Source of the DNA: Spirochaetes bacterium GWB1_60_80
Lineage (GTDB): Bacteria > Spirochaetota > Spirochaetia > Treponematales > UBA12059
Direction of reading: 5' to 3'
NCBI GenBank assembly: GCA_001829185.1
Contig: MIAR01000010.1
Location: 1-57,942 of the forward strand
DNA: 57,942 nt
The position numbers and the translations under genes were made by a program. The notes under the pieces were generated by a model. The model was not told the origin of the DNA, ran no database searches, and worked only from the letters and a program-made list of their open reading frames with translations. Below are positions 1 to 57,942 of the stretch, in pieces; within the stretch, counting starts at the first letter, position 1; each line of letters begins with the position of its first letter.

Positions 1-7
1 CAGTCCA

Positions 8-97
8 GGAAACTCTAGTCCAAGCTTATCCTTGGACTAGAATTTGACTTATGAGGCAACCACCTCGTAGGACTAGATTTTATTATGAGGCAACACG
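8..97 (+). repeat. Left copy of 90-bp terminal inverted repeat
   Basis: These 90 bases are the exact reverse complement of 57853-57942, the last 90 bases of the window. Inside lies an 11-bp perfect hairpin (arms 14-24 and 31-41, 6-nt loop). There is also a short imperfect direct repeat, GACTAGA...TATGAGGCAAC, at about 35-60 and 71-94. It looks like a dispersed palindromic repeat at which an assembly stopped, or a real terminal repeat. No coding sequence is seen in it, and nothing recognisable lies between it and the gene at 237. Confidence 0.95.
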
Positions 98-236
98 TTC
101 TGCCTGAGCTGGTTGGGCGGTGGCGTCGACGTGGTCGGTGGGAAAAGGCTCAACCCGGCGGTTTTTATTGCCGAATCTGTAACAGGGCTTTTCCAATATC
201 AGCGAACGATCCGCCAGGATAGTCAAGGATGCAGGT

Positions 237-1568
237 ATGCGCAAGATTCCGGTAATATCGAGTGATGACAAACTGAATGAATTCATTCGGTCCCAGTGCA
301 ATGTTTTCGGAAATGAGTTCACGCCCGTCTTTTTTACTAACAAGGACGAAGTGATCGCCTTCCTGAAGTATGAGTTGCCGGAGATGAAGATATTCAACCT
401 GTCTGACAAGAAGGTTGATGTTCAGGGTATCATCGACGAGATCAGGAAAGATCCCTGGCTGCACTACGGCGGCTTGATTGTCATTCATGACGTGGTGGCT
501 GACAAGGTCCTCCAGGAATCGTTGGTCGAGCAAAACCTGGTAGCCACGCTGCGCCGCCGCGATGTCGAGCGCGGTTTTATCCGCTTGCTCAAGATACTCC
601 GGCAAAACAAGCAAATCCTCTTCCAACGCGGCATCCAGCAGCATCTGCTCAAGAATATTTCCGGTTCCTTCGTTATCGACAACGACCCGTTGGACATCAC
701 TACCTACGCCAACTTGGTTACCAATTACCTGTTCAACGCCAACCTCATCAGCCGCGATATCAAGGAAAAGCTGCACGTCGCCCTGTTGGAGCTGCTGATC
801 AACGCCATCGAGCACGGTAACTGCCGCATCAGCTACGACGAGAAGACGGCCTGGCTGGAGCAGAATCGCGACATCATGGACTTGATTCGGGAGAAGAACA
901 AGGCTCCGGAAATCAAGGTGCGTAAAGTATTTTTCACCTATACCATCACCCCTGAATGGAGCCGCATATCCATCCGCGACGAGGGCGACGGTTTCGACTG
1001 GCGGGCCAGGCTGGCCAGCAAGCGCGATCAGCCGGAATTGCACGGTATGGGCATGCAGATGGCCGGGTTGTACGTGCAGCGTCTGCAGTACAACGACAAG
1101 GGCAATGAGGTGTCCTTCGAGATCGACCATCAGCACAACGAGTCTAACATCATCCCGGCCATCTTCGGCTCGTCGCAGGAAATGATTTTCCAGGACGGAC
1201 AGTACATCTGCTCGGAGGGTGAGGAGTCGGATTACCTGTACTACATTGTTTCCGGCATGCTCTATGTTTATTCCAAGGGCAAGCTGGTCTCGGCGCTATC
1301 GCCAGACGATATTTTTATGGGCGAGATGAGTTTCTTGCTGTCCAATAAACGCTCCGCGACCGTCGTATCCAAGGGCAAGAGCGTCCTGATACGGATTTCA
1401 AAGCAGGACTTTGTCAATTTAATCCGCGACAATCCGCACTATGGTATCTTTCTGGCCCGCCTACTGGCCCAGCGTCTGGCCCGGCTCAATCTGCGCATGT
1501 CGCGGCTGAACACCGAATACCTGAAGGTGAAGCAGGATCTGGCGGCCTGTGATCCGCCGCACGATTGA
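237..1568 (+). CDS. ATPase-domain and cyclic-nucleotide-binding regulator
   Basis: A 443-residue cytosolic protein. Residues 1-125 have a receiver-like pattern but no clear phospho-acceptor Asp. Residues about 175-310 form a GHKL ATPase of the anti-sigma/histidine-kinase type: N-box ELLINAIEHGN, G1 DEGDGFD, and a short GMGMQM G2. Residues about 315-425 are a cyclic-nucleotide-binding (CRP-like) beta-roll with GEMSFLLSNKRSATV. There is no HTH, so it is not a CRP transcription factor. The ATG at 237 has AAGGA eight bases upstream. Nearest-neighbour genes suggest no operon. By family, such proteins may be anti-sigma-type kinases gated by cAMP or cGMP. Because the window encodes two adenylate cyclases, cAMP is a plausible ligand, but that is inference. 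Confidence 0.85.
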   Translation: MRKIPVISSDDKLNEFIRSQCNVFGNEFTPVFFTNKDEVIAFLKYELPEMKIFNLSDKKVDVQGIIDEIRKDPWLHYGGLIVIHDVVADKVLQESLVEQNLVATLRRRDVERGFIRLLKILRQNKQILFQRGIQQHLLKNISGSFVIDNDPLDITTYANLVTNYLFNANLISRDIKEKLHVALLELLINAIEHGNCRISYDEKTAWLEQNRDIMDLIREKNKAPEIKVRKVFFTYTITPEWSRISIRDEGDGFDWRARLASKRDQPELHGMGMQMAGLYVQRLQYNDKGNEVSFEIDHQHNESNIIPAIFGSSQEMIFQDGQYICSEGEESDYLYYIVSGMLYVYSKGKLVSALSPDDIFMGEMSFLLSNKRSATVVSKGKSVLIRISKQDFVNLIRDNPHYGIFLARLLAQRLARLNLRMSRLNTEYLKVKQDLAACDPPHD

Positions 1569-1615
1569 GCCGCGTTGCCTGGACTAGCTGGGGTGGCCGC
1601 CTGCGCGGCTGGTCG

Positions 1616-2314
1616 TCAGTAATTTTCGAACAGGCGAATCTTGCTTACCTGTCCGGTGGCCCGGATATCGGCGAACAGGCTGCCGAGGTTGAGCTTCAGC
1701 GGCACGCGCACCAGCAGGCTCAGGCGGGTGTGTTTGGATTTGTGCGATTCCGAGGCGTCGATACTCTGCGGGATGATACCGTTTTTTTCCAGGACTACGT
1801 CCAGCGCCGCCCGATCCAGAAAGCCGTCGGTACACCAGATGACCAAGTTCTTGAGGCGCTCCTTGGGGAACAGCCTGGCTTCCAGCGGGTCCAGGATGAT
1901 CAAGGCCACGAAGATTATGCCCAACGCGACCAGCGATATTTTCCACATGCCGGCGCCGATGGTCAGGCCGAGGCCGGCGCAGAACCACAGCGTGGCGGCG
2001 GTAGTCAGTCCCTTGACGTTATTGCCGATCTTGAGGAAGGCGCCGGCCCCCAGGAAGCCGATACCCGATACTACTTGGGCGGCGATGCGCGCCGAGTCGC
2101 CTTCGCCGGTCATCTGCGGCAACCAGATGGACAGCATCATCAGCAGAGTGGCGCCGATACCGATGACGATGTGGGTACGCCAGCCGGCGGTCTGTTTTTG
2201 GATTTCGCGCTCCAGGCCGATCATGCCGCAGGCCACTAAACTGAGGCACAGACGCGCTACCGCCGCCGCGAAGCTGAGATCGGTACCACCCAGCAGCAAA
2301 CTTAATTCATGCAT
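1616..2314 (-). CDS. mgtC: MgtC/SapB family membrane protein
   Basis: A 232-residue inner-membrane protein. The first 140 residues carry the MgtC signature: hydrophobic helices with GLEREIQKQTAGWRTH, followed by a GIGFLGAG motif. The C-terminal 80 residues form the soluble ACT-like domain of the long MgtC subtype. MgtC proteins are linked to growth at low Mg2+ and to modulation of the F-type ATP synthase; the exact role here is not visible. GGGAGG precedes two in-frame ATGs. The second, at 2314, has a 9-base spacing, while the upstream ATG at 2323 abuts the site, so 2314 is preferred. The gene is convergent with the ATPase/cNMP gene, 47 bases away. Confidence 0.9.
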   Translation of the reverse strand: MHELSLLLGGTDLSFAAAVARLCLSLVACGMIGLEREIQKQTAGWRTHIVIGIGATLLMMLSIWLPQMTGEGDSARIAAQVVSGIGFLGAGAFLKIGNNVKGLTTAATLWFCAGLGLTIGAGMWKISLVALGIIFVALIILDPLEARLFPKERLKNLVIWCTDGFLDRAALDVVLEKNGIIPQSIDASESHKSKHTRLSLLVRVPLKLNLGSLFADIRATGQVSKIRLFENY

Positions 2315-2541
2315 TGTTATCATCCTCCCACCCCGAACGGGCGGCACTGTCGACCGCGCCGCTGGTTGACAGTATAGCATGAGGCGCCACGGTTGCCCAG
2401 TTTCCGGTGGCCGGCCGCAGTCTTTTCGGGCTTGATTGACTACTCCTTTTTACCGATACATCGGAGGAAGCCGCATCGCTGACTGGCTTGCGCTATGGTC
2501 GGGCTGACAGAAGATAAAGAGCTTGGACGGGAGATAATGCC

Positions 2542-5184
2542 TTGAGTGATACCGGAAAAACATCCTTGCTGGTGACCATAACAGGCAGCTGCCTGGCCAT
2601 ACTCTCGTTCCTGCTGCTGCTAGCCTTGGTGCTTACTCAGCTGGCGCTTTTCGGGCTGTCGGTCAATGTGGCGGCCTTTTTGCTGCGGGGTTTGTCCTGG
2701 GCGGCCTATGCCTTACCTTTGTATATCATGGTGGCGGCTGGTCTGCTCCTACTGACCAATCCGACGCCGGGCCGTATATTCCTCTACTTGGGTTCGCTGC
2801 CGCCTTTCGCCGTCCTGGTCTTCCTGGTCCGCTTCCTGGAGCAGCCGGTCTATTGGCTGGACACCCGCCCTGGCCTGGCCTTGCTCGGTATCCCTGGCGT
2901 AATGGCTTTATTTGTTTTCTTGTTCCTCAGCCTGATGGCGCTACTCGTCCTGTTGTATTGGCGCTTTTTCGGTGGACGCCGGCCGGTGCGCTCAGCGCTG
3001 TCGCCCTCTAATGCGCCGGCGGTTGACGAGGTCGAACCGCGGACCATCGCCGAAAGCCTGCAGACTATTTCGGAACGCTCCCAGTACTCGTTAGCCGATT
3101 TGGCGCCGCTTGGCCCGCTGGCCTCCCTGGCAGGCAACGACGCGACTAATCGGGAACTGCCTGGCGACCAGCCGTTGCCGGTAGAGCTTATCCCGGCGGA
3201 CGGCCAGGCAGCCGCTCCAGCGACCGTCATAGTGGCGGCTCCCGCTGCCTCGGTTACCGCAGTTGAGCCGACCGTTGCGGTTCTGCCGACCGCCGATGCC
3301 GACCAGCCCATCCCGTTGATGTTCCGGCGCTCCGTCGAGGCTGAGCCTGCGGCGGCAGCTGTCTCGTCGACCGCGCTGCCGGCCGCGCTGCCGGCTGAGG
3401 TTCCCTTGGTCGGCAAGCAGGATCCGGCCGGCTCGGGTGATTTTTGGGAGGATCGTCCGGCGGCGGCTGCTGTCGACAGCCCGGAGCAAAAAAAAAACTT
3501 GATCCGGCCAGCTAGCGCGCCGTCGGCCGCCATCGAGATCGAACTTGATCCGGTCGTTGAGGGTAAGCCATCAGTCGCCAAGATCGCCGACTTCGCCAAG
3601 GCGCGGGCCGTGCAAACCATCCCGGTTATCTCGGTGCCGCCTGAGCATCACGCCGTCATCAAACCCCGGCCGACCCTGGCCTATCGCGTGCCGACCGAAA
3701 ACCTGCTGACCGCGTATCCCGATGGTCAGTATTGGCTGGTCGACGACAAGACGCGCCGGGCGGCCGTCGTGCTCAAGGAAACCCTGGCCGAGTTCAACAT
3801 CGAGGCCGAGGTTACCGGCATCCGCAAGGGGCCGGTTATCACCATGTTCGAGATATTGCCGGCGCCTGGCGTGCGCCTCTCTAAAATCGCCAACTTGGGC
3901 GACAATATCGCCCTGCGGCTGGCCGCCTCCAGCGTGCGCATCGTGGCGCCCATTCCCGGCAAGCACGCCGTCGGCATCGAGGTGCCGAACGAGAAGCGGG
4001 CCATCGTGTCCTTCAAGGAAATCGTGGAGAGCGAGACCTTCCAGGCGCACCGCACCGGCGTGCCGGTAGTGTTGGGCAAGGACATCACCGGCGACGTCCA
4101 AGTGGCCGACCTGACGCAGACGCCGCACCTGCTCATCGCCGGCGCCACCGGCTCCGGCAAGTCGGTCTGCGTCAACTCGATCATCTTGTCAATTCTTTAT
4201 CACTCGAGCTTCAACGACGTCAAGCTGATGCTGATCGATCCGAAGGTGGTGGAACTCAAGCTGTACAACGGCATTCCCCACTTGCTGACGCCGGTAATCA
4301 CCGAGCCAAAGCGCGCTTTCCAGGCGCTGCAGTACTGCATCTGCGAGATGGAACGCCGTTACAGCCTGCTGGACGCCATGGGCGTGCGCGACGTCAAGTC
4401 GTACAATCGCAAGATCATCGACAAGAACATGGCGGCCGAGAAGCTGCCGTATATCGTGGTCATCATCGACGAATTCGCCGACCTGATGGCCACCACCGGC
4501 AAGGAGCTCGAGTCGACGCTGGCGCGGCTGGCGGCCATGTCGCGGGCCGTCGGCATCCACCTGGTGCTGGCCACGCAGCGGCCGAGCGTCGACGTCATCA
4601 CCGGACTCATCAAGGCCAACATCCCCAGCCGCATCGCCTTCATGGTGGCCGGTAAATTCGACTCGCGCATCATCATCGACATGGTCGGCGCCGAGAAGCT
4701 GCTCGGCAAGGGCGACATGCTGTACTCCAGCGCCACCGACGCCTTCCCGGTGCGCATCCAGGGCGCTTTCGTGTCCGACGAGGAAGTGGAGCGGGTGGTG
4801 GAATACGTCAAGACCCTGGGCGAGCCGGACTACAAAGATGATGAAATATTTATTGACGAAGAGGAAGACGACGGCCCTAGCCTGTTTGACGACGAGGACG
4901 ACGATCCGCTGTACGAGAAGGCTTTGGAGATCGTGCTGTCCCAGGGCAAGGCCAGCGCCTCGTACCTGCAGCGCAAGCTGAAGATCGGCTACAACCGGGC
5001 GGCCCGCCTGGTGGAGTTGATGGAGGAGAAGGGCATAGTCGGGCCGATGCAGGGTTCAAAAGCGCGCGACGTAATGCGCAATCCGGAGATGGGCAGCCTG
5101 CGGCCCCCAAGCCCCAAGGCGCGCTACGTGCCGGATTTCAGTCCGGCCGACGATGAGGATGTGGCGGAGGGAGACGAAGCCTGA
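2542..5184 (+). CDS. ftsK: DNA translocase FtsK/SpoIIIE
   Basis: An 880-residue membrane-anchored, ATP-driven DNA pump that clears chromosome dimers from the division septum. Four hydrophobic segments lie in residues 8-140. An Ala/Pro-rich linker spans about 147-390. The RecA-like motor follows, with Walker A GATGSGKS near 534 and Walker B VVIIDEFADLM near 640. The gamma winged-helix DNA-reading domain lies at about 790-855 (LKIGYNRAARLVELMEEKG). An acidic stretch separates motor and gamma domain. The start is a TTG at 2542, eight bases after GGGAG; the nearer ATG hits a stop at once. A run of ten A at 3488-3497 in the linker is odd in GC-rich DNA. The stop overlaps the purK start. Confidence 0.96.
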   Translation: MSDTGKTSLLVTITGSCLAILSFLLLLALVLTQLALFGLSVNVAAFLLRGLSWAAYALPLYIMVAAGLLLLTNPTPGRIFLYLGSLPPFAVLVFLVRFLEQPVYWLDTRPGLALLGIPGVMALFVFLFLSLMALLVLLYWRFFGGRRPVRSALSPSNAPAVDEVEPRTIAESLQTISERSQYSLADLAPLGPLASLAGNDATNRELPGDQPLPVELIPADGQAAAPATVIVAAPAASVTAVEPTVAVLPTADADQPIPLMFRRSVEAEPAAAAVSSTALPAALPAEVPLVGKQDPAGSGDFWEDRPAAAAVDSPEQKKNLIRPASAPSAAIEIELDPVVEGKPSVAKIADFAKARAVQTIPVISVPPEHHAVIKPRPTLAYRVPTENLLTAYPDGQYWLVDDKTRRAAVVLKETLAEFNIEAEVTGIRKGPVITMFEILPAPGVRLSKIANLGDNIALRLAASSVRIVAPIPGKHAVGIEVPNEKRAIVSFKEIVESETFQAHRTGVPVVLGKDITGDVQVADLTQTPHLLIAGATGSGKSVCVNSIILSILYHSSFNDVKLMLIDPKVVELKLYNGIPHLLTPVITEPKRAFQALQYCICEMERRYSLLDAMGVRDVKSYNRKIIDKNMAAEKLPYIVVIIDEFADLMATTGKELESTLARLAAMSRAVGIHLVLATQRPSVDVITGLIKANIPSRIAFMVAGKFDSRIIIDMVGAEKLLGKGDMLYSSATDAFPVRIQGAFVSDEEVERVVEYVKTLGEPDYKDDEIFIDEEEDDGPSLFDDEDDDPLYEKALEIVLSQGKASASYLQRKLKIGYNRAARLVELMEEKGIVGPMQGSKARDVMRNPEMGSLRPPSPKARYVPDFSPADDEDVAEGDEA

Positions 5185-6452
5185 TGAAGAAGATCGGAAT
5201 TATCGGGTCCGGCCAGCTGGGCCGCATGACCATCGAGGAAGCGCGCAAGCTCCTGTGCCATATCGAGGTGCTGTCGCCTGAATATCCGGCGCCGGCGGCC
5301 GAGCTGGCCGACGAGACCATCGTCGGCAGCCTGATGGATTACGACGCCGTCATGGAGCTGGCCGATCGGGTGGACGTCCTGTCCTATGAGATCGAGCATG
5401 TCAATATTGAGGCCTTGAGGGCGGTGGAGCGCAGCGGCAAGCCCGTCATCCCGCCGGCCGAGATACTGGCGCTGATCCAGGACAAGGCTTCCCAAAAGCG
5501 GGTGATGGACCAAGCGGGCGTGCCGACGGCCGGCTGGTGCCTGCCCGGCGCCGAGGCCGCCGAGGGCAGGTCAACCGGCAGCGGCCAAGCGGTTGCCGGC
5601 GCGGTCGGCCTGGTGGCGACCGCGGCCGACATAGAGGCGGCCGCGGTCGGCCTGGGCGGCTTTCCGCTGGTGCAGAAAAGCCGGCGCGGTGGCTACGATG
5701 GCCGCGGCGTAGCGGTGCTGCGTTCGTCCGATGATCTGCGGCCCGCGGCTGAAGGCGGCCGCCTGCTGGCCGTGCCGAGTTTCCTGGAGCGCTATGTCGA
5801 TTTCAGTAAAGAGCTGGCCGTCATGGTAGCGCTGGACGGCCAGGGGAAGCTGGCTACCTGGCCGTGCGTCGAGATGGTGTTCGACGAGCGGGTCAATCTG
5901 TGCGACTCGGTGTTGATGCCGGCCAGGGTTTCGGCCGCGGTGGCAGTCGAGGCCGAACGCGTGGCCAAGCAGATGGTCGAGGCTCTGGCCGCGGCCGCCC
6001 GCCTGGTGGCACAACGGGACGGTTTGGATATTACGGTGGCCGGCGTCTTCGCCGTCGAGCTGTTCCTCGATAAGGCTGGCCGGGTGCTGGTCAATGAGAC
6101 GGCGCCGCGGCCGCATAATTCCGGCCACCTTACATGCGAGGCTTGCATCACCTCGCAGTTCAGCCAGTACTACCGCATCCTGTCCGGCTATCCGCTGGGG
6201 GCGACCACGCAGGTCATGCCGGCGATGATGCTCAACCTGCTGGGCGAGCTTGATGCCGACGGCGAGCCGGTCTACGACGGACTGGCGCTGGCGCTGGCGG
6301 TGCCGGGCGTCTCGGTGCACCTGTACGGCAAGCGCCTGGTGAAGCCGTTCCGCAAGATGGGCCACCTGACGGCCTTGGGCGCCACGATTGAAGAAGCCAT
6401 CAGCCGGGCCAACCAGGCGCGCGCGGCCATAAAGGTTCGATCTAAAAAGTAA
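5184..6452 (+). CDS. purK: N5-carboxyaminoimidazole ribonucleotide synthase PurK
   Basis: A 422-residue ATP-grasp enzyme that makes N5-CAIR from AIR, ATP and bicarbonate in purine synthesis. The N-terminal nucleotide-fold motif is GIIGSGQLGRM (residues 5-15). The ATP-grasp core contains QKSRRGGYDGRGV and the late catalytic motif NETAPRPHNSGHLT. It is longer than many PurK proteins because of an Ala/Gly-rich insertion at about residues 125-155 inside the ATP-grasp region. The ATG overlaps the ftsK stop (TGATG), implying translational coupling to ftsK. No purE lies next to it. The gene ends four bases from convergent aroK. Confidence 0.93.
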   Translation: MKKIGIIGSGQLGRMTIEEARKLLCHIEVLSPEYPAPAAELADETIVGSLMDYDAVMELADRVDVLSYEIEHVNIEALRAVERSGKPVIPPAEILALIQDKASQKRVMDQAGVPTAGWCLPGAEAAEGRSTGSGQAVAGAVGLVATAADIEAAAVGLGGFPLVQKSRRGGYDGRGVAVLRSSDDLRPAAEGGRLLAVPSFLERYVDFSKELAVMVALDGQGKLATWPCVEMVFDERVNLCDSVLMPARVSAAVAVEAERVAKQMVEALAAAARLVAQRDGLDITVAGVFAVELFLDKAGRVLVNETAPRPHNSGHLTCEACITSQFSQYYRILSGYPLGATTQVMPAMMLNLLGELDADGEPVYDGLALALAVPGVSVHLYGKRLVKPFRKMGHLTALGATIEEAISRANQARAAIKVRSKK

Positions 6453-6456
6453 TTAA

Positions 6457-6969
6457 TTATTCTCTTATAATATCGATTATCTGGGCGACTAGGCTATCAA
6501 CGGAGTTTTCCGCGTTCAGGCGGCGGCGGGCGCAAGCCGTGTAGAGCGGCTGCCGCGCCGTGTACAGCCCGGCTGGATTGTCGGCAAGCAAGGGGCGGGT
6601 GGCGTCTCCCCTCATGCGGGCTTCGAGGACCGGCCAAGGCGCGTCCAGCCAGAAGACTAGCCGCCGTTGCCGCAAAGCGACGGCGCTACTCGGATTTTGG
6701 CAGGCGCCGCCGCCGGTGGCCACCACCCGACCGCCGGGTCCGTCAGCTAGGCTCCGGATCAGGGTCGCTTCGGCCGCGCGGAACTCCGCCTCCCGGCCGG
6801 CTGCAAACAGGCTGGCGATGGAACGGCCGAATTGCCCAGTCAAAACTGCGTCACAGTCGACGAAGTCCCAGCCCAGTCGCCGCGCCAGCATTCGCCCCAC
6901 CGTACTCTTGCCCGAGCCCATGAAGCCGATCAGGAAGAGCGGGCCGTCATCCGGGCTGGCGCCTGGCAT
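6457..6969 (-). CDS. aroK: Shikimate kinase
   Basis: A 170-residue P-loop kinase that phosphorylates shikimate at O-3 in chorismate synthesis. Walker A is GFMGSGKST (residues 15-23). The shikimate-binding DxD-like motif is VDCDAVL, the conserved glycine triplet is ATGGGA, and the lid Arg region is GDATRPLL. Length is normal for the family. Its ATG overlaps the stop of the upstream chemoreceptor (TAATG), so it is the last gene of a minus-strand operon with two chemoreceptors, an unusual pairing. Confidence 0.95.
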   Translation of the reverse strand: MPGASPDDGPLFLIGFMGSGKSTVGRMLARRLGWDFVDCDAVLTGQFGRSIASLFAAGREAEFRAAEATLIRSLADGPGGRVVATGGGACQNPSSAVALRQRRLVFWLDAPWPVLEARMRGDATRPLLADNPAGLYTARQPLYTACARRRLNAENSVDSLVAQIIDIIRE

Positions 6970-9119
6970 TAGCCGGCGGCCTGTCCGTCGGTCGAGTTGG
7001 CGGCCGGCCCGCCAATTTTCTCGGGTGGCGGTGCGTCAGTATCGGAGTACTGCGAAATCAGGCTGTGCAGTTTCTCGGCAATGTCGTTCAGCTGCTTGGA
7101 GGTTTCGCTAGTATAGTTGGCGGAGTCGACGAAGCTGTTAACGCCGCCAGAAATTTCCTTGAGAGCCTGCAGGATCTGCCGAAAGGCCTGGCTCTCTTCT
7201 TGGAGCGAGGTATTGATTTCCAACGTGGCCGCGGCCGAGGTCTCGGTGGATTCGACGATGCCGGAGAAGGACTCGCCCATGTTGGAGGCGATGTCCCAGC
7301 TCTGTTCCAGGGCCGAGTAACCGTCGCGGGCCACGTTGACCACTTTACCAGACGAGGCGATCAGGCTGTTTACCCGGGCGCGGATGTTTTTGACGCTGCT
7401 CATGGTGGAGTCGGCCAGCCGCTTGACCTCGTCGGCCACGATGCGGAAATTGCGGCCAGCGTCGCCGGCGGCCACCGCCTCCAGCGAGGCGTTAAAGGCG
7501 ATGATGCGGATCTGGGTAGCGATGCCCTCGATGAACTTCACGATCTCGGTGATGGAGCCGAGTTCGTCGTTGAAGCTGTTGATCATGTTGATCGATTCGG
7601 CGATGCGGGCAATGACCGCTTCCAGCTTCTTGAGCGCCGTACGGACGTTGGCCGCGCCGTCGGTGGCCCGGGCCGCGCTGTCGTCGCTGGCTTTGGCCAC
7701 CTGGCTGGACTGTCCGGAAATATGGGTCAGCAGTTCGCTGGCGTTTTCCATGGTGGCCACGATCTCGCGTACCGCCGCCGCCTGCTGGTTGCCGGTAACG
7801 CTGACCTCGCGCGCCGAGACGGCGATCTCCTCGGCCGCTCTGGTCAGGATGCCGGACTCGATACCGAGGTGCTTGAATACCGTCTGCAGGATGGCGTTCT
7901 TATCGCTGATGGCCTCGGTCTGCAACAGCGTAGTCTTGAAAATCGCCTCTTGCCGGCTGGCTAGTTCGAAGAAGATGCAGAGCACCAGCCAGATGAAGCC
8001 GTAGGCCACGGTCCAGATGTAAGGAATCAGGTTTTTATTTTCATAGCCCATGTCGTAGAAGCTGGTCAGCAGTACCACGCTGAAGCCCAGCACCAGGTAG
8101 AGATTCTTCTTGAGGCCGGCCTTGAAGATACTGATGACAATCAGGACGACGCAGAAGATCAGGTGAGGCGTGATGGCGAAGTTCATGACCACATGGAACA
8201 TGTTGTTGGTGGCGTTGAAGTCCGGCTGCGCCAGCACCAGTATGCTCGCTAGCGCCGCCACCGCCGCCATGGCGAACTTGAGCGGGCGAAAACGCCGCAG
8301 CAGGTCGGTCGCTTCCATCACGTAAAACGACATTACGGCCATGCCCCCGAAGAAGCCGATGCGGCTGAGCTTGGTGAGCAAGGTGTCGGACAGGCTGAGG
8401 TGATTGAGGGCGATGTTGAAGTTGGCCATCATGAAGCCGCCGCAAAATAGCGCGAACCACAGGAACTGTAGGTTCTTGCCTTGGCCAATGGCATACATGA
8501 AAAGAAAGTAGATCAGCAAGAGGAAACTGACGGTCATGATGCCAGTGGACAGCTGAGTCATGAAAAAGTTACGCCAAAAGACGTAGGCGGCGGCTGGCTG
8601 GGCGTCGCTGATGGCCAGGACCATCAAGGGCGTCCGCTCGCCTGATATCCAGGCTTCCACTTCGATAACGTTGCGCCTCTGCAGCAAGGCCGGATCGATG
8701 GCGCTCAGGCTGCTGGCGTAGCGGCGGGTGCGGTTGCGGTCTTCGGCATAGCCGTAGTGGCTCAGGGTCTGGCCGTTGAGGCTCAGGCGGTAGGGATAGT
8801 AATTGGGGCCGACCACCAGGGTGGGCTGCCTAAGGCTGCCGTCTTGCGGCAGGCTGAACTCGATCCGGAAACGATAGCTGACGATGTGGCCGGCCGGGGA
8901 GGGGGGCAGCTGCCCGCCATCGTAGGGTTGGAAGCCCCGGCCGTCGCCGCTGTCCAGCTCAAGCCGCTCGATGGCCATGCGGTCGATGGCGGCGATGTCG
9001 GTGGAACAGCTGGCCAGGAGGATGCCGGCCAGCATCAGCAGCGTCAGTCTGGCTAGGAGCGTCCAGCCGGGCGCCGGAGCAGAAGTCGTCGGTCGATTTT
9101 TTTGTTTATTGTTTTTCAC
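6969..9119 (-). CDS. Lipoprotein-type 7TM methyl-accepting chemotaxis protein
   Basis: A 716-residue chemoreceptor. It begins with a lipoprotein signal (lipobox LLASC). An exported beta-rich domain of about 150 residues with jelly-roll/7TMR-DISM character follows, then seven hydrophobic helices at about residues 180-390. A long cytoplasmic MCP coiled coil completes it. The signalling tip is degenerate (GIATQIRIIAFNASLEAVAAG) but alignable with the MCP consensus, followed by VADEVKRLAD. There is no C-terminal CheR-binding pentapeptide. The start is a GTG at 9119 overlapping the stop of the preceding receptor (GTGA). Ligand is unknown; by family the outer domain may bind carbohydrate or a surface cue. 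Confidence 0.9.
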   Translation of the reverse strand: MKNNKQKNRPTTSAPAPGWTLLARLTLLMLAGILLASCSTDIAAIDRMAIERLELDSGDGRGFQPYDGGQLPPSPAGHIVSYRFRIEFSLPQDGSLRQPTLVVGPNYYPYRLSLNGQTLSHYGYAEDRNRTRRYASSLSAIDPALLQRRNVIEVEAWISGERTPLMVLAISDAQPAAAYVFWRNFFMTQLSTGIMTVSFLLLIYFLFMYAIGQGKNLQFLWFALFCGGFMMANFNIALNHLSLSDTLLTKLSRIGFFGGMAVMSFYVMEATDLLRRFRPLKFAMAAVAALASILVLAQPDFNATNNMFHVVMNFAITPHLIFCVVLIVISIFKAGLKKNLYLVLGFSVVLLTSFYDMGYENKNLIPYIWTVAYGFIWLVLCIFFELASRQEAIFKTTLLQTEAISDKNAILQTVFKHLGIESGILTRAAEEIAVSAREVSVTGNQQAAAVREIVATMENASELLTHISGQSSQVAKASDDSAARATDGAANVRTALKKLEAVIARIAESINMINSFNDELGSITEIVKFIEGIATQIRIIAFNASLEAVAAGDAGRNFRIVADEVKRLADSTMSSVKNIRARVNSLIASSGKVVNVARDGYSALEQSWDIASNMGESFSGIVESTETSAAATLEINTSLQEESQAFRQILQALKEISGGVNSFVDSANYTSETSKQLNDIAEKLHSLISQYSDTDAPPPEKIGGPAANSTDGQAAG

Positions 9120-10888
9120 GCCAGTTCCTTCCGGGTGGCGCCGGCTTTGTCGTTGGCAAAGCGGCCCAGGACGCCCTGCAGTTCCTCGACCAAGCGCTGC
9201 AGCTTGCCGGTCTCGTTGCCCGAGTCGCGGGTGCTGGCCATGATCTGCTCGGCGCCTTCCGAGATCTGCTTGAGGGTGGCGAATATCTGGTCGAAGGCTT
9301 GGGTCTGCTCGATCAGGATGCCGCTGATGTCGCGGGCGCTGCCGGCGGTGCTTTCGGCCGAGCTGCGCACCTGCATGAAAATCTGGTTGAGGTCGCGTGA
9401 CAGGTTCATGCCTTCGTCGATTTTGGCGGTGCCTTCCTCCGAGGTGGCTTGCAGCCGTTCTGAACTCTGCTGGATCTGGGAGACGCGTCCCTTGATGCCA
9501 GCCAGCGACTCGACCGTGCCCTTGGCCAGGCGGCGAATTTCCTCGGCCACGATGCGGAAGCTGGCGCCGGCCGCGCCGGCTGAGGAGGCCTCCAGCTCGG
9601 CGTTGAAGGCGATGATGCGTGTCTGGTTTGCGATGCTGTTGATAATTTCGATGATCTCGCCGATGGAGGCGATCTCCTCAGTCAGGTCGTTGATCTCGCT
9701 CAGGGTCTGCTGGTTGGCCGCCCGAATCTCGGACATTTTCTGGATGGTGTCCTGGACTTTGCCGAAACCCTCATCGACCGAATTCTGGCTTTCGGCGGCA
9801 TGGCTGGCCAGGGCGTGCGACTGCTCCTGTATCTGGCGGCTGATTTGGCTGGAGTCCTGCATGGTGCTGACAATCTCCTTGACGGCCGAGGCCTGCTGGG
9901 TGGTGGCGGCCACGGTCTGGCGGTTCTGCGAGGAGAAGCCCATCACCGCGCCGGCCAAGCCTTCGGCGGTGGCGCCTAGCTGGTCGAGCACCAACCGGAA
10001 CAGGTCGAAGGCTTGATTGATCTGGGCGGCCGTCAGGCTGTTGTCGTCGCGCAGGTCGGTCGGGATGTGCTTGGCGGTGTCGCCGCGCTCCACCATGTCG
10101 CGCAGAGCCTGCCGGATGACCTGGAGGCGCTGCTTGCTGAAGTAGCGGGTGTAGATGAGGATGGCCGGGATGGTGACCAGGTTGAAGGCTAGCGCCAGTA
10201 GGATACGGGCGGTGAAGAAGCGGAGGTCGGCGTGGCCCTGGCGGATAACGAGGGTCAGCAGCATAATGCCGCCGGAGGTGAGCAGGCTGGGCAAGGCCAG
10301 AGGGATGATGCTGACCAACCAGCGCAGTTGGCGGCTGCTAGTCCGGCCGGTATCCTCGGTCGCAGCCTTGAGGTGGCCATCGGCCACCAATTGCCTGGCT
10401 AGCCCGGTGGTGGCGGCGTGCAGGTAGTAGTAGATGACCAGGCCGGTCAGGAAGCTGGCGTACATGGCGTAAATCCAGACGGCCAACAAGTGGATGCCGC
10501 TGTCGAAGTAAGTGCTGACCAGGAGAATGCCCGCTCCGGCGCACAACAGCATGCGGACGAAGACCAGCCCGGCCTGCAACAGGGGTAGGCCCGTGATGGC
10601 GCGGTACAAGGCGCCGGCCAATCCCTCGTCGCCCGGCTTGTCCTGCCAGCGGCGGATATGCCCGGCCAGTCGGTAACCGATGAGTCCGTTGAGCGGCAGG
10701 GCCAGGAAAATCTGGTTGACGACTATCACGATGGCCAGGCGGGACAGGAAAAGCCCCAGCGGCACGGTGCCGAAATCGATCAGGGAGCCGCCATAGATGG
10801 TAGCCAGTGGCGCGCCGATCAGGTTGGCGAACAGCTCGGTCATGTAGAAACGGCCGGTCAAGCTGCCGGCCATTCTGGGATTTTTCAT
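9116..10888 (-). CDS. Polytopic methyl-accepting chemotaxis protein
   Basis: A 590-residue chemoreceptor with about six hydrophobic helices in the first 270 residues and no periplasmic sensor domain of note. It then has a short HAMP-like linker and an MCP signalling domain. The tip is NSIANQTRIIAFNAELEASSAG, followed by VAEEIRRLAK. With so little outside the membrane, it may sense membrane or energy state rather than a soluble ligand (inference). The ATG at 10888 (MKNPRM) has GAGGT upstream; longer in-frame extensions run into the divergent promoter region and are rejected. It is the first gene of the minus-strand MCP-MCP-aroK operon and divergent from the third receptor. Confidence 0.9.
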   Translation of the reverse strand: MKNPRMAGSLTGRFYMTELFANLIGAPLATIYGGSLIDFGTVPLGLFLSRLAIVIVVNQIFLALPLNGLIGYRLAGHIRRWQDKPGDEGLAGALYRAITGLPLLQAGLVFVRMLLCAGAGILLVSTYFDSGIHLLAVWIYAMYASFLTGLVIYYYLHAATTGLARQLVADGHLKAATEDTGRTSSRQLRWLVSIIPLALPSLLTSGGIMLLTLVIRQGHADLRFFTARILLALAFNLVTIPAILIYTRYFSKQRLQVIRQALRDMVERGDTAKHIPTDLRDDNSLTAAQINQAFDLFRLVLDQLGATAEGLAGAVMGFSSQNRQTVAATTQQASAVKEIVSTMQDSSQISRQIQEQSHALASHAAESQNSVDEGFGKVQDTIQKMSEIRAANQQTLSEINDLTEEIASIGEIIEIINSIANQTRIIAFNAELEASSAGAAGASFRIVAEEIRRLAKGTVESLAGIKGRVSQIQQSSERLQATSEEGTAKIDEGMNLSRDLNQIFMQVRSSAESTAGSARDISGILIEQTQAFDQIFATLKQISEGAEQIMASTRDSGNETGKLQRLVEELQGVLGRFANDKAGATRKELA

Positions 10889-10903
10889 GTCTACCTCGTC
10901 GGC

Positions 10904-10935
10904 TATATAGTCAGGGATTGCCGCCGCTCTGTCAA
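10904..10935 (-). promoter_or_regulatory. Candidate promoter for minus-strand MCP operon
   Basis: On the minus strand there is a perfect TTGACA (plus coordinates 10930-10935) and a TATATA at 10904-10909, separated by 20 bases. The spacing is longer than the usual 17, so the -10 assignment is uncertain. It lies just upstream of the RBS for the receptor starting at 10888. Confidence 0.4.
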
Positions 10936-11014
10936 GCCTTTTCGCGACCCGTTGCCGGCGCCAGCCGAACCACTGCCGGCGCGGGGTTGCGGCCGCCTTT
11001 TTTGGCGAAGAACC

Positions 11015-11043
11015 GTGACAGCCGCCCAAGTATATTGTACAAT
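11015..11043 (+). promoter_or_regulatory. Sigma70-type promoter of the chemosensory operon
   Basis: GTGACA at 11015-11020 and TACAAT at 11038-11043 each match the sigma70 consensus at 5 of 6 positions, with an ideal 17-base spacer. The predicted start near 11050 gives a very short leader carrying GGGAGG before the ATG at 11063. No other strong promoter was seen before the SppA-like gene, so this probably drives the whole 11-23 kb cluster. Confidence 0.65.
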
Positions 11044-11062
11044 GCTGGCAGCGGGAGGAAAA

Positions 11063-12829
11063 ATGCAGCAACCTGATTTTACCCAGTTGAAAAAAAAGGT
11101 GGTCGTCAAGATTGCCATCTCATCCTTCGTCATCCAGTTTCTGGCGCTGTACTCCAGCGAAATCTTTAACGGGTTGTACAATGTGCAGCTGAATGCCCTG
11201 GGTCTTAGCCTGGTGGAGCGCTTGCCCCATTTCTTCAAGCCGACCATTATGGGAGTCTTTCTGGCGGCCTACCTGTTTCAGCTGACCGTGATGTTTGTCA
11301 CCCTGCGGCCGATGTTTCAGTACCTGCAAACCGGCGAACGTTACGGCCAGGCCCGGGTGGCGGCCATCAAGCTGCCTTGGCGGCTGATGCTTATCCAGTC
11401 GGGTTCCTGGATTCTCGGCGTCACGGCCTATTATATACTGATGCAGTGGCAACCGGAGAGCGGCTTGCCGTACCCCATCAGCCTGTCGCTCAAGCTGGCC
11501 GTCGGCTTTGTCGGTACCATGTACAATTGTATCGTGGCCAATATCCACCTCCTGCCCATCAAGCGCGCCATGCGCATCGTCGACATTCGCCCTGGCGAGT
11601 ATGACCGGTTTACGCGGAACAAGAACCTGCTGGTGGTCTTCGCCTCCGCCTTGCTGATCGGCACGCACTTCATTTATTTCGGCTGGTTTGTCATTAGTTC
11701 GGCTGGCGCGAGCCTGACCATGCTGCCGGGGCTTATCGCCTGGATCGCCTACTTCATGCTGGTCTCACTGGGGCTGATGTTTATATCACGCTACGAGTAT
11801 CACCAGCAGTTGGCCTTCCTCAAACAGCATATCAGCCGCCTGCTGGACGCCTCGGTCAATACCCGCGAGGATAAGGTGCAGCTGCTGTACTTTGACGAGG
11901 TTGGCGAGTTTGCCGCGCTGTTCAATCGCTTTATGGATAAATTCCACGGTCTTTTGACCGGCATGACTGGCTCGGCGCTGCTGCTGTCCAACTCGGTGCA
12001 AGACCTGTCCACCACTACCAAAGAAGTTACTTCCACCTCCAATATGCAGGCCGCCGCCGTCAAGGAAGTGGTCTCCACGATGGAGGATTCCAACCAGATT
12101 ACCCAATCCATCGGCCGCACCATCACCGAGGTGACGCGCATCGCCATCAAGACCAAGGAGCATGTCGAGGATGGCACTGGTCTGGTGCAGGACACCAGCC
12201 AGAAAATGTCCGAGATCCGCAAGAAGAATACCGACACCATTTCCGGCATCCGTCTCCTGACCGACAAGATCCGGGCCATCTGGGATATCGTCGACATCAT
12301 CAACACCATCGTGGAACAGACTAGGATCATCGCCTTCAACGCCGCGCTAGAGGCTTCCACGGCTGGCGAGGCGGGCCGGAACTTCCAGATCGTGGCCGGC
12401 GAGATTAAGCGGCTGGCCGATTCCACCAGCCAGTCGACGGCCGAGATACAAGCCCGCATCACCGAGATCCAGAAGGCCGCCAACAGCCTGATCATCGTCT
12501 CGGAGGAAGGCACCGAGCGCATTCGCCAGGGGCACGAATTATCGGAGCAGTTGCACGCCGTCTTCTCCAGTATATTGGACTCGGCCGACATCTCGGCCAG
12601 TTCTTCGGAGAACATCGAGTTCTCGATCCGCCAGCAAGCCAGCGCCTTCGAGCAGATACTTGTTACCATGAAGGAAATATCACGCGGTATCGACAATCTG
12701 GTGCTTACCCAACAGCAGACCGCCCAGACCGCCGAGGCGCTGGCCGGCATGGCCGTCTCGCTCAAGGGGCAGGCCGCCCAGTTCGCGGTCGGCGCAGGAG
12801 AGGCGGAGGCCACGCATGAAAAGCACTGA
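11063..12829 (+). CDS. Polytopic methyl-accepting chemotaxis protein, first gene of che operon
   Basis: A 588-residue receptor. Six hydrophobic helices lie in residues about 15-240, followed by an MCP coiled coil with tip NTIVEQTRIIAFNAALEASTAG and VAGEIKRLAD. As in the divergent receptor, extramembrane loops are short. The two proteins have the same architecture and similar signalling domains, suggesting an old duplication. The ATG at 11063 follows GGGAGGAAAA; the longer in-frame extension lies upstream of the promoter and is rejected. The 3' end overlaps cheW by 14 bases, so the two are probably translationally coupled and this receptor is the dedicated input to the operon. Confidence 0.9.
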   Translation: MQQPDFTQLKKKVVVKIAISSFVIQFLALYSSEIFNGLYNVQLNALGLSLVERLPHFFKPTIMGVFLAAYLFQLTVMFVTLRPMFQYLQTGERYGQARVAAIKLPWRLMLIQSGSWILGVTAYYILMQWQPESGLPYPISLSLKLAVGFVGTMYNCIVANIHLLPIKRAMRIVDIRPGEYDRFTRNKNLLVVFASALLIGTHFIYFGWFVISSAGASLTMLPGLIAWIAYFMLVSLGLMFISRYEYHQQLAFLKQHISRLLDASVNTREDKVQLLYFDEVGEFAALFNRFMDKFHGLLTGMTGSALLLSNSVQDLSTTTKEVTSTSNMQAAAVKEVVSTMEDSNQITQSIGRTITEVTRIAIKTKEHVEDGTGLVQDTSQKMSEIRKKNTDTISGIRLLTDKIRAIWDIVDIINTIVEQTRIIAFNAALEASTAGEAGRNFQIVAGEIKRLADSTSQSTAEIQARITEIQKAANSLIIVSEEGTERIRQGHELSEQLHAVFSSILDSADISASSSENIEFSIRQQASAFEQILVTMKEISRGIDNLVLTQQQTAQTAEALAGMAVSLKGQAAQFAVGAGEAEATHEKH

Positions 12830-13313
12830 AATCATCGATGCCCTGGAGGCTGTAGACGATGACGGCGATCTCGGCCAGACGCAGGCGGCGGCGACTAGCC
12901 GGCTGTTCGTGTTCTCGGTAGGAGAACTGCTGTTTGCCTTGCCGCCGGAAGTGATCCGGGAAATTGTGGCCGGCCTGGAGGTCTACCCGCTGCCGGCTTG
13001 CCCGCCCTATGTGCCGGGTCTCATCAACAGCCACGGCGAGCCGCACACTGTCTTCGACCTGCGCGTGCTTTTCGAGAACGAGCGCCAGGCCGTCGATAAA
13101 TTCCTGGTGCTCAAACTCGACGATGATAGCGTCGCCTTTGGCTGTAGCGACGTCAACGAGATAGTCGAGGTCAAGCTTTCGGAGATATCCACCTTCGCCG
13201 ATACCGAGGCGGAAGGACGCTTTTGCTCGGCCCTGTTTCAGTTGGACGGCCGGCAGGTGATGATCCTGTCGGTTAGCCATGTTCTGGCGCAGCTGGAGCA
13301 TGACCTTGGCTGA
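12816..13313 (+). CDS. cheW: Chemotaxis coupling protein CheW
   Basis: A 165-residue CheW-domain adaptor linking receptors to CheA. Residues about 28-160 carry the two-lobed beta-barrel pattern: LFVFSVGELLFALPPEVIREI, then PYVPGLINSHGEPHTVFDLRVLF, then a short C-terminal lobe. The first 25 residues are a polar extension. The start lies 14 bases inside the receptor gene, and the 3' end overlaps the next gene by 14 bases, giving tight coupling on both sides. Confidence 0.92.
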   Translation: MKSTEIIDALEAVDDDGDLGQTQAAATSRLFVFSVGELLFALPPEVIREIVAGLEVYPLPACPPYVPGLINSHGEPHTVFDLRVLFENERQAVDKFLVLKLDDDSVAFGCSDVNEIVEVKLSEISTFADTEAEGRFCSALFQLDGRQVMILSVSHVLAQLEHDLG

Positions 13314-13875
13314 GAAGGTTGAAGTATTCAGCTTCGCATACCGCGATTTTGAGGTGCTGATCAACGCCGCTGATTACTTCGCGCTGGTGCCCGGCGCGGA
13401 ATGCAGCCTGGATGACGGGCGCAGCTTGGCTGACGCGGCGGAGACTGGCTTGCCGGCGCTGGACTGGCTGACGGCGAAGGGCCAACGCTACCAGGCTTGC
13501 CTTTTGGAGCCACTGGCAGCCAGACTGGCGGCACCAACGGCCAGACTGGCTGCGCCAACAGCCGAGCGGTCGGATCCCTCAGGCGCCCAGCCTGACGCCA
13601 CTGCCAATGGCAATGGCGGTGGCGGTGAGGCAATAATAACCTGCGCTTTCTTGATGCGCCTGGAGGGGGGGCGATCGTTAGCCGTCGTCGCCACGCGCGG
13701 TTTTGAGCTCAAGGAATATGATTTGGCGGATTTTCGGCTGGTTCCCCGATCGCTGCGCGCGCGGTTGGGGACACTCGGGCTGCTCTGCCTGCGATTTGAG
13801 ACGGACGGACGCCTGCAGTTGATGCTGTATCCGCCGTCTTCGCGGTTTTGCCCAGCGGGCGGGGAGCTGAAATGA
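13300..13875 (+). CDS. Unknown protein between cheW and cheB, possibly CheW-like
   Basis: A 191-residue protein I do not recognise by family. Residues about 5-30 are strand-rich (VEVFSFAYRDFEVLINAAD). Residues about 75-110 are an Ala/Pro/Gly-rich linker containing an imperfect repeat. The rest is strand-rich again (RSLAVVATRGFELKEYD ... GLLCLRFETDGRLQLML), resembling the second lobe of CheW. It lies where some chemosensory operons encode a second CheW. It overlaps cheW by 14 bases, and its stop overlaps the cheB start. A divergent CheW-like adaptor is my inference. The ATG at 13300 is chosen; an in-frame ATG at 13279 would lengthen the overlap. Confidence 0.7.
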   Translation: MTLAEKVEVFSFAYRDFEVLINAADYFALVPGAECSLDDGRSLADAAETGLPALDWLTAKGQRYQACLLEPLAARLAAPTARLAAPTAERSDPSGAQPDATANGNGGGGEAIITCAFLMRLEGGRSLAVVATRGFELKEYDLADFRLVPRSLRARLGTLGLLCLRFETDGRLQLMLYPPSSRFCPAGGELK

Positions 13876-15053
13876 TGAAGGTCTTCATCGCGGATGATTC
13901 CATCCTGATCAGGAACGTGGTTAAGGAAATTCTAGGCACTGATGGCGGCATCGCGGTAATCGGCGAGGCCGCCAATGGCGAGTTGGCCGTATCCAAGGTA
14001 TTGGAATTAAAGCCCGATATCGTCATTATGGACATGGATATGCCGGTAATGAACGGCCTGGAGGCCACCAGCCGCATTACCCGCCGTTCCAACATTCCAG
14101 TGCTGCTGTTTACCAATAACACTGATCCGGAGCTGCCTTTCCGGGCACTAGAGCGCGGCGCGGCCGAATTCATGCGCAAACCCACCTTTAACGATCTGAA
14201 CCGCCCCGAGTATGTCCGCATGTTTACCGAAACCCTACGAACCATTGCCGGCCGCTACCGGGGAAGAATATTTTACTCACCAGAAAAGGCGGGCGACGAC
14301 TACGATGCCGCGGCCGGAGCATCGGCCTTCCATTCGTTGCCGGAAGCGGCTGCCGCGCCAAGTGCAATGCCTGGGATGGTCCCGGTTGCGGTTCAGTCGC
14401 CAGCCGCAGTCCAATCGGCCAGCGCCGGCCTGGCATCTTCCCTGGCCGAGGCCGGGCGCCAGGCTTGCCTGGCTGATTCCGAGGCGCGGCCCCGGATAAT
14501 CGCGCTGGGAGCCTCAACTGGCGGCCCGCAGGCTGTGGCTCGCTTCCTTAGCCTGCTGGGCGGGCCGGCAGAGCTGCCTCTGGTTATCGTGCAGCATATC
14601 GAGACCGGCTTTGACAAGGGCTACGCCGATTGGCTGTCTCAGGAGAGCGGCCTGACGGTGCGCCTGGCCCGCGCCGGCGAGCGGCCAGTGGCCGGCATAG
14701 TCTACGTAGCCCCGACCGATTTTCATTTGGTGTTCACGGCAGGCGTCTTCGGTTTGGACGATGGCGAAAAATTACTTAACCAAAAGCCGGCGGTTGATGC
14801 CCTGTTTAAGTCGGCGGCCGAACAGTATGGCCGGCACGTACTGGCGGTGCTGCTCACCGGCATGGGCACAGACGGAGCCAACGGCTGCCTGGCCGTCAAG
14901 GCGGCTGGCGGCGTCACCTTGGTACAGGACGAAGCTAGCAGTCTCATTTACGGCATGCCCCGGGCGGCCGTCGAGCGCGGCGCCGCCTGCCATGTCTTGC
15001 CGCTGGATGCCATCGGCCATTATGTGGCCTGTCTCATGGAGCGTTTCCGATGA
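13872..15053 (+). CDS. cheB: Chemotaxis response regulator methylesterase CheB
   Basis: A 393-residue protein-glutamate methylesterase that demethylates receptors. The receiver domain covers residues 1-120 with phospho-Asp at about 54 (VIMDMDMPVMNG). An Ala/Pro-rich linker of about 80 residues follows. The catalytic domain has the Ser in GASTGGP (about residue 215), the His in VQHIE and the Asp in LTGMGTDGANG, giving a complete triad. The preferred ATG at 13872 is six bases after GGGGAG and overlaps the previous stop (ATGATGA). Its own stop overlaps cheR (ATGA). Confidence 0.95.
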   Translation: MMKVFIADDSILIRNVVKEILGTDGGIAVIGEAANGELAVSKVLELKPDIVIMDMDMPVMNGLEATSRITRRSNIPVLLFTNNTDPELPFRALERGAAEFMRKPTFNDLNRPEYVRMFTETLRTIAGRYRGRIFYSPEKAGDDYDAAAGASAFHSLPEAAAAPSAMPGMVPVAVQSPAAVQSASAGLASSLAEAGRQACLADSEARPRIIALGASTGGPQAVARFLSLLGGPAELPLVIVQHIETGFDKGYADWLSQESGLTVRLARAGERPVAGIVYVAPTDFHLVFTAGVFGLDDGEKLLNQKPAVDALFKSAAEQYGRHVLAVLLTGMGTDGANGCLAVKAAGGVTLVQDEASSLIYGMPRAAVERGAACHVLPLDAIGHYVACLMERFR

Positions 15054-16525
15054 CCACGCTGGCGGCCGACGAAAGCCAGGATAGCCTGGAAGATTTAGTG
15101 CTCAGCATCGAGCGGGAGACTGGCCTGTGTTTCCCCGAGGTTCATCACGACACCATTCTCAAGGCGGCGCGTTTGCATTGCCGGCAGCTGGGCTTGGCGC
15201 CGGATTGCTACGCCAGCATCTTGCAGACCGACAGCGAGGAGAAAGCCCGCTTCCTCGACGATATCATGATAGGCGAGACTTATTTTTTCCGCGACGAGAA
15301 GCAGTTCGCAGCCTTGGCCAGCTTTGTGCTGCCGCAGTTGTTCCGCGAAGTTTTACGGCTGCGGATCTGGTCCGTAACCTGTGCCACCGGCGAAGAAGCC
15401 CTGTCGCTGCTGGCCTTGCTGGAGGAAGTCAAGGCGACGCTGGGCAGCGCCGGCAGCTGGACCCTTCTGGCCAGCGACATTAATCGCAATGCCCTGGAGG
15501 CGCTGCGGCGCGGCGTCTATTCGCTGTCATCGTTCCGAACCGATGGCCGACGCTGGCACGATTTACTGCGACGCCTGGGCGAACGACAAGAAGGCGTCTG
15601 GGTACTTCGTCCAGGCGTGCTGGACCAAGTGACCATTCAGCATGTCAACGTCTTATCCGGCCAACTGCCGGCGGCCGCCTCCATGGACCTGATCTTCTTC
15701 CGCAATACGCTGGTATACATGAAGCAGGAGCAAAAGGACTGCATTGTCGGCCGGCTGGTTGGCACGTTGCGGCCGGGCGGTTTTCTGTTTCTGGCCTCGC
15801 CCGAGGTGCCTACGGTGCGCCATGCCGAACTGGAAGTGTTGGAACGCGACGGCGCTTTCTTTTACCGCAAACGAACGGCCGCCGCTCCGGCCGTCGCCAA
15901 GCCTGCAACCAGCCGTGTCGGTCCCAGGCAGCCGCCGGCTGGAAGCGCGCCCGGGCCAGGCACTGTCGCAGCCAGCGTTCAGCCCGCGAGCCAGTCAGCG
16001 TCCCGCCCGGCGCGCCTCCGCGTACCCGGTACCCGGCAGCTGAGTCAGGCTGAGCTGCGTAGCGCGTTGCAGCTGGCGTCGGAGGGCCAACCGGCCGCGC
16101 CGGCCGGCAGCGAGCCTGTCCAAGCCGTTGCCGCCCTGGTAGTCCGGATCGTCGCCGCTATCCAGGAGAACCGTTTCGGCTACGCCCTGCAGCAGCTCGG
16201 GGAATTGGAGAAGGCAGCGGGTGATAATTTCCTCAACCACTACCTGATCGGCCTGGTATTCAAGCACCAGGGGCGATTGACCGAGGCTCTGGACCGCTGG
16301 GAGCGTGCCAGGCTGTACGAGTCCGGCTTCTGGCCGGCGACCTTCCAGGCCGGCGCTACCCTGGCGGCCAGCGGCAATGACCGAGGCGCCGACTTGCTCC
16401 GCGAGTGCCTGGCGGCCATCGATGGCCGCCAGCATGGCAGCCGCTATCGTATCTTGCTCGATGGGTTCGATATTTCATATTACCGGCACATGGCGCTGCG
16501 CATGCTGGAGAAGTTCGCGCTTTGA
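15050..16525 (+). CDS. cheR: Chemotaxis methyltransferase CheR with C-terminal TPR-like domain
   Basis: A 491-residue SAM-dependent methyltransferase. The N-terminal alpha domain (about 15-95) ends in MIGETYFFRDEKQF. The SAM-binding motif is SVTCATGEEALSLLALL, with Thr in place of the usual Ser. A FFRNTLVYM motif follows. After an Ala/Pro-rich linker at about 275-345, residues about 360-490 are helical and TPR-like (LNHYLIGLVFKHQGRLTEALDRWERA). Such tails mediate protein contacts in CheR of alternative chemosensory systems such as FrzF. It is coupled to cheB and followed by cheA 25 bases later. Confidence 0.93.
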   Translation: MTTLAADESQDSLEDLVLSIERETGLCFPEVHHDTILKAARLHCRQLGLAPDCYASILQTDSEEKARFLDDIMIGETYFFRDEKQFAALASFVLPQLFREVLRLRIWSVTCATGEEALSLLALLEEVKATLGSAGSWTLLASDINRNALEALRRGVYSLSSFRTDGRRWHDLLRRLGERQEGVWVLRPGVLDQVTIQHVNVLSGQLPAAASMDLIFFRNTLVYMKQEQKDCIVGRLVGTLRPGGFLFLASPEVPTVRHAELEVLERDGAFFYRKRTAAAPAVAKPATSRVGPRQPPAGSAPGPGTVAASVQPASQSASRPARLRVPGTRQLSQAELRSALQLASEGQPAAPAGSEPVQAVAALVVRIVAAIQENRFGYALQQLGELEKAAGDNFLNHYLIGLVFKHQGRLTEALDRWERARLYESGFWPATFQAGATLAASGNDRGADLLRECLAAIDGRQHGSRYRILLDGFDISYYRHMALRMLEKFAL

Positions 16526-16550
16526 CCTGCTCCGAAAGGATGGATGTATA

Positions 16551-18794
16551 ATGGCTGTTTCCAAAGAAAAATTCATGGCCTTGTTCCTCGACGAGTTTCG
16601 CGAAAATTTGCTGGCAGCGGAGAACCAGATCATCGTCCTCAAGAATGACCAGGGCAACAGCGACGCGCTGGCCTTGCTACTGCGTACCTTGCACACTATT
16701 AAAGGCGCGGCGCGGCTGTTGCAGTTCGGCCGCATCGAGCGGCTGGTACACGGGCTGGAAAATGTCTTCAAAGGCGTCCGCGAGGGACGCTATGCCATCG
16801 ACGCGCGGCTGGCTCGTTTTTTCTTCATCGGCCTGGATCATCTGCGTTTTGCCGCCGCCGCAATCCAGGAAGGTCGCGGCGAGGAGCTACCCGGCCTGGA
16901 AGGCCTGCTGGAGGCCTGTGAAAAGATTAGCGCCAACGAGGCTTTCGATGTCATGGCGCTGGAGCCGTTGCCGGCCGTTACCCCGGCCGTAGTCGCCGCG
17001 GCCGGCCCCCTTGCGGCTGCGCAGGCGGCGGTCGCGCCACTGGCTGGTCCGGCCGCTTCGGCTGTCTTCTCGGCCGGGAGCGGCTTGTCAAACCAGGCGA
17101 TCGACGCCAGCATCAGGGTTGACGCCGCCACCATCGACCGATCTATCAGCCTAGTCAATACCCTGACCGTGCGCCAGTTGCGCCTGCGCTCCGGCGTTAG
17201 CCAACTGGAGAGCCTCGAGCGGCATTTGGATGAAGCCGTTCGCCAGGGTGAGGATCTGCGTGCACTGCGCAAGAAAATCAGCGGCGTCTCCCGTCAGTTG
17301 CGCCAGTACAGGAATCTTTACTCTGACCAGCTCTTTGAGATTGAGCATGGCACGCACGAATTACGCGACGCGGTCATCAGCATGCGGATGCTGCCGCTAT
17401 CCACCGTGCTTGAGCACCTGCCGCGCATGGTCGAGGAGGCCGCCGAGGCCTTGGGGAAGGACGTGCGCATCGCCATTCGCGGCGACTCGGTGCACCTGGA
17501 CCGGACCGTGCTCTCCAAGTTATCCGACCCGCTTATTCACTTGGTGCGCAACGCTATCGACCATGGTATCGAAAGCCCCGAGGAGCGGTCCCGCGCCGGC
17601 AAGCCGGCTTGGGGGCTGGTCGAGATCGATTGCCGAACCGAAGGTAACCGTATCTCGGTAACGATTCGCGACGATGGCCGCGGCCTGGACTACGAGTCCA
17701 TCCGTCAGAAGGCCATCAGCCTGTGGCCAGAGAACGCCCCGGATATCAAGCTGATGGGAAATGACGAACTGGTACGCTTCCTGTTTAGGGCTGGATTCTC
17801 CACCCGCTCTAGCAGTACCACCCTATCCGGACGGGGGATCGGTTTGGATATCGTCAAGACGAACATCGAGGCTGCCAAAGGCCAGATCCAGCTGGACTCC
17901 GCGGCTGGCGTGGGCTGTACCTTCACCTTGTTGCTGCCGGTTTCGGCTTCCACCATGGACGGCATGTTCGTGCTGGCGGCCGGTAGTAAATATTATATAC
18001 CTTCATCGGCCATAACCCGCACCCTGCTGCTTGATTCGACTGATGTATTCCATATAAGGCAGAAGGAAATGTTCGCGCTCGATGGCCTAAACATCGCCAT
18101 CAGTGACCTGTCCGTCTGCTTGCAGCTGGACCGTCGGCCGGAGAAGGCCGGTAAGGTCGCCGTGCTGCTGGTGCGGGGCGCGAGCGATCTGGTCGGGCTG
18201 CGCGTCGACAAGATATTGGGCTACGATTCGCTTGTCTACCAGTCGCTGCCTGCCAGTTTGCGCCGCAATACCCTCATCCAGGGCGTTGTTTTCGATTCGG
18301 CCTTTGACATTATTCCCATTCTCAACATGTGGGCGGTGCTGGACAGGCTGCGCTCGGTACGCCTCATGGACACGCACAAGCGCTTCTCATCGGCCAGCCA
18401 GCTGGATCGGCCGAGCATCCTGGTAGTCGACGATTCGATCAGCACGCGAGAGATCGAGGTGTCAATGCTGTCGCTGGAAGGCTACGATGTCATAGGGGCG
18501 GTAGACGGCGTCGATGCGCTGGAGAAAATTCACGCCATGCGTTTCGACCTTATCGTCTCTGACCTTAATATGCCGCGCATGGACGGGATGAAGCTCCTTG
18601 AGAACATCCGCAACGACGAGGCTACCAAGGCTACGCCGGTAATCCTGGTTACCACGGTTGACGAGGCGGCCACCAAGGCCAGGGCCGAGGCGCTGGGGGT
18701 GAGTAAGTACATCCTCAAATCAAGCTTCGAGCAGGACAACCTGATCAGCTCGGTCAGGCAGCTCCTGGCCGCCCTCAAGGAACCACGCTTATGA
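16551..18794 (+). CDS. cheA: Hybrid chemotaxis kinase CheA with C-terminal receiver
   Basis: A 747-residue histidine kinase. The Hpt domain has phospho-His about 48 (TLHTIKGAARLL). An Ala-rich linker covers about 140-180, with no obvious CheY-binding P2 domain. A dimerisation/P3 region follows. The ATPase domain has N-box LSDPLIHLVRNAIDHGIESPEER, G1 RDDGRGLD and G2 LSGRGIGLDIV. A CheW-like P5 domain precedes a receiver with phospho-Asp about 671 (IVSDLNMPRMDG). The ATG at 16551 follows GAAAGGA; upstream extension runs inside cheR. The receiver fusion is the layout of FrzE and of other non-flagellar systems. The stop overlaps the cyclase start (ATGA). Confidence 0.95.
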   Translation: MAVSKEKFMALFLDEFRENLLAAENQIIVLKNDQGNSDALALLLRTLHTIKGAARLLQFGRIERLVHGLENVFKGVREGRYAIDARLARFFFIGLDHLRFAAAAIQEGRGEELPGLEGLLEACEKISANEAFDVMALEPLPAVTPAVVAAAGPLAAAQAAVAPLAGPAASAVFSAGSGLSNQAIDASIRVDAATIDRSISLVNTLTVRQLRLRSGVSQLESLERHLDEAVRQGEDLRALRKKISGVSRQLRQYRNLYSDQLFEIEHGTHELRDAVISMRMLPLSTVLEHLPRMVEEAAEALGKDVRIAIRGDSVHLDRTVLSKLSDPLIHLVRNAIDHGIESPEERSRAGKPAWGLVEIDCRTEGNRISVTIRDDGRGLDYESIRQKAISLWPENAPDIKLMGNDELVRFLFRAGFSTRSSSTTLSGRGIGLDIVKTNIEAAKGQIQLDSAAGVGCTFTLLLPVSASTMDGMFVLAAGSKYYIPSSAITRTLLLDSTDVFHIRQKEMFALDGLNIAISDLSVCLQLDRRPEKAGKVAVLLVRGASDLVGLRVDKILGYDSLVYQSLPASLRRNTLIQGVVFDSAFDIIPILNMWAVLDRLRSVRLMDTHKRFSSASQLDRPSILVVDDSISTREIEVSMLSLEGYDVIGAVDGVDALEKIHAMRFDLIVSDLNMPRMDGMKLLENIRNDEATKATPVILVTTVDEAATKARAEALGVSKYILKSSFEQDNLISSVRQLLAALKEPRL

Positions 18795-20659
18795 AAAAAA
18801 TATTACTGGTAGATGATTCTGATTTGGTGGCCGAGGTGATCGGCGAAGCGCTGCGTGACGGTGGGTTTGAGGTGGTGCGGGCTCGCGATGGCTACGAGGC
18901 TATCGAGCAGTGCTACCGGGTGATACCGGATCTGGTGATAATGGATATCGACATGCCGCTGCTGAAAGGCTACCAGGCTAGTCGGCTGCTTAAAAGCCGG
19001 CGTGGGGTTAAGGATATCCCGATTATCATGCATACCGGCAACTCGGAAGACAAGGACCGCTTCTGGTCGTACAATTCCGGCGCTTGCGCCTTCGTGGTCA
19101 AGGATTACGGCAACATCGGCCCGTTGGTGGACAAGGTGAATTCGTTCATCGATTACGAGCCGCTGGACACGGCGCTGATAGTGGAAGACGCCAAGTCCAT
19201 CAACCGCGAGTTCATCGCAGAAAGCCTGTCGAACATCCTCGATAAGGAACTCTATCACTCCACCATCATCAACCAACTAAACGACGCGGCCCGTAGCATC
19301 TCATCACTGTCCGGTACGGTGCTGCGGGTGCTCGAGCTCCTGGACCTGGCTTGCGAGCGTGATATCGCCGCCGTCATCCTGAAGATTGGCCGCGAGGCGG
19401 TGCCTTATGTCTTTCCCCAGGCTACCGTCAACAAGGCTATGGCCGACGATTTCCTGTCGGTGGCCTTCGAGGATTTCTATAAACAGTTTCAGCTGAGTAG
19501 CGTCAAGCCGGCCGAGCCGCAATTCTTCAATCTCGAAGAACGCGCTGACTGGAATAAACTGCGCCTCGACAAGGTTCGCCTTTGTTCCTACCACGCTGCG
19601 CCGATTTTTGGATCGGCCGGAGAATGCGTCGGGACTATCCATTTGGGCCATGTCAAGAATAATTACTTCGCCGAATCGATTCTCGAGAATATCGGCGCTT
19701 TCGTGCGCGACGCCGGCGTCATCATCCATAATGCCATGCTGTTTAACCAGTTGAGCAGCATGGAGCGCGACATCAGGCATATTTTTTCCAAGTTCGTGCC
19801 GCAGGAGATCATCAACGATTTGATCGCCCGCCGCACTCACACTTCGATGCTGGCCGGAGAGAAGCGTGAACTGGCCATCGTGTTCAGCGACATTCGTTCC
19901 TTTACCACCCTGTCCGAGAACAATCCGCCGGAAGTCGTCGTTTCCTTCCTGAACCGCTATCTGGAAACGATGTGCGACATCATTACCGACCATGGCGGCA
20001 TGGTGGATAAATTCATCGGTGACGCCATTTTGGCCGTTTTTGGCGCACCCAAAAGCTGGCCTGACAACGCTCGCCGGGCCGTCCAGACCGCCATGGCCAT
20101 GTCGCGGGCGCTGGCCGTCTTCGACACCACTGGTATCCAGCTGCCGCCGGAAGGGCTGGAGATCGGCATCGGCGTCCACCTAGGCGACGCCATTGTCGGC
20201 ACCATCGGCTCGTCGGCCAAGTTCGACTATACGGTCATCGGCGACACCGTAAACCTGGCCTCGCGCCTAGAAGGCTTATCCAAGCAATATTTATGTCGCA
20301 TCATCGTCTCCGACCGGATAGTCAAGGCCATCGACGCCCATAAGGATGTCCTCGAAGGCGTTCGCTTCCGGGAAATCGAAGAAGTCATCGTTAAAGGCAA
20401 GGAGGAGCCGACCCTCATCTACCAGCTGGAAGACGAAGGCCTGCCCAGTCTGAGCGACGCCGAATACGACTTGTACAAGAAAGCCCAGGCGATGTATCGT
20501 CTGCGTAATTGGCAAACCGCCATCGATTATTTTTCAAAAGTGCTGGCCGCCAAGCCACACGACCCGGTCTGCATCATGTTCCGGCAGCGTTGCCAGGATT
20601 TCCTGCTAACCCCGCCGCCGGCCGACTGGGACTTCGTGCAGCGTTACCTCACCAAGTAA
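18791..20659 (+). CDS. Receiver-GAF-like-adenylate cyclase, output of the che operon
   Basis: A 622-residue class III nucleotidyl cyclase. The receiver (1-125) has phospho-Asp about 52 (LVIMDIDMP). A short segment reading ALIVEDAKSINREF follows and resembles the start of a second receiver. A GAF-like region covers about 150-320. The cyclase domain (about 355-530) has metal Asps in FSDIRSFTTLSE and FIGDAILAVFG, the adenine-specifying Lys in VDKFIGD, and FDYTVIGDTVNLASRLEG, so ATP is the likely substrate. A TPR-like tail ends the protein. Its start overlaps the cheA stop. With no cheY in the operon, this protein is the evident phosphotransfer target of CheA and the output would be cAMP (inference). 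Confidence 0.93.
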   Translation: MKKILLVDDSDLVAEVIGEALRDGGFEVVRARDGYEAIEQCYRVIPDLVIMDIDMPLLKGYQASRLLKSRRGVKDIPIIMHTGNSEDKDRFWSYNSGACAFVVKDYGNIGPLVDKVNSFIDYEPLDTALIVEDAKSINREFIAESLSNILDKELYHSTIINQLNDAARSISSLSGTVLRVLELLDLACERDIAAVILKIGREAVPYVFPQATVNKAMADDFLSVAFEDFYKQFQLSSVKPAEPQFFNLEERADWNKLRLDKVRLCSYHAAPIFGSAGECVGTIHLGHVKNNYFAESILENIGAFVRDAGVIIHNAMLFNQLSSMERDIRHIFSKFVPQEIINDLIARRTHTSMLAGEKRELAIVFSDIRSFTTLSENNPPEVVVSFLNRYLETMCDIITDHGGMVDKFIGDAILAVFGAPKSWPDNARRAVQTAMAMSRALAVFDTTGIQLPPEGLEIGIGVHLGDAIVGTIGSSAKFDYTVIGDTVNLASRLEGLSKQYLCRIIVSDRIVKAIDAHKDVLEGVRFREIEEVIVKGKEEPTLIYQLEDEGLPSLSDAEYDLYKKAQAMYRLRNWQTAIDYFSKVLAAKPHDPVCIMFRQRCQDFLLTPPPADWDFVQRYLTK

Positions 20660-20685
20660 GCGGCTGGCAGACGAAAGGAGCCTCT

Positions 20686-23103
20686 GTGTTCAAACGTATT
20701 ACCGCCTTGATTCTGACCATCGGCCTGGCGGCGGCTTTGGCCGCCCAGGACGCCGGCACCTCGCGGGCCGACGCTCGTGCCCTATGGGAGAATTCCGCCA
20801 ACCCCGCCAGCTGGGGTCTTTCCGATGCCTGGTACGCCAGCGGCGTCCGCATCAGCTGGCAGCTGCCGGCCGATATGGCCAGCTTGGACGCCCAGGATAT
20901 CGAGGTGATCCTGGCTATCCCGTTGCTGAATTACCACTTGCGCCGCTTGCCCGACGGCACTATGACGCACGACGTGACCAGCGTCGTGGCGGTTGGCGAT
21001 AGCTTGTCCATAGGCTATCGTACTTACTTTTCCAGTAGTGAGGAATTGTTTTCACGTATTGACTACGGCCTCTTGTGGCGGCCCAACTCGCTATTGTCCC
21101 TCGGCTTTACCGTGAGCGACCCCTTTGCCGACGACGCGGTCTTGGGGCTTGGCTTGGCGCTGCGCCCCCTGGCCGCCTTCTGGCCGGCCGGCGGCCATAA
21201 TCTGACCGTCAGCTCCGACGCAGTCTATTCCGGCGGCGCCTTCAGCATGGAATCGATTGGGGTGCGCTTGGGCTGGGATGACCGCCTGTCGCTGCGCTCC
21301 TGGTACTCCTTCCCCGGCAACAGCTTCGGCCTCAGCCTGGCCGTTACCGCCGGACTGGGCACCTTTGCGGTGGATATGCCCGAACTTAGCGCCCCGCCGT
21401 TGGCCTTGCGCGTCAGCAGCAGCGTCCAGCTGGTCGGGTCGCCGGCCGATGCTGGCGCTACCACTGGGTTCCCGCTGGTAGGCGTCGGCAATTGCCTGCT
21501 GGTCGACGGCCGCGACATTATCGCCCTGACGCCATCTCCCAGCTCCTCGTTCTTCCGGGCCGGGTCAGACTACAGCTTCGACGACCTGGTGCGCTCCATC
21601 TACCGGGCGGCCGAGGACAGGGCCATCGCGGCCTTGGTGCTGGTGGACCCACCGGCCTTCGACACGGCCCGCCTGCAGGAACTGGCCACGGCCATCGCCG
21701 CCTTCCAGGCCGCCGACAAACCAGTCTACGTCTACGCCGACAACCTGGAAACCGGTCAGTACAGCTATCTGGCCGCCGCGGCCGATTACCTAGTTCTCGA
21801 CCCCAACGGCAGCCTCGGCTTGACAGACGCCGCCTGGGGTAATTTTTACTTTCGGCAGCTGCTGGAGAATATCGGTATCAATTTTTATTCACTCAAGTCG
21901 CATGATACCAAGACGGCCGGCAACCCCTTCACCGAATATGGCGTCACCGCCGCCGAGCAGGCCATGCAACAGCGCTTGCTGAGTGGCCGCAGCCAACAGT
22001 ACTACTTGGCGCTGGACAACGCCCGGCCCGATCTGGCCGACGGCGCGGCTGCCCTGTTTGCCCGTGGGCCGTATCTGATTCCGGGGCGGGCGTTGGACGC
22101 CGGCCTGGTGGATGGTCTCCTGTACCGCGAGGAGTTCGACGACTGGCTCGAGGAGCGGCATCCGGGGCACAGCCTGCAAGGCGTCGCCGACTACCTTGAC
22201 CAGCCTGACTTGGCCTGGGGCGTTGATCCCTTCGCCCGGACCGTGGCCGTAGTACACCTGAGCGGCAACATCGTCGACCAGCCTGGCGTGGCCGGCGCTT
22301 CGATCGGATTTCAGGCCGCCGAGCTGTTGGCCAGCTTGCGCGAGGACGCTACCGTGGCCGGTATTATCCTGCGCGTCGACTCCGGCGGCGGCGCCGTCAT
22401 GGCTAGCGACCGCATTGCTCGCGAAGTGCGCCTGACCGTGGCCGCCGGCAAGCCGGTTTACGTCTCGATGGCCGACTACGCCGCTTCCGGCGGTTACTAT
22501 ATCGCCGCGCCGGCCACGCGCATCTGGGCCGAACCCGGCACCCTGACCGGGTCGATCGGCGTCTTGGGTCTGAGCTACTCGGCGACCGGCTTACTGGAAA
22601 AGCTTGGCGTCAATTTTGACAGTATCGAGCAGAGCGGCTCCAGCAATTTCGGCAACCCCTTCCTGCCAGTGGACGAAGGCGATCTGGCTGTTACCGCCGA
22701 GTGGATCGAGCACGTCTATGGGCGCTTCGTGGCCGTCGTGGCCGAGGGTCGCGGACTAGACCCGGCCCGGGTGGACGAACTGGGCCGCGGCCAAGTCTGG
22801 CTGGGTAGCGAGGCCTTGGAGAACGGCCTGGTGGACGAGTTGGGCGGCTTGGAGGCCGTGCGTCAGGCTATGCGTGACGAGCTGGGCGACCGGCTGAGCT
22901 TTGTTGATCTGCTGCCCGGCTCCCCTACGGACTTCAGCCTGTTAAATCTGTTCATGGTTGGCAACCGGCTGGACGCCATCTGGTCGCTGACCGGCCTGTC
23001 GCTGCCAGCCGACCTGAGCCGCGGCCTGCGCGTGCTGGGCGATCTGGAGGAGCTGGGTACCGGCTGCCTTTACCTGGCGCCCGAGTATCTGTGGCGCGAT
23101 TGA
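20686..23103 (+). CDS. sppA: Signal-peptide-peptidase-like S49 protease with barrel-like N-terminal domain
   Basis: An 805-residue exported protein. It has a signal peptide (about 1-20), then about 240 strand-rich residues with alternating polar/apolar pattern and many Gly/Tyr/Trp, resembling an outer-membrane beta-barrel. A duplicated S49 fold follows. The first S49 half carries the candidate catalytic Lys (SLKSHDTKTAGNPF). The second carries the Ser in DYAASGGYYIAAP, followed by GSIGVLG. This is the two-lobe 67K SppA arrangement plus an extra N-terminal domain. The GTG at 20686 follows AAAGGAG, 26 bases after the cyclase stop, so it is probably co-transcribed with the chemosensory genes. 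The missing membrane anchor suggests periplasmic or outer-membrane location. Confidence 0.85.
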   Translation: MFKRITALILTIGLAAALAAQDAGTSRADARALWENSANPASWGLSDAWYASGVRISWQLPADMASLDAQDIEVILAIPLLNYHLRRLPDGTMTHDVTSVVAVGDSLSIGYRTYFSSSEELFSRIDYGLLWRPNSLLSLGFTVSDPFADDAVLGLGLALRPLAAFWPAGGHNLTVSSDAVYSGGAFSMESIGVRLGWDDRLSLRSWYSFPGNSFGLSLAVTAGLGTFAVDMPELSAPPLALRVSSSVQLVGSPADAGATTGFPLVGVGNCLLVDGRDIIALTPSPSSSFFRAGSDYSFDDLVRSIYRAAEDRAIAALVLVDPPAFDTARLQELATAIAAFQAADKPVYVYADNLETGQYSYLAAAADYLVLDPNGSLGLTDAAWGNFYFRQLLENIGINFYSLKSHDTKTAGNPFTEYGVTAAEQAMQQRLLSGRSQQYYLALDNARPDLADGAAALFARGPYLIPGRALDAGLVDGLLYREEFDDWLEERHPGHSLQGVADYLDQPDLAWGVDPFARTVAVVHLSGNIVDQPGVAGASIGFQAAELLASLREDATVAGIILRVDSGGGAVMASDRIAREVRLTVAAGKPVYVSMADYAASGGYYIAAPATRIWAEPGTLTGSIGVLGLSYSATGLLEKLGVNFDSIEQSGSSNFGNPFLPVDEGDLAVTAEWIEHVYGRFVAVVAEGRGLDPARVDELGRGQVWLGSEALENGLVDELGGLEAVRQAMRDELGDRLSFVDLLPGSPTDFSLLNLFMVGNRLDAIWSLTGLSLPADLSRGLRVLGDLEELGTGCLYLAPEYLWRD

Positions 23104-23206
23104 CCAGGCGGTCGCGGTAGCGGCGACGGCCGAGGCTGGCGGTAAAGGCGAGGGCGCCACCGCTGGCCGGAATCGGTTAGCATGATCGAATTATAACAAT
23201 ATTCCC

Positions 23207-24586
23207 TTACTGTTCCGAATAGCCGCCGGCGAAGTCCTGGACGCAGACGGTGCCGTAGACCTGGTGGCTATCGAAGGCCACGCCGACTACCAGGAAGGCC
23301 GGGTTGAATATGTTTTCGCGGTGACCCCGGCTGGGCACACCGTCGTCGACGATCAGCTGGATGACGATATCGCGGGCCGTGTGCGGACCGTAGGCGATGT
23401 TTTCGCCGGCGCTACGCTGCCATTGCCCGTAGCGGGAGATACGCTGGCTCATGGTGCTGCGGTCGCTGCCGGTGTGGCCGACGGCGCCGGAACGCGCCTG
23501 ATCGGCGGCGTGGTCGGCGGCTGCCCGACTTAACCCGCGCGACAGGCTCATGGCCGGAACCGGCGTCTGGCGTTCCAGGGCGGCGATGGCCTCGTCGACG
23601 GCGTGCGCGCCTTCCTGTAGCTGGATGCGGATCTCGCCGGGTCGCTCCAGAAAATTCCCGCGGATCAGGCCGCGGTAATCGCGCAATAGCTGGGCATAGG
23701 CCCGCGGATTGGTTCGGGCTAGGTTCAGTTCGGCCACCACTTCCAGCTCCAGCTGGCTGACAAACGATGCGTTCGTCAGGCCGCCGTTAAGGTTAACCGT
23801 CGGGGCGTTGGTGGCGGCTGGCGTGGCGCTGGCCGGCGTTGGCGAGCTTGACGGCGGCGTGGACGTTGGCGTAGCAGCCGGTATGGCAGCCGGTGTGGCA
23901 GCCGGTGTGGCAGCCGGTGTGGCAGCCGGCTGCGCGATGACCGCGCCCAACGTGGTGCCGGGAACGGCGGCGGGCGTAACCGAGCCTAGGGTCGTGCCGC
24001 TGCCAGTCGTGGCCGGCGGCGGCGACGGAGCTGCGCTGGCCGCAGGCGGATAACGCCGGACAAGAGCCTCGAGGGCCACCAGGCCATTCGGGCTGGCCGG
24101 ATCAAAGTTGCCGTTACGCACGGCGATGATATGATTGTCGGGAATCATCAGTAGCCAGGCTGGCGCGGTCGGTGATCCGGCGGCTTGCAGGAAGGCCCGG
24201 GCGTTGGCGATGATGAACGGATACATTGATCGGTCCGCCACTAGGGGGCGCACTATATCTGGTTGTTCCAGAATGGCCACCAGAAAGCGTATGCCAGGCA
24301 CCTGTGACATGGCCTGCCGGATAGTGGCCAGGCCAGTGCCGTTTGGGTCAAGGCGGCGCGACCAGAGGTACACCAGGCAGACGGAGTCGTGCAGCGTCGC
24401 GTTGTTGACGAGTTGGCCGGCCAGGTTTGGCAACTCGAAGGCCGCCAAGGTCCTGTTGATGGTATTGAAACCGACTCGGCTGACCTCGGCCGGCAGGTTC
24501 TGGCCAAATAGGCTAACGAGCGCGCCCAGCCACAAGCCAAGCAAGAGAATGCCAGGTTGACTATAGTGCATTCGTATCGTTTTCAT
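23207..24586 (-). CDS. Exported thioredoxin-fold plus CAP-domain protein
   Basis: A 459-residue secreted or periplasmic protein. A signal peptide is followed by a TlpA/peroxiredoxin-like thioredoxin fold (about 35-180). No CxxC is present: the usual active-site position reads VYLWSRRLDPNG, so it is unlikely to be a redox enzyme. A Thr/Pro/Ala linker (about 190-270) contains TPAA repeats. The C-terminal 170 residues are a CAP/SCP-PR1 domain with the usual His/Glu cavity residues in AVGHTG, GENIAYG and GHRENIFNPAF. No clear Shine-Dalgarno precedes the ATG at 24586. A short mobile element sits 58 bases upstream and may affect expression. Function is unknown; a wall- or lipid-binding role is possible. 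Confidence 0.85.
   Translation of the reverse strand: MKTIRMHYSQPGILLLGLWLGALVSLFGQNLPAEVSRVGFNTINRTLAAFELPNLAGQLVNNATLHDSVCLVYLWSRRLDPNGTGLATIRQAMSQVPGIRFLVAILEQPDIVRPLVADRSMYPFIIANARAFLQAAGSPTAPAWLLMIPDNHIIAVRNGNFDPASPNGLVALEALVRRYPPAASAAPSPPPATTGSGTTLGSVTPAAVPGTTLGAVIAQPAATPAATPAATPAAIPAATPTSTPPSSSPTPASATPAATNAPTVNLNGGLTNASFVSQLELEVVAELNLARTNPRAYAQLLRDYRGLIRGNFLERPGEIRIQLQEGAHAVDEAIAALERQTPVPAMSLSRGLSRAAADHAADQARSGAVGHTGSDRSTMSQRISRYGQWQRSAGENIAYGPHTARDIVIQLIVDDGVPSRGHRENIFNPAFLVVGVAFDSHQVYGTVCVQDFAGGYSEQ
23874..23933 (-). repeat. 12-bp coding tandem repeat, five units
   Basis: Five near-identical 12-base units (plus-strand GCAGCCGGTGTG type) encode TPAA repeats in the linker of the CAP-domain protein. 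Twelve is a multiple of three, so unit gain or loss keeps the frame. It is a likely length-variable spot. Confidence 0.9.
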
Positions 24587-24640
24587 ATCATAGAGTGTGC
24601 TGCAGCGCGGGGCATTTGTCAAAGGGACGGCAGACTTCTT

Positions 24641-24777
24641 TTAGCAGGGTGTTGAAAAACGCGGATGCGGCTTTTCAACACTTCAAAAGCCGGTACAATT
24701 ACGCAGCATAGCGCAAGCTATGCGAGGAATTGTTAAGGTTGTTGAGAAAGCAACCGGCTTTTTCAACAACCTGTTAG
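24641..24777 (+). mobile_element. MITE-like element, copy 1 (129 bp plus TTAG duplications)
   Basis: The element proper is 24645-24773, starting CAGGGTGTTGAAAAA and ending in the near-perfect complement TTTTTCAACAACCTG (14 of 15 positions). It is flanked by direct TTAG repeats at 24641-24644 and 24774-24777. Inside are two arm hairpins and a central stem (GCATAGC/GCTATGC). No coding capacity is present. The right-hand duplicate contains the stop codon of the HAD gene. The other three copies are at 38260, 49125 and 50201. Confidence 0.92.
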
Positions 24778-25418
24778 AGATCTAGCCAGTCCCGGATGAC
24801 CAGGTTGGCGGCCGCTTCGCTGCAAAAGTGGTGGGTGGCCATGCCCAGGGCGGCGGCTGGGGCCAGGTTGGCCGCCACGTCGTCCACGAACAAGGTGTCG
24901 GCCGCTAGCCAGCCGGAGCGTTCCAGGAACAGCCGGTAGACGGCTGGATCGGGCTTGGCCACCGCTTCCTGGCCGCTCCACAGGCAGGTCTGGCAGCCGC
25001 GCAGCCAGGGCCAGACTTGCAGCCAGCGCTCACCCATCCCGGCTGGCATGTTGGACAGGATGCCCACCGCCCTATCGCTGCTCAGACTATCGCGGGCCAC
25101 CTGGTGGATGAGCGGTCGCGGTCGGCAAAAGGCCTCAAAATCGCAGTCCGTCAGCGTGGCCGATTCTATCTGCGCCAGCGCGCCCAGTGTGCGGTCGGCG
25201 TCTGAAGGCAGACAATCAGCCAGTACTAGCTGCCAGTAGGCCGGCGCGCTGAGTAATCCCAGATCGTAGGCCGGTCGATGCCGGGTCCAGGCCAGGAAAA
25301 AGGCTGGCGGGTTGATGCCCAGCCTGACCAGGAGCGGCGAAAAGACTGTCCGGTCCTGTTCTAGGGTTAAAACCATACCAAAATCGAGTAATAGGCGGCG
25401 AAAGTGAGCTGTGGGCAT
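24774..25418 (-). CDS. HAD-superfamily hydrolase
   Basis: A 214-residue HAD subfamily IA phosphohydrolase-like protein. Motif I is LLLDFGMVL, with the nucleophile Asp but Gly at +2, as in the DFGGVL-type subgroup. Motif II is ILSNMPAG, the motif III Lys is in AVAKPDPAVY, and motif IV is FVDDVAAN. A helical cap fills the middle. Substrate cannot be told. The ATG at 25418 follows GAGGT. The stop TAA lies exactly in the target duplication of the mobile element, so the insertion left the coding sequence intact. Confidence 0.88.
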   Translation of the reverse strand: MPTAHFRRLLLDFGMVLTLEQDRTVFSPLLVRLGINPPAFFLAWTRHRPAYDLGLLSAPAYWQLVLADCLPSDADRTLGALAQIESATLTDCDFEAFCRPRPLIHQVARDSLSSDRAVGILSNMPAGMGERWLQVWPWLRGCQTCLWSGQEAVAKPDPAVYRLFLERSGWLAADTLFVDDVAANLAPAAALGMATHHFCSEAAANLVIRDWLDL

Positions 25419-25434
25419 GTAAACCTCGATTGAA

Positions 25435-25461
25435 TTTATAAAGCGGCCGGACTTCTGTCAA
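25435..25461 (-). promoter_or_regulatory. Candidate promoter for the HAD gene
   Basis: On the minus strand, TTGACA (plus coordinates 25456-25461) is followed after 15 bases by TATAAA (25435-25440), or after 16 by ATAAAT. It sits about 20 bases upstream of the start at 25418 and back to back with the promoter at 25471-25498. Confidence 0.45.
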
Positions 25462-25470
25462 TCGGGCACC

Positions 25471-25498
25471 TTGACAGGGTAGCCCCGGTCGGTATTAT
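25471..25498 (+). promoter_or_regulatory. Sigma70-type promoter for the M14 peptidase gene
   Basis: A perfect TTGACA at 25471-25476, a 16-base spacer and TATTAT (5 of 6) at 25493-25498. An AGAGG ribosome site and a GTG start at 25520 follow. The -35 boxes of the two divergent promoters are only nine bases apart, so RNA polymerase binding may be mutually exclusive. Confidence 0.6.
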
Positions 25499-25519
25499 TC
25501 TGGGCAGAGGAAAAGCCGC

Positions 25520-26644
25520 GTGCCAGTCGTCCGAAGTAAAAACATGCCGCTATCGACCCGGCCAATCAGCCCCCTGGCCTGGCTGGTCGCCCTGGTCGCC
25601 TTGAACACGTGGGTTGGCCTGTTAGCCGCTTGTAACAGTCTGCCGGCGGAATTGCCCGTTACCCAAAGCAGCCCCGCCAGCACGGCCCTCGTCCCGGCGT
25701 TGACCGAGACCACTACGTTGGCCGTTGACCCGACGACGGCTGACCCGCCGGCCATCGCGCCGAGTGCCGCCGACCTGTCCGGGGACTGGTTGGCCGCCTA
25801 TCCCAGCCTGGAGCCCGACAGCCTGGTCATCGGCCAGTCCGTCCAAGGCCGCCCCCTCATCGTCCGCCGCTTCGGCCGCCTTAACGCCAACCGCGCCCTG
25901 GTACTGATGGGCGGCATCCATGGTCGCTATGAGGGCTTAAGCGTCGACCTGGTTGAACAGCTGGCGTGCCATTTTGGCGATCAGGAGCTGCCGTTGGCCG
26001 TGTACCTGGTGGAATGCATCAACCCGGACAGCTTTTTCGTCCAGACCGACATCAGTCAGGACTCGCGCAGCGGCTACCGCGACCACCGCAAGGTAGGCAA
26101 GGCCTGGTGGCGTTTCAACGCCCGTTATGTGGACTTGAACCGTAACTGGCCGACCGATAGCTGGCGCTCCACCATTATCTACCATAATAACGACATCCGC
26201 TACTACGCCGGCGGCAGCCACCCAGCGTCCGAACCGGAAGTGCAGGCCCTGATAGCCTTCCTGTCCAGCCTCACCCGCAGCTATCAGTCGCTGGTGGTGG
26301 TCAACTATCACGGCCTGGTCTACTCAACCGGGCCTGGCATGGTGCAGCCCAGTTATGACGGCCCAGCCGATACCGCGCTGGTGGATAGCCGGGCGGTGGA
26401 CCTGGCCCGGATCTACGCCCAGGCCGCCGGCCCCAATTGCCAGTATCTGGAACGGTGGACCCGCTACGAGGTACCTGGCGAGTTTCTGCACTGGGCCGGC
26501 CAGAACGGCATCATCGCCCTCGACGTCGAACTGATGGCCGGTAGCTCGATTTTTAGCCGCCTGCCCAACAGGCTTACCCAGTACGCCGAGCAACTGGCGG
26601 CCATCCAGGCCTTGCTGGCCCACTTGGTCGCCATGAATAACTGA
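25520..26644 (+). CDS. Lipoprotein M14 zinc carboxypeptidase
   Basis: A 374-residue exported lipoprotein (lipobox LLAAC near residue 38), a Thr/Pro-rich spacer, then an M14 carboxypeptidase fold. Zinc ligands are visible as GGIHGRYEG (HxxE) and the downstream His in VVVNYHG. RYVDLNRNWP is the substrate-binding Asn-Arg motif, and the catalytic Glu is in IIALDVELM. By family it may trim peptides or peptidoglycan stems outside the cytoplasm. The GTG at 25520 is nine bases after AGAGG; an ATG at 25544 is an alternative. It ends 19 bases from the convergent M15 gene. Confidence 0.88.
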   Translation: MPVVRSKNMPLSTRPISPLAWLVALVALNTWVGLLAACNSLPAELPVTQSSPASTALVPALTETTTLAVDPTTADPPAIAPSAADLSGDWLAAYPSLEPDSLVIGQSVQGRPLIVRRFGRLNANRALVLMGGIHGRYEGLSVDLVEQLACHFGDQELPLAVYLVECINPDSFFVQTDISQDSRSGYRDHRKVGKAWWRFNARYVDLNRNWPTDSWRSTIIYHNNDIRYYAGGSHPASEPEVQALIAFLSSLTRSYQSLVVVNYHGLVYSTGPGMVQPSYDGPADTALVDSRAVDLARIYAQAAGPNCQYLERWTRYEVPGEFLHWAGQNGIIALDVELMAGSSIFSRLPNRLTQYAEQLAAIQALLAHLVAMNN

Positions 26645-26663
26645 GCCACCTGGCCTTGGTCGG

Positions 26664-27440
26664 TTACGGTTCAACGATGGGTCTGTTGATCAGCTCGGGC
26701 CGGTATTCGAAGTGCATGGTGTCGTAATGGTACCACTTGCCGCCCCAGATGAAGCCGTATTTCTCGAAGACGCGCACGATTTCCAGTGGCACCGTATTGC
26801 GGTAGGGTAGGGGGCCGCCCCGGCTGCGCCAGTAGTCGCTGGTGTTGAGGTCGATGGCCGCGCCGAAACTGTGCATACTCAAGCGCTGCGTTCCAGCGAT
26901 GAAACGCCAGGAGTAGGTTCCCAGACTGGGCTCGTAGATGGCTCGCCAGTCTGGCAGGCGGAAGGCGGCCAGTTCGGCCGCGACGCGTGCTAGTCGTTGG
27001 TCGATGCGGTTGACGCTGCTTACCTGGAGCGGCCTGCCAAACCAGTCGATGGTGACCAACTGAGCCTCGACCGTCTGGCGCGTGCCGCCGTACATCCGCC
27101 GGAAGAAGGCCTCGTGACGCAGGCGGCCGGGGTCGAAATTTTCAGCCAGCGGCAAGTAGCTGTCCGATTCAGGATAAACTTGACTCATCTGGTCGGCCAG
27201 GCTGGCCCGGTTCAGACGATCTTCGTAATCGGCTATCACTACCCCGTCGTCGTAGCTCATGCGGTGGCCGTCCCACCAAACGATCTGGCCGTCCTCAAAG
27301 GTCCGCAGCCGCTCCGGATAGGCCCGTACCAGCCGCCAAGCCAGCTCGTTTGCCGAAAGCGCGACCGTGCTCCACAGCAGACTGACGGCCAGTACAAGAA
27401 GTCGGTACTTGGCTAGGCCGGTCTTGATAGAAGAATTCAT
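26664..27440 (-). CDS. M15-family D-Ala-D-Ala carboxypeptidase-like protein
   Basis: A 258-residue exported protein with a signal peptide (about 10-30). The C-terminal half carries the M15 zinc site: SMHSFGAAIDLN (His and Asp ligands) and GGKWYHYDTMHFEYRPEL (catalytic and ligand residues). It is probably a periplasmic peptidoglycan peptidase. The ATG at 27440 is chosen because the signal peptide follows directly; no clear Shine-Dalgarno is visible and an upstream TTG is rejected. It lies tail to tail with the M14 lipoprotein, so the two may act on the same cell-wall substrates (inference). Confidence 0.88.
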   Translation of the reverse strand: MNSSIKTGLAKYRLLVLAVSLLWSTVALSANELAWRLVRAYPERLRTFEDGQIVWWDGHRMSYDDGVVIADYEDRLNRASLADQMSQVYPESDSYLPLAENFDPGRLRHEAFFRRMYGGTRQTVEAQLVTIDWFGRPLQVSSVNRIDQRLARVAAELAAFRLPDWRAIYEPSLGTYSWRFIAGTQRLSMHSFGAAIDLNTSDYWRSRGGPLPYRNTVPLEIVRVFEKYGFIWGGKWYHYDTMHFEYRPELINRPIVEP

Positions 27441-27500
27441 GGCGACAAGTATAACCCGCCGACCACAGCCCGGCAACCGGCTGCCATTATCTACCCCAGC

Positions 27501-27529
27501 TTGATTTTATTGTCAAAGTTGGCTATAGT
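27501..27529 (+). promoter_or_regulatory. Promoter of the tRNA-Ala gene
   Basis: TTGATT at 27501-27506, a 17-base spacer, and TATAGT (5 of 6) at 27524-27529, ending 14 bases before the mature tRNA. Confidence 0.6.
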
Positions 27530-27543
27530 AACGGCTGTAACCT

Positions 27544-27616
27544 GGGGAATTAGCTCAGTTGGTAGAGCGATAGGTTCGCAATCTATAGGCCAGGGGTTCG
27601 AATCCCCTATTCTCCA
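27544..27616 (+). tRNA. tRNA-Ala (anticodon CGC)
   Basis: A 73-nt cloverleaf including the discriminator A. The acceptor is GGGGAAT/ATTCTCC, with the G3-U70 wobble pair that marks alanine tRNAs. The D arm is GCTCAGTTGGTAGAGC. The anticodon loop is TTCGCAA, anticodon CGC, reading GCG. The T arm is AGGGG-TTCGAAT-CCCCT. CCA is not encoded. A rho-independent terminator follows at once. Confidence 0.95.
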
Positions 27617-27640
27617 AAAACCGCCGCAAGGCGGTTTTTT
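27616..27640 (+). terminator. Rho-independent terminator after tRNA-Ala
   Basis: CCGCC/GGCGG stem with a GCAA tetraloop and six T. Flanking A and T runs extend the stem. Confidence 0.9.
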
Positions 27641-27642
27641 AT

Positions 27643-27665
27643 TGGGAGAACAGGGGCTTCGAACC
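27643..27665 (-). repeat. Inverted partial copy of the tRNA 3' end
   Basis: These 23 bases match the reverse complement of 27595-27616 (T arm plus acceptor 3' strand) at 20 of 22 positions with one extra base. The tRNA 3' end and this copy could pair around the terminator hairpin. A GC-rich stretch containing two GGCGCC palindromes (27696-27701, 27708-27713) follows, without any convincing reading frame. Confidence 0.8.
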
Positions 27666-27787
27666 AAGCAAGCGCGTCGCGCATAGCGGCGAAGAGGCGC
27701 CATGGAAGGCGCCGCCAGCGAGCGCGGCGGCCCGGAGCGAGGCGCAGCGGAAAGCGATCAGGACCTCGTTTTCACGGTATCCATTTT

Positions 27788-27808
27788 ACCGGAAACGGCC
27801 GGTTTTTT
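27788..27808 (+). terminator. Second plus-strand terminator-like hairpin
   Basis: ACCGG/CCGGT with a six-base loop and a run of six T, plus-strand orientation. No plus-strand gene precedes it except the tRNA and the structured 27641-27787 stretch, so it may end a read-through or small RNA transcript. Confidence 0.5.
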
Positions 27809-27812
27809 CTTG

Positions 27813-29471
27813 TTAACGATCTCCGTCATAAGGCGCGTCAGCCTGATAACGCTCTTTCCGGTCGTAGACTATCCTATCCGATTGCGTTATCGGCAGAATG
27901 ATCTCGAAGGCGGCTCCTCCCGTAACCGGATTGAATGCCCGGATTTTACCGCGATGCATGGCGACTATCCGACGGCATATGCTTAGTCCCAAGCCGAACC
28001 CCCGTACGTTGGCTTCTACCAATTCTGCTTTGGGATTATTGTCACGCGGTTGGGAAGGCTCACCCTGAAAAAAGGGAGTGAATAAAAGCGGCAGGGTATC
28101 TACCGGAATGGAAGATCCCGAGTTCATGATTACCAACCGGCAAATCCTGGCGTCTCCCGTAACTTCCCGATAAAGCTCAATGCTAATTTTCCCTCCTTTC
28201 GGCACGTGTTTGTACGCATTATCTAATATGTTAACGATCGCCTGCTTGAAACGGGGGGCATCGGCGTCAATCATGAAAAGAGCAAAAAGTAATTCCGGAA
28301 CGCGGGGAGAGAGCGTATCCTCCGCGCGAAATTCCTGGATTCGGTGGTTCTGGTAATAGCGGTAACAGTAGTTAAAGCGAATGGATTTTTCTTCCCAGAG
28401 CGGCGCAAGCTCGCCTATAGTCTCTTCCAGCAATTTTAACAGGTCGCAAGGGGCGTAATGAAGGCTTTCGAGGCCGTCAAGCCTGGCAAAAGTCAGCATG
28501 GTATTAACCAGGGACGTGATGCGATCGATATCGGCGATGTTATTTTCGAGGATGGCCTGGTAGTCCCCGATTGAACGGGCTTTTTGCATACCCAATTCCA
28601 CAGCGCCGCGTATCGAAGTCAACGGAGTGCGCAATTGGTGCGACAAGTCGCTGACCAATTGGCCTTGGGATCGATATGCTTTCTCGATCCGGTCAAGGGT
28701 ATGATTGAATGTCGCCGCTAGCATCCCCAATTCATCGTCTTCCGACAGGATGTCCAAGCGCGCGCTTAGGTTGTTTTCAGTAACGCGGTTCATCGCGTCA
28801 CTCATTTTCCGCACGGGATCCAGGATTCGCGAAACGAAAAAGGCTCCACCGAAACCGTTGATCAGAAGAAACGCTAGAAATAACATGGCGGCATATATAG
28901 AAAAGTCTTTGGACGCCTGGGTAACCGGATCGAGAAGGCAGGCGAGATATATCGAGCCAACGAAAGCTCCGTTAAGTTCAATGGGCGTACGCAGGACGCG
29001 GTAATTCCATCTTTCGTAGCGCACGGAAAAGAGCGATGAATCCTTTCCAATATGCTTTTCGGCATAGATCAGCGCGGAGTGGGAAATCAGGGAATCAGGA
29101 TTCAGATTAAGTGCTTGATTGGAAACCGAAATGAGATGATCCTTGGAATCGGTTACCAACAAGGTCGTTTGATAGGAAATCGGCCTATCGATTCGTCGCA
29201 CGAGTAAAGAAGACAGAAACTTGGAGAAATCCGGGTCTTTCAGAGGTTCAGGATTGCCGTTACTCCCATTTTCATCAAGGTTTACATAGGTTGATAAGGC
29301 AGTGTCAATTCCATTCGCCTCGGTATTGAGAAAAACATCCATTTGCCTAAGCTGGTTTCCGCCATACCAAATCGCGGCGAGTACAGTCAGAATGAAAATT
29401 AGTCCACCGCTCGATCCGACAAAAGCCAGAACCAGCTTGGTCTTGATGGAAAGTTTCGTCCGCAATTTCAT
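27813..29471 (-). CDS. HAMP sensor histidine kinase
   Basis: A 552-residue two-component kinase. TM1 is near residues 12-35. A periplasmic sensor of about 160 residues follows, without a domain I recognise. TM2 is near 190-215, then HAMP, then HisKA with phospho-His in SDLSHQLRTPLTSIRG. HATPase has N-box FKQAIVNILDNAYKH and G2 VRGFGLGLSICRRI. A stretch of about 50 residues between the dimerisation and N-box regions (LFALFMIDADAPRFKQ) is longer than usual. The start overlaps the stop of its response regulator (ATGA). The DNA is AT-richer than the flanks, suggesting a different origin. Confidence 0.93.
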   Translation of the reverse strand: MKLRTKLSIKTKLVLAFVGSSGGLIFILTVLAAIWYGGNQLRQMDVFLNTEANGIDTALSTYVNLDENGSNGNPEPLKDPDFSKFLSSLLVRRIDRPISYQTTLLVTDSKDHLISVSNQALNLNPDSLISHSALIYAEKHIGKDSSLFSVRYERWNYRVLRTPIELNGAFVGSIYLACLLDPVTQASKDFSIYAAMLFLAFLLINGFGGAFFVSRILDPVRKMSDAMNRVTENNLSARLDILSEDDELGMLAATFNHTLDRIEKAYRSQGQLVSDLSHQLRTPLTSIRGAVELGMQKARSIGDYQAILENNIADIDRITSLVNTMLTFARLDGLESLHYAPCDLLKLLEETIGELAPLWEEKSIRFNYCYRYYQNHRIQEFRAEDTLSPRVPELLFALFMIDADAPRFKQAIVNILDNAYKHVPKGGKISIELYREVTGDARICRLVIMNSGSSIPVDTLPLLFTPFFQGEPSQPRDNNPKAELVEANVRGFGLGLSICRRIVAMHRGKIRAFNPVTGGAAFEIILPITQSDRIVYDRKERYQADAPYDGDR

Positions 29472-30157
29472 GCCTTTGGGGAGGGAGCCACTTCACTGAG
29501 AAGGAAACCCTTTCCACGGATCGTATGGATTAATTTTGTGTCCGACGCGGCATCGACTTTCTTTCTGAGATAGTTGATGAATACGTCGATGATATTCGTG
29601 TAGGTATTGGTGTCACACTCCCAAACCCCTTTGGAAATCATCTCTCGCGTCACTAAACGGTCATGATGGCGGGCAAGGTATTCAAGAAGCTGGTATTCCT
29701 TTTTTGAAAGATCGATCTGCGTCCCGCTTCGATGGACCGTCTTCGCGTTCGGCTCGATGGTCAGATCAGCGATCACGATGGTTGATCGGGGGTATCCTTG
29801 GGTTTTTCTGATTAAGGCGCGCAGGCGCACTAAAAGTTCCTCGTATTCAAAGGGTTTGGTCAGGTAGTCGTCCGCTCCAGCCGAGAATCCCTTTACCTTG
29901 TCGGCAAGATCCCCTTTTGCGGTCAAGATAAGTATCGGAGCGGTTATGCCGTCATCGCGAAACTGACGACATAACTCGATTCCGTCAGCATCAGGCAACA
30001 TAAGATCGAGTATGTAAGCGTCAAAAGAATGCGAATTTGATTCTGATACGGCAAGCGCGCCTGTCGGCGCGACCGTTACCATAAAACCGTCCTCCGTTAA
30101 ACCTGCCTTGATAAAATCTGATATTTTATTTTCATCTTCGACGACTAATACCCGCAT
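29468..30157 (-). CDS. OmpR-family response regulator
   Basis: A 229-residue transcription factor. The receiver has phospho-Asp 51 (YILDLMLPDADG) and switch Lys in YLTKPFEY. A winged-helix DNA-binding domain follows, with LSKKEYQLLEYLARH and NVDVFINYLRKK-type recognition-helix features (here IIDVFINYLRKKVD). It is the cognate partner of the kinase at 27813, translated first and coupled to it by ATGA. The ATG at 30157 has AAAGGAGG just upstream; a longer in-frame extension is rejected. Confidence 0.94.
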   Translation of the reverse strand: MRVLVVEDENKISDFIKAGLTEDGFMVTVAPTGALAVSESNSHSFDAYILDLMLPDADGIELCRQFRDDGITAPILILTAKGDLADKVKGFSAGADDYLTKPFEYEELLVRLRALIRKTQGYPRSTIVIADLTIEPNAKTVHRSGTQIDLSKKEYQLLEYLARHHDRLVTREMISKGVWECDTNTYTNIIDVFINYLRKKVDAASDTKLIHTIRGKGFLLSEVAPSPKA

Positions 30158-30598
30158 AGAGCCTCCTTTCTCAATAATATGCATAAAAATAATGAAAATA
30201 TCAACGAATATTTCATTAAATTAGCTATATCGGATATAATTAAATATATCATTAACGGAATGGATACCCGGCAATAATCGCGGATTCAGGAGAAGGAGCC
30301 AATTATTTGTCCGAACCACGCTTTTGGGTTTCGGATACACGGTCATTGAGGTATTTGAATCGCAGATGAAACGGAAAGAATCCTGTGGCCATACAAATTT
30401 CACGAAAGTATTGGAATGGTCAGGGCATTATGCATGATACTATAATAGACGATCTAGCAACGGTTTTATTGTATTGAGGCTGTCTTGTAACTTGGAAAGT
30501 TATACAATAACTTTCTTGCCCTAACGAGGTGTTTTCCCCTTTCTGCATCGTCGGTATTCCGATGTATCGCCGAATTGAGAAGCAAAGCGAGATAAATT
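30158..30598. other. AT-rich divergent intergenic region with inverted repeat
   Basis: There are 441 bases between the divergent OmpR-type regulator and the receiver-cyclase, and no gene is seen. For the minus-strand gene, TTGATA (30199-30204) and TATTAT (30174-30179) lie 19 bases apart. A perfect 9-bp inverted repeat with a 3-base loop sits at 30495-30515 (GAAAGTTAT/ATAACTTTC), without a T run, so an operator is as likely as an RNA hairpin. A TATAAT at 30441-30446 has no matching -35. Confidence 0.6.
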
Positions 30599-31897
30599 AT
30601 GAAAGACAGACAGGTTATCCTGATAGTTGACGACCAACTCAGCAACATCGAGCTTCTTGAGGCGTATCTGTTGCCCCAGGGATACGTGATCGTCACGGCA
30701 ACGAGCGGCGAGGAAGCGGTCGCTAAACTGGGCCTCAATGAAGTCGATCTTATCCTGCTGGACGTCATGATGCCAGGAATGAACGGTTTCGACCTTACCG
30801 CTTGGATCAGGCAGGATCCTGAATATCATGGAATCCCGATAATCCTCGTTACCGCCCTGCGCGATACGGAACATAGAATCAAGGGTATCGAGGCCGGCTG
30901 CGATGATTTTCTGTCAAAGCCCGTAGATAAAATGGAGCTTTTGGCGCGATCCCGTTCCCTGCTGAAGGTCAAGGCCTACAATGACTTGATGGTCAATTAT
31001 CGAAACGAGCTTGAGGCTGAGGTGATCAAGAGAACGGAGGAATTGAATAACCTGACGGTCGCCTTGAAAGAAAGCAATACCGCGATGCGGCGTTTCGTGC
31101 CCGAGCAGTTTTTAAAACAGCTCGGGAAGGCGACCATCGAGGAAGTCAAGTTAGGAGATCATACCGCGCTGAATATGACGGTAATGTTCGCGGACATCAG
31201 GCAGTTCTCCTCTCTTTCGGAAAAGATGAATCCGGAGGAAACATTCGCGTTCATCAATCAGTATTTGACAAGGCTTGGCCCCCCGGTCAGGAATCATGGC
31301 GGTTTTATAGATAAATACATAGGGGACGGTATTATGGCCCTCTTTCCCTCATCATCTGAAGGCGCCGTCCGCTGTGCCATTGATATGCACATTCGGCTTG
31401 CCGATTTCAATTTATACCTTGAAGGCATCAATCGGCATCCAATTCAAATCGGCATTGGGCTTCATGAGGGTTGCCTTATGCTTGGCACCATCGGTGAGAA
31501 TGAACGCATGGACGGTACGGTGATTTCGGATACGGTAAACACCGCGAGCCGGATTGAGGGGATTTCGAAGCAATTCGGGATCGGAGTCGCCGTAAGCGAG
31601 CGCATTCTCCTTAGCCTGGATGATCCGTGCGCATACCACATCCGTTTCATCGGAAAAGTGGATGTTAAGGGGCGACGGGAGGCGGTTCCAATATTTGAAG
31701 TGTACGATGGCGACCCGGAGCCGCTTAAAAGGAAAAAGGATTTGATCAAAGCCCCGTTCGAGCGCGGCGTCGATGCGTTTTACGCGAATAACTACGCGAA
31801 GGCCAGGGGATTCTTTAATGCCACGCTTGAGGAACTTCCGGACGACCAGGCGAGTTGCCACTATATCCGGATCATGCAAAAATTCGACAGGTCCTGA
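30599..31897 (+). CDS. Receiver-adenylate cyclase
   Basis: A 432-residue protein with a receiver (1-125, phospho-Asp 55 in LILLDVMMPGMNG), a short coiled coil and a class III cyclase (about 180-350). Metal Asps are in FADIRQFSSLSEKM and YIGDGIMALF. The adenine-selecting Lys is in IDKYIGD, and the second specificity site reads DGTVISDTVNTASRIEG. A short TPR-like tail follows, as in the cyclase at 18791. cAMP is the predicted product. Only a weak GCGAG precedes the ATG. The gene leads a plus-strand cluster with a PAS kinase, a lone receiver and a GGDEF protein. Confidence 0.92.
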   Translation: MKDRQVILIVDDQLSNIELLEAYLLPQGYVIVTATSGEEAVAKLGLNEVDLILLDVMMPGMNGFDLTAWIRQDPEYHGIPIILVTALRDTEHRIKGIEAGCDDFLSKPVDKMELLARSRSLLKVKAYNDLMVNYRNELEAEVIKRTEELNNLTVALKESNTAMRRFVPEQFLKQLGKATIEEVKLGDHTALNMTVMFADIRQFSSLSEKMNPEETFAFINQYLTRLGPPVRNHGGFIDKYIGDGIMALFPSSSEGAVRCAIDMHIRLADFNLYLEGINRHPIQIGIGLHEGCLMLGTIGENERMDGTVISDTVNTASRIEGISKQFGIGVAVSERILLSLDDPCAYHIRFIGKVDVKGRREAVPIFEVYDGDPEPLKRKKDLIKAPFERGVDAFYANNYAKARGFFNATLEELPDDQASCHYIRIMQKFDRS

Positions 31898-31951
31898 CCG
31901 CCCGAGTGAAACGTTCATGCGGTCGGGGCGCTACGGTCGGAAAGGGAAAAA

Positions 31952-33535
31952 ATGGTTAGCAAGGAATCCACGACGAATGTTCAAGAATACGCGGAGAGCA
32001 TCATCGACACGATCCGCGAACCACTGATCGTGCTTGATCAGGATTTGCGGGTTCTCTCCGTTAGTCGCTCCTTCTATGAGGTCTTTAAGGTAAAGCCCGA
32101 AGAGACAGTGGGCCAGCTGATCTATGACCTAGGAAACAAGCAGTGGGATATTCTCAAGCTACGTGAGCTTCTCGAGACCATACTTCCCCAAGAGGCAACC
32201 TTTGACGATTACGAGGTGGAACATGACTTTGCCACCATAGGCAAGCGGATAATGCTATTGAATGCCCGCCAAATCAAAAGGGTATTGGGGAAGGAGCGGA
32301 TCATACTCCTGGCAATCGAGGACATAACCGAACGAAGGGAAATAGAGGCTGGTTTTGAGAAGACCCGAAAAGAACTCGAGATCATAAAAAAATCGGCAGA
32401 TGAGGCGATCGAATTCGCTGAGAGCGTGATTAATACCATTCGCGAGCCACTTATTTCCCTGGATCAGGATCTGCGGGTTGTCTCGGTTAGCCGCTCCTTC
32501 TATGAGGTCTTCAAGGTGAAGCCGGAAGAAACCGTGGGGCAGCTTATTTACGATCTCGGGAACAAGCAGTGGGATATACCTCAGCTACGCGATCTTCTGG
32601 AAACCGTATTACCCCAAAAGACTACCTTTGACAACTATGAGGTTGTACACAATTTTACCACAATCGGTAGGCGGGTCATGCTGTTGAATGCCCGTCAAAT
32701 CGAAAGTTTGTCTGGCAGGGAAAGATTCATCCTGTTAGCGATCGAGGACATTACCGAGCGCAAGGAAATCGAAGATGGCCTGGAAAAAGCGCATAAGGAG
32801 TTGGAGGTGTTGGCAGCCGAGCTGGAACGCACCGCGAGGGCCAAATCGGAATTTCTCGCCAACATGTCACATGAACTCAGGACACCTCTTAATTCAATCA
32901 ATGGCTTTTCGGAGGTGTTGTACGACGAGACGTTTGGAAAACTCAACGAGAAGCAGAAAAAATATGTCACTAACGTACTAACCAGCGGGAAGCACCTTCT
33001 CCTGCTCATCAACCAGATACTGGACATGGCTAAGGTGGAGGCCGGGAAGATGAAATTATCATTGGCCTTTATCCCCATAAAAAACATTTTGTACGAGATT
33101 TCCTTATTGGTCGAGGATATGGTCGGGAAAAAGCAGCTTGATATGCAGCTTGAAATCGACGAAGACCTTCCCGAAATAGAGGCGGATGAGCTAAAGATCA
33201 AGGAGATCCTTTATAATTTGCTTTCAAACGCGGTTAAATTCACCCCCGTGGGAAAAATCGGGATGAGGGCAAAACGGAAAGGATCCTCGATAGAGATAGT
33301 GGTTTGGGATAGAGGGATTGGCATAGCGAAGGAAAACATGGGTAAAATTTTTGAAGGTTTTTTTCGCGTCGACACCCCGTATTCCCGGGTGACCGAAGGC
33401 ACGGGACTCGGTTTGCCGCTCTCAAGAAAATTGGTGGAGCTGCACGGAGGGGAGCTGTTCGTGGAATCTGATGGATTGAATAAGGGAACCGCTGTCAGGT
33501 TTTCTTTGCCGATTCTATCCAGGAAGGCGGTGTGA
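31952..33535 (+). CDS. Soluble double-PAS sensor histidine kinase
   Basis: A 527-residue kinase without membrane segments. Two closely similar PAS domains (about 12-125 and 155-270) share RSFYEVFKVKPEETVGQLIY and NKQWDI motifs, clearly a tandem duplication. HisKA follows with phospho-His in NMSHELRTPLNSING, then HATPase with N-box LKIKEILYNLLSNAVKFT and G2 EGTGLGLPLSRKL. A third copy of the same PAS family lies in the kinase at 53875 and a diverged one in the GGDEF protein at 33931. GGAAAGGG precedes the ATG. Its likely partner is the single-domain receiver one base downstream. Confidence 0.93.
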   Translation: MVSKESTTNVQEYAESIIDTIREPLIVLDQDLRVLSVSRSFYEVFKVKPEETVGQLIYDLGNKQWDILKLRELLETILPQEATFDDYEVEHDFATIGKRIMLLNARQIKRVLGKERIILLAIEDITERREIEAGFEKTRKELEIIKKSADEAIEFAESVINTIREPLISLDQDLRVVSVSRSFYEVFKVKPEETVGQLIYDLGNKQWDIPQLRDLLETVLPQKTTFDNYEVVHNFTTIGRRVMLLNARQIESLSGRERFILLAIEDITERKEIEDGLEKAHKELEVLAAELERTARAKSEFLANMSHELRTPLNSINGFSEVLYDETFGKLNEKQKKYVTNVLTSGKHLLLLINQILDMAKVEAGKMKLSLAFIPIKNILYEISLLVEDMVGKKQLDMQLEIDEDLPEIEADELKIKEILYNLLSNAVKFTPVGKIGMRAKRKGSSIEIVVWDRGIGIAKENMGKIFEGFFRVDTPYSRVTEGTGLGLPLSRKLVELHGGELFVESDGLNKGTAVRFSLPILSRKAV

Positions 33536-33536
33536 G

Positions 33537-33902
33537 ATGGGTAAAAAGGCATTGGTGATCGATGACAATAAAAACAACCTCATGCTCGAAAAGGACCTTT
33601 TGGAAGTGGCTGGCTTTGAGGTCTTCGAAGCCGAAAACGCATCAAGCGGAATAGTGATTGCCAGGATGGAAAAACCGGACGTTATTATTATGGACGTACG
33701 GCTTCCTGATATGCGCGGCTCGGAGGCCGCAAGGATATTGCGTCAGGACAGGGAGACAAGCGATATCCCTATTATTTTCGTGACCGCTTCCGTATTTCCG
33801 GAGGGCAAGGAAGAACTGAAGGACATTGCCAACTCGGGTTTTATTGGTAAGCCGATTAATACACGTACATTCGCGAAGGAAGTCAGGGAGTACATCGAGT
33901 GA
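33537..33902 (+). CDS. Single-domain response regulator
   Basis: A 121-residue receiver with acidic pair DD at 9-10, phospho-Asp 53 (IIMDVRLPD), Thr in FVTASVF and switch Lys in FIGKPI. It has no output domain, as in CheY, DivK or Spo0F-type relays. It starts one base after the stop of the double-PAS kinase and is probably its direct phosphotransfer target. DivK-like relay is an inference from size and context. Confidence 0.93.
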   Translation: MGKKALVIDDNKNNLMLEKDLLEVAGFEVFEAENASSGIVIARMEKPDVIIMDVRLPDMRGSEAARILRQDRETSDIPIIFVTASVFPEGKEELKDIANSGFIGKPINTRTFAKEVREYIE

Positions 33903-33930
33903 TCAACGAGAACCGACTTCGGGGGAAGGG

Positions 33931-35271
33931 ATGAAAGGCAAGCCTGAAATTCTTATCGTCGACGACCAGGTTCAAAATCTTGAGCTACTCGAGGTTTACC
34001 TCGCTTCCCAGGGATACGATGTCGTTAGGGCGACGAGCGGAGCCGAAGCGCTCGAAAAACTTTACGCTAAGGCCATCGATCTGATACTGCTCGACGTAAT
34101 GATGCCCGAGATAAACGGCTTTGAAGTAATCCGCAAGGTAAGGCTGAACGCCGCATTCGCGCAAATTCCGATAATTCTTGTCACCGCGCTGCGGGAAACG
34201 AAAGATCGAGTGAGGGGGATCGAGGCGGGCTGCGACGATTTCATCTCTAAGCCGATCGATAGGCAGGAACTATTGGCGCGTGTTCGGTCTCTCCTTAAAA
34301 TTAAGGCCTACCACGACTTGATGAGCGATTATCGGATCGAGCTGGAAGAGGCGAAAACGACCGCGGATGCCGCCCGGGAATATATCGAGAGCATCATCGA
34401 CACCGTGCGCGAGCCATTAATCGTGCTTGATCATGATTTGCGTATAATGAAAGTTAACGGATCGTTTTATAACGTTTTCAAGTCTACCGACAGAGAGACG
34501 ATCGGGCAACGTATATTCGATTTGGGGAATGGGCAGTGGAATATCCCCAAATTACGGGAATTGCTTGAGAATATCCTTCCCGGGGAAAAGGCTTTTGACA
34601 ATTTTGAGGTGGAGCACGATTTCGCTATAATCGGGAAGCGTATCATGCTGCTGAATGCCCGTAAAATTAATGGTTCCGCTGGCATGGCCGGGGTGATCCT
34701 GCTTGCCATCGAGGATATTACCGAACGCAGGTGCTCGGAGGAAAGGATCGAGCTGATGGCAACCCACGACTCGCTGACGGGGCTACCAAACCGGACGCTT
34801 TATGCCGATCGCCTGCGCGCCGCCTTGATCCACGCCCAACGGGAGCAGGGAAAAGCCGGAATCGCGATGCTTGATCTCGATTATTTTAAGGATGTCAACG
34901 ACACCCATGGCCATGACGTAGGTGACATCCTCCTCAAAATGGCGGCGCAACGGCTGAGTTCAACGCTACGGAAGGGTGATTCCGTAGCGCGATTCGGAGG
35001 AGACGAGTTTGTGCTGATATTTTCCGATCTCGCCGAAAAGGAAGACGCGGCTCTGATTGCGCAGAAACTCACGGACAGCCTCCGGGCGCCATTCCGCATC
35101 GGCGCGTATGAACTGGCGATGACGGCGAGTATCGGAATTGCCCTTTATCCGGATGATGGAATGGATGGGGGGGTGCTGCTTAAGAACGCCGATATCGCAA
35201 TGTATAAAGCCAAGCAAGCGGGGCGTGCCCAATATCAATTTTATGAACAGGACAAGCGCTTAGCCGAGTGA
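33931..35271 (+). CDS. Receiver-PAS-GGDEF diguanylate cyclase
   Basis: A 446-residue protein with a receiver (phospho-Asp 55, LILLDVMMPEINGF) very like that of the cyclase at 30599, then a PAS domain (about 150-265) of the family seen in the neighbouring kinase, then GGDEF (about 275-440). The active site is an intact RFGGDEF, and an RxxD inhibitory site (RKGD) lies five residues upstream, so it should make c-di-GMP with product inhibition. There is no EAL domain. The ATG at 33931 follows GGGGGAAGGG; an upstream in-frame extension overlaps the single-domain receiver and is rejected. Confidence 0.94.
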   Translation: MKGKPEILIVDDQVQNLELLEVYLASQGYDVVRATSGAEALEKLYAKAIDLILLDVMMPEINGFEVIRKVRLNAAFAQIPIILVTALRETKDRVRGIEAGCDDFISKPIDRQELLARVRSLLKIKAYHDLMSDYRIELEEAKTTADAAREYIESIIDTVREPLIVLDHDLRIMKVNGSFYNVFKSTDRETIGQRIFDLGNGQWNIPKLRELLENILPGEKAFDNFEVEHDFAIIGKRIMLLNARKINGSAGMAGVILLAIEDITERRCSEERIELMATHDSLTGLPNRTLYADRLRAALIHAQREQGKAGIAMLDLDYFKDVNDTHGHDVGDILLKMAAQRLSSTLRKGDSVARFGGDEFVLIFSDLAEKEDAALIAQKLTDSLRAPFRIGAYELAMTASIGIALYPDDGMDGGVLLKNADIAMYKAKQAGRAQYQFYEQDKRLAE

Positions 35272-35404
35272 AAAATGATAATTGTTAAGACGAGTCAGCC
35301 AGTCGCCAGTCGCATCACCGCAAGAGACGATGTCTTGAGATCCATATGCCATATAAGAATGCTGTATTGAGAATATTTAATTAGTATTATAATTAAAAAT
35401 CTAC

Positions 35405-35433
35405 TTGATTTTTAATTAATATGTAAGTATACT
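35405..35433 (+). promoter_or_regulatory. Promoter of the DUF3494 lipoprotein gene
   Basis: TTGATT at 35405-35410 and TATACT (5 of 6) at 35428-35433 with a 17-base spacer, in an AT-rich stretch. AAGAGG and the ATG follow at 35451. The 179-base gap after the GGDEF gene otherwise shows nothing. Confidence 0.6.
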
Positions 35434-35450
35434 CTTAACAAGAGGTACAT

Positions 35451-36668
35451 ATGAACAAGCAAAAGAACAGCCTTTTTAGCGGACTCGGAGTACTGCTGCT
35501 AGCGGCACTCGTGGCTTCATGCAACAGCCCGTTGGCCCAAGGTAGCGGCATAACGGATGACTCTTTGGTGTCACGGGGCATCGCCAGCCCCACAGCGCCG
35601 AATCTTGGCGTGGCGGAAACCTTTGCGGTATTCGGCGGTGGAGCCGGCGTTACCAATCAGGGCACAATGACCATGATAGTGGGTGATTTGGGAACCACTG
35701 GAGCATCGACAATGATCACCGGATTCCACAGTTCGACCTTTAGTTACGCCGAAACACCGCTTAATGTCGGCTCGGTGAGCGGATTGGTCTATACAGACGC
35801 CCCACAGGGAAGTCCCGAGGACTTCGCTGTCGCCGGGTCGGTGGCATATGACGCGTTAGCGGCATTCAATTATCTAGCTTCGCTTCCCGACGGTATGGAT
35901 CCGGGAGCCGGGCAGCTCGGCGGGCTCACCTTGATCCCCGGTGTCTACAAATCTGCCTCTGGTGCCTTCCTTGTAACAGGTTCAGACCTGACTCTCGACG
36001 CACAGGGTGACGCTGACGCCGTTTGGGTTTTCCAGATGGCCAGCTCCCTTACGGTAGGTACCCCGCTTGCTTCAAGCAGCGTTATACTCAGTAACGGCGC
36101 CCAGGCCAAGAATGTGTATTGGCAGGTAGGCAGCGCGGCTACCATCAACGGAGCGGGCGGCGGAACTTTTGCGGGAACAATCTTGGCAAGGGCCGGAATG
36201 ACTTTTTCCACCGCCGGAAATACGTTGGTAACCACCCTTAATGGCAGGGCCTTGTCCCTGTTCGCGGCGGTTACCATGGTGAATACGGTAGTCAACGCTA
36301 GCGGAATCCCCGTGGAGATTCCTGTTGTCGTGAACGAAGAACCGACCGTTGTGCCCAGCATAACGATTACGGGAAGCGCAGCGGATTTGGTCGTAGCGGT
36401 AGCGGGCAACGGTTTCATCAACGTCGAGAATAACGGCGGCGTGGTAACGGCAACCGAGGTCGGAACTGGTATCATCGCCATCGTCAACAACGGCGCTGTC
36501 CTTACCGCCACTAATACCGGAAACGGCATCATGACGATCAACAGCACCTGTACAGGAGCTGTTACGGTTACCAATACCGGCAACGGCAATGTTTTCGTGA
36601 ACGCGACCGGTGCGGCGGCGATTACCGTTACCCATACGGGCGACGAGGATTATACCTACCAGAATTAA
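35451..36668 (+). CDS. DUF3494 (ice-binding-like) lipoprotein with beta-repeat tail
   Basis: A 405-residue surface lipoprotein (lipobox VASC, Cys about 24). Residues about 55-290 match the DUF3494 ice-binding/adhesin fold: AETFAVFGGGAGVTNQG start, the GDLGTTG strand, YDALAAFNYLASLP, LTLIPGVYKSASG, DAVWVFQMASSLTVG and TINGAGGGTFAGTILARAGMTF. The last 100 residues are a Thr/Asn/Gly-rich repeat (VTNTGNGN, ATNTGNGI) typical of a beta-solenoid. The fold is widespread in adhesins, so ice binding should not be assumed. It has its own promoter and terminator, so it is monocistronic. Confidence 0.85.
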   Translation: MNKQKNSLFSGLGVLLLAALVASCNSPLAQGSGITDDSLVSRGIASPTAPNLGVAETFAVFGGGAGVTNQGTMTMIVGDLGTTGASTMITGFHSSTFSYAETPLNVGSVSGLVYTDAPQGSPEDFAVAGSVAYDALAAFNYLASLPDGMDPGAGQLGGLTLIPGVYKSASGAFLVTGSDLTLDAQGDADAVWVFQMASSLTVGTPLASSSVILSNGAQAKNVYWQVGSAATINGAGGGTFAGTILARAGMTFSTAGNTLVTTLNGRALSLFAAVTMVNTVVNASGIPVEIPVVVNEEPTVVPSITITGSAADLVVAVAGNGFINVENNGGVVTATEVGTGIIAIVNNGAVLTATNTGNGIMTINSTCTGAVTVTNTGNGNVFVNATGAAAITVTHTGDEDYTYQN

Positions 36669-36694
36669 TCCTGAGTAGTATCACAAAGGATTTT

Positions 36695-36736
36695 AAGGCC
36701 GTCCGATTGATCCAATCAACCGGACGGCCTTTTTTT
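36695..36736 (+). terminator. Strong rho-independent terminator
   Basis: AAGGCCGTCCG/CGGACGGCCTT stem (36695-36705 with 36721-36731) around a loop, followed by a run of T. It ends the DUF3494 transcript. Confidence 0.93.
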
Positions 36737-37006
36737 GCGCGCCTGGCAGGGCGCACCTCCTTGCGGTAAGCTCTGGGTCGACTGCCTTGTCTGGTGGTCA
36801 CCTGGCTTGACGCCAGCCTGATTCCGGGCCAGACTAGGGTACAGCCGGCGCAAGAGAGAATTTTTTATTGAAGCGATAGAATTTTCTTGATAAGATTATC
36901 AAAGAAGTGTAGCATCTGTCAGGGTCGATGTGTTTAGTCAGTATTCGGAAAACTGCTTGACTACTGTTTGATAGATGAGTATTCAGCGTATGGGGAGATA
37001 TGATAC
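36737..37006. other. Gene-free composition boundary
   Basis: After the terminator, about 100 GC-rich bases give way to AT-rich sequence leading into the gene at 37007. I see no gene, repeat or convincing promoter. It marks a sharp change in base composition. Confidence 0.5.
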
Positions 37007-37678
37007 ATGAAAAACCAGGAATATATTTTTTGTTCATGGAGTGGCGGAAAAGATTGCTGTTTGGCATTGGATAGCTATTTAAGGACAAACCCAAATTCAA
37101 AAGTTCATTTGCTCACAATGATAAAAAAATCATTGGGCAAAACCTATGGACATTTCATTACTGAAGGCTTATTGCAGAAGCAAGCCGACGCAATGGGTTT
37201 GGAAATAAGTTTTGGGTATTCTGATGATAGCAACTATGAAGATAACTGGTGCATTGAACTTGAAAGATTGAAAAAGAAAGGTGTGACAAAAGGGATATTC
37301 GGCGATATAGATTTGCAAGTTCATCATGAGTGGATTGAAAGAGTAATGAAAAAACTGAAGCTGCAATTTGAAATGCCATTATGGTCTAAAAAAAGAAAGG
37401 ACGTTGTCGAAGATTTTATCAATAAAGGGTATAAAGCCACGATAATTTCTATCAGGGAAGAAAAATGCCAAGAAAAATATCTGGGAAAGACATTGGATCT
37501 AAACTGCGTTGAAGAAATGGAAAAAGACGCCATTGATCCATCGGCTGAGGGTGGGGAGTTCCATACTTTTACAGTAACTGGCCCATTGTTTAAGCGAAAT
37601 TTAGCGCTTTTTAGCGATGGTATTTCGGAAGGTAATAATCATGTATATTTAAATAACTTGGAGCTAGTTTCAAAGTAG
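37007..37678 (+). CDS. Diphthine-ammonia-ligase-family (adenine nucleotide alpha hydrolase) protein
   Basis: A 223-residue ATP-pyrophosphatase-fold protein of the DUF71/Dph6 family. The PP-loop SGGKDCCLALDSY is at residues 12-24, and the C-terminal family motif is AEGGEFHTFTV. Bacterial members do not make diphthamide, and their substrate is generally unknown; amide-forming chemistry is implied by family. Codon use is clearly AT-rich compared with the window, so transfer from another genome is likely. GGGGAG lies about ten bases before the ATG. Confidence 0.82.
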   Translation: MKNQEYIFCSWSGGKDCCLALDSYLRTNPNSKVHLLTMIKKSLGKTYGHFITEGLLQKQADAMGLEISFGYSDDSNYEDNWCIELERLKKKGVTKGIFGDIDLQVHHEWIERVMKKLKLQFEMPLWSKKRKDVVEDFINKGYKATIISIREEKCQEKYLGKTLDLNCVEEMEKDAIDPSAEGGEFHTFTVTGPLFKRNLALFSDGISEGNNHVYLNNLELVSK

Positions 37679-37731
37679 CAGCGAAATGGCGTTTTTATTA
37701 TACTTCGCTATTTTCTGAAAGGATAAACTGG

Positions 37732-38142
37732 ATGCTGGGCGAAAACAGGAAACCGAACTACATCTTTACTATTCTTGTGCTTATTTTTGTGGTGTTGGCG
37801 CTTGCGGTTTCGATATTTGGTTTAAGTGTGAAAATCGATGAAAACCAGATCAGGATACAGGGTGTTTTTAGCGCTAGCCTGGCAATCAGAGAAATTACTG
37901 AAGTATCACTGATTGACCATTTGCCAAGCGGGCTGAAGTTGCTGGGAGTCAGGCTTGGTTCAATAAGCATTGGTGTCTTCCGGTACCCAGAAATTGGAAA
38001 TGCTTCAGTCTATATTTCAAACATGGAACAATCTTTGCTTCTGATTAAAAGCCAAAATAAAACAATCGTGATTGGCGTTGGCAAGGTTAAAAATCTGGAA
38101 TACTATAATCTTCTCATGGAAATGCTAGGGAAGTCTTTGTGA
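37732..38142 (+). CDS. Small membrane protein with PH-like domain
   Basis: A 136-residue protein with one N-terminal membrane segment (about 10-30), then a strand-rich domain (VKIDENQIRIQGVFSASLAI ... SLLLIKSQNKTIVIGVG) resembling bacterial PH (bPH) domains. AAAGGA precedes the ATG by nine bases. It is AT-rich like its neighbours. Function unknown; cargo gene of the same foreign segment is my inference. Confidence 0.75.
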   Translation: MLGENRKPNYIFTILVLIFVVLALAVSIFGLSVKIDENQIRIQGVFSASLAIREITEVSLIDHLPSGLKLLGVRLGSISIGVFRYPEIGNASVYISNMEQSLLLIKSQNKTIVIGVGKVKNLEYYNLLMEMLGKSL

Positions 38143-38255
38143 TGGACTGTCGGTACGTTAGGGGCTGGAGTGGGATGGTAGCTTCAGTCAGGTGTGAAGA
38201 GTAATTAGCGCGAACTGGAGGCGGTTTGTGAAGATTGAAGCTGACTCTTTGATCT

Positions 38256-38392
38256 CTAACAGGTTGTTGAAAAAGCCGGTTGCTTTCTCAACAACCTTAA
38301 CAATTCCTCGCATAGCTTGCGCTATGCTGCGTAATTGTACCGGCATTTGAAGTGTTGAAAAGCCGCATTCGCGTTTTTCAACACCCTGCTAA
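38256..38392 (-). mobile_element. MITE-like element, copy 2 (129 bp plus CTAA duplications)
   Basis: The element proper, 38260-38388, is the inverted equivalent of copies 1 and 3 with only a few substitutions. Direct CTAA repeats flank it at 38256-38259 and 38389-38392. It lies at the 5' end of the methyltransferase gene and supplies its only upstream in-frame start codons. Confidence 0.92.
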
Positions 38393-39017
38393 GTTGATTC
38401 TGGTTCCGATTGTTTTTATATTCTTCAATTGCTTGGCTGTTTCTGTTCTCATGATAAAGGGTTCGTCGTTTTTAGAGATTGTTCCGTTGGTTATTCTTAA
38501 TGGCATAGTGTTTTATGATCTTCTTACTAGAAAAAGGTCAAAGGAGCGCGATAATTTTAATCGGATTGCCTTGCTAATATCCTTTTTTATTTTTCCAGTT
38601 GCCATAGGTAGCCCCTATCTTGAAGTGGCATTGCGCGGATCGAAAAGGATTGATCTTGTTTTTTTTATCCCGGGTATTCTCACGGAAGCACTGGGTGGCT
38701 ACCTTGTCATTAGCTCCAGAAGGATTCTTGGGACTATGGGCACCCCGAGTTTGGTAATTGAAAAAAACCATGTGCTTATTAATAAGGGGTTATATAAGCA
38801 TATCAGAAATCCAATGTATTTAGGTTTTATTTGTTTGCTTATCGGATATTCCATTTCTCTTTGTGCTTTTATCTCCTGTGTTCTTACAAATACAATAATA
38901 ATTGGGTATTTATTGAAGCGAACAAGGATTGAGGAAAAACTACTAGAAGAAAAATTTGGGAATGAATACTTGGCGTATAAAAAGCGAACAAAACGTTTTA
39001 TTCCCTGGCTTTATTGA
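38352..39017 (+). CDS. Isoprenylcysteine carboxyl methyltransferase-like membrane protein, 5' end altered by insertion
   Basis: Up to 221 residues. Several membrane helices precede the ICMT/PEMT-type methyltransferase core: GLYKHIRNPMYLGFI and EEKLLEEKFGNEYLAYKKRTKRFIP, the SAM-binding end of the family. The first 12 residues, read from a GTG at 38352 (MLKSRIRVFQHP), come entirely from the mobile element. No Shine-Dalgarno is seen there. A TTG at 38394, just after the element, is the next in-frame start. The natural 5' end may therefore have been separated or replaced. AT-rich codon use matches the two preceding genes. The methyl acceptor is unknown. Confidence 0.7.
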   Translation: MLKSRIRVFQHPAKLILVPIVFIFFNCLAVSVLMIKGSSFLEIVPLVILNGIVFYDLLTRKRSKERDNFNRIALLISFFIFPVAIGSPYLEVALRGSKRIDLVFFIPGILTEALGGYLVISSRRILGTMGTPSLVIEKNHVLINKGLYKHIRNPMYLGFICLLIGYSISLCAFISCVLTNTIIIGYLLKRTRIEEKLLEEKFGNEYLAYKKRTKRFIPWLY

Positions 39018-39175
39018 TGATTTGCTAAATAGTGGTTGCCTTATCCATTCTTCCCAGGAGACTTGCCCTGGCAGGCGGCACTGGTCTATTTATGGATTTT
39101 CTTGAAAAAAAATACGAAAGAAGAGGAGCATCCAAAGGTACATGGCATATTGTGACGATGGCGAATGGAGGGGCC

Positions 39176-40078
39176 GTGAAGTTGATTGTTTATCAAGTCG
39201 ATTCGTTTACCACCACGCTTTTTGAGGGTAATCCCGCCGGGGTGGTCTTAAACGCCGATGGATTGAGCGAGTGGCAGATGCAGCAACTTGCCCGGGAAAT
39301 GAACAAGTCGGAAACGGCTTTCATTATTAATAAAGGTGGTGATGATTACGATATCGAGGTGCGCTTCTTCACGCCAACCAGGGAAGTTCCGATTTGCGGA
39401 CACGCTACCATTGCCGCTCATTTTGTCTATGCCCTGGAAAAAGGCATTGATTGCGGCATTATCATTCAAAAGACCAAGGCCGGGGTGTTGCCGGTAGAAA
39501 TTGTCAACGATGGTGCAGGCAAGCGGGTGGTAATGACACAGGCAAAAATCGAATATGGGGCAATTATTGCAGGCCGGCAAAGGGAAAGGCTATTGAGAGG
39601 CTTGAATATTGGTTCGGCTGATATTGTTGATGATTTACCGATCCAGATTGTATCGACCGGGCATTCCAAAGTGATGATTCCTGTACGGGGAAAGCGACTG
39701 CTGGATTCCATGGCGATAGACTCAGGGTTATTATGCGAGTTGAGCAATGAAATCGGCTGTAACGGGTACTATGTGTTCACCTTTGATTCTCAGGAAAAAA
39801 ATATATTGATCAGCGGTAGAATGTTCGCTCCTGCCATCGGTGTTGATGAAGATCCGGTAACCGGCAACGCGAATGGACCACTGGGGGCTTACTTGACCCA
39901 TTATGGCAAAATTGAAAAAAGCAAAACCGGCTATACCTTTGAAATCAAGCAAGGCGAGGCAATGAAGCGAAAGGGCTACATGAAAGTCCATGTTTTCAGT
40001 AATGATCAGGATGCCGAGCTGGTAAAGATCAGTGGTAATGCTTGTATAGCTTTCAAGACAGAGATCGATATTTGCTAG
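39176..40078 (+). CDS. PhzF-family epimerase/isomerase
   Basis: A 300-residue PhzF-fold protein with two diaminopimelate-epimerase-like halves. The catalytic Glu is in NKSETAFI (about residue 46). GHATIAAHF and the C-terminal DEDPVTGNANGPLGAYL signature are clear. PhzF itself acts in phenazine synthesis; most homologues have unknown substrates, and no phenazine genes are nearby. The GTG at 39176 lies four bases after GGAGG and begins at the usual family N-terminus. An ATG at 39158 is possible, and a longer extension to 39032 has no family match. Confidence 0.88.
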   Translation: MKLIVYQVDSFTTTLFEGNPAGVVLNADGLSEWQMQQLAREMNKSETAFIINKGGDDYDIEVRFFTPTREVPICGHATIAAHFVYALEKGIDCGIIIQKTKAGVLPVEIVNDGAGKRVVMTQAKIEYGAIIAGRQRERLLRGLNIGSADIVDDLPIQIVSTGHSKVMIPVRGKRLLDSMAIDSGLLCELSNEIGCNGYYVFTFDSQEKNILISGRMFAPAIGVDEDPVTGNANGPLGAYLTHYGKIEKSKTGYTFEIKQGEAMKRKGYMKVHVFSNDQDAELVKISGNACIAFKTEIDIC

Positions 40079-40103
40079 ATGGATACCAAAAAGGATGGCA
40101 GGG

Positions 40104-41138
40104 ATGGAACAGAAAAAGATGACGCCGGGCAGCCTGCTCGACGAGCGGGGGCGACTAACCGAGCCAGGCTACGCCTTTACTCCCGTCAAGCAGTACGACC
40201 GCAAGGCCGTCAAGGCTGGCCGGTTGCGCATCAAGGAATGGGATTATTATCTGGTTACCAATCGCGACTACGGCGTGGCCATCACGGTGGCTGACAATGC
40301 CTACATGGGGCTGGCAAGCCTGACCTTGCTTGATTTTCGGGCCGGGAGTCAAGTAACAGTCAGCCCGATGCTGGCGCTGCCGCTGGGACGGCTTCGAATG
40401 CCGGCTAGCTCCGAGACTGGCGACGTAGTCTGCCGAGGGAAGGGGTTTGAGGTCGTTTTCCGGCGTGTCGGCACGGTGCGTCATTTATCGGCCAGGTTTA
40501 AGAACCTGGAAAAAGGGCAGCCGGTAGCGGTGGATATCGAGCTGTTCGACGAACCGCGCGACTCGATGGTCATAGCCACGCCTTTTCCGAAAAAGCCGAC
40601 GGCCTTCTATTACAATCGCAAGATCATCGGCATGCGCGCTCGTGGCGAAGTTCGTTATAGAGGCGAGACGTTTGCTTTCTCGCCGGAAGACAGCTTCGGC
40701 CTGCTGGATTGGGGGCGTGGCGTCTGGACCTATAAAAACACGTGGTATTGGGGCGCCGGGCAGGGTTTGGTGGATGGTGCGGTTTTCGGCTTTAATCTGG
40801 GCTACGGCTTCGGCGATACTTCGAGCGCCAGCGAAAACATGCTGTTCTACCAGGGGCTGGCCCACAAGTTGGATGACGTGACCTTCCAGATTCCGGTCGA
40901 CCAGGCTGGCCGGGATGATTTTCTGAAACCCTGGCGTTTTTCGTCGTCGGATGGACGCTTTGAGGCCGACTTCACGCCCATCCTGGATCGGGCCGCCCTG
41001 ACTTCGCTGGGCGTGCTGTGTAGCGACCAGCACCAGGTATTCGGCTTGTTCAACGGCACGGCCACCTTGGATGATGGCCGGGTGTTGCGGCTGCGCGACT
41101 TTCTCGGTTTTGCCGAGAAAGTCTACAACAAGTGGTAG
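40104..41138 (+). CDS. DUF2804 family protein
   Basis: A 344-residue protein of the DUF2804 family (LLDERGRLTEPGYA start, RIKEWDYYLVTNRDYGVAITVADN, GLLDWGRGVWTYKNTWYWG core). It is strand-rich and Trp/Tyr-rich, without signal peptide or membrane segment. Molecular function is not known. AAAAAGG is nine bases before the ATG at 40104; an ATG at 40095 touches the site. It ends seven bases from the convergent sugar transporter. GC-rich codon use marks the return to the host-like background. Confidence 0.85.
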   Translation: MEQKKMTPGSLLDERGRLTEPGYAFTPVKQYDRKAVKAGRLRIKEWDYYLVTNRDYGVAITVADNAYMGLASLTLLDFRAGSQVTVSPMLALPLGRLRMPASSETGDVVCRGKGFEVVFRRVGTVRHLSARFKNLEKGQPVAVDIELFDEPRDSMVIATPFPKKPTAFYYNRKIIGMRARGEVRYRGETFAFSPEDSFGLLDWGRGVWTYKNTWYWGAGQGLVDGAVFGFNLGYGFGDTSSASENMLFYQGLAHKLDDVTFQIPVDQAGRDDFLKPWRFSSSDGRFEADFTPILDRAALTSLGVLCSDQHQVFGLFNGTATLDDGRVLRLRDFLGFAEKVYNKW

Positions 41139-41145
41139 CCGCGGT

Positions 41146-42549
41146 TCAGGGCTGTGACGGCGCTGGGCTTTCCGCCATTTCCGGCTGCAACTGGCCTCGT
41201 TCCCGCAGATCGCTAATGATCTTTTTATAGAAGGTTTCGTCGATGCGGAAAAAGAGGCGCCAGATGATGAAGCCGGCCACGATGCAGACTAGGGGGAAGA
41301 CCAACATGCCGCTTTTAAGGAGCAGCAAACCTTGGCTGGAGACGTCGGCCGGGCCGGCCGCCTCGTTGATGCCGGAGACGATGACCACCACGCCGACCGT
41401 GCCGGCGGCCATGGCGCTGCCCATCTTGTTGATGAAGGGCTGTACCGAGAAGGTGACGCTCTCGTTGCGCTTGCCGAGCTTCCACTGGCCGTACTCGATG
41501 CTGTCGGCCAGGAACATCAGCATCAGCAACTGGATGAAGGCTTGGCCCACGAAGATCAGGACGCCGGCCAGGCCGATGAAGCGCATGTCCATGGGCGAGA
41601 AGAAGAAAATTATATAACCGATCGTCACGAGGATGGTGGCGCCGGTGTACAGTTGGCGCCGGTTGAGCCGTTTGCTGGCCAGCGGGAAGATGCCCAGGGC
41701 GCTGAGCTGCGAGACGCCCAGCACTAGGGCGAAGATGGAGTACATGCCTTCGTTGCCGTAGGCGTACTTGAAGAAATAGATGCCGAAGCTGGCCGTGGTA
41801 TCGTAGCCGATGGTGAAGATGACCATGGCGATGGCCACCACTCCCAGCTGGTCGTTGCGGAACAGGGCCCTGGCCATGCCGCGTAGGGTGGTGCTGGCCT
41901 CCACCCGGAACAGGCCGGCTTTTTCGCGCACGCCAAACAGCGTAATCAACTGTCCGAGCCACATGATGGCCACCAGAGCTATGGCAAAGACCAGGTAGGC
42001 CGCCTTCATGCTGCCCAGCAGCTTGCCTAGGGCATTGGTCAGCGGCACCACGCCCACTACCACCGAAAACAGGCCGATGTTGGCGCAGATACGGGCGAAG
42101 GCGCCGATCTTCTCGCGTTCTTTTTGGTCGATGCTCAGCGACGGCATCATCGACCAGTAGGCGATGTCGTTGGCGGTGAAGCCGATGTCCCACAGCAGGT
42201 ACAGGACGGCGAAAAGCGTCACGAAGCTGGCGCCGCTCAGGCCGAAGTCGGTAAACAGCAGGATGGCGACGATGCCGGCGAACAGGGCGCCGAAGGCGAT
42301 CCAGGGTTTGAACTTGCCGAAGCGGCCGCGGGTGTTGTCCACGATGACGCCCATGAAGGGGTCGTTGACGGCGTCGAAGGCCCGGCCCACCATCATGATG
42401 CCGGTGATCCACCACAGGATGGAATTTTCGACCTGGAGGATATCCGTCAGGTAAAACATGAGGTACATGCTTACCAATGAGTAGACCATGTCGCGGCCCA
42501 CCGTGCCGAGGCCGAAGGCGTACAGGTTGCGGTCGAATTGATTTTTCAT
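41146..42549 (-). CDS. GPH-family sugar:cation symporter
   Basis: A 467-residue transporter with twelve hydrophobic helices and the glycoside-pentoside-hexuronide signatures: YLMFYLTDIL in helix 2, FDAVNDPFMGVIVDNTRGRFGKFKPW in the 2-3 loop, and NDIAYWSMMPSL. By family it imports a disaccharide or glycoside with H+ or Na+. Its ATG overlaps the stop of the alpha-glucosidase gene (ATGA). The substrate is therefore probably a glucoside cleaved by that enzyme (context inference). Confidence 0.92.
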   Translation of the reverse strand: MKNQFDRNLYAFGLGTVGRDMVYSLVSMYLMFYLTDILQVENSILWWITGIMMVGRAFDAVNDPFMGVIVDNTRGRFGKFKPWIAFGALFAGIVAILLFTDFGLSGASFVTLFAVLYLLWDIGFTANDIAYWSMMPSLSIDQKEREKIGAFARICANIGLFSVVVGVVPLTNALGKLLGSMKAAYLVFAIALVAIMWLGQLITLFGVREKAGLFRVEASTTLRGMARALFRNDQLGVVAIAMVIFTIGYDTTASFGIYFFKYAYGNEGMYSIFALVLGVSQLSALGIFPLASKRLNRRQLYTGATILVTIGYIIFFFSPMDMRFIGLAGVLIFVGQAFIQLLMLMFLADSIEYGQWKLGKRNESVTFSVQPFINKMGSAMAAGTVGVVVIVSGINEAAGPADVSSQGLLLLKSGMLVFPLVCIVAGFIIWRLFFRIDETFYKKIISDLRERGQLQPEMAESPAPSQP

Positions 42550-44243
42550 TCTGCGATCCCCTTGGATGCGGTCTGGCTAGCGGTATCAATTGTTGGCAGT
42601 TTCTTTTCTATTGCATTGGAACTTGAGCCATCCAGGCGCAGGATGGCGGCTTCCCAGGGTTCCAGCTGCCCGTTGTAGCCTGTTTTGCCGTAGCTGGAAA
42701 CGACCAGGTGGCCAGTGGACGGTACGAACCGCTGGCGGGCGGAAAAGTTGAGCAGTACTAGTAGCGGCGCCTGGCCAGCCAGCTCGCGCCGGAAGGCGAA
42801 TAGGCTGCGGCTGGTTTTAACGGTCACGAAACTGCCGGCCAGCAGCACTGGTTCGGCGGCGCGCAAGGCTATCATCAGCTTGTACCAGCTGCGCACCGAG
42901 CTGGGGTCGCCCAGTTGCGTCGCCAGGTTGATGCGGCGGTGGTTATGGTTGACGCCCAGCCAGGGCGTCCCGCGGCTGAAGCCGGCGTTGGGGCCGGCCG
43001 TCCACTGCATTGGGGTGCGGCCGTTGTCGCGCGAGCTGAACCGGATCATTAGCCAGCGCCAGGGCCGCGGGATACCGAGCTTGCCGGCCATGGCGTAAAC
43101 GCTATGCGACTCGACGTCCCGCACCTGGTCCATGGATGTGAAATCGAAATTGGTCATGCCGATTTCTTGGCCCTGGTAGACGAAGGGCGTGCCACGCAGG
43201 CTGAAGAGCAGGGTGGCCAGCAGCTTGGCCGACTCGGCCCAGTAGCGGCCATCGTCGCCGAAGCGCGAGACGCTGCGTGGCTGGTCGTGGTTTTCCAGGT
43301 AATTGGCGTTCCATGGTAGGTCGGCCTGCCAGCGCGCTAGGTTGCGGGCCAAGCGGCCGGCGTGGAAGCGTCGCTTGAACCATTTGACGAACAGCTGGTC
43401 GGTCTCCATCTGGCTGAAGGTGAAGACCATGTCCAGCTCGCGCCGCTCGGGCAGGCAGAGGTCGCGGGCTTGTAGCGGCGATACGAAGACCGTCTCGCCG
43501 ACGGCGAAGCAGTCGTAGCGGTTCAGGACGTCGGCTCGGAGGGTACGCAGTATTTCATGGACGCCAGGCTGGGACAGGTAGTGTTCGCTGCCGGTTAGGA
43601 CCAGTCGCTGGCGGCCGTTCTCCAGGCTGGTCTTGTAGATGACGTTGATGACGTCGCAGCGGAAACCGGCGATGCCCCGGTCCAGCCAGAAGCGCATGAT
43701 GGACTCGATCTCGGCCAGCACCGCCGGGTTGCGCCAGTTGAGGTCGGGCTGCTCTTTGGAAAACAAGTGAAGATAAAATTCGCCGCTGCGCTCGTCAAAT
43801 TCCCAACAGCGGCCGGCGAAGAAGCTGGTCCAGTTGTTCGGTTGGCGGCCTTTGCGGCCAGGACGCCAGAGGTACCAGTCGCGGTACGGGCTGGCCGGAT
43901 CGCGGCTGGCCTGGAACCAGGGATGCTGGTCGGAGGTATGGTTGATGACCAGGTCCATGATGATCTTGATGTCGCGGCGCTCTGCCTCGGCAATCAGGCG
44001 GTCCATGTCGGCCAGGCTGCCATAGCGCGGGTCGATGTTGCGGTAGTCGCTGATGTCGTAGCCGTTATCGGCGTCCGGCGAGGGGTAGACCGGCGACAGC
44101 CAGAGCACGCCGATGCCGAGGTCGCGCAAGTTGTCTAGTTCCTCGATGATGCCGGCCAGGTCGCCCAGGCCGTCGCCGTTGCTGTCCTTGAAACTGCGTG
44201 GGTATATCTGGTAGACCACCCGTTCCTGCCACCATGTAAGCAT
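42546..44243 (-). CDS. GH13 alpha-glucosidase (oligo-1,6-glucosidase type)
   Basis: A 565-residue cytosolic alpha-amylase-family enzyme without signal peptide. The conserved regions run in order: DLVINHTS, GFRCDVINVIY (nucleophile Asp), AVGETVFV (acid/base Glu) and LENHDQPRSVSRFGDD. N-terminal VVYQIYPRSFKDSNGDGLGDL is diagnostic of the oligo-1,6-glucosidase/trehalose-6-phosphate-hydrolase subfamily. Exact specificity is open. It is the first gene of a two-gene operon with the GPH symporter. GGAG is about 12 bases before the ATG. Confidence 0.93.
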   Translation of the reverse strand: MLTWWQERVVYQIYPRSFKDSNGDGLGDLAGIIEELDNLRDLGIGVLWLSPVYPSPDADNGYDISDYRNIDPRYGSLADMDRLIAEAERRDIKIIMDLVINHTSDQHPWFQASRDPASPYRDWYLWRPGRKGRQPNNWTSFFAGRCWEFDERSGEFYLHLFSKEQPDLNWRNPAVLAEIESIMRFWLDRGIAGFRCDVINVIYKTSLENGRQRLVLTGSEHYLSQPGVHEILRTLRADVLNRYDCFAVGETVFVSPLQARDLCLPERRELDMVFTFSQMETDQLFVKWFKRRFHAGRLARNLARWQADLPWNANYLENHDQPRSVSRFGDDGRYWAESAKLLATLLFSLRGTPFVYQGQEIGMTNFDFTSMDQVRDVESHSVYAMAGKLGIPRPWRWLMIRFSSRDNGRTPMQWTAGPNAGFSRGTPWLGVNHNHRRINLATQLGDPSSVRSWYKLMIALRAAEPVLLAGSFVTVKTSRSLFAFRRELAGQAPLLVLLNFSARQRFVPSTGHLVVSSYGKTGYNGQLEPWEAAILRLDGSSSNAIEKKLPTIDTASQTASKGIAE

Positions 44244-44280
44244 GCTGGCAGTATACTCCGGCTGGCCGCGCTTGGCAACG

Positions 44281-44332
44281 AAAAGCTACGCCGCGGGCTG
44301 TACTGGAAAAGCTACGCCGCGGGCTGTACTGG
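44281..44332. repeat. 26-bp perfect tandem duplication
   Basis: Two identical 26-base units (44281-44306 and 44307-44332, beginning AAAAGCTACG and ending TGTACTGG) lie between the divergent GH13 and DMT-transporter genes. No operator function can be assigned. Confidence 0.95.
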
Positions 44333-44384
44333 AAGCCGCGCGGCGGGTTGCCGGCCGGCGCCAGTCTGGGGTACGATAGCGGCC

Positions 44385-45455
44385 ATGCGCGTTTCCATCA
44401 TTCTAGCCCTGGTGGCAGCCTTGCTCTTCGGCGCCGCCACGCCGCTCAGCAAGCTGCTGCTCGGTTCCATCAATCCGTTTTTATTGGCGGGCCTCTTATA
44501 CTGCGGGGCGGCCTTGGCGCTGGCGCCGCGGGCGCTGCATGGCGGCTTGCTTGGCCGCTTGCGCGCGCTCAGCCGGCGCAATGTCTGCTATATTTTCGGT
44601 TCTATCGTCGGCGGCGGCATCTTGGGGCCGGTCTGTCTGTTGTTCGGCCTGAGCCTGGCCAAGTCGGCCTCGGTGTCGTTGTGGCTGAACCTGGAGCTGG
44701 TGGCTACCGCTTTGTTGGGTCACTTTATCTTTAAAGATCGCATGACTAGGGCCAGCGCCGGCGCCACGGCTGGCATTCTGGCAGCCTCCGTGCTGCTGTC
44801 CTTTGACGGCGGCCGCACCAGTTTGGCCGGCGGTGCGCTCATCGCGGCAGCCTGTCTGGCCTGGGGCTTCGATAACCATTGCACGGCCTTGATCGACGGC
44901 CTTAAACCGGAGGAAAGCACCTTTATCAAGGGACTGGTGGCCGGTGGCACCAACTTGACTGTCGGCCTGCTGGTGGCTGGCAGTGGCCCGCCCAGCTGGG
45001 CGGGGTATGGCCTAGCCCTCGGCATTGGAGCGCTGTCCTATGGCGCCAGCATCGTGCTGTACATCGCCGCCGCTCAAGGCTTGGGCGCCTCGCGCGCTCA
45101 ACTGTTTTTCTCGTCGTCGCCGTTGTTTGGCCTGCTGCTGGCCTTCGTGGTGCTCGGCGAGTCTTTCTCGTTGGCCCAGGGCGGGGCGCTGACCTTGATG
45201 CTGCTGTCGTATCTGCTGCTCTTGTCGGAGCGGCATGGACATGGTCACGTACACGCTGCCGCCCGCCACACGCACTGGCACCGGCATGGCGAGGGGCATC
45301 ATGAGCATGGTCACCTTGGTCAACACGAGGCGGGGCACGACGGCTTGGAGCCTTTGGCCCGGCTGTTTGGCCACAGCCATGACCATGAGCATCAGGCACT
45401 GGAGCATGAGCACGTTCATGTCTCCGATATCCACCATCGCCATGGGCACCCGTAG
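44385..45455 (+). CDS. EamA/DMT-family transporter with histidine-rich tail
   Basis: A 356-residue protein with ten hydrophobic helices in two EamA halves over about 285 residues. The cytosolic tail of about 70 residues holds more than 20 His (HGHGHVHAA, HWHRHGEGHHEHGH, HSHDHEH, HEHVHVSDIHHRHGH). The tail strongly suggests metal-ion binding, so a divalent-cation exporter or importer is more likely than a typical DMT metabolite carrier. That is inference from the tail. The ATG at 44385 begins the first helix; the RBS is not obvious. Confidence 0.88.
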   Translation: MRVSIILALVAALLFGAATPLSKLLLGSINPFLLAGLLYCGAALALAPRALHGGLLGRLRALSRRNVCYIFGSIVGGGILGPVCLLFGLSLAKSASVSLWLNLELVATALLGHFIFKDRMTRASAGATAGILAASVLLSFDGGRTSLAGGALIAAACLAWGFDNHCTALIDGLKPEESTFIKGLVAGGTNLTVGLLVAGSGPPSWAGYGLALGIGALSYGASIVLYIAAAQGLGASRAQLFFSSSPLFGLLLAFVVLGESFSLAQGGALTLMLLSYLLLLSERHGHGHVHAAARHTHWHRHGEGHHEHGHLGQHEAGHDGLEPLARLFGHSHDHEHQALEHEHVHVSDIHHRHGHP

Positions 45456-45603
45456 CCGGATGGTCAGAATTGGCGCCCTTGCCGACCGAGGTACTGGCCT
45501 GGTTGCCGGTGTTGCGCAGCGAAGGCAACCGTGAGTTTCGGGTCGCCCTGTGGTATTAATAGTGCCTCCAGTTAGTGGTTTGGGGATCAGATTTAATTTT
45601 CTT

Positions 45604-45632
45604 TTGACAAGCACCTTTTTCCGGGCTAGAAT
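45604..45632 (+). promoter_or_regulatory. Sigma70-type promoter of the M16 operon
   Basis: A perfect TTGACA (45604-45609), 17-base spacer and TAGAAT (45627-45632, 5 of 6). AGGAGGT lies just before the ATG at 45672. Confidence 0.75.
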
Positions 45633-45671
45633 CCACCTCGATCAGCCCAGTTTTGGGCAGGAGGTAGCTAT

Positions 45672-47135
45672 ATGAAACGTCTGTTCTTGGCATTGACCAT
45701 GCTGATGCTGGTGACGGCATCGCTCGTCTTTGCCCAAGCCACGCCGATTCCGGGTCTTACCCGGTATACGCTGGCCAATGGCCTGGAGTTGTATGTGTTG
45801 GAGAACCACCAGGTTCCCCTGTCACGCATCCAGATCACCTTCCGCTGCGGCGCGCTTACCCAAACGCCGCAGACTGCCGGCTTGTTTCACTTGTATGAGC
45901 ACATGCTTTTTAAGGGAAACGCCCGCTATGCCACCGAACGTGACTTCTCGGCGGCCATGACCGCCTTGGGCGTGTCCGAGTGGAATGGTGGAACCTCATC
46001 CGAGTATGTCACCTATTACTTCACGGTGCCGTCGGATCGTACCGAGCAGGGTCTTGATTTTTGGGCTCAGGCGGTACGCAGTCCGCTCTTTGACGAGGCG
46101 GAGTTTGCCATCGAAGTCGACGTCGTCGTCAATGAGATCAATGGCTACAACAACGAGCCGGACTGGATCAACAGCGCGGCCGTCGACCGGGCGCTGTTCC
46201 CCAACTTCCCTTGGCGCCGCGATGTGGGCGGCTCGGAAGAAATCCTGCGCGCCGCCACCGTCCAGAATATGCGCGATATCCAGACCCGCTATTACATCCC
46301 CAACAACGGCGCCATCTTCGTGGCCGGCGACGTGGACCCGACCGAAGTCCTAGCCATGGTGGAGCGCCTCTATGGCGACTGGCAAAAAGGCAACGACCCC
46401 TGGACTCCCCGTATGCCGGCCCAGGCCACGCCTTTCGGCCCGCGGCCGGTCTATCTGGTCTACCCGGATGAATCTTTACCCGAGGGTATCGCCAATGTCG
46501 ACCTCCGGATGCGCGGTCCGGACGTCATGGATGACCCGGAGGCCACCTACGCCGCCGACGTCTGGGGTTCCCTGGTTGCCAGCCCGAACGGCCAGTACCG
46601 CAACAACCTGATGCGTAACGTTGCCGGGATGTACCACAAAAATTACATCAGCGCCTATTATTATACACAGCGCGACGGTGGTCTGGTGTCCTTTGGCACC
46701 TACTTCCGCACCGACGCTACCAACAACCCGCTGACCGCGTTTGCCATGCAGCGCTATGTACCCGGCGTTATGGCCGAGGTGCGCCGCATCGTCAACGAAC
46801 CGAATTACTTCTCGGCCGAAGAATCCGCCGTGGTCAAGAATATAATGGAAGATGGCAACATCCTCAGCCTGGAGAAGCCGGAAGCCTTCATTGAATCGTT
46901 CTCCTTCTGGTGGGCGGTGGCGACGGCCGATTACTATTTCGGCTATGTACCGAACATGCAGCAGATCGAGCACGCCGACATTGCCGCCTTCCTGCAACAG
47001 TATGTACTCGATAACGTCGCCATCGTGTCCATCCGGGCCAACCCGGCCGACGTGGAGGCCGATCTGGCCAATCTGCAGGCTGCTGGCTTCACGGTGGTCA
47101 CGACCGAGAACGCATTCTGGTGGAGGAACCGATGA
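45672..47135 (+). CDS. Exported M16 zinc peptidase, active subunit
   Basis: A 487-residue periplasmic protein with a signal peptide (about 1-20). The inverted zinc motif HLYEH is at residues 73-77, with the third ligand Glu downstream in VVVNEINGYNNEP. It has the two M16 half-domains. By family such peptidases degrade short peptides inside a clam-shell and often pair with an inactive partner. Its stop overlaps the start of the next gene (ATGA), which encodes that type of partner. Confidence 0.94.
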   Translation: MKRLFLALTMLMLVTASLVFAQATPIPGLTRYTLANGLELYVLENHQVPLSRIQITFRCGALTQTPQTAGLFHLYEHMLFKGNARYATERDFSAAMTALGVSEWNGGTSSEYVTYYFTVPSDRTEQGLDFWAQAVRSPLFDEAEFAIEVDVVVNEINGYNNEPDWINSAAVDRALFPNFPWRRDVGGSEEILRAATVQNMRDIQTRYYIPNNGAIFVAGDVDPTEVLAMVERLYGDWQKGNDPWTPRMPAQATPFGPRPVYLVYPDESLPEGIANVDLRMRGPDVMDDPEATYAADVWGSLVASPNGQYRNNLMRNVAGMYHKNYISAYYYTQRDGGLVSFGTYFRTDATNNPLTAFAMQRYVPGVMAEVRRIVNEPNYFSAEESAVVKNIMEDGNILSLEKPEAFIESFSFWWAVATADYYFGYVPNMQQIEHADIAAFLQQYVLDNVAIVSIRANPADVEADLANLQAAGFTVVTTENAFWWRNR

Positions 47136-48598
47136 TATTGACTAACAAGCTTTTCCCCGCCAGGGCCTGTACCCGCGCCTTCAAGGCGGCCGGCCTGATC
47201 CTGGTCTTCCTGGCGCTGGCCGCTTGCGCCGGCATGAATGCCGCAGGCGACGAATCGACCGTACCAGTCCACGAATTCGTGGCACGCAGCCTGGAGACCA
47301 TCGAGGTCCATACCCTGTCCAACGGCGTTCCGGTAATCATCAAGCACAACGACGCCAACCGCGTCTTTAGCCTCAAAGTTATCTGGGATGGCGGCGTGGC
47401 CATGACCACCCCCGAGCAGGCCGGCATCGAGGCCTTTACGCTGGCCCTGATGACCCGTGGCACCGCCGACTACAGCTACTCCATGCTCAACCAGATGGAG
47501 TATGAGCTGTCCAGCGCCATCAGCTCTTCGGCTGTCGGTTATGACTGGGCCAGCCTGGACCTCAATACCCTCGACAAGTACTGGGACGAGCTGTTTTCGG
47601 TCTTCGCGGCTTGCGTCATGAGCCCGGCCTTCAGCGAGGACGAGTTCAACCAGCTCAAGTCGGAGACGGTAGTCGCGCTGCAGAGCGCGCTGCGCGACCC
47701 CTACAACATCGCCGTCCAGCAGCTCAACCAGCAATTCTTTGCCGGCCACCCCTACCAAGCCGATTTCGCCGGTACCATTGCCTCCATCCAGGCCCTGACT
47801 TTGGCCCAGGTGCGCGACTACTATACCCAGAAGCTGGCCGCCGACCGGATGGCCATCGTGGCTGTCGGTAATTTCAATGCCGACGAGTTGGTGGCTGACC
47901 TTGAAGCCACCCTCGGCACCATGGGGCGCACCGGCGTTACCAAGCCGGCCATTCCGGCGGTGCGCGGCCAGACCGATGTCATTCAGCTGCCCTTGGCGTC
48001 GTCCAAGGACGTGGCCTATGTCCGCGGTAACTATATCATTGCCCCGGCCAACAGCCGCGACTTTGTGGCCCTGCAACTGGCCTACTCCATGCTCAACGAG
48101 CTTTTGTTTGACATTCTACGCACCGAGCACGGCGCCTGCTATTCGACTTGGTCCAACGCTCACGGCTTTCGTGTGGCCTATGGTTCCCTGGTGGTATTCA
48201 AGACCGATCAGCCTGAGAACGTGAAGGCTTGGATCGATGAAGCCATCGCCGTTCTGGCTGCCGGCAATAGTAAGAATATTACCGTCGCCGAAGGTAACTA
48301 CGCCCCACTGGCCGACACTATCGAGGCCTACAAGGCCAAGTACATCAACAGCTTCTTTGGCAATCAGCAGACTAACGCCGAGATGGCTGCCCAGCTGGCT
48401 TCCAGCCTGGTTACCTACGGCCGGCCGACTGAGTACCTATTCCTGATCGACAAGATCAACGCCATTACCGCTGACGACATCGTTCGCGTCATTAACCGCT
48501 ATGTGGTGGATGCTCCCATCACCTGGATTATCGCCTCCGATGGCCCGACCCTGGCTCGCGTGGACGAGAGCGTCTACCGCCGCTATACCGGCCACTAA
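47132..48598 (+). CDS. M16-family lipoprotein, inactive partner subunit
   Basis: A 488-residue lipoprotein (lipobox LAAC). It has M16 half-domains, but the HxxEH site is absent: the equivalent region reads GIEAFTLALMTRGTADYS. It therefore cannot bind catalytic zinc in the usual way and should contribute the substrate-binding half of a heterodimer, as in other bacterial M16 pairs. The ATG at 47132 follows GGAGG. The lipid anchor suggests it tethers the complex to a membrane. Codon use matches its partner. Confidence 0.9.
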   Translation: MILTNKLFPARACTRAFKAAGLILVFLALAACAGMNAAGDESTVPVHEFVARSLETIEVHTLSNGVPVIIKHNDANRVFSLKVIWDGGVAMTTPEQAGIEAFTLALMTRGTADYSYSMLNQMEYELSSAISSSAVGYDWASLDLNTLDKYWDELFSVFAACVMSPAFSEDEFNQLKSETVVALQSALRDPYNIAVQQLNQQFFAGHPYQADFAGTIASIQALTLAQVRDYYTQKLAADRMAIVAVGNFNADELVADLEATLGTMGRTGVTKPAIPAVRGQTDVIQLPLASSKDVAYVRGNYIIAPANSRDFVALQLAYSMLNELLFDILRTEHGACYSTWSNAHGFRVAYGSLVVFKTDQPENVKAWIDEAIAVLAAGNSKNITVAEGNYAPLADTIEAYKAKYINSFFGNQQTNAEMAAQLASSLVTYGRPTEYLFLIDKINAITADDIVRVINRYVVDAPITWIIASDGPTLARVDESVYRRYTGH

Positions 48599-48621
48599 CT
48601 AATTATCCGCCACAGTAGCCG

Positions 48622-48657
48622 ACCGCCCGGTTTGGTTTCCGCCAGCCGGGCGGTTTT
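48622..48657 (+). terminator. Terminator of the M16 operon
   Basis: ACCGCCCGG/CCGGGCGGT stem with a 15-base loop and four T. Confidence 0.8.
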
Positions 48658-48755
48658 GCATAAAAAGTGAATAATTTTTATTTTTTTACCGCATTTCGCT
48701 TGATCTTTTTCGGCCGTGCAATACACTATAGTATATCTCTTTTATGGGAGGAACT

Positions 48756-48902
48756 ATGGCAGTAAAACCAGCCGACAGTGGCAAGGGTGGAGCGAAAGAT
48801 AAGCCGGCCAATCCCGCGCAGAAACCGGGCGTAACCAGCAAGCCAGGCGCTACCCCCGCCAAACCCGCTGACAAGAAGAAGGATGGCCCGAAGCCTCGAT
48901 GA
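48756..48902 (+). CDS. 48-residue Lys/Pro/Ala-rich small protein
   Basis: A 48-residue ORF with GGGAGG four bases before its ATG. A promoter-like TATAGT lies at 48728-48733, and a terminator-like hairpin sits downstream. Composition is Lys, Pro, Ala, Gly and Asp with almost no hydrophobics (MAVKPADSGKGGAKDKPANP at the start, ending in DKKKDGPKPR). It is probably disordered and strongly basic. I recognise no family. Nucleic-acid or envelope binding are possibilities only. The clean RBS and flanking signals make it a likely real gene despite its size. Confidence 0.7.
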   Translation: MAVKPADSGKGGAKDKPANPAQKPGVTSKPGATPAKPADKKKDGPKPR

Positions 48903-48951
48903 AAGGCTAGTCTGGCGCAGGCTGCCCTCCAGGCGGCCTATCCTGATTACC

Positions 48952-48999
48952 GCGCTCCAGCCGTGTTGTAAGGCACCGGTAGAGGGGCGCTTTTTTTTT
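48952..48999 (+). terminator. Terminator after the small basic protein
   Basis: GCGCTCC pairs with GGGGCGC (one G-U) around a 25-base loop, followed by nine T at 48991-48999. Confidence 0.65.
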
Positions 49000-49051
49000 G
49001 GAGCCGTCGCCCGGTTCTGGCTGGATGCCAGTGTTCCATGGGAAGGAGCTG

Positions 49052-49850
49052 ATGATGAGAAAGTTCGTAGCGGGCGCTGCCCTGCTGCTGGCATTGGTGG
49101 CCACCGTCTCGGCCCAGGCTCTAGCAGGGTGTTGAAAAACGCGAATGCGGCTTTTCAACACTTCAAAAGCCGGTACAATTACGCAGCATAGCGCAAGCTA
49201 TGCGAGGAATTGTTAAGGTTGTTGAGAAAGCAACCGGCTTTTTCAACAACCTGCTAGTGGTAATTGAACCGTTCCTCGATTTAGGCCTCGGCCGGCAAGA
49301 CTATTCCTATGATACCATGGTGGCCGAAGATCCTTGGGACTCGGCATATTCCTGGCATGCCGGCTGCCGTCTGGCCTTTTACGACTGGAACCCCCGCGGC
49401 TTGCCGCTGGGCTTGTGCCTGAGCGTCGGCTACCAGTACCAGGACATGGGCTACCATGACGCCTTCGATACGGAATTAGGGTACGACTATTACATCAACC
49501 GCCTTAGGATCGTCGCCATGGCCAGCTGGCCCTTCCTGCGCAATGAGACTGGTTTCCTGGCCGTCAACGCCGGCGCTTACTATGCGCCTTGCCTGGGCGG
49601 AGAGTACCGAGGCATGGGTTCCAGTACCTACCACGTGCTGTCCGACGCCGTGCTCAGCCCGGATATCGGCCTGCGCGCCGAATTCTGCGTTGACCTGGCG
49701 GTGTTCAGCCGCGGTCCCAAACCGGCCATCGTCGGCTTGGGCCTGTTAGTTTACCTTGATATCGCTTTGAGTGATTCGACCATCGAGCCGCAGGAGAATC
49801 TGACCTACTGGCAGCTGGGTTTCGCCTTTACGGTGCCGGTTTTCCTGTAA
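49052..49850 (+). pseudogene. Outer-membrane-type protein gene split by the mobile element
   Basis: GGAAGGAG at 49041-49048 precedes an ATG at 49052 opening a good signal peptide (MMRKFVAGAALLLALVATVS then AQA). The frame enters the element at 49125 and stops at 49133-49135. After the element, 49258-49850 encodes about 197 strand-rich residues with alternating aromatic/polar pattern, like a small beta-barrel. Deleting the element plus one CTAG duplicate (133 bases) joins the two parts in frame into a 221-residue protein. As it stands, an element-derived ATG at 49200 could start the barrel without a signal peptide, so export would fail. Confidence 0.88.
49121..49257 (+). mobile_element. MITE-like element, copy 3 (129 bp plus CTAG duplications)
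   Basis: The element proper is 49125-49253, nearly identical to copy 1. Direct CTAG repeats sit at 49121-49124 and 49254-49257. This is the clearest insertion because the target gene is otherwise intact on both sides. The similarity to copy 1 and the undecayed target imply recent movement. Confidence 0.95.
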
Positions 49851-49927
49851 GCCGACCGATGACGCTGGCTTCTGGCGGCGACTTGCGCCTCTTGTCGTTG
49901 TTGGGTCTTCCGGGCTAGCCTCTAGTC

Positions 49928-50200
49928 ATGCCCGCCAAAAAGAAGGCCATCGATGAGGCCAGCCTGTCCGGCGCCGCCCTGGTCAAGGAAGTGAACCGCC
50001 GCATCCGCCTGGCTCGCCTGTACTGGGACCGTCACAATAACCTAGCCTGCCGAACGGAACGGGAACGCGCCTTGCGACTATATGAACGCTTGAGCGACGA
50101 GCAGAAGGCCGGCGTGCCGCAGGCCCTGCGCGTCTGGTTGCGCTACCGCAGCGAGAAGTACTTCGGCCCGGAGCGGACGCCGCCGGCCGGGCGCGACTGA
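49928..50200 (+). CDS. Small conserved-looking hypothetical protein
   Basis: A 90-residue basic, helical protein (SLSGAALVKEVNRRIRLARLYWDRHNN, then RLYERLSDEQKAGVPQALRVWL). It has no membrane segment or known motif. GC-rich codon use matches the host background. The stop TGA lies in the left CTGA target duplication of element copy 4, so that insertion also spared the reading frame. I do not recognise the family, and no clear Shine-Dalgarno is seen before the ATG. Confidence 0.65.
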   Translation: MPAKKKAIDEASLSGAALVKEVNRRIRLARLYWDRHNNLACRTERERALRLYERLSDEQKAGVPQALRVWLRYRSEKYFGPERTPPAGRD

Positions 50201-50350
50201 CAGGTTGGCGAAAAAGCCGGTTGCTTTTTCACCAACCTTAACAATTTTCGCCAGAGTACTGACGCTCGCATAGCTTGCGCGATGCTACGTAATTGTACCG
50301 GCTTTTGAAGTGTTGAAAAGCCGCATTCGCGTTTTTCAACACCCTACTGA
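50197..50350 (-). mobile_element. MITE-like element, copy 4 (146 bp, diverged, plus CTGA duplications)
   Basis: The element proper is 50201-50346. It is 17 bases longer than the other copies because the central stem region is expanded (GCCAGAGTACTGACGC block). The terminal repeat has changed in both arms (GGTTGGCG with CACCAACC), partly preserving pairing. Direct CTGA repeats flank it. It lies between the small gene and the MFS exporter. Confidence 0.88.
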
Positions 50351-50393
50351 GCCGGGCTGGCAACAGTCAGGCGGTTTCCAGTATAGTGGAATT

Positions 50394-51644
50394 ATGCGCA
50401 ATTGGAAACGGGATATCGTGCTCTTTATGACCAGCCAGACCCTGTCGCTGCTTGGGTCGGCGCTGGTGCAATACGCCCTGATGTGGCATGTGACGCTGGA
50501 GACCAAGTCCGGCGTCTATATGATGCTGTACATCATCTGCGGCTTCGTGCCCACCTTCCTGCTCTCGCCCTTCGCCGGCGTCTGGGCCGACCGCCACGAC
50601 CGCAAGAAGATCATCATGCTGGCCGATCTGGCCATCGCCTTGGTGACACTGGCCCTGGCCGCAGTCTTTGCGGCCGGCGGGCGGGCGCTGTGGTTGTTCT
50701 TCTTGGCGGCGGCCATCCGCGCCCTGGGTGGCGCCATGCAGGGACCGGCCGTTGGCGCGCTGCTGCCGCAGATCGTGCCGGTGGACCAGCTGACGCGGGT
50801 GAACGGCATCAACGGCAGCATCCAGTCGGTGATTATGCTGCTGTCGCCGGCCCTGAGCGGCCTCCTGCTAACCATAGCGCCCATCCAGGCCATCTTCTTG
50901 ATTGACGTGGTTACCGCTGCCCTGGCTATCGGCGTGCTGGGACTGTTCCTTGAGGTGCCGCCCCACGCCAAGGCCAGCGCGCCGCAAACTACCAGTTACT
51001 TCCATGATATGCGGCTGGGCTTCAAGTACATCCGCGAGCACCGTTACCTGTCGGCCTTCTTCGCCTATCTGGCCGTGTTGCTTTTTCTGGTGACGCCGGC
51101 CGCCTTCCTGACGCCGCTGCAGGTGGCGCGCAACTTCGGCGCCGAGGTCTGGCACCTGAGCGCCATCGAGATAGCCTTCTCCGGCGGCATGATGCTCGGC
51201 GGCGGCCTGATTGCCTTGTGGGGTGGTTTCCGTAATCGGATGCGTACCATGGCCGCCTCCAACCTGGTGATGGCCGGCTGCACGGTGGCCCTCGGCCTGA
51301 TTCCGTCGTTCTGGCCATATACCGCCTGCATGGTGGTCTTCGGCATCGCCATGCCGTTCTTCAATACGCCTTCGGCGGTGATGCTCCAGGAGCACGTCGA
51401 GGAGTCCTACTTGGGCCGGGTGTTCAGCGTGCTGACCATGCTCTCCACCTCGTTAATGCCGTTGGGTATGCTGGTCTTCGGCCCCCTGGCCGAGCTGGTA
51501 CGCATTGAATGGCTGCTGCTGGGTACCGGTGGCCTGATGCTGGCCCTAGCGGCCGGTGCTACCCTGAACCGGCGGCTAATGGCGATTGGCCTGCCGCCGG
51601 CCAGCGCTGTCAGCCCCGGCAATCCCGGCATGGCGGAAAATTAA
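50394..51644 (+). CDS. MFS exporter (MFS_3 / enterobactin-exporter type)
   Basis: A 416-residue transporter with twelve helices and the MFS loop 2-3 motif GVWADRHDRKKI. It resembles the EntS/macrolide-efflux branch (FMTSQTLSLLGSALVQYALMW at the start, PAVGALLPQIVP, NTPSAVMLQEHV). By family it expels drugs or siderophore-like compounds. The ATG at 50394 starts at the normal family N-terminus; the 28-residue upstream extension begins inside mobile-element copy 4 and is rejected. A TATAGT at 50382-50387 would give an almost leaderless transcript (weak evidence). Confidence 0.9.
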   Translation: MRNWKRDIVLFMTSQTLSLLGSALVQYALMWHVTLETKSGVYMMLYIICGFVPTFLLSPFAGVWADRHDRKKIIMLADLAIALVTLALAAVFAAGGRALWLFFLAAAIRALGGAMQGPAVGALLPQIVPVDQLTRVNGINGSIQSVIMLLSPALSGLLLTIAPIQAIFLIDVVTAALAIGVLGLFLEVPPHAKASAPQTTSYFHDMRLGFKYIREHRYLSAFFAYLAVLLFLVTPAAFLTPLQVARNFGAEVWHLSAIEIAFSGGMMLGGGLIALWGGFRNRMRTMAASNLVMAGCTVALGLIPSFWPYTACMVVFGIAMPFFNTPSAVMLQEHVEESYLGRVFSVLTMLSTSLMPLGMLVFGPLAELVRIEWLLLGTGGLMLALAAGATLNRRLMAIGLPPASAVSPGNPGMAEN

Positions 51645-51674
51645 CCGCTGGCGGCCGCTGGCGGCCGCTGGCGG
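51645..51674. repeat. Three 10-bp tandem repeats
   Basis: Three perfect units of CCGCTGGCGG directly follow the MFS stop codon. No function is apparent. Confidence 0.9.
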
Positions 51675-51827
51675 CCGTCGGCAAAGGCGCCTGAGTTGCC
51701 CTCTTCCCGAAAGGCGCCGGCTGGCGGCCAGCTGTTTTCTCCTTCACTTTTAGCTTTATAAAAATATCGCGTTACTTTTTGACGCGGGGGCCGTATTCTC
51801 TGTAGCATGTGCGCAAGGAGACGAGGC

Positions 51828-52430
51828 ATGGAATTGGAACGATTGGTCAGGGAGGCTGTCCGCGGTAACCGCCGGGCTTTCGGCGAGTTGTACGACCGCT
51901 ACGCCAAGCGTCTGTACGCTTACCTGTACTATCGGACGCTGAACCGCGAGCTGGCGGAGGACTTGGCGGCGGAAGCTTTCCTGAATGCGCTTGAGAAGCT
52001 GCTATCTTTCCGGCCGGAAGCCGGCAGTTTCCCGGCCTGGCTGTACGGGATTGCCCGCCACGCTCTGGTCGACCATTTCCGCGGGCAGCGGCCGGCCGTC
52101 TCGCTGGATGGGGCCGGCGAGACGGCCGGCGCCGCCGAGTACGGCGACGTGTGGGAGCTGGCGGACGGGGCGGATTTCACGCTTGACGTGCTGGAGCGTG
52201 ACCGGTGGGAACGGCTCAAGCCGCACCTGGCGGCGCTCTCGGCCGAGGCGCGCGAGATCATCATCCTGCGTTTATGGGACGAGCTGCCCTACCGCCAAAT
52301 CGCCGAGCTGACCGGCAAGTCGGAGGCCGCCTGCAAGATGGCGTTTTCGCGGGCGCTGAACGTGCTGCGCCAGTCCATGCCTTTGCTCTGCCTGGTGGCC
52401 TGGCTCTTGGCCAAGCCCAGCGCCTGCTAG
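51828..52430 (+). CDS. ECF-type RNA polymerase sigma factor
   Basis: A 200-residue sigma factor. Region 2 (about 8-75) contains AFGELYDRYAKRLYAYLYYR and ELAEDLAAEAFLNALEKL. Region 4 (about 130-180) contains LSAEAREIIILRLWDELPYRQIAELTGKSEAACKMAFSRAL. A short hydrophobic tail (LLCLVAWLLA) follows. AAGGAG lies seven bases before the ATG. It starts an operon with a DUF4349 membrane protein 13 bases downstream, which is its likely regulator. GTTAC (about 51771) and CGTA (about 51791) could be an ECF-type autoregulatory promoter, but this is weak. Confidence 0.92.
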   Translation: MELERLVREAVRGNRRAFGELYDRYAKRLYAYLYYRTLNRELAEDLAAEAFLNALEKLLSFRPEAGSFPAWLYGIARHALVDHFRGQRPAVSLDGAGETAGAAEYGDVWELADGADFTLDVLERDRWERLKPHLAALSAEAREIIILRLWDELPYRQIAELTGKSEAACKMAFSRALNVLRQSMPLLCLVAWLLAKPSAC

Positions 52431-52443
52431 AAGGAGAACGACT

Positions 52444-53676
52444 ATGAACCCGAACCTGGACATCGAGCGGATACTGGCTGACTTGTACGCCATCGACCCG
52501 GCGCTCCGAGCCGAGGAGGAGGCCTTGAAGAAAGCGATCGGCGAGCTACTGGCCAACCGGCCGGGGGCCAAGCTGGACGAAGGATTTGAACGGGAACTGA
52601 AACAGCGGCTGCTGGAGCGTTTTACGCAGACCGCTGGCGGCGGCATTGGCGGTACTAGCCGACTGCGCCCAAGACCGCGCTGGCTGATCCGGGTGGTCGG
52701 CGGCCTCGGCGCCGCCGCCGCCCTGGTGGTGGTGGGCTTGGCGGCTGGCTCCCTGGTCGGCGGCCCGCGCTATGGAGATATGGCGTCACCGTCGGTCGCC
52801 CTGGACCAGATGGCTTTTGGCGCCGCTGGGTCGGCCTTCGCCAGCGAGGCCAGCGAGGCCAGCGCCAAGTCTTATGACGAGCCGGCGGCCGCGCCGACCG
52901 CCAGTCGGGGGGCTACCGGAGGCGCCGCCGATGCCCTAGGCCGGATCGACGGCGGGCTGGCCGACGCGGCGGTGGTCAGTCCGGAGCGGCAGATCATCCG
53001 CAGCGCGGCCCTCGAGCTCGAGGTGCCGGCAATCGCCGCGGCGCGCGACCGTCTGGTGGTCCTGGCCCGGGGCCTGGGCGGCTTCGTATCCGAACAGAAC
53101 GAGACGCGCGATTATGCGAATATTACCTTGTCTGTGCCCCAAGCGGCTTTCGACGCCGCGCTGGAAGGCTCCTCCGGTATGGGTAGCGTGCTGAGCCGCT
53201 CGGTGAGCGCCCAGGACGTGACCTACCAGATAGCCGATTATGGCGACCGCATCGCCAATCGTCGGGAACTGCTGGCCGTCTACCGCAGCTACCTGAGCAA
53301 CGCCCGCCGGCTGGAGGATATCCTGGAGATCGAAAACCGGCTGAACAACCTGACTTACGAGATCGAAGGCCTGGACGGTCAGCGGACGTCTCTGCAGCGC
53401 CTGGTGGCCTATTCGACCATCGTGGTCAGCCTGCGCGTCCCGTATACCGCCGCGGTGGAGTATCCGCGCGATGGCTTGGGCCAGAAACTGGCCCGCTTGT
53501 TCAGCGGACTGGCCGAGGCGGCCGAAGATGGCCTGATTTTCCTGGTTGGCGCGTTGCTGTGCGCCGTTCCGCTGGCGCTGCTGGCCATGGGGCTGTGGAT
53601 ACTGCTGTTTGGGCGGATTGGGCTGCTGCGCCGGGCTATCCGGCGGGCGCGCGACACGCTGCGTAACCAGAGCTGA
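52444..53676 (+). CDS. DUF4349 membrane protein, candidate anti-sigma factor
   Basis: A 410-residue protein. A cytosolic N-terminus of about 78 residues lacks a clear zinc HxxxCxxC motif. One membrane helix lies at about 80-105, followed by an Ala/Ser-rich stretch. The periplasmic DUF4349 domain (about 180-340) has IIRSAALELEVP ... GGFVSEQNETRDYANITLSVP and a coiled coil RRLEDILEIENRLNNLTYEIEGL. A final membrane helix pair (about 358-388) precedes a basic tail. Position right after an ECF sigma gene suggests membrane sequestration of the sigma factor. DUF4349 proteins are common near sigma genes, but direct binding is inferred. Confidence 0.88.
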   Translation: MNPNLDIERILADLYAIDPALRAEEEALKKAIGELLANRPGAKLDEGFERELKQRLLERFTQTAGGGIGGTSRLRPRPRWLIRVVGGLGAAAALVVVGLAAGSLVGGPRYGDMASPSVALDQMAFGAAGSAFASEASEASAKSYDEPAAAPTASRGATGGAADALGRIDGGLADAAVVSPERQIIRSAALELEVPAIAAARDRLVVLARGLGGFVSEQNETRDYANITLSVPQAAFDAALEGSSGMGSVLSRSVSAQDVTYQIADYGDRIANRRELLAVYRSYLSNARRLEDILEIENRLNNLTYEIEGLDGQRTSLQRLVAYSTIVVSLRVPYTAAVEYPRDGLGQKLARLFSGLAEAAEDGLIFLVGALLCAVPLALLAMGLWILLFGRIGLLRRAIRRARDTLRNQS

Positions 53677-53699
53677 CCATGACGGCAACCTGAATAGCG

Positions 53700-53737
53700 C
53701 CAGGCCCTGGCCACCGGCCAAAGGCCTGGTTTTTTTT
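53700..53737 (+). terminator. Terminator of the sigma/DUF4349 operon
   Basis: CCAGGCC/GGCCTGG stem with an internal GGCC-rich loop, followed by eight T at 53730-53737. Confidence 0.9.
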
Positions 53738-53874
53738 GCCAGGCAGTGGTCTTGCCTTTCGTCGTCTGTTGGCTTAATTTGTAAGTTGGTAAATATCAGG
53801 TAATTTGCGTTCGCTGGCCGGCTGGCCGGCGCGCTGACAGTACCGGCTGGAACGGTGGGCGGAAGGAATTGACC

Positions 53875-55842
53875 ATGGACCAGAAAATCAGGAAGACGGT
53901 CCTGCTTGTCGAAGACGAGGCGATTATCGCCATGAACCAGAAGCTGTTCCTCGAGAAATACGGCTATAACGTGGTGACCATCGACACCGGCGAGAAGGCC
54001 GTCCAGATCATGACGGATCCGGCTCGCGTCAAACTGGATATGGTGCCGGACAGCAAGCGGGCGCCGCTCGAGAATTTCGGCTACAGCGTCATCCTGGTGG
54101 ATACGGCCATGAAGGCCATCGAGACCATCCGGAACCATGCCGAAATCGATATCGTGCTGATGGATATCGACCTCGGCGACGGTATGGACGGGACGCAGGC
54201 CGCCGAGCAGATTCTGGCGCAGCGCGACATTCCGATCCTCTTCCTGTCCAGCCACACCGAGCCGGATATCGTCGAGAAGACCGAGAAGATTACCTCTTAC
54301 GGCTACGTGGTCAAGAATTCGAGCATCACCGTGCTGGATGCCTCGATCAAGATGGCCTTCAAGCTGTTCGACGCCAACAACCAGCTCAAGCAGGAGCTGG
54401 TGGAGCGCAAAAAGCTTGACGGGCTGTTCCACACCTCGGAGAACCGCTATCGCCGGCTGTTCGAGATGGCGCAGGAAGGCATTCTCATCCTTGATGCCGA
54501 TTCCGGCATGATCTTGGACGTTAACCCCTTCTTGGTAAGCTTGCTAGGCTATTCATACAAGCTATTCTTAGGCAAGGCCATCTGGGAAATCGGGTTTCTC
54601 AAGGATACGGTCGGCAATAAGGAAAAATTTACAGAGTTGCAGCGGAACCGCTATGTACGCTACGAGAACCTGCCCTTGGAAACGGCCGACGGCAAGATCA
54701 TCGAGGTGGAATTTATCAGTAACCTCGACGAGATCGACGGCAAACGGATTATTCAATGCAACATCCGGGATATCAGCGAGCGCAAGGCCATCGAAAACGG
54801 CCTGGAGACATCTCGCCAGGAGCTGGCGGCCATCAAGCGGCTGGCCGACGAGGCCAGCGAATTCGCCGAGAGCGTTATCAATACCGTGCGCGAGCCATTG
54901 CTTTCGCTGGATCAGGAATTACGGGTGGTGACGGTTAGCCGCTCGTTTTACGAGGTCTTCAAGGTTAAGCCCGAAGAGACGGTAGGGCACCTGATCTACG
55001 ACCTGGGCAACAAGCAGTGGGACATTCCCAAATTGCGCGAGCTTTTGGAGAATATCCTGCCCGCCAAGACGGTCTTTGACAATTACGAAGTCGAGCACGA
55101 TTTTGCCACCATCGGCCTGCGCACTATGCTGCTCAACGCCCGGCAGATTCGCCGTTCGTCGGGCAAGGAACGGATCATCCTGTTGGCGATCGAGGATATT
55201 ACCGAGCGCAAGGGGGCCGAGAACCGGATTCAAAAGCTGCTGGCCGAGAAGGACATCATCCTCAAGGAAGTGCACCACCGGACCAAGAACAGCATGAACA
55301 CCATTAAGGGCCTGCTTAACCTCCAGGCTAACATGCTGACCGATCCGGCAGCCATCGAAGCCCTCAAGGACACCGAGAGCCGGGTGCAGAGCATGATGGT
55401 GCTTTATGACAAGCTGTACCGCTCCATTGATTACCGCGAGATTTCGATGAAAGATTATCTTGATACCCTGGTCGACGAGGTCATATCCAATTTTCCGAAT
55501 AACCGTTTGGTGAATGTGGTTAAGGCCATCGCCGATTTTCAGGTGTCTGCCAAGATCATGCAATCGCTTGGCATCATCGTCAACGAGCTGCTGACCAATA
55601 TCATGAAATACGCCTTCGTCGGCCGCGACCGGGGAACTATAAGCGTTTGCGCCAAGCAGAGCAGCGAAGCCGTTACCATCGTCATTCAGGACAACGGCGT
55701 CGGGTTCCCGGCCGCCACCGACAGGCAGAGCCCCACCGGTTTTGGCCTGACGCTGGTGCAGACGCTGATCGAGCAGCTCAAGGGGACTATCCGTTTCGGC
55801 CAGGACAACGGCACCACGGTCTGCCTGACCTTCCAGCTTTAA
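53875..55842 (+). CDS. Receiver-PAS-PAS HisKA_2-type hybrid histidine kinase
   Basis: A 655-residue soluble kinase. The receiver has acidic residues ED at 13-14, phospho-Asp 97 (VLMDIDLGDGMDG) and FLSSHTEPDIVEKTEKITSY. It is longer than normal because the helix1-strand2 segment appears twice (about 26-45 and 65-84). PAS 1 is at about 190-305. PAS 2 (about 330-445) belongs to the family shared with the proteins at 31952 and 33931. The kinase core is HisKA_2 (LKEVHHRTKNSMNTIKGLLNLQ, phospho-His), with an HWE-like ATPase (NELLTNIMKYAF, DNGVGFP, GFGLTLVQTL). GGAAGGA is seven bases before the ATG at 53875; a TTG at 53869 is too close. Confidence 0.93.
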   Translation: MDQKIRKTVLLVEDEAIIAMNQKLFLEKYGYNVVTIDTGEKAVQIMTDPARVKLDMVPDSKRAPLENFGYSVILVDTAMKAIETIRNHAEIDIVLMDIDLGDGMDGTQAAEQILAQRDIPILFLSSHTEPDIVEKTEKITSYGYVVKNSSITVLDASIKMAFKLFDANNQLKQELVERKKLDGLFHTSENRYRRLFEMAQEGILILDADSGMILDVNPFLVSLLGYSYKLFLGKAIWEIGFLKDTVGNKEKFTELQRNRYVRYENLPLETADGKIIEVEFISNLDEIDGKRIIQCNIRDISERKAIENGLETSRQELAAIKRLADEASEFAESVINTVREPLLSLDQELRVVTVSRSFYEVFKVKPEETVGHLIYDLGNKQWDIPKLRELLENILPAKTVFDNYEVEHDFATIGLRTMLLNARQIRRSSGKERIILLAIEDITERKGAENRIQKLLAEKDIILKEVHHRTKNSMNTIKGLLNLQANMLTDPAAIEALKDTESRVQSMMVLYDKLYRSIDYREISMKDYLDTLVDEVISNFPNNRLVNVVKAIADFQVSAKIMQSLGIIVNELLTNIMKYAFVGRDRGTISVCAKQSSEAVTIVIQDNGVGFPAATDRQSPTGFGLTLVQTLIEQLKGTIRFGQDNGTTVCLTFQL

Positions 55843-55856
55843 CCCGAGGAGCATCC

Positions 55857-56354
55857 ATGAGCGACTATCACCCCAAGCGTAAAGAAAAAGTTATCCATGA
55901 TCAAGCTGAAATAGAGCGTTTGCTGACTGGCGGCAAGTTCGCCGTCATCGCGCTGTGCCGGTCCGACGAACCTTACCTGGTAAGCTTGAGCTACGGCTAC
56001 GACCAGGCCAAGCGTTGCCTCTACTTCCATTGCGCCAACGCCGGGCATAAGCTGGATTTCATCGCCGCCAATCCGCGGGCCTGCGCCACGATCATCGAGG
56101 ATCGCGGTTACCTGCCCGGGCAGTGCGACCACGACTATGCCTCGCTGGTCATCCGCGGGAAGCTGGCGGTAGTCGAGGACTTGGCTGAAAAGAAGCACGG
56201 CTTACTGGCGCTGCTTGAGCATCTGGAGGCCGACCCGCAGCCGATCCTGGCCAGGAATATCAAGAACGACGCATCGTACCGGGCCGTTACCATTCTTAAG
56301 CTGACTATCGACGCGGTCAGCGGCAAGGCTTACCGCCAAGCGGAGGTGGGTTGA
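55857..56354 (+). CDS. Pyridoxamine 5'-phosphate oxidase-like flavoprotein
   Basis: A 165-residue split-barrel protein of the PNPOx/NimA-like family (FAVIALCRSDEPYLVSLSYGYD, LYFHCANAGHKLDFIAANPRACATI). It likely binds FMN or haem and may reduce nitro or other small compounds; the substrate is not visible. GAGGAG lies seven bases before the ATG at 55857, 14 bases after the kinase stop, so the three last genes may form one operon. Its 3' end abuts the phosphoesterase gene. Confidence 0.88.
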   Translation: MSDYHPKRKEKVIHDQAEIERLLTGGKFAVIALCRSDEPYLVSLSYGYDQAKRCLYFHCANAGHKLDFIAANPRACATIIEDRGYLPGQCDHDYASLVIRGKLAVVEDLAEKKHGLLALLEHLEADPQPILARNIKNDASYRAVTILKLTIDAVSGKAYRQAEVG

Positions 56355-56356
56355 GC

Positions 56357-57838
56357 GTGCCGGCGCGGCGCAGGCCGGGACGGCGCAGACTCCTGGCCGG
56401 GGTAGCGCTGGTTAGCCAGCTCTGGCTGTCTGGTTGCGCCGGCTTCCTGGCCGGATCGCCGCGGGGCGAGTCGGTGGCCAATGCCCTGCGCCAGTCGGCC
56501 GGTCCCTGGTTGACGCCGTACTTCGGTTCGGAGCCGGCCATGGTGGTTTCCTGGCTGACGGCCGATTCGCTTGCCACGCGGCTGTTCTTTGGCCCTGACC
56601 CGGACGCGCTCCAGCCGCTCCTGGCCGGGGCGGCCGGCCGCCGGCACCGGGTGGAACTGAGCGGCCTGGCTCCGGGCGGGCGTTATTTTTATATTCCCGA
56701 TTTCGGGGCAGGCGCTACCGTTGCCGGCGCTCCCTTTTCCTTCGTCGCGCCAGACTCCAGCGCCGCGTCGGCCGAGCTGGTCTTGTTCGGGGACATGCAG
56801 GCCGCTGATGATTTCACCCGGCGGGGCGGCGCCTTGATCAGCCGGGCAATCGCCGCCAGCGGGGCCGACCTGGTCGTCCAGTTGGGTGATGTGGTCCAGG
56901 CTGGCGGTTACGCCCCTTTTTGGCGCGATGCCCTGGTGGCCATCAGCGCTTTCGCCGCCGCTACGCCGCTGGTGGGCGTGATCGGCAACCATGATTACTA
57001 CGGCGACGATGCCCGCGCCTTCCGGGATTTGTTTCCGTATCCCTATGTCGATCCGACGGGCGGCTATTGGTCATTCGAGCTAGCCGGCGCCTGTTTCGTG
57101 CTGCTCGATTCGTCCAGGCTGGGCGGGTCAGCCGGCCGGCGTCAGAAAGCCTGGGCCGAGGCGACGTTGGCGGCGGCGGCCGATGCCAGTTATCGTTTTA
57201 TCATCCTACACCATACCCCGCTTACCACCGGCACGTCGGGCAGCGGCGGTGCATTAGAAGCCTGGCTGCTGCCTTTCGCCGACCGGCTGGGCGTCGACGC
57301 GGTATTCTTCGGCCACGACCATCACTACGAGCATTGGGAAACGACCTACGGCAACGAAGGCCTGCTCTTTGACCCGGCTGACCGGCCGAGCGGTCGGAGC
57401 ATCCACTGGTTCTGCTCCGGCGGCGGCGGCGCCCGCCTGGAGATCGACTATGGTCTGCTGACGCGCGCCCCTGCGGCCATCCAGCGCCGCCTGTATGACA
57501 GCAGCGCCGGCGCCTGGCTGCAGCGCAGCGATTTTCGGCTGGCCTGGGACAGCGGCCGCTATCTGGACTATCAGAACGATCTGGACTACGGCCAGTTGCG
57601 CGACGGGCGCCATTACTATCACCTGCCGGCCGAAGCCGCCTACCAGGGCGATACCGGCTGGCTAGGTTACGGCTATGGTGAGCAGACGCTGCATTACCTG
57701 CGGCTGTCGATTGGGCCGGACGAGGCCGTGATCAGCGTCCACTATCCGAACGGCGATACGCTGACTGGGCCGGGCGGAGTAGTCCCCCAGGTGTTCCGGT
57801 TGCCGGCGCGGCGTGGTACCGCCGGTTCGGCCGGCTAG
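56357..57838 (+). CDS. Lipoprotein metallophosphoesterase (purple-acid-phosphatase-like)
   Basis: A 493-residue exported lipoprotein. An Arg-rich start (RRRPGRRRLL) leads to lipobox LSGC. A fibronectin-like N-terminal domain covers about 45-125. The calcineurin-like phosphoesterase follows with its metal motifs in order: LFGDMQ, LVVQLGDVV, GVIGNHDYYG, IILHHTPL, FFGHDHHYEHW. A strand-rich C-terminal domain of about 120 residues ends the protein. It is probably an outer-surface or periplasmic phosphatase. The GTG at 56357 is nine bases after GGAGG; a TTG at 56351, overlapping the previous stop, is an alternative. Confidence 0.88.
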   Translation: MPARRRPGRRRLLAGVALVSQLWLSGCAGFLAGSPRGESVANALRQSAGPWLTPYFGSEPAMVVSWLTADSLATRLFFGPDPDALQPLLAGAAGRRHRVELSGLAPGGRYFYIPDFGAGATVAGAPFSFVAPDSSAASAELVLFGDMQAADDFTRRGGALISRAIAASGADLVVQLGDVVQAGGYAPFWRDALVAISAFAAATPLVGVIGNHDYYGDDARAFRDLFPYPYVDPTGGYWSFELAGACFVLLDSSRLGGSAGRRQKAWAEATLAAAADASYRFIILHHTPLTTGTSGSGGALEAWLLPFADRLGVDAVFFGHDHHYEHWETTYGNEGLLFDPADRPSGRSIHWFCSGGGGARLEIDYGLLTRAPAAIQRRLYDSSAGAWLQRSDFRLAWDSGRYLDYQNDLDYGQLRDGRHYYHLPAEAAYQGDTGWLGYGYGEQTLHYLRLSIGPDEAVISVHYPNGDTLTGPGGVVPQVFRLPARRGTAGSAG

Positions 57839-57852
57839 CCCGGCGGCGCCCC

Positions 57853-57942
57853 CGTGTTGCCTCATAATAAAATCTAGTCCTACGAGGTGGTTGCCTCATA
57901 AGTCAAATTCTAGTCCAAGGATAAGCTTGGACTAGAGTTTCC
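57853..57942 (-). repeat. Right copy of 90-bp terminal inverted repeat
   Basis: The exact reverse complement of 8-97, ending at the last base of the window. It contains the same 11-bp hairpin. See the left copy. Confidence 0.95.

Follow-up and report, generated by a model that had tools for sequence, protein, structure and literature searches.

Chemosensory systems of the alternative cellular function (ACF) class are marked by output enzymes that are fused to receivers. In the Frz system of Myxococcus, a hybrid CheA with its own receiver (CheA-REC) works with two CheW-like proteins and a CheR with a TPR extension, and the outputs are receiver proteins that act on motility; to our knowledge the Frz operon contains no cyclase. 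In the Wsp system, which we compared through the Wsp-type clusters on pAZKH and pMLb, the output WspR is a receiver-GGDEF protein. Pseudomonas aeruginosa uses the Pil-Chp chemosensory system to raise cAMP, in which PilJ activates PilG and PilG in turn activates CyaB (PMC12632253). A 2012 survey lists ‘mononucleotidyl cyclase’ among the receiver-fused outputs in cheR-TPR clusters (PMC3447774), and by that line the general idea of a receiver-cyclase in such clusters is already on record. It is a single list item there; the main text names no spirochaete, and in the parts consulted neither a conserved operon nor a second CheW nor decay of a receiver is described. No paper on the present operon was found by title and abstract among open-licence PMC papers, the survey line being the nearest.

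The locus lies in a window of 57,942 nucleotides, the whole stretch of DNA that was analysed, which is a 57.9 kb contig of the 3.6 Mb genome of Spirochaetes bacterium GWB1_60_80; the closest relatives of this genome are Spirochaetes metagenome genomes. The che cluster spans 11063-20659, entirely on the + strand and with mostly overlapping gene ends, and every gene that a sequence-only reading of this DNA had listed is present. The first gene (11063..12829, +) encodes MCP1, a protein of 588 aa with several N-terminal transmembrane helices and an MCP signalling domain, and is followed by the first CheW coupling protein (12816..13313, +), assigned by Pfam CheW (E 2.9e-19) and aligned with its orthologs. 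A second, divergent CheW-like protein (13300..13875, +) precedes CheB (13875..15053, +), a receiver plus methylesterase with intact active residues. Domain search identified the next gene as the CheR methyltransferase (15050..16525, +); the earlier label ‘CheR-TPR’ was right as to CheR, and the C-terminal extension is TPR-like only below threshold (TPR_2, E 0.02). CheA (16551..18794, +) was resolved by domain search into Hpt, kinase core, CheW-like P5 and C-terminal receiver, with His48 and the ATP-site and receiver residues intact and no match to a P2 domain. The last gene, identified by its domains and residues, encodes a receiver-GAF-class III adenylate cyclase (18791..20659, +) that starts in the cheA stop codon, as had been claimed: the stop and the cyclase ATG share one ATGA, and the two reading frames overlap. 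In agreement with the sequence-only reading, no CheY, CheC, CheX or CheZ was seen within the cluster, and CheY-like single receivers occur in other chemosensory clusters of the same genome. The cluster combines a CheA that has a C-terminal receiver and no P2 match with a multidomain response regulator, and it is free of flagellar and pilus genes, all features by which ACF systems are recognized.

Two further receptor genes lie upstream on the opposite strand, both assigned from their domains or helices: MCP2 (9116..10888, -), which is divergent, and MCP3 (6969..9119, -), which has a periplasmic region and several transmembrane helices and whose start overlaps the MCP2 stop. Two relatives also carry a divergent MCP pair beside the cluster, and MCP2 is probably a further receptor of the system. 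Position 11015, which the sequence-only reading had given as its start, is not a gene start and opens instead a promoter-like hexamer pair (GTGACA-17-TACAAT, 11015..11043, +) just 5′ of MCP1, a consensus match of a kind that occurs at about chance density in this region. Terminator-like sites in the region were likewise at chance level only, and a tRNA was the sole match in an Rfam scan of the window. On the other side of the cluster, an SppA-like S49 peptidase (20686..23103) starts 26 bases past the cyclase stop, a spacing given correctly before; its membership of the system was rejected, as nothing similar follows the cyclase in the relatives checked. Elsewhere in the window, positions 30599-35271, in a stretch of lower G+C, encode a second receiver-cyclase (432 aa) and after it a PAS-PAS-HisKA kinase, a lone receiver and a receiver-PAS-GGDEF protein, which together make a two-component cluster whose outputs include a cyclase as well as GGDEF. 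An ice-binding-like protein is encoded at 35451-36665 (Pfam E 3.2e-51).

The small protein between cheW and cheB had been called unknown, and the window copy itself gave no Pfam match. An ORF of 119-193 aa occupies the same place in 44 further readings of the cluster, a number that includes duplicate contigs and one reading (L063) visibly in the wrong frame. A profile built from 19 family members matched the operon CheW profile with probability 95.4 (E 1.8e-8), and Pfam CheW was matched by five of the 19, at best with 2.5e-7. In addition, the AF2 model of the protein (pLDDT 84) retrieved only CheW or CheA/CheW complexes in its first 18 matches in a PDB search, with nothing besides CheW/CheA below E 0.1; the CheA P5 domain is itself CheW-like. 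The candidate of a novel protein was therefore rejected on its predicted structure, which is a CheW fold, and the protein is, by profile and model, a second, divergent CheW-like protein.

With this assignment the parts list equals that of Wsp, except that a cyclase replaces the GGDEF protein: both have an MCP, two CheW-like proteins, CheR, a hybrid CheA-REC, CheB and a receiver-cyclase, and neither has CheY. The differences are that the output here is a class III adenylate cyclase, that a GAF-like domain stands between receiver and enzyme, that the gene order is another and one CheW is very divergent, and that CheA falls in a separate clade. By these sequence comparisons Wsp is the best match in parts, and not in output, order or CheA kinship. 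The parallels drawn earlier with Frz and Chp are less close. Going by its general description alone, Frz shares the hybrid CheA-REC, the two CheW-like proteins and the CheR with a TPR extension, and differs in outputs that act on motility and in an operon without a cyclase. Pil-Chp shares the character of a chemosensory system raising cAMP, and the solved cyclase domains closest to the present one include that of CyaB; it differs in that PilG is a separate protein, whereas here a single protein encoded in the operon unites receiver and cyclase, and the cluster has no pilus genes beside it.

The cyclase consists of a receiver (residues 1-121), a GAF-like middle (about 140-335), a class IIIb catalytic domain (about 357-546) and a TPR-like C-terminus; no domain arrangement was drawn from the full-length AF2 model (pTM 0.44). 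The earlier statement that the receiver Asp and the active site are intact was borne out, since the receiver carries Asp52, Thr82 and Lys104 and the catalytic domain carries the metal residues D367 and D411, the substrate residues K407 and T481, and N488 and R492 (transition-state). In a motif comparison the Lys/Thr substrate pair (K407/T481) follows the class IIIb adenylate pattern, and P. aeruginosa CyaB is among the closest solved relatives of the domain. By residue pattern the output enzyme would be a class IIIb adenylate cyclase, and cAMP synthesis is predicted. In a first set of 73 cyclase sequences, in which a few contigs are counted twice, the phospho-Asp, the receiver Lys and the first metal Asp were each present in 73/73, and the remaining catalytic residues were kept wherever the sequence reaches them (truncated ones aside); CheA His48 and the receiver Asp and Lys of CheA were kept in 74/74. 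With 26 cNMP-binding stretches and 16 cyclase matches, the source genome clearly makes use of cyclic nucleotides.

The sequence-only reading had proposed a search of spirochaete genomes for the cheA-cyclase overlap. A scan with the receiver-GAF half of the cyclase brought up about sixty loci that carry this cluster; most are from termite-gut-type Treponema or from other metagenome genomes of the Spirochaetota, and four are from Desulfobacteraceae. Because searching by the cyclase biases the count, a second, cyclase-independent search was run with a CheA profile over 393 genomes of the phylum. The results showed that the CheA side leads to an adjoining cyclase also at loci that the cyclase-receiver query had passed over. 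Twenty regions were read from genomes without a cyclase-receiver match. In 13 the cluster is the same but its receiver has diverged, L217 has a divergent form of the cluster in which there are two cyclases, and L207, from a genome that is 85% complete, has no cyclase. The other five hold CheAs that are more distant, with GGDEF (L214), a receiver protein whose output is unassigned (L215), REC-REC-cyclase (L216), REC-cyclase among Wsp-like neighbours (L218) and REC-kinase (L219) as their outputs. The cyclase lies directly 3′ of cheA in 84 of 86 distinct CheA loci, nearly all from Spirochaetota and a few from Desulfobacteraceae; this is a count of CheA sequences and not of independent events, many of the loci are metagenome-assembled, and most were first found via the cyclase receiver, so that this share of the total is biased. 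The remaining two are L207 and a locus interrupted by a contig end.

Within 61 complete clusters, counted before a few duplicate contigs were taken out, there was no CheY or other single receiver and hence no separate regulator of the PilG/PilH type; a lone small REC flagged in this census belongs to the window and sits 14 kb from the cluster. Divergence of the cyclase follows that of CheA (correlation of distances, r 0.90) about as tightly as does divergence of CheB, CheR and CheW (0.92-0.94). Since the pair is conserved at 84 of 86 loci and the complete clusters hold no CheY, the assignment of the cyclase as the array output in this CheA group, which had been proposed from the window alone, is strongly supported by gene neighbourhood.

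Several variants were seen beside the counted loci. REC-GAF matches without a cyclase were left out of the count (L119, L121, L107, L112); in Brocadiaceae and Acidobacteriota che clusters (L119, L121) the receiver-GAF module is fused to GGDEF and in Treponema (L107, L112) to a histidine kinase-receiver, and it is a swappable input module. The cyclase-less CheA of L207 (G127) is followed at 5310-5930 by a gene resembling uracil phosphoribosyltransferase. In L217 (G080) the CheA Hpt His is aligned with Gln, other kinase motifs are altered and two cyclases follow, so that a kinase-dead array still paired with cyclases is possible. The system is also carried by G034, a genome in a single contig of 4,059,867 bases.

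The feature that a specialist would least expect is the decay of the cyclase receiver in one branch. Its phosphorylation residues are kept in 65 loci and lost in 19, of which 18 come from a single other family within the same order; in the CheA tree, decayed receivers occupy one large clade and turn up again in L227. The conserved Lys is gone from all 19 receivers together with one or more acidic residues, the phospho-Asp being replaced by N, H, S, E, Y or K in 15, while four keep an Asp at the phosphosite and have lost the Lys and the intact acidic pair. The metal and Lys residues of the cyclase, the CheA His and the Asp and Lys of the CheA receiver are intact in 19/19. The CheB receiver has also decayed in several of these loci, and loss of its phospho-Asp with intact methylesterase residues was seen in L203, L205, L209, L212, L220 and L221. 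Because these 19 loci keep the gene pair with a decayed receiver, direct phosphotransfer to the cyclase cannot, as judged from these residues, be the general mechanism.

In the tree the CheAs of the group form one clade (SH-aLRT 99), from which three Wsp CheAs (a separate clade, SH-aLRT 100) and the other CheAs of the source genome are excluded; the tree is a quick one, with 19 weakly supported inner branches. Among 194 genomes of the order of the Desulfobacteraceae only four loci and one weaker, partial match were found, and their CheAs sit among spirochaete CheAs. This rarity and nesting suggest that the Desulfobacteraceae acquired the system by transfer. Two other, distant Spirochaetota CheA groups (L216, L218) have receiver-cyclase neighbours, and since these distant CheAs also adjoin receiver-cyclases, the cyclase output may have arisen more than once.

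All evidence consists of sequence and predicted structure, and on it we consider it likely, with some confidence, that the cluster encodes a self-contained array with CheB/CheR adaptation and, as its dedicated output, a class IIIb adenylate cyclase, reached in the window lineage by phosphotransfer to Asp52. Membrane receptors, the two CheW-like couplers and CheA would form the array. When active, CheA would autophosphorylate on His48, and from there the phosphate would go to the receiver at the CheA C-terminus, to CheB and, for the window lineage, to the cyclase at Asp52. Activity of the cyclase dimer would then be set, in either direction, by the receiver-GAF unit, and the targets of cAMP would be among the genome's many cNMP-binding proteins. 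The earlier proposal that phosphotransfer drives the cyclase directly is thus retained as likely for the window lineage, because the phosphosite is kept there as in the other intact receivers, and given up as a universal rule. Against this main reading stand the decayed receivers, which indicate that the design can do without phosphate on the cyclase, the CheY-like receivers elsewhere in the genome, which could be phosphorylated in trans, and the one CheA of the clade (L207) without a cyclase, besides the bias in the locus count noted above.

Since the decayed branch keeps the pair, receiver docking or control through the CheA receiver is a serious rival. The receiver-GAF unit might mainly dock the cyclase to CheA or its receiver, with the phosphorylated CheA receiver or the conformation of the array setting activity and the window phosphosite as a secondary input. 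The loci with decayed receivers retain the operon, the catalytic residues, the CheA His and the CheA receiver, and the latter is the sole receiver whose phosphosite is kept throughout these clusters, that of CheB decaying in several; however, a phosphosite kept in the other 65 loci, across several deep CheA lineages, is hard to explain if idle, and we regard such coupling without phosphotransfer as rather unlikely. A somewhat better prospect, although still tentative, is a distinct monophyletic cAMP-dedicated chemosensory class in which the array controls the cyclase by docking or via the CheA receiver, phosphate on the cyclase being dispensable and having disappeared from one branch while the system persisted. 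The cyclase might also be merely co-transcribed, answering another kinase or a GAF ligand while a CheY encoded elsewhere serves as the real output. Class IIIb cyclases can be ligand-regulated, and the single receivers in other clusters of the genome would be candidates for that CheY; but the cyclase adjoins cheA at 84 of 86 loci, in different families and even in a second phylum, it co-diverges with CheA, and CheY is lacking in all 61 complete clusters, which makes this improbable. Least credible of all is a strict Wsp system with a GGDEF domain recently swapped for a cyclase: the parts list is that of Wsp-type clusters, but CheB here stands ahead of CheR and CheA, the CheA clade is apart from the three Wsp CheAs compared, and the clade spans deep lineages, so any swap would be old.

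Together, gene content and CheA descent indicate that the system is a conserved, monophyletic variant of the alternative-function chemosensory systems with a predicted cAMP output. The host bacteria probably turn receptor signals directly into cAMP, rather than into flagellar steering. If this is true, an array with adaptation and gain would be linked to cAMP in one operon, as it is to c-di-GMP in Wsp. The intact and decayed receivers, joined to the same enzyme and the same kind of CheA, would form a natural comparison that makes signalling from an array to an output other than CheY directly testable.
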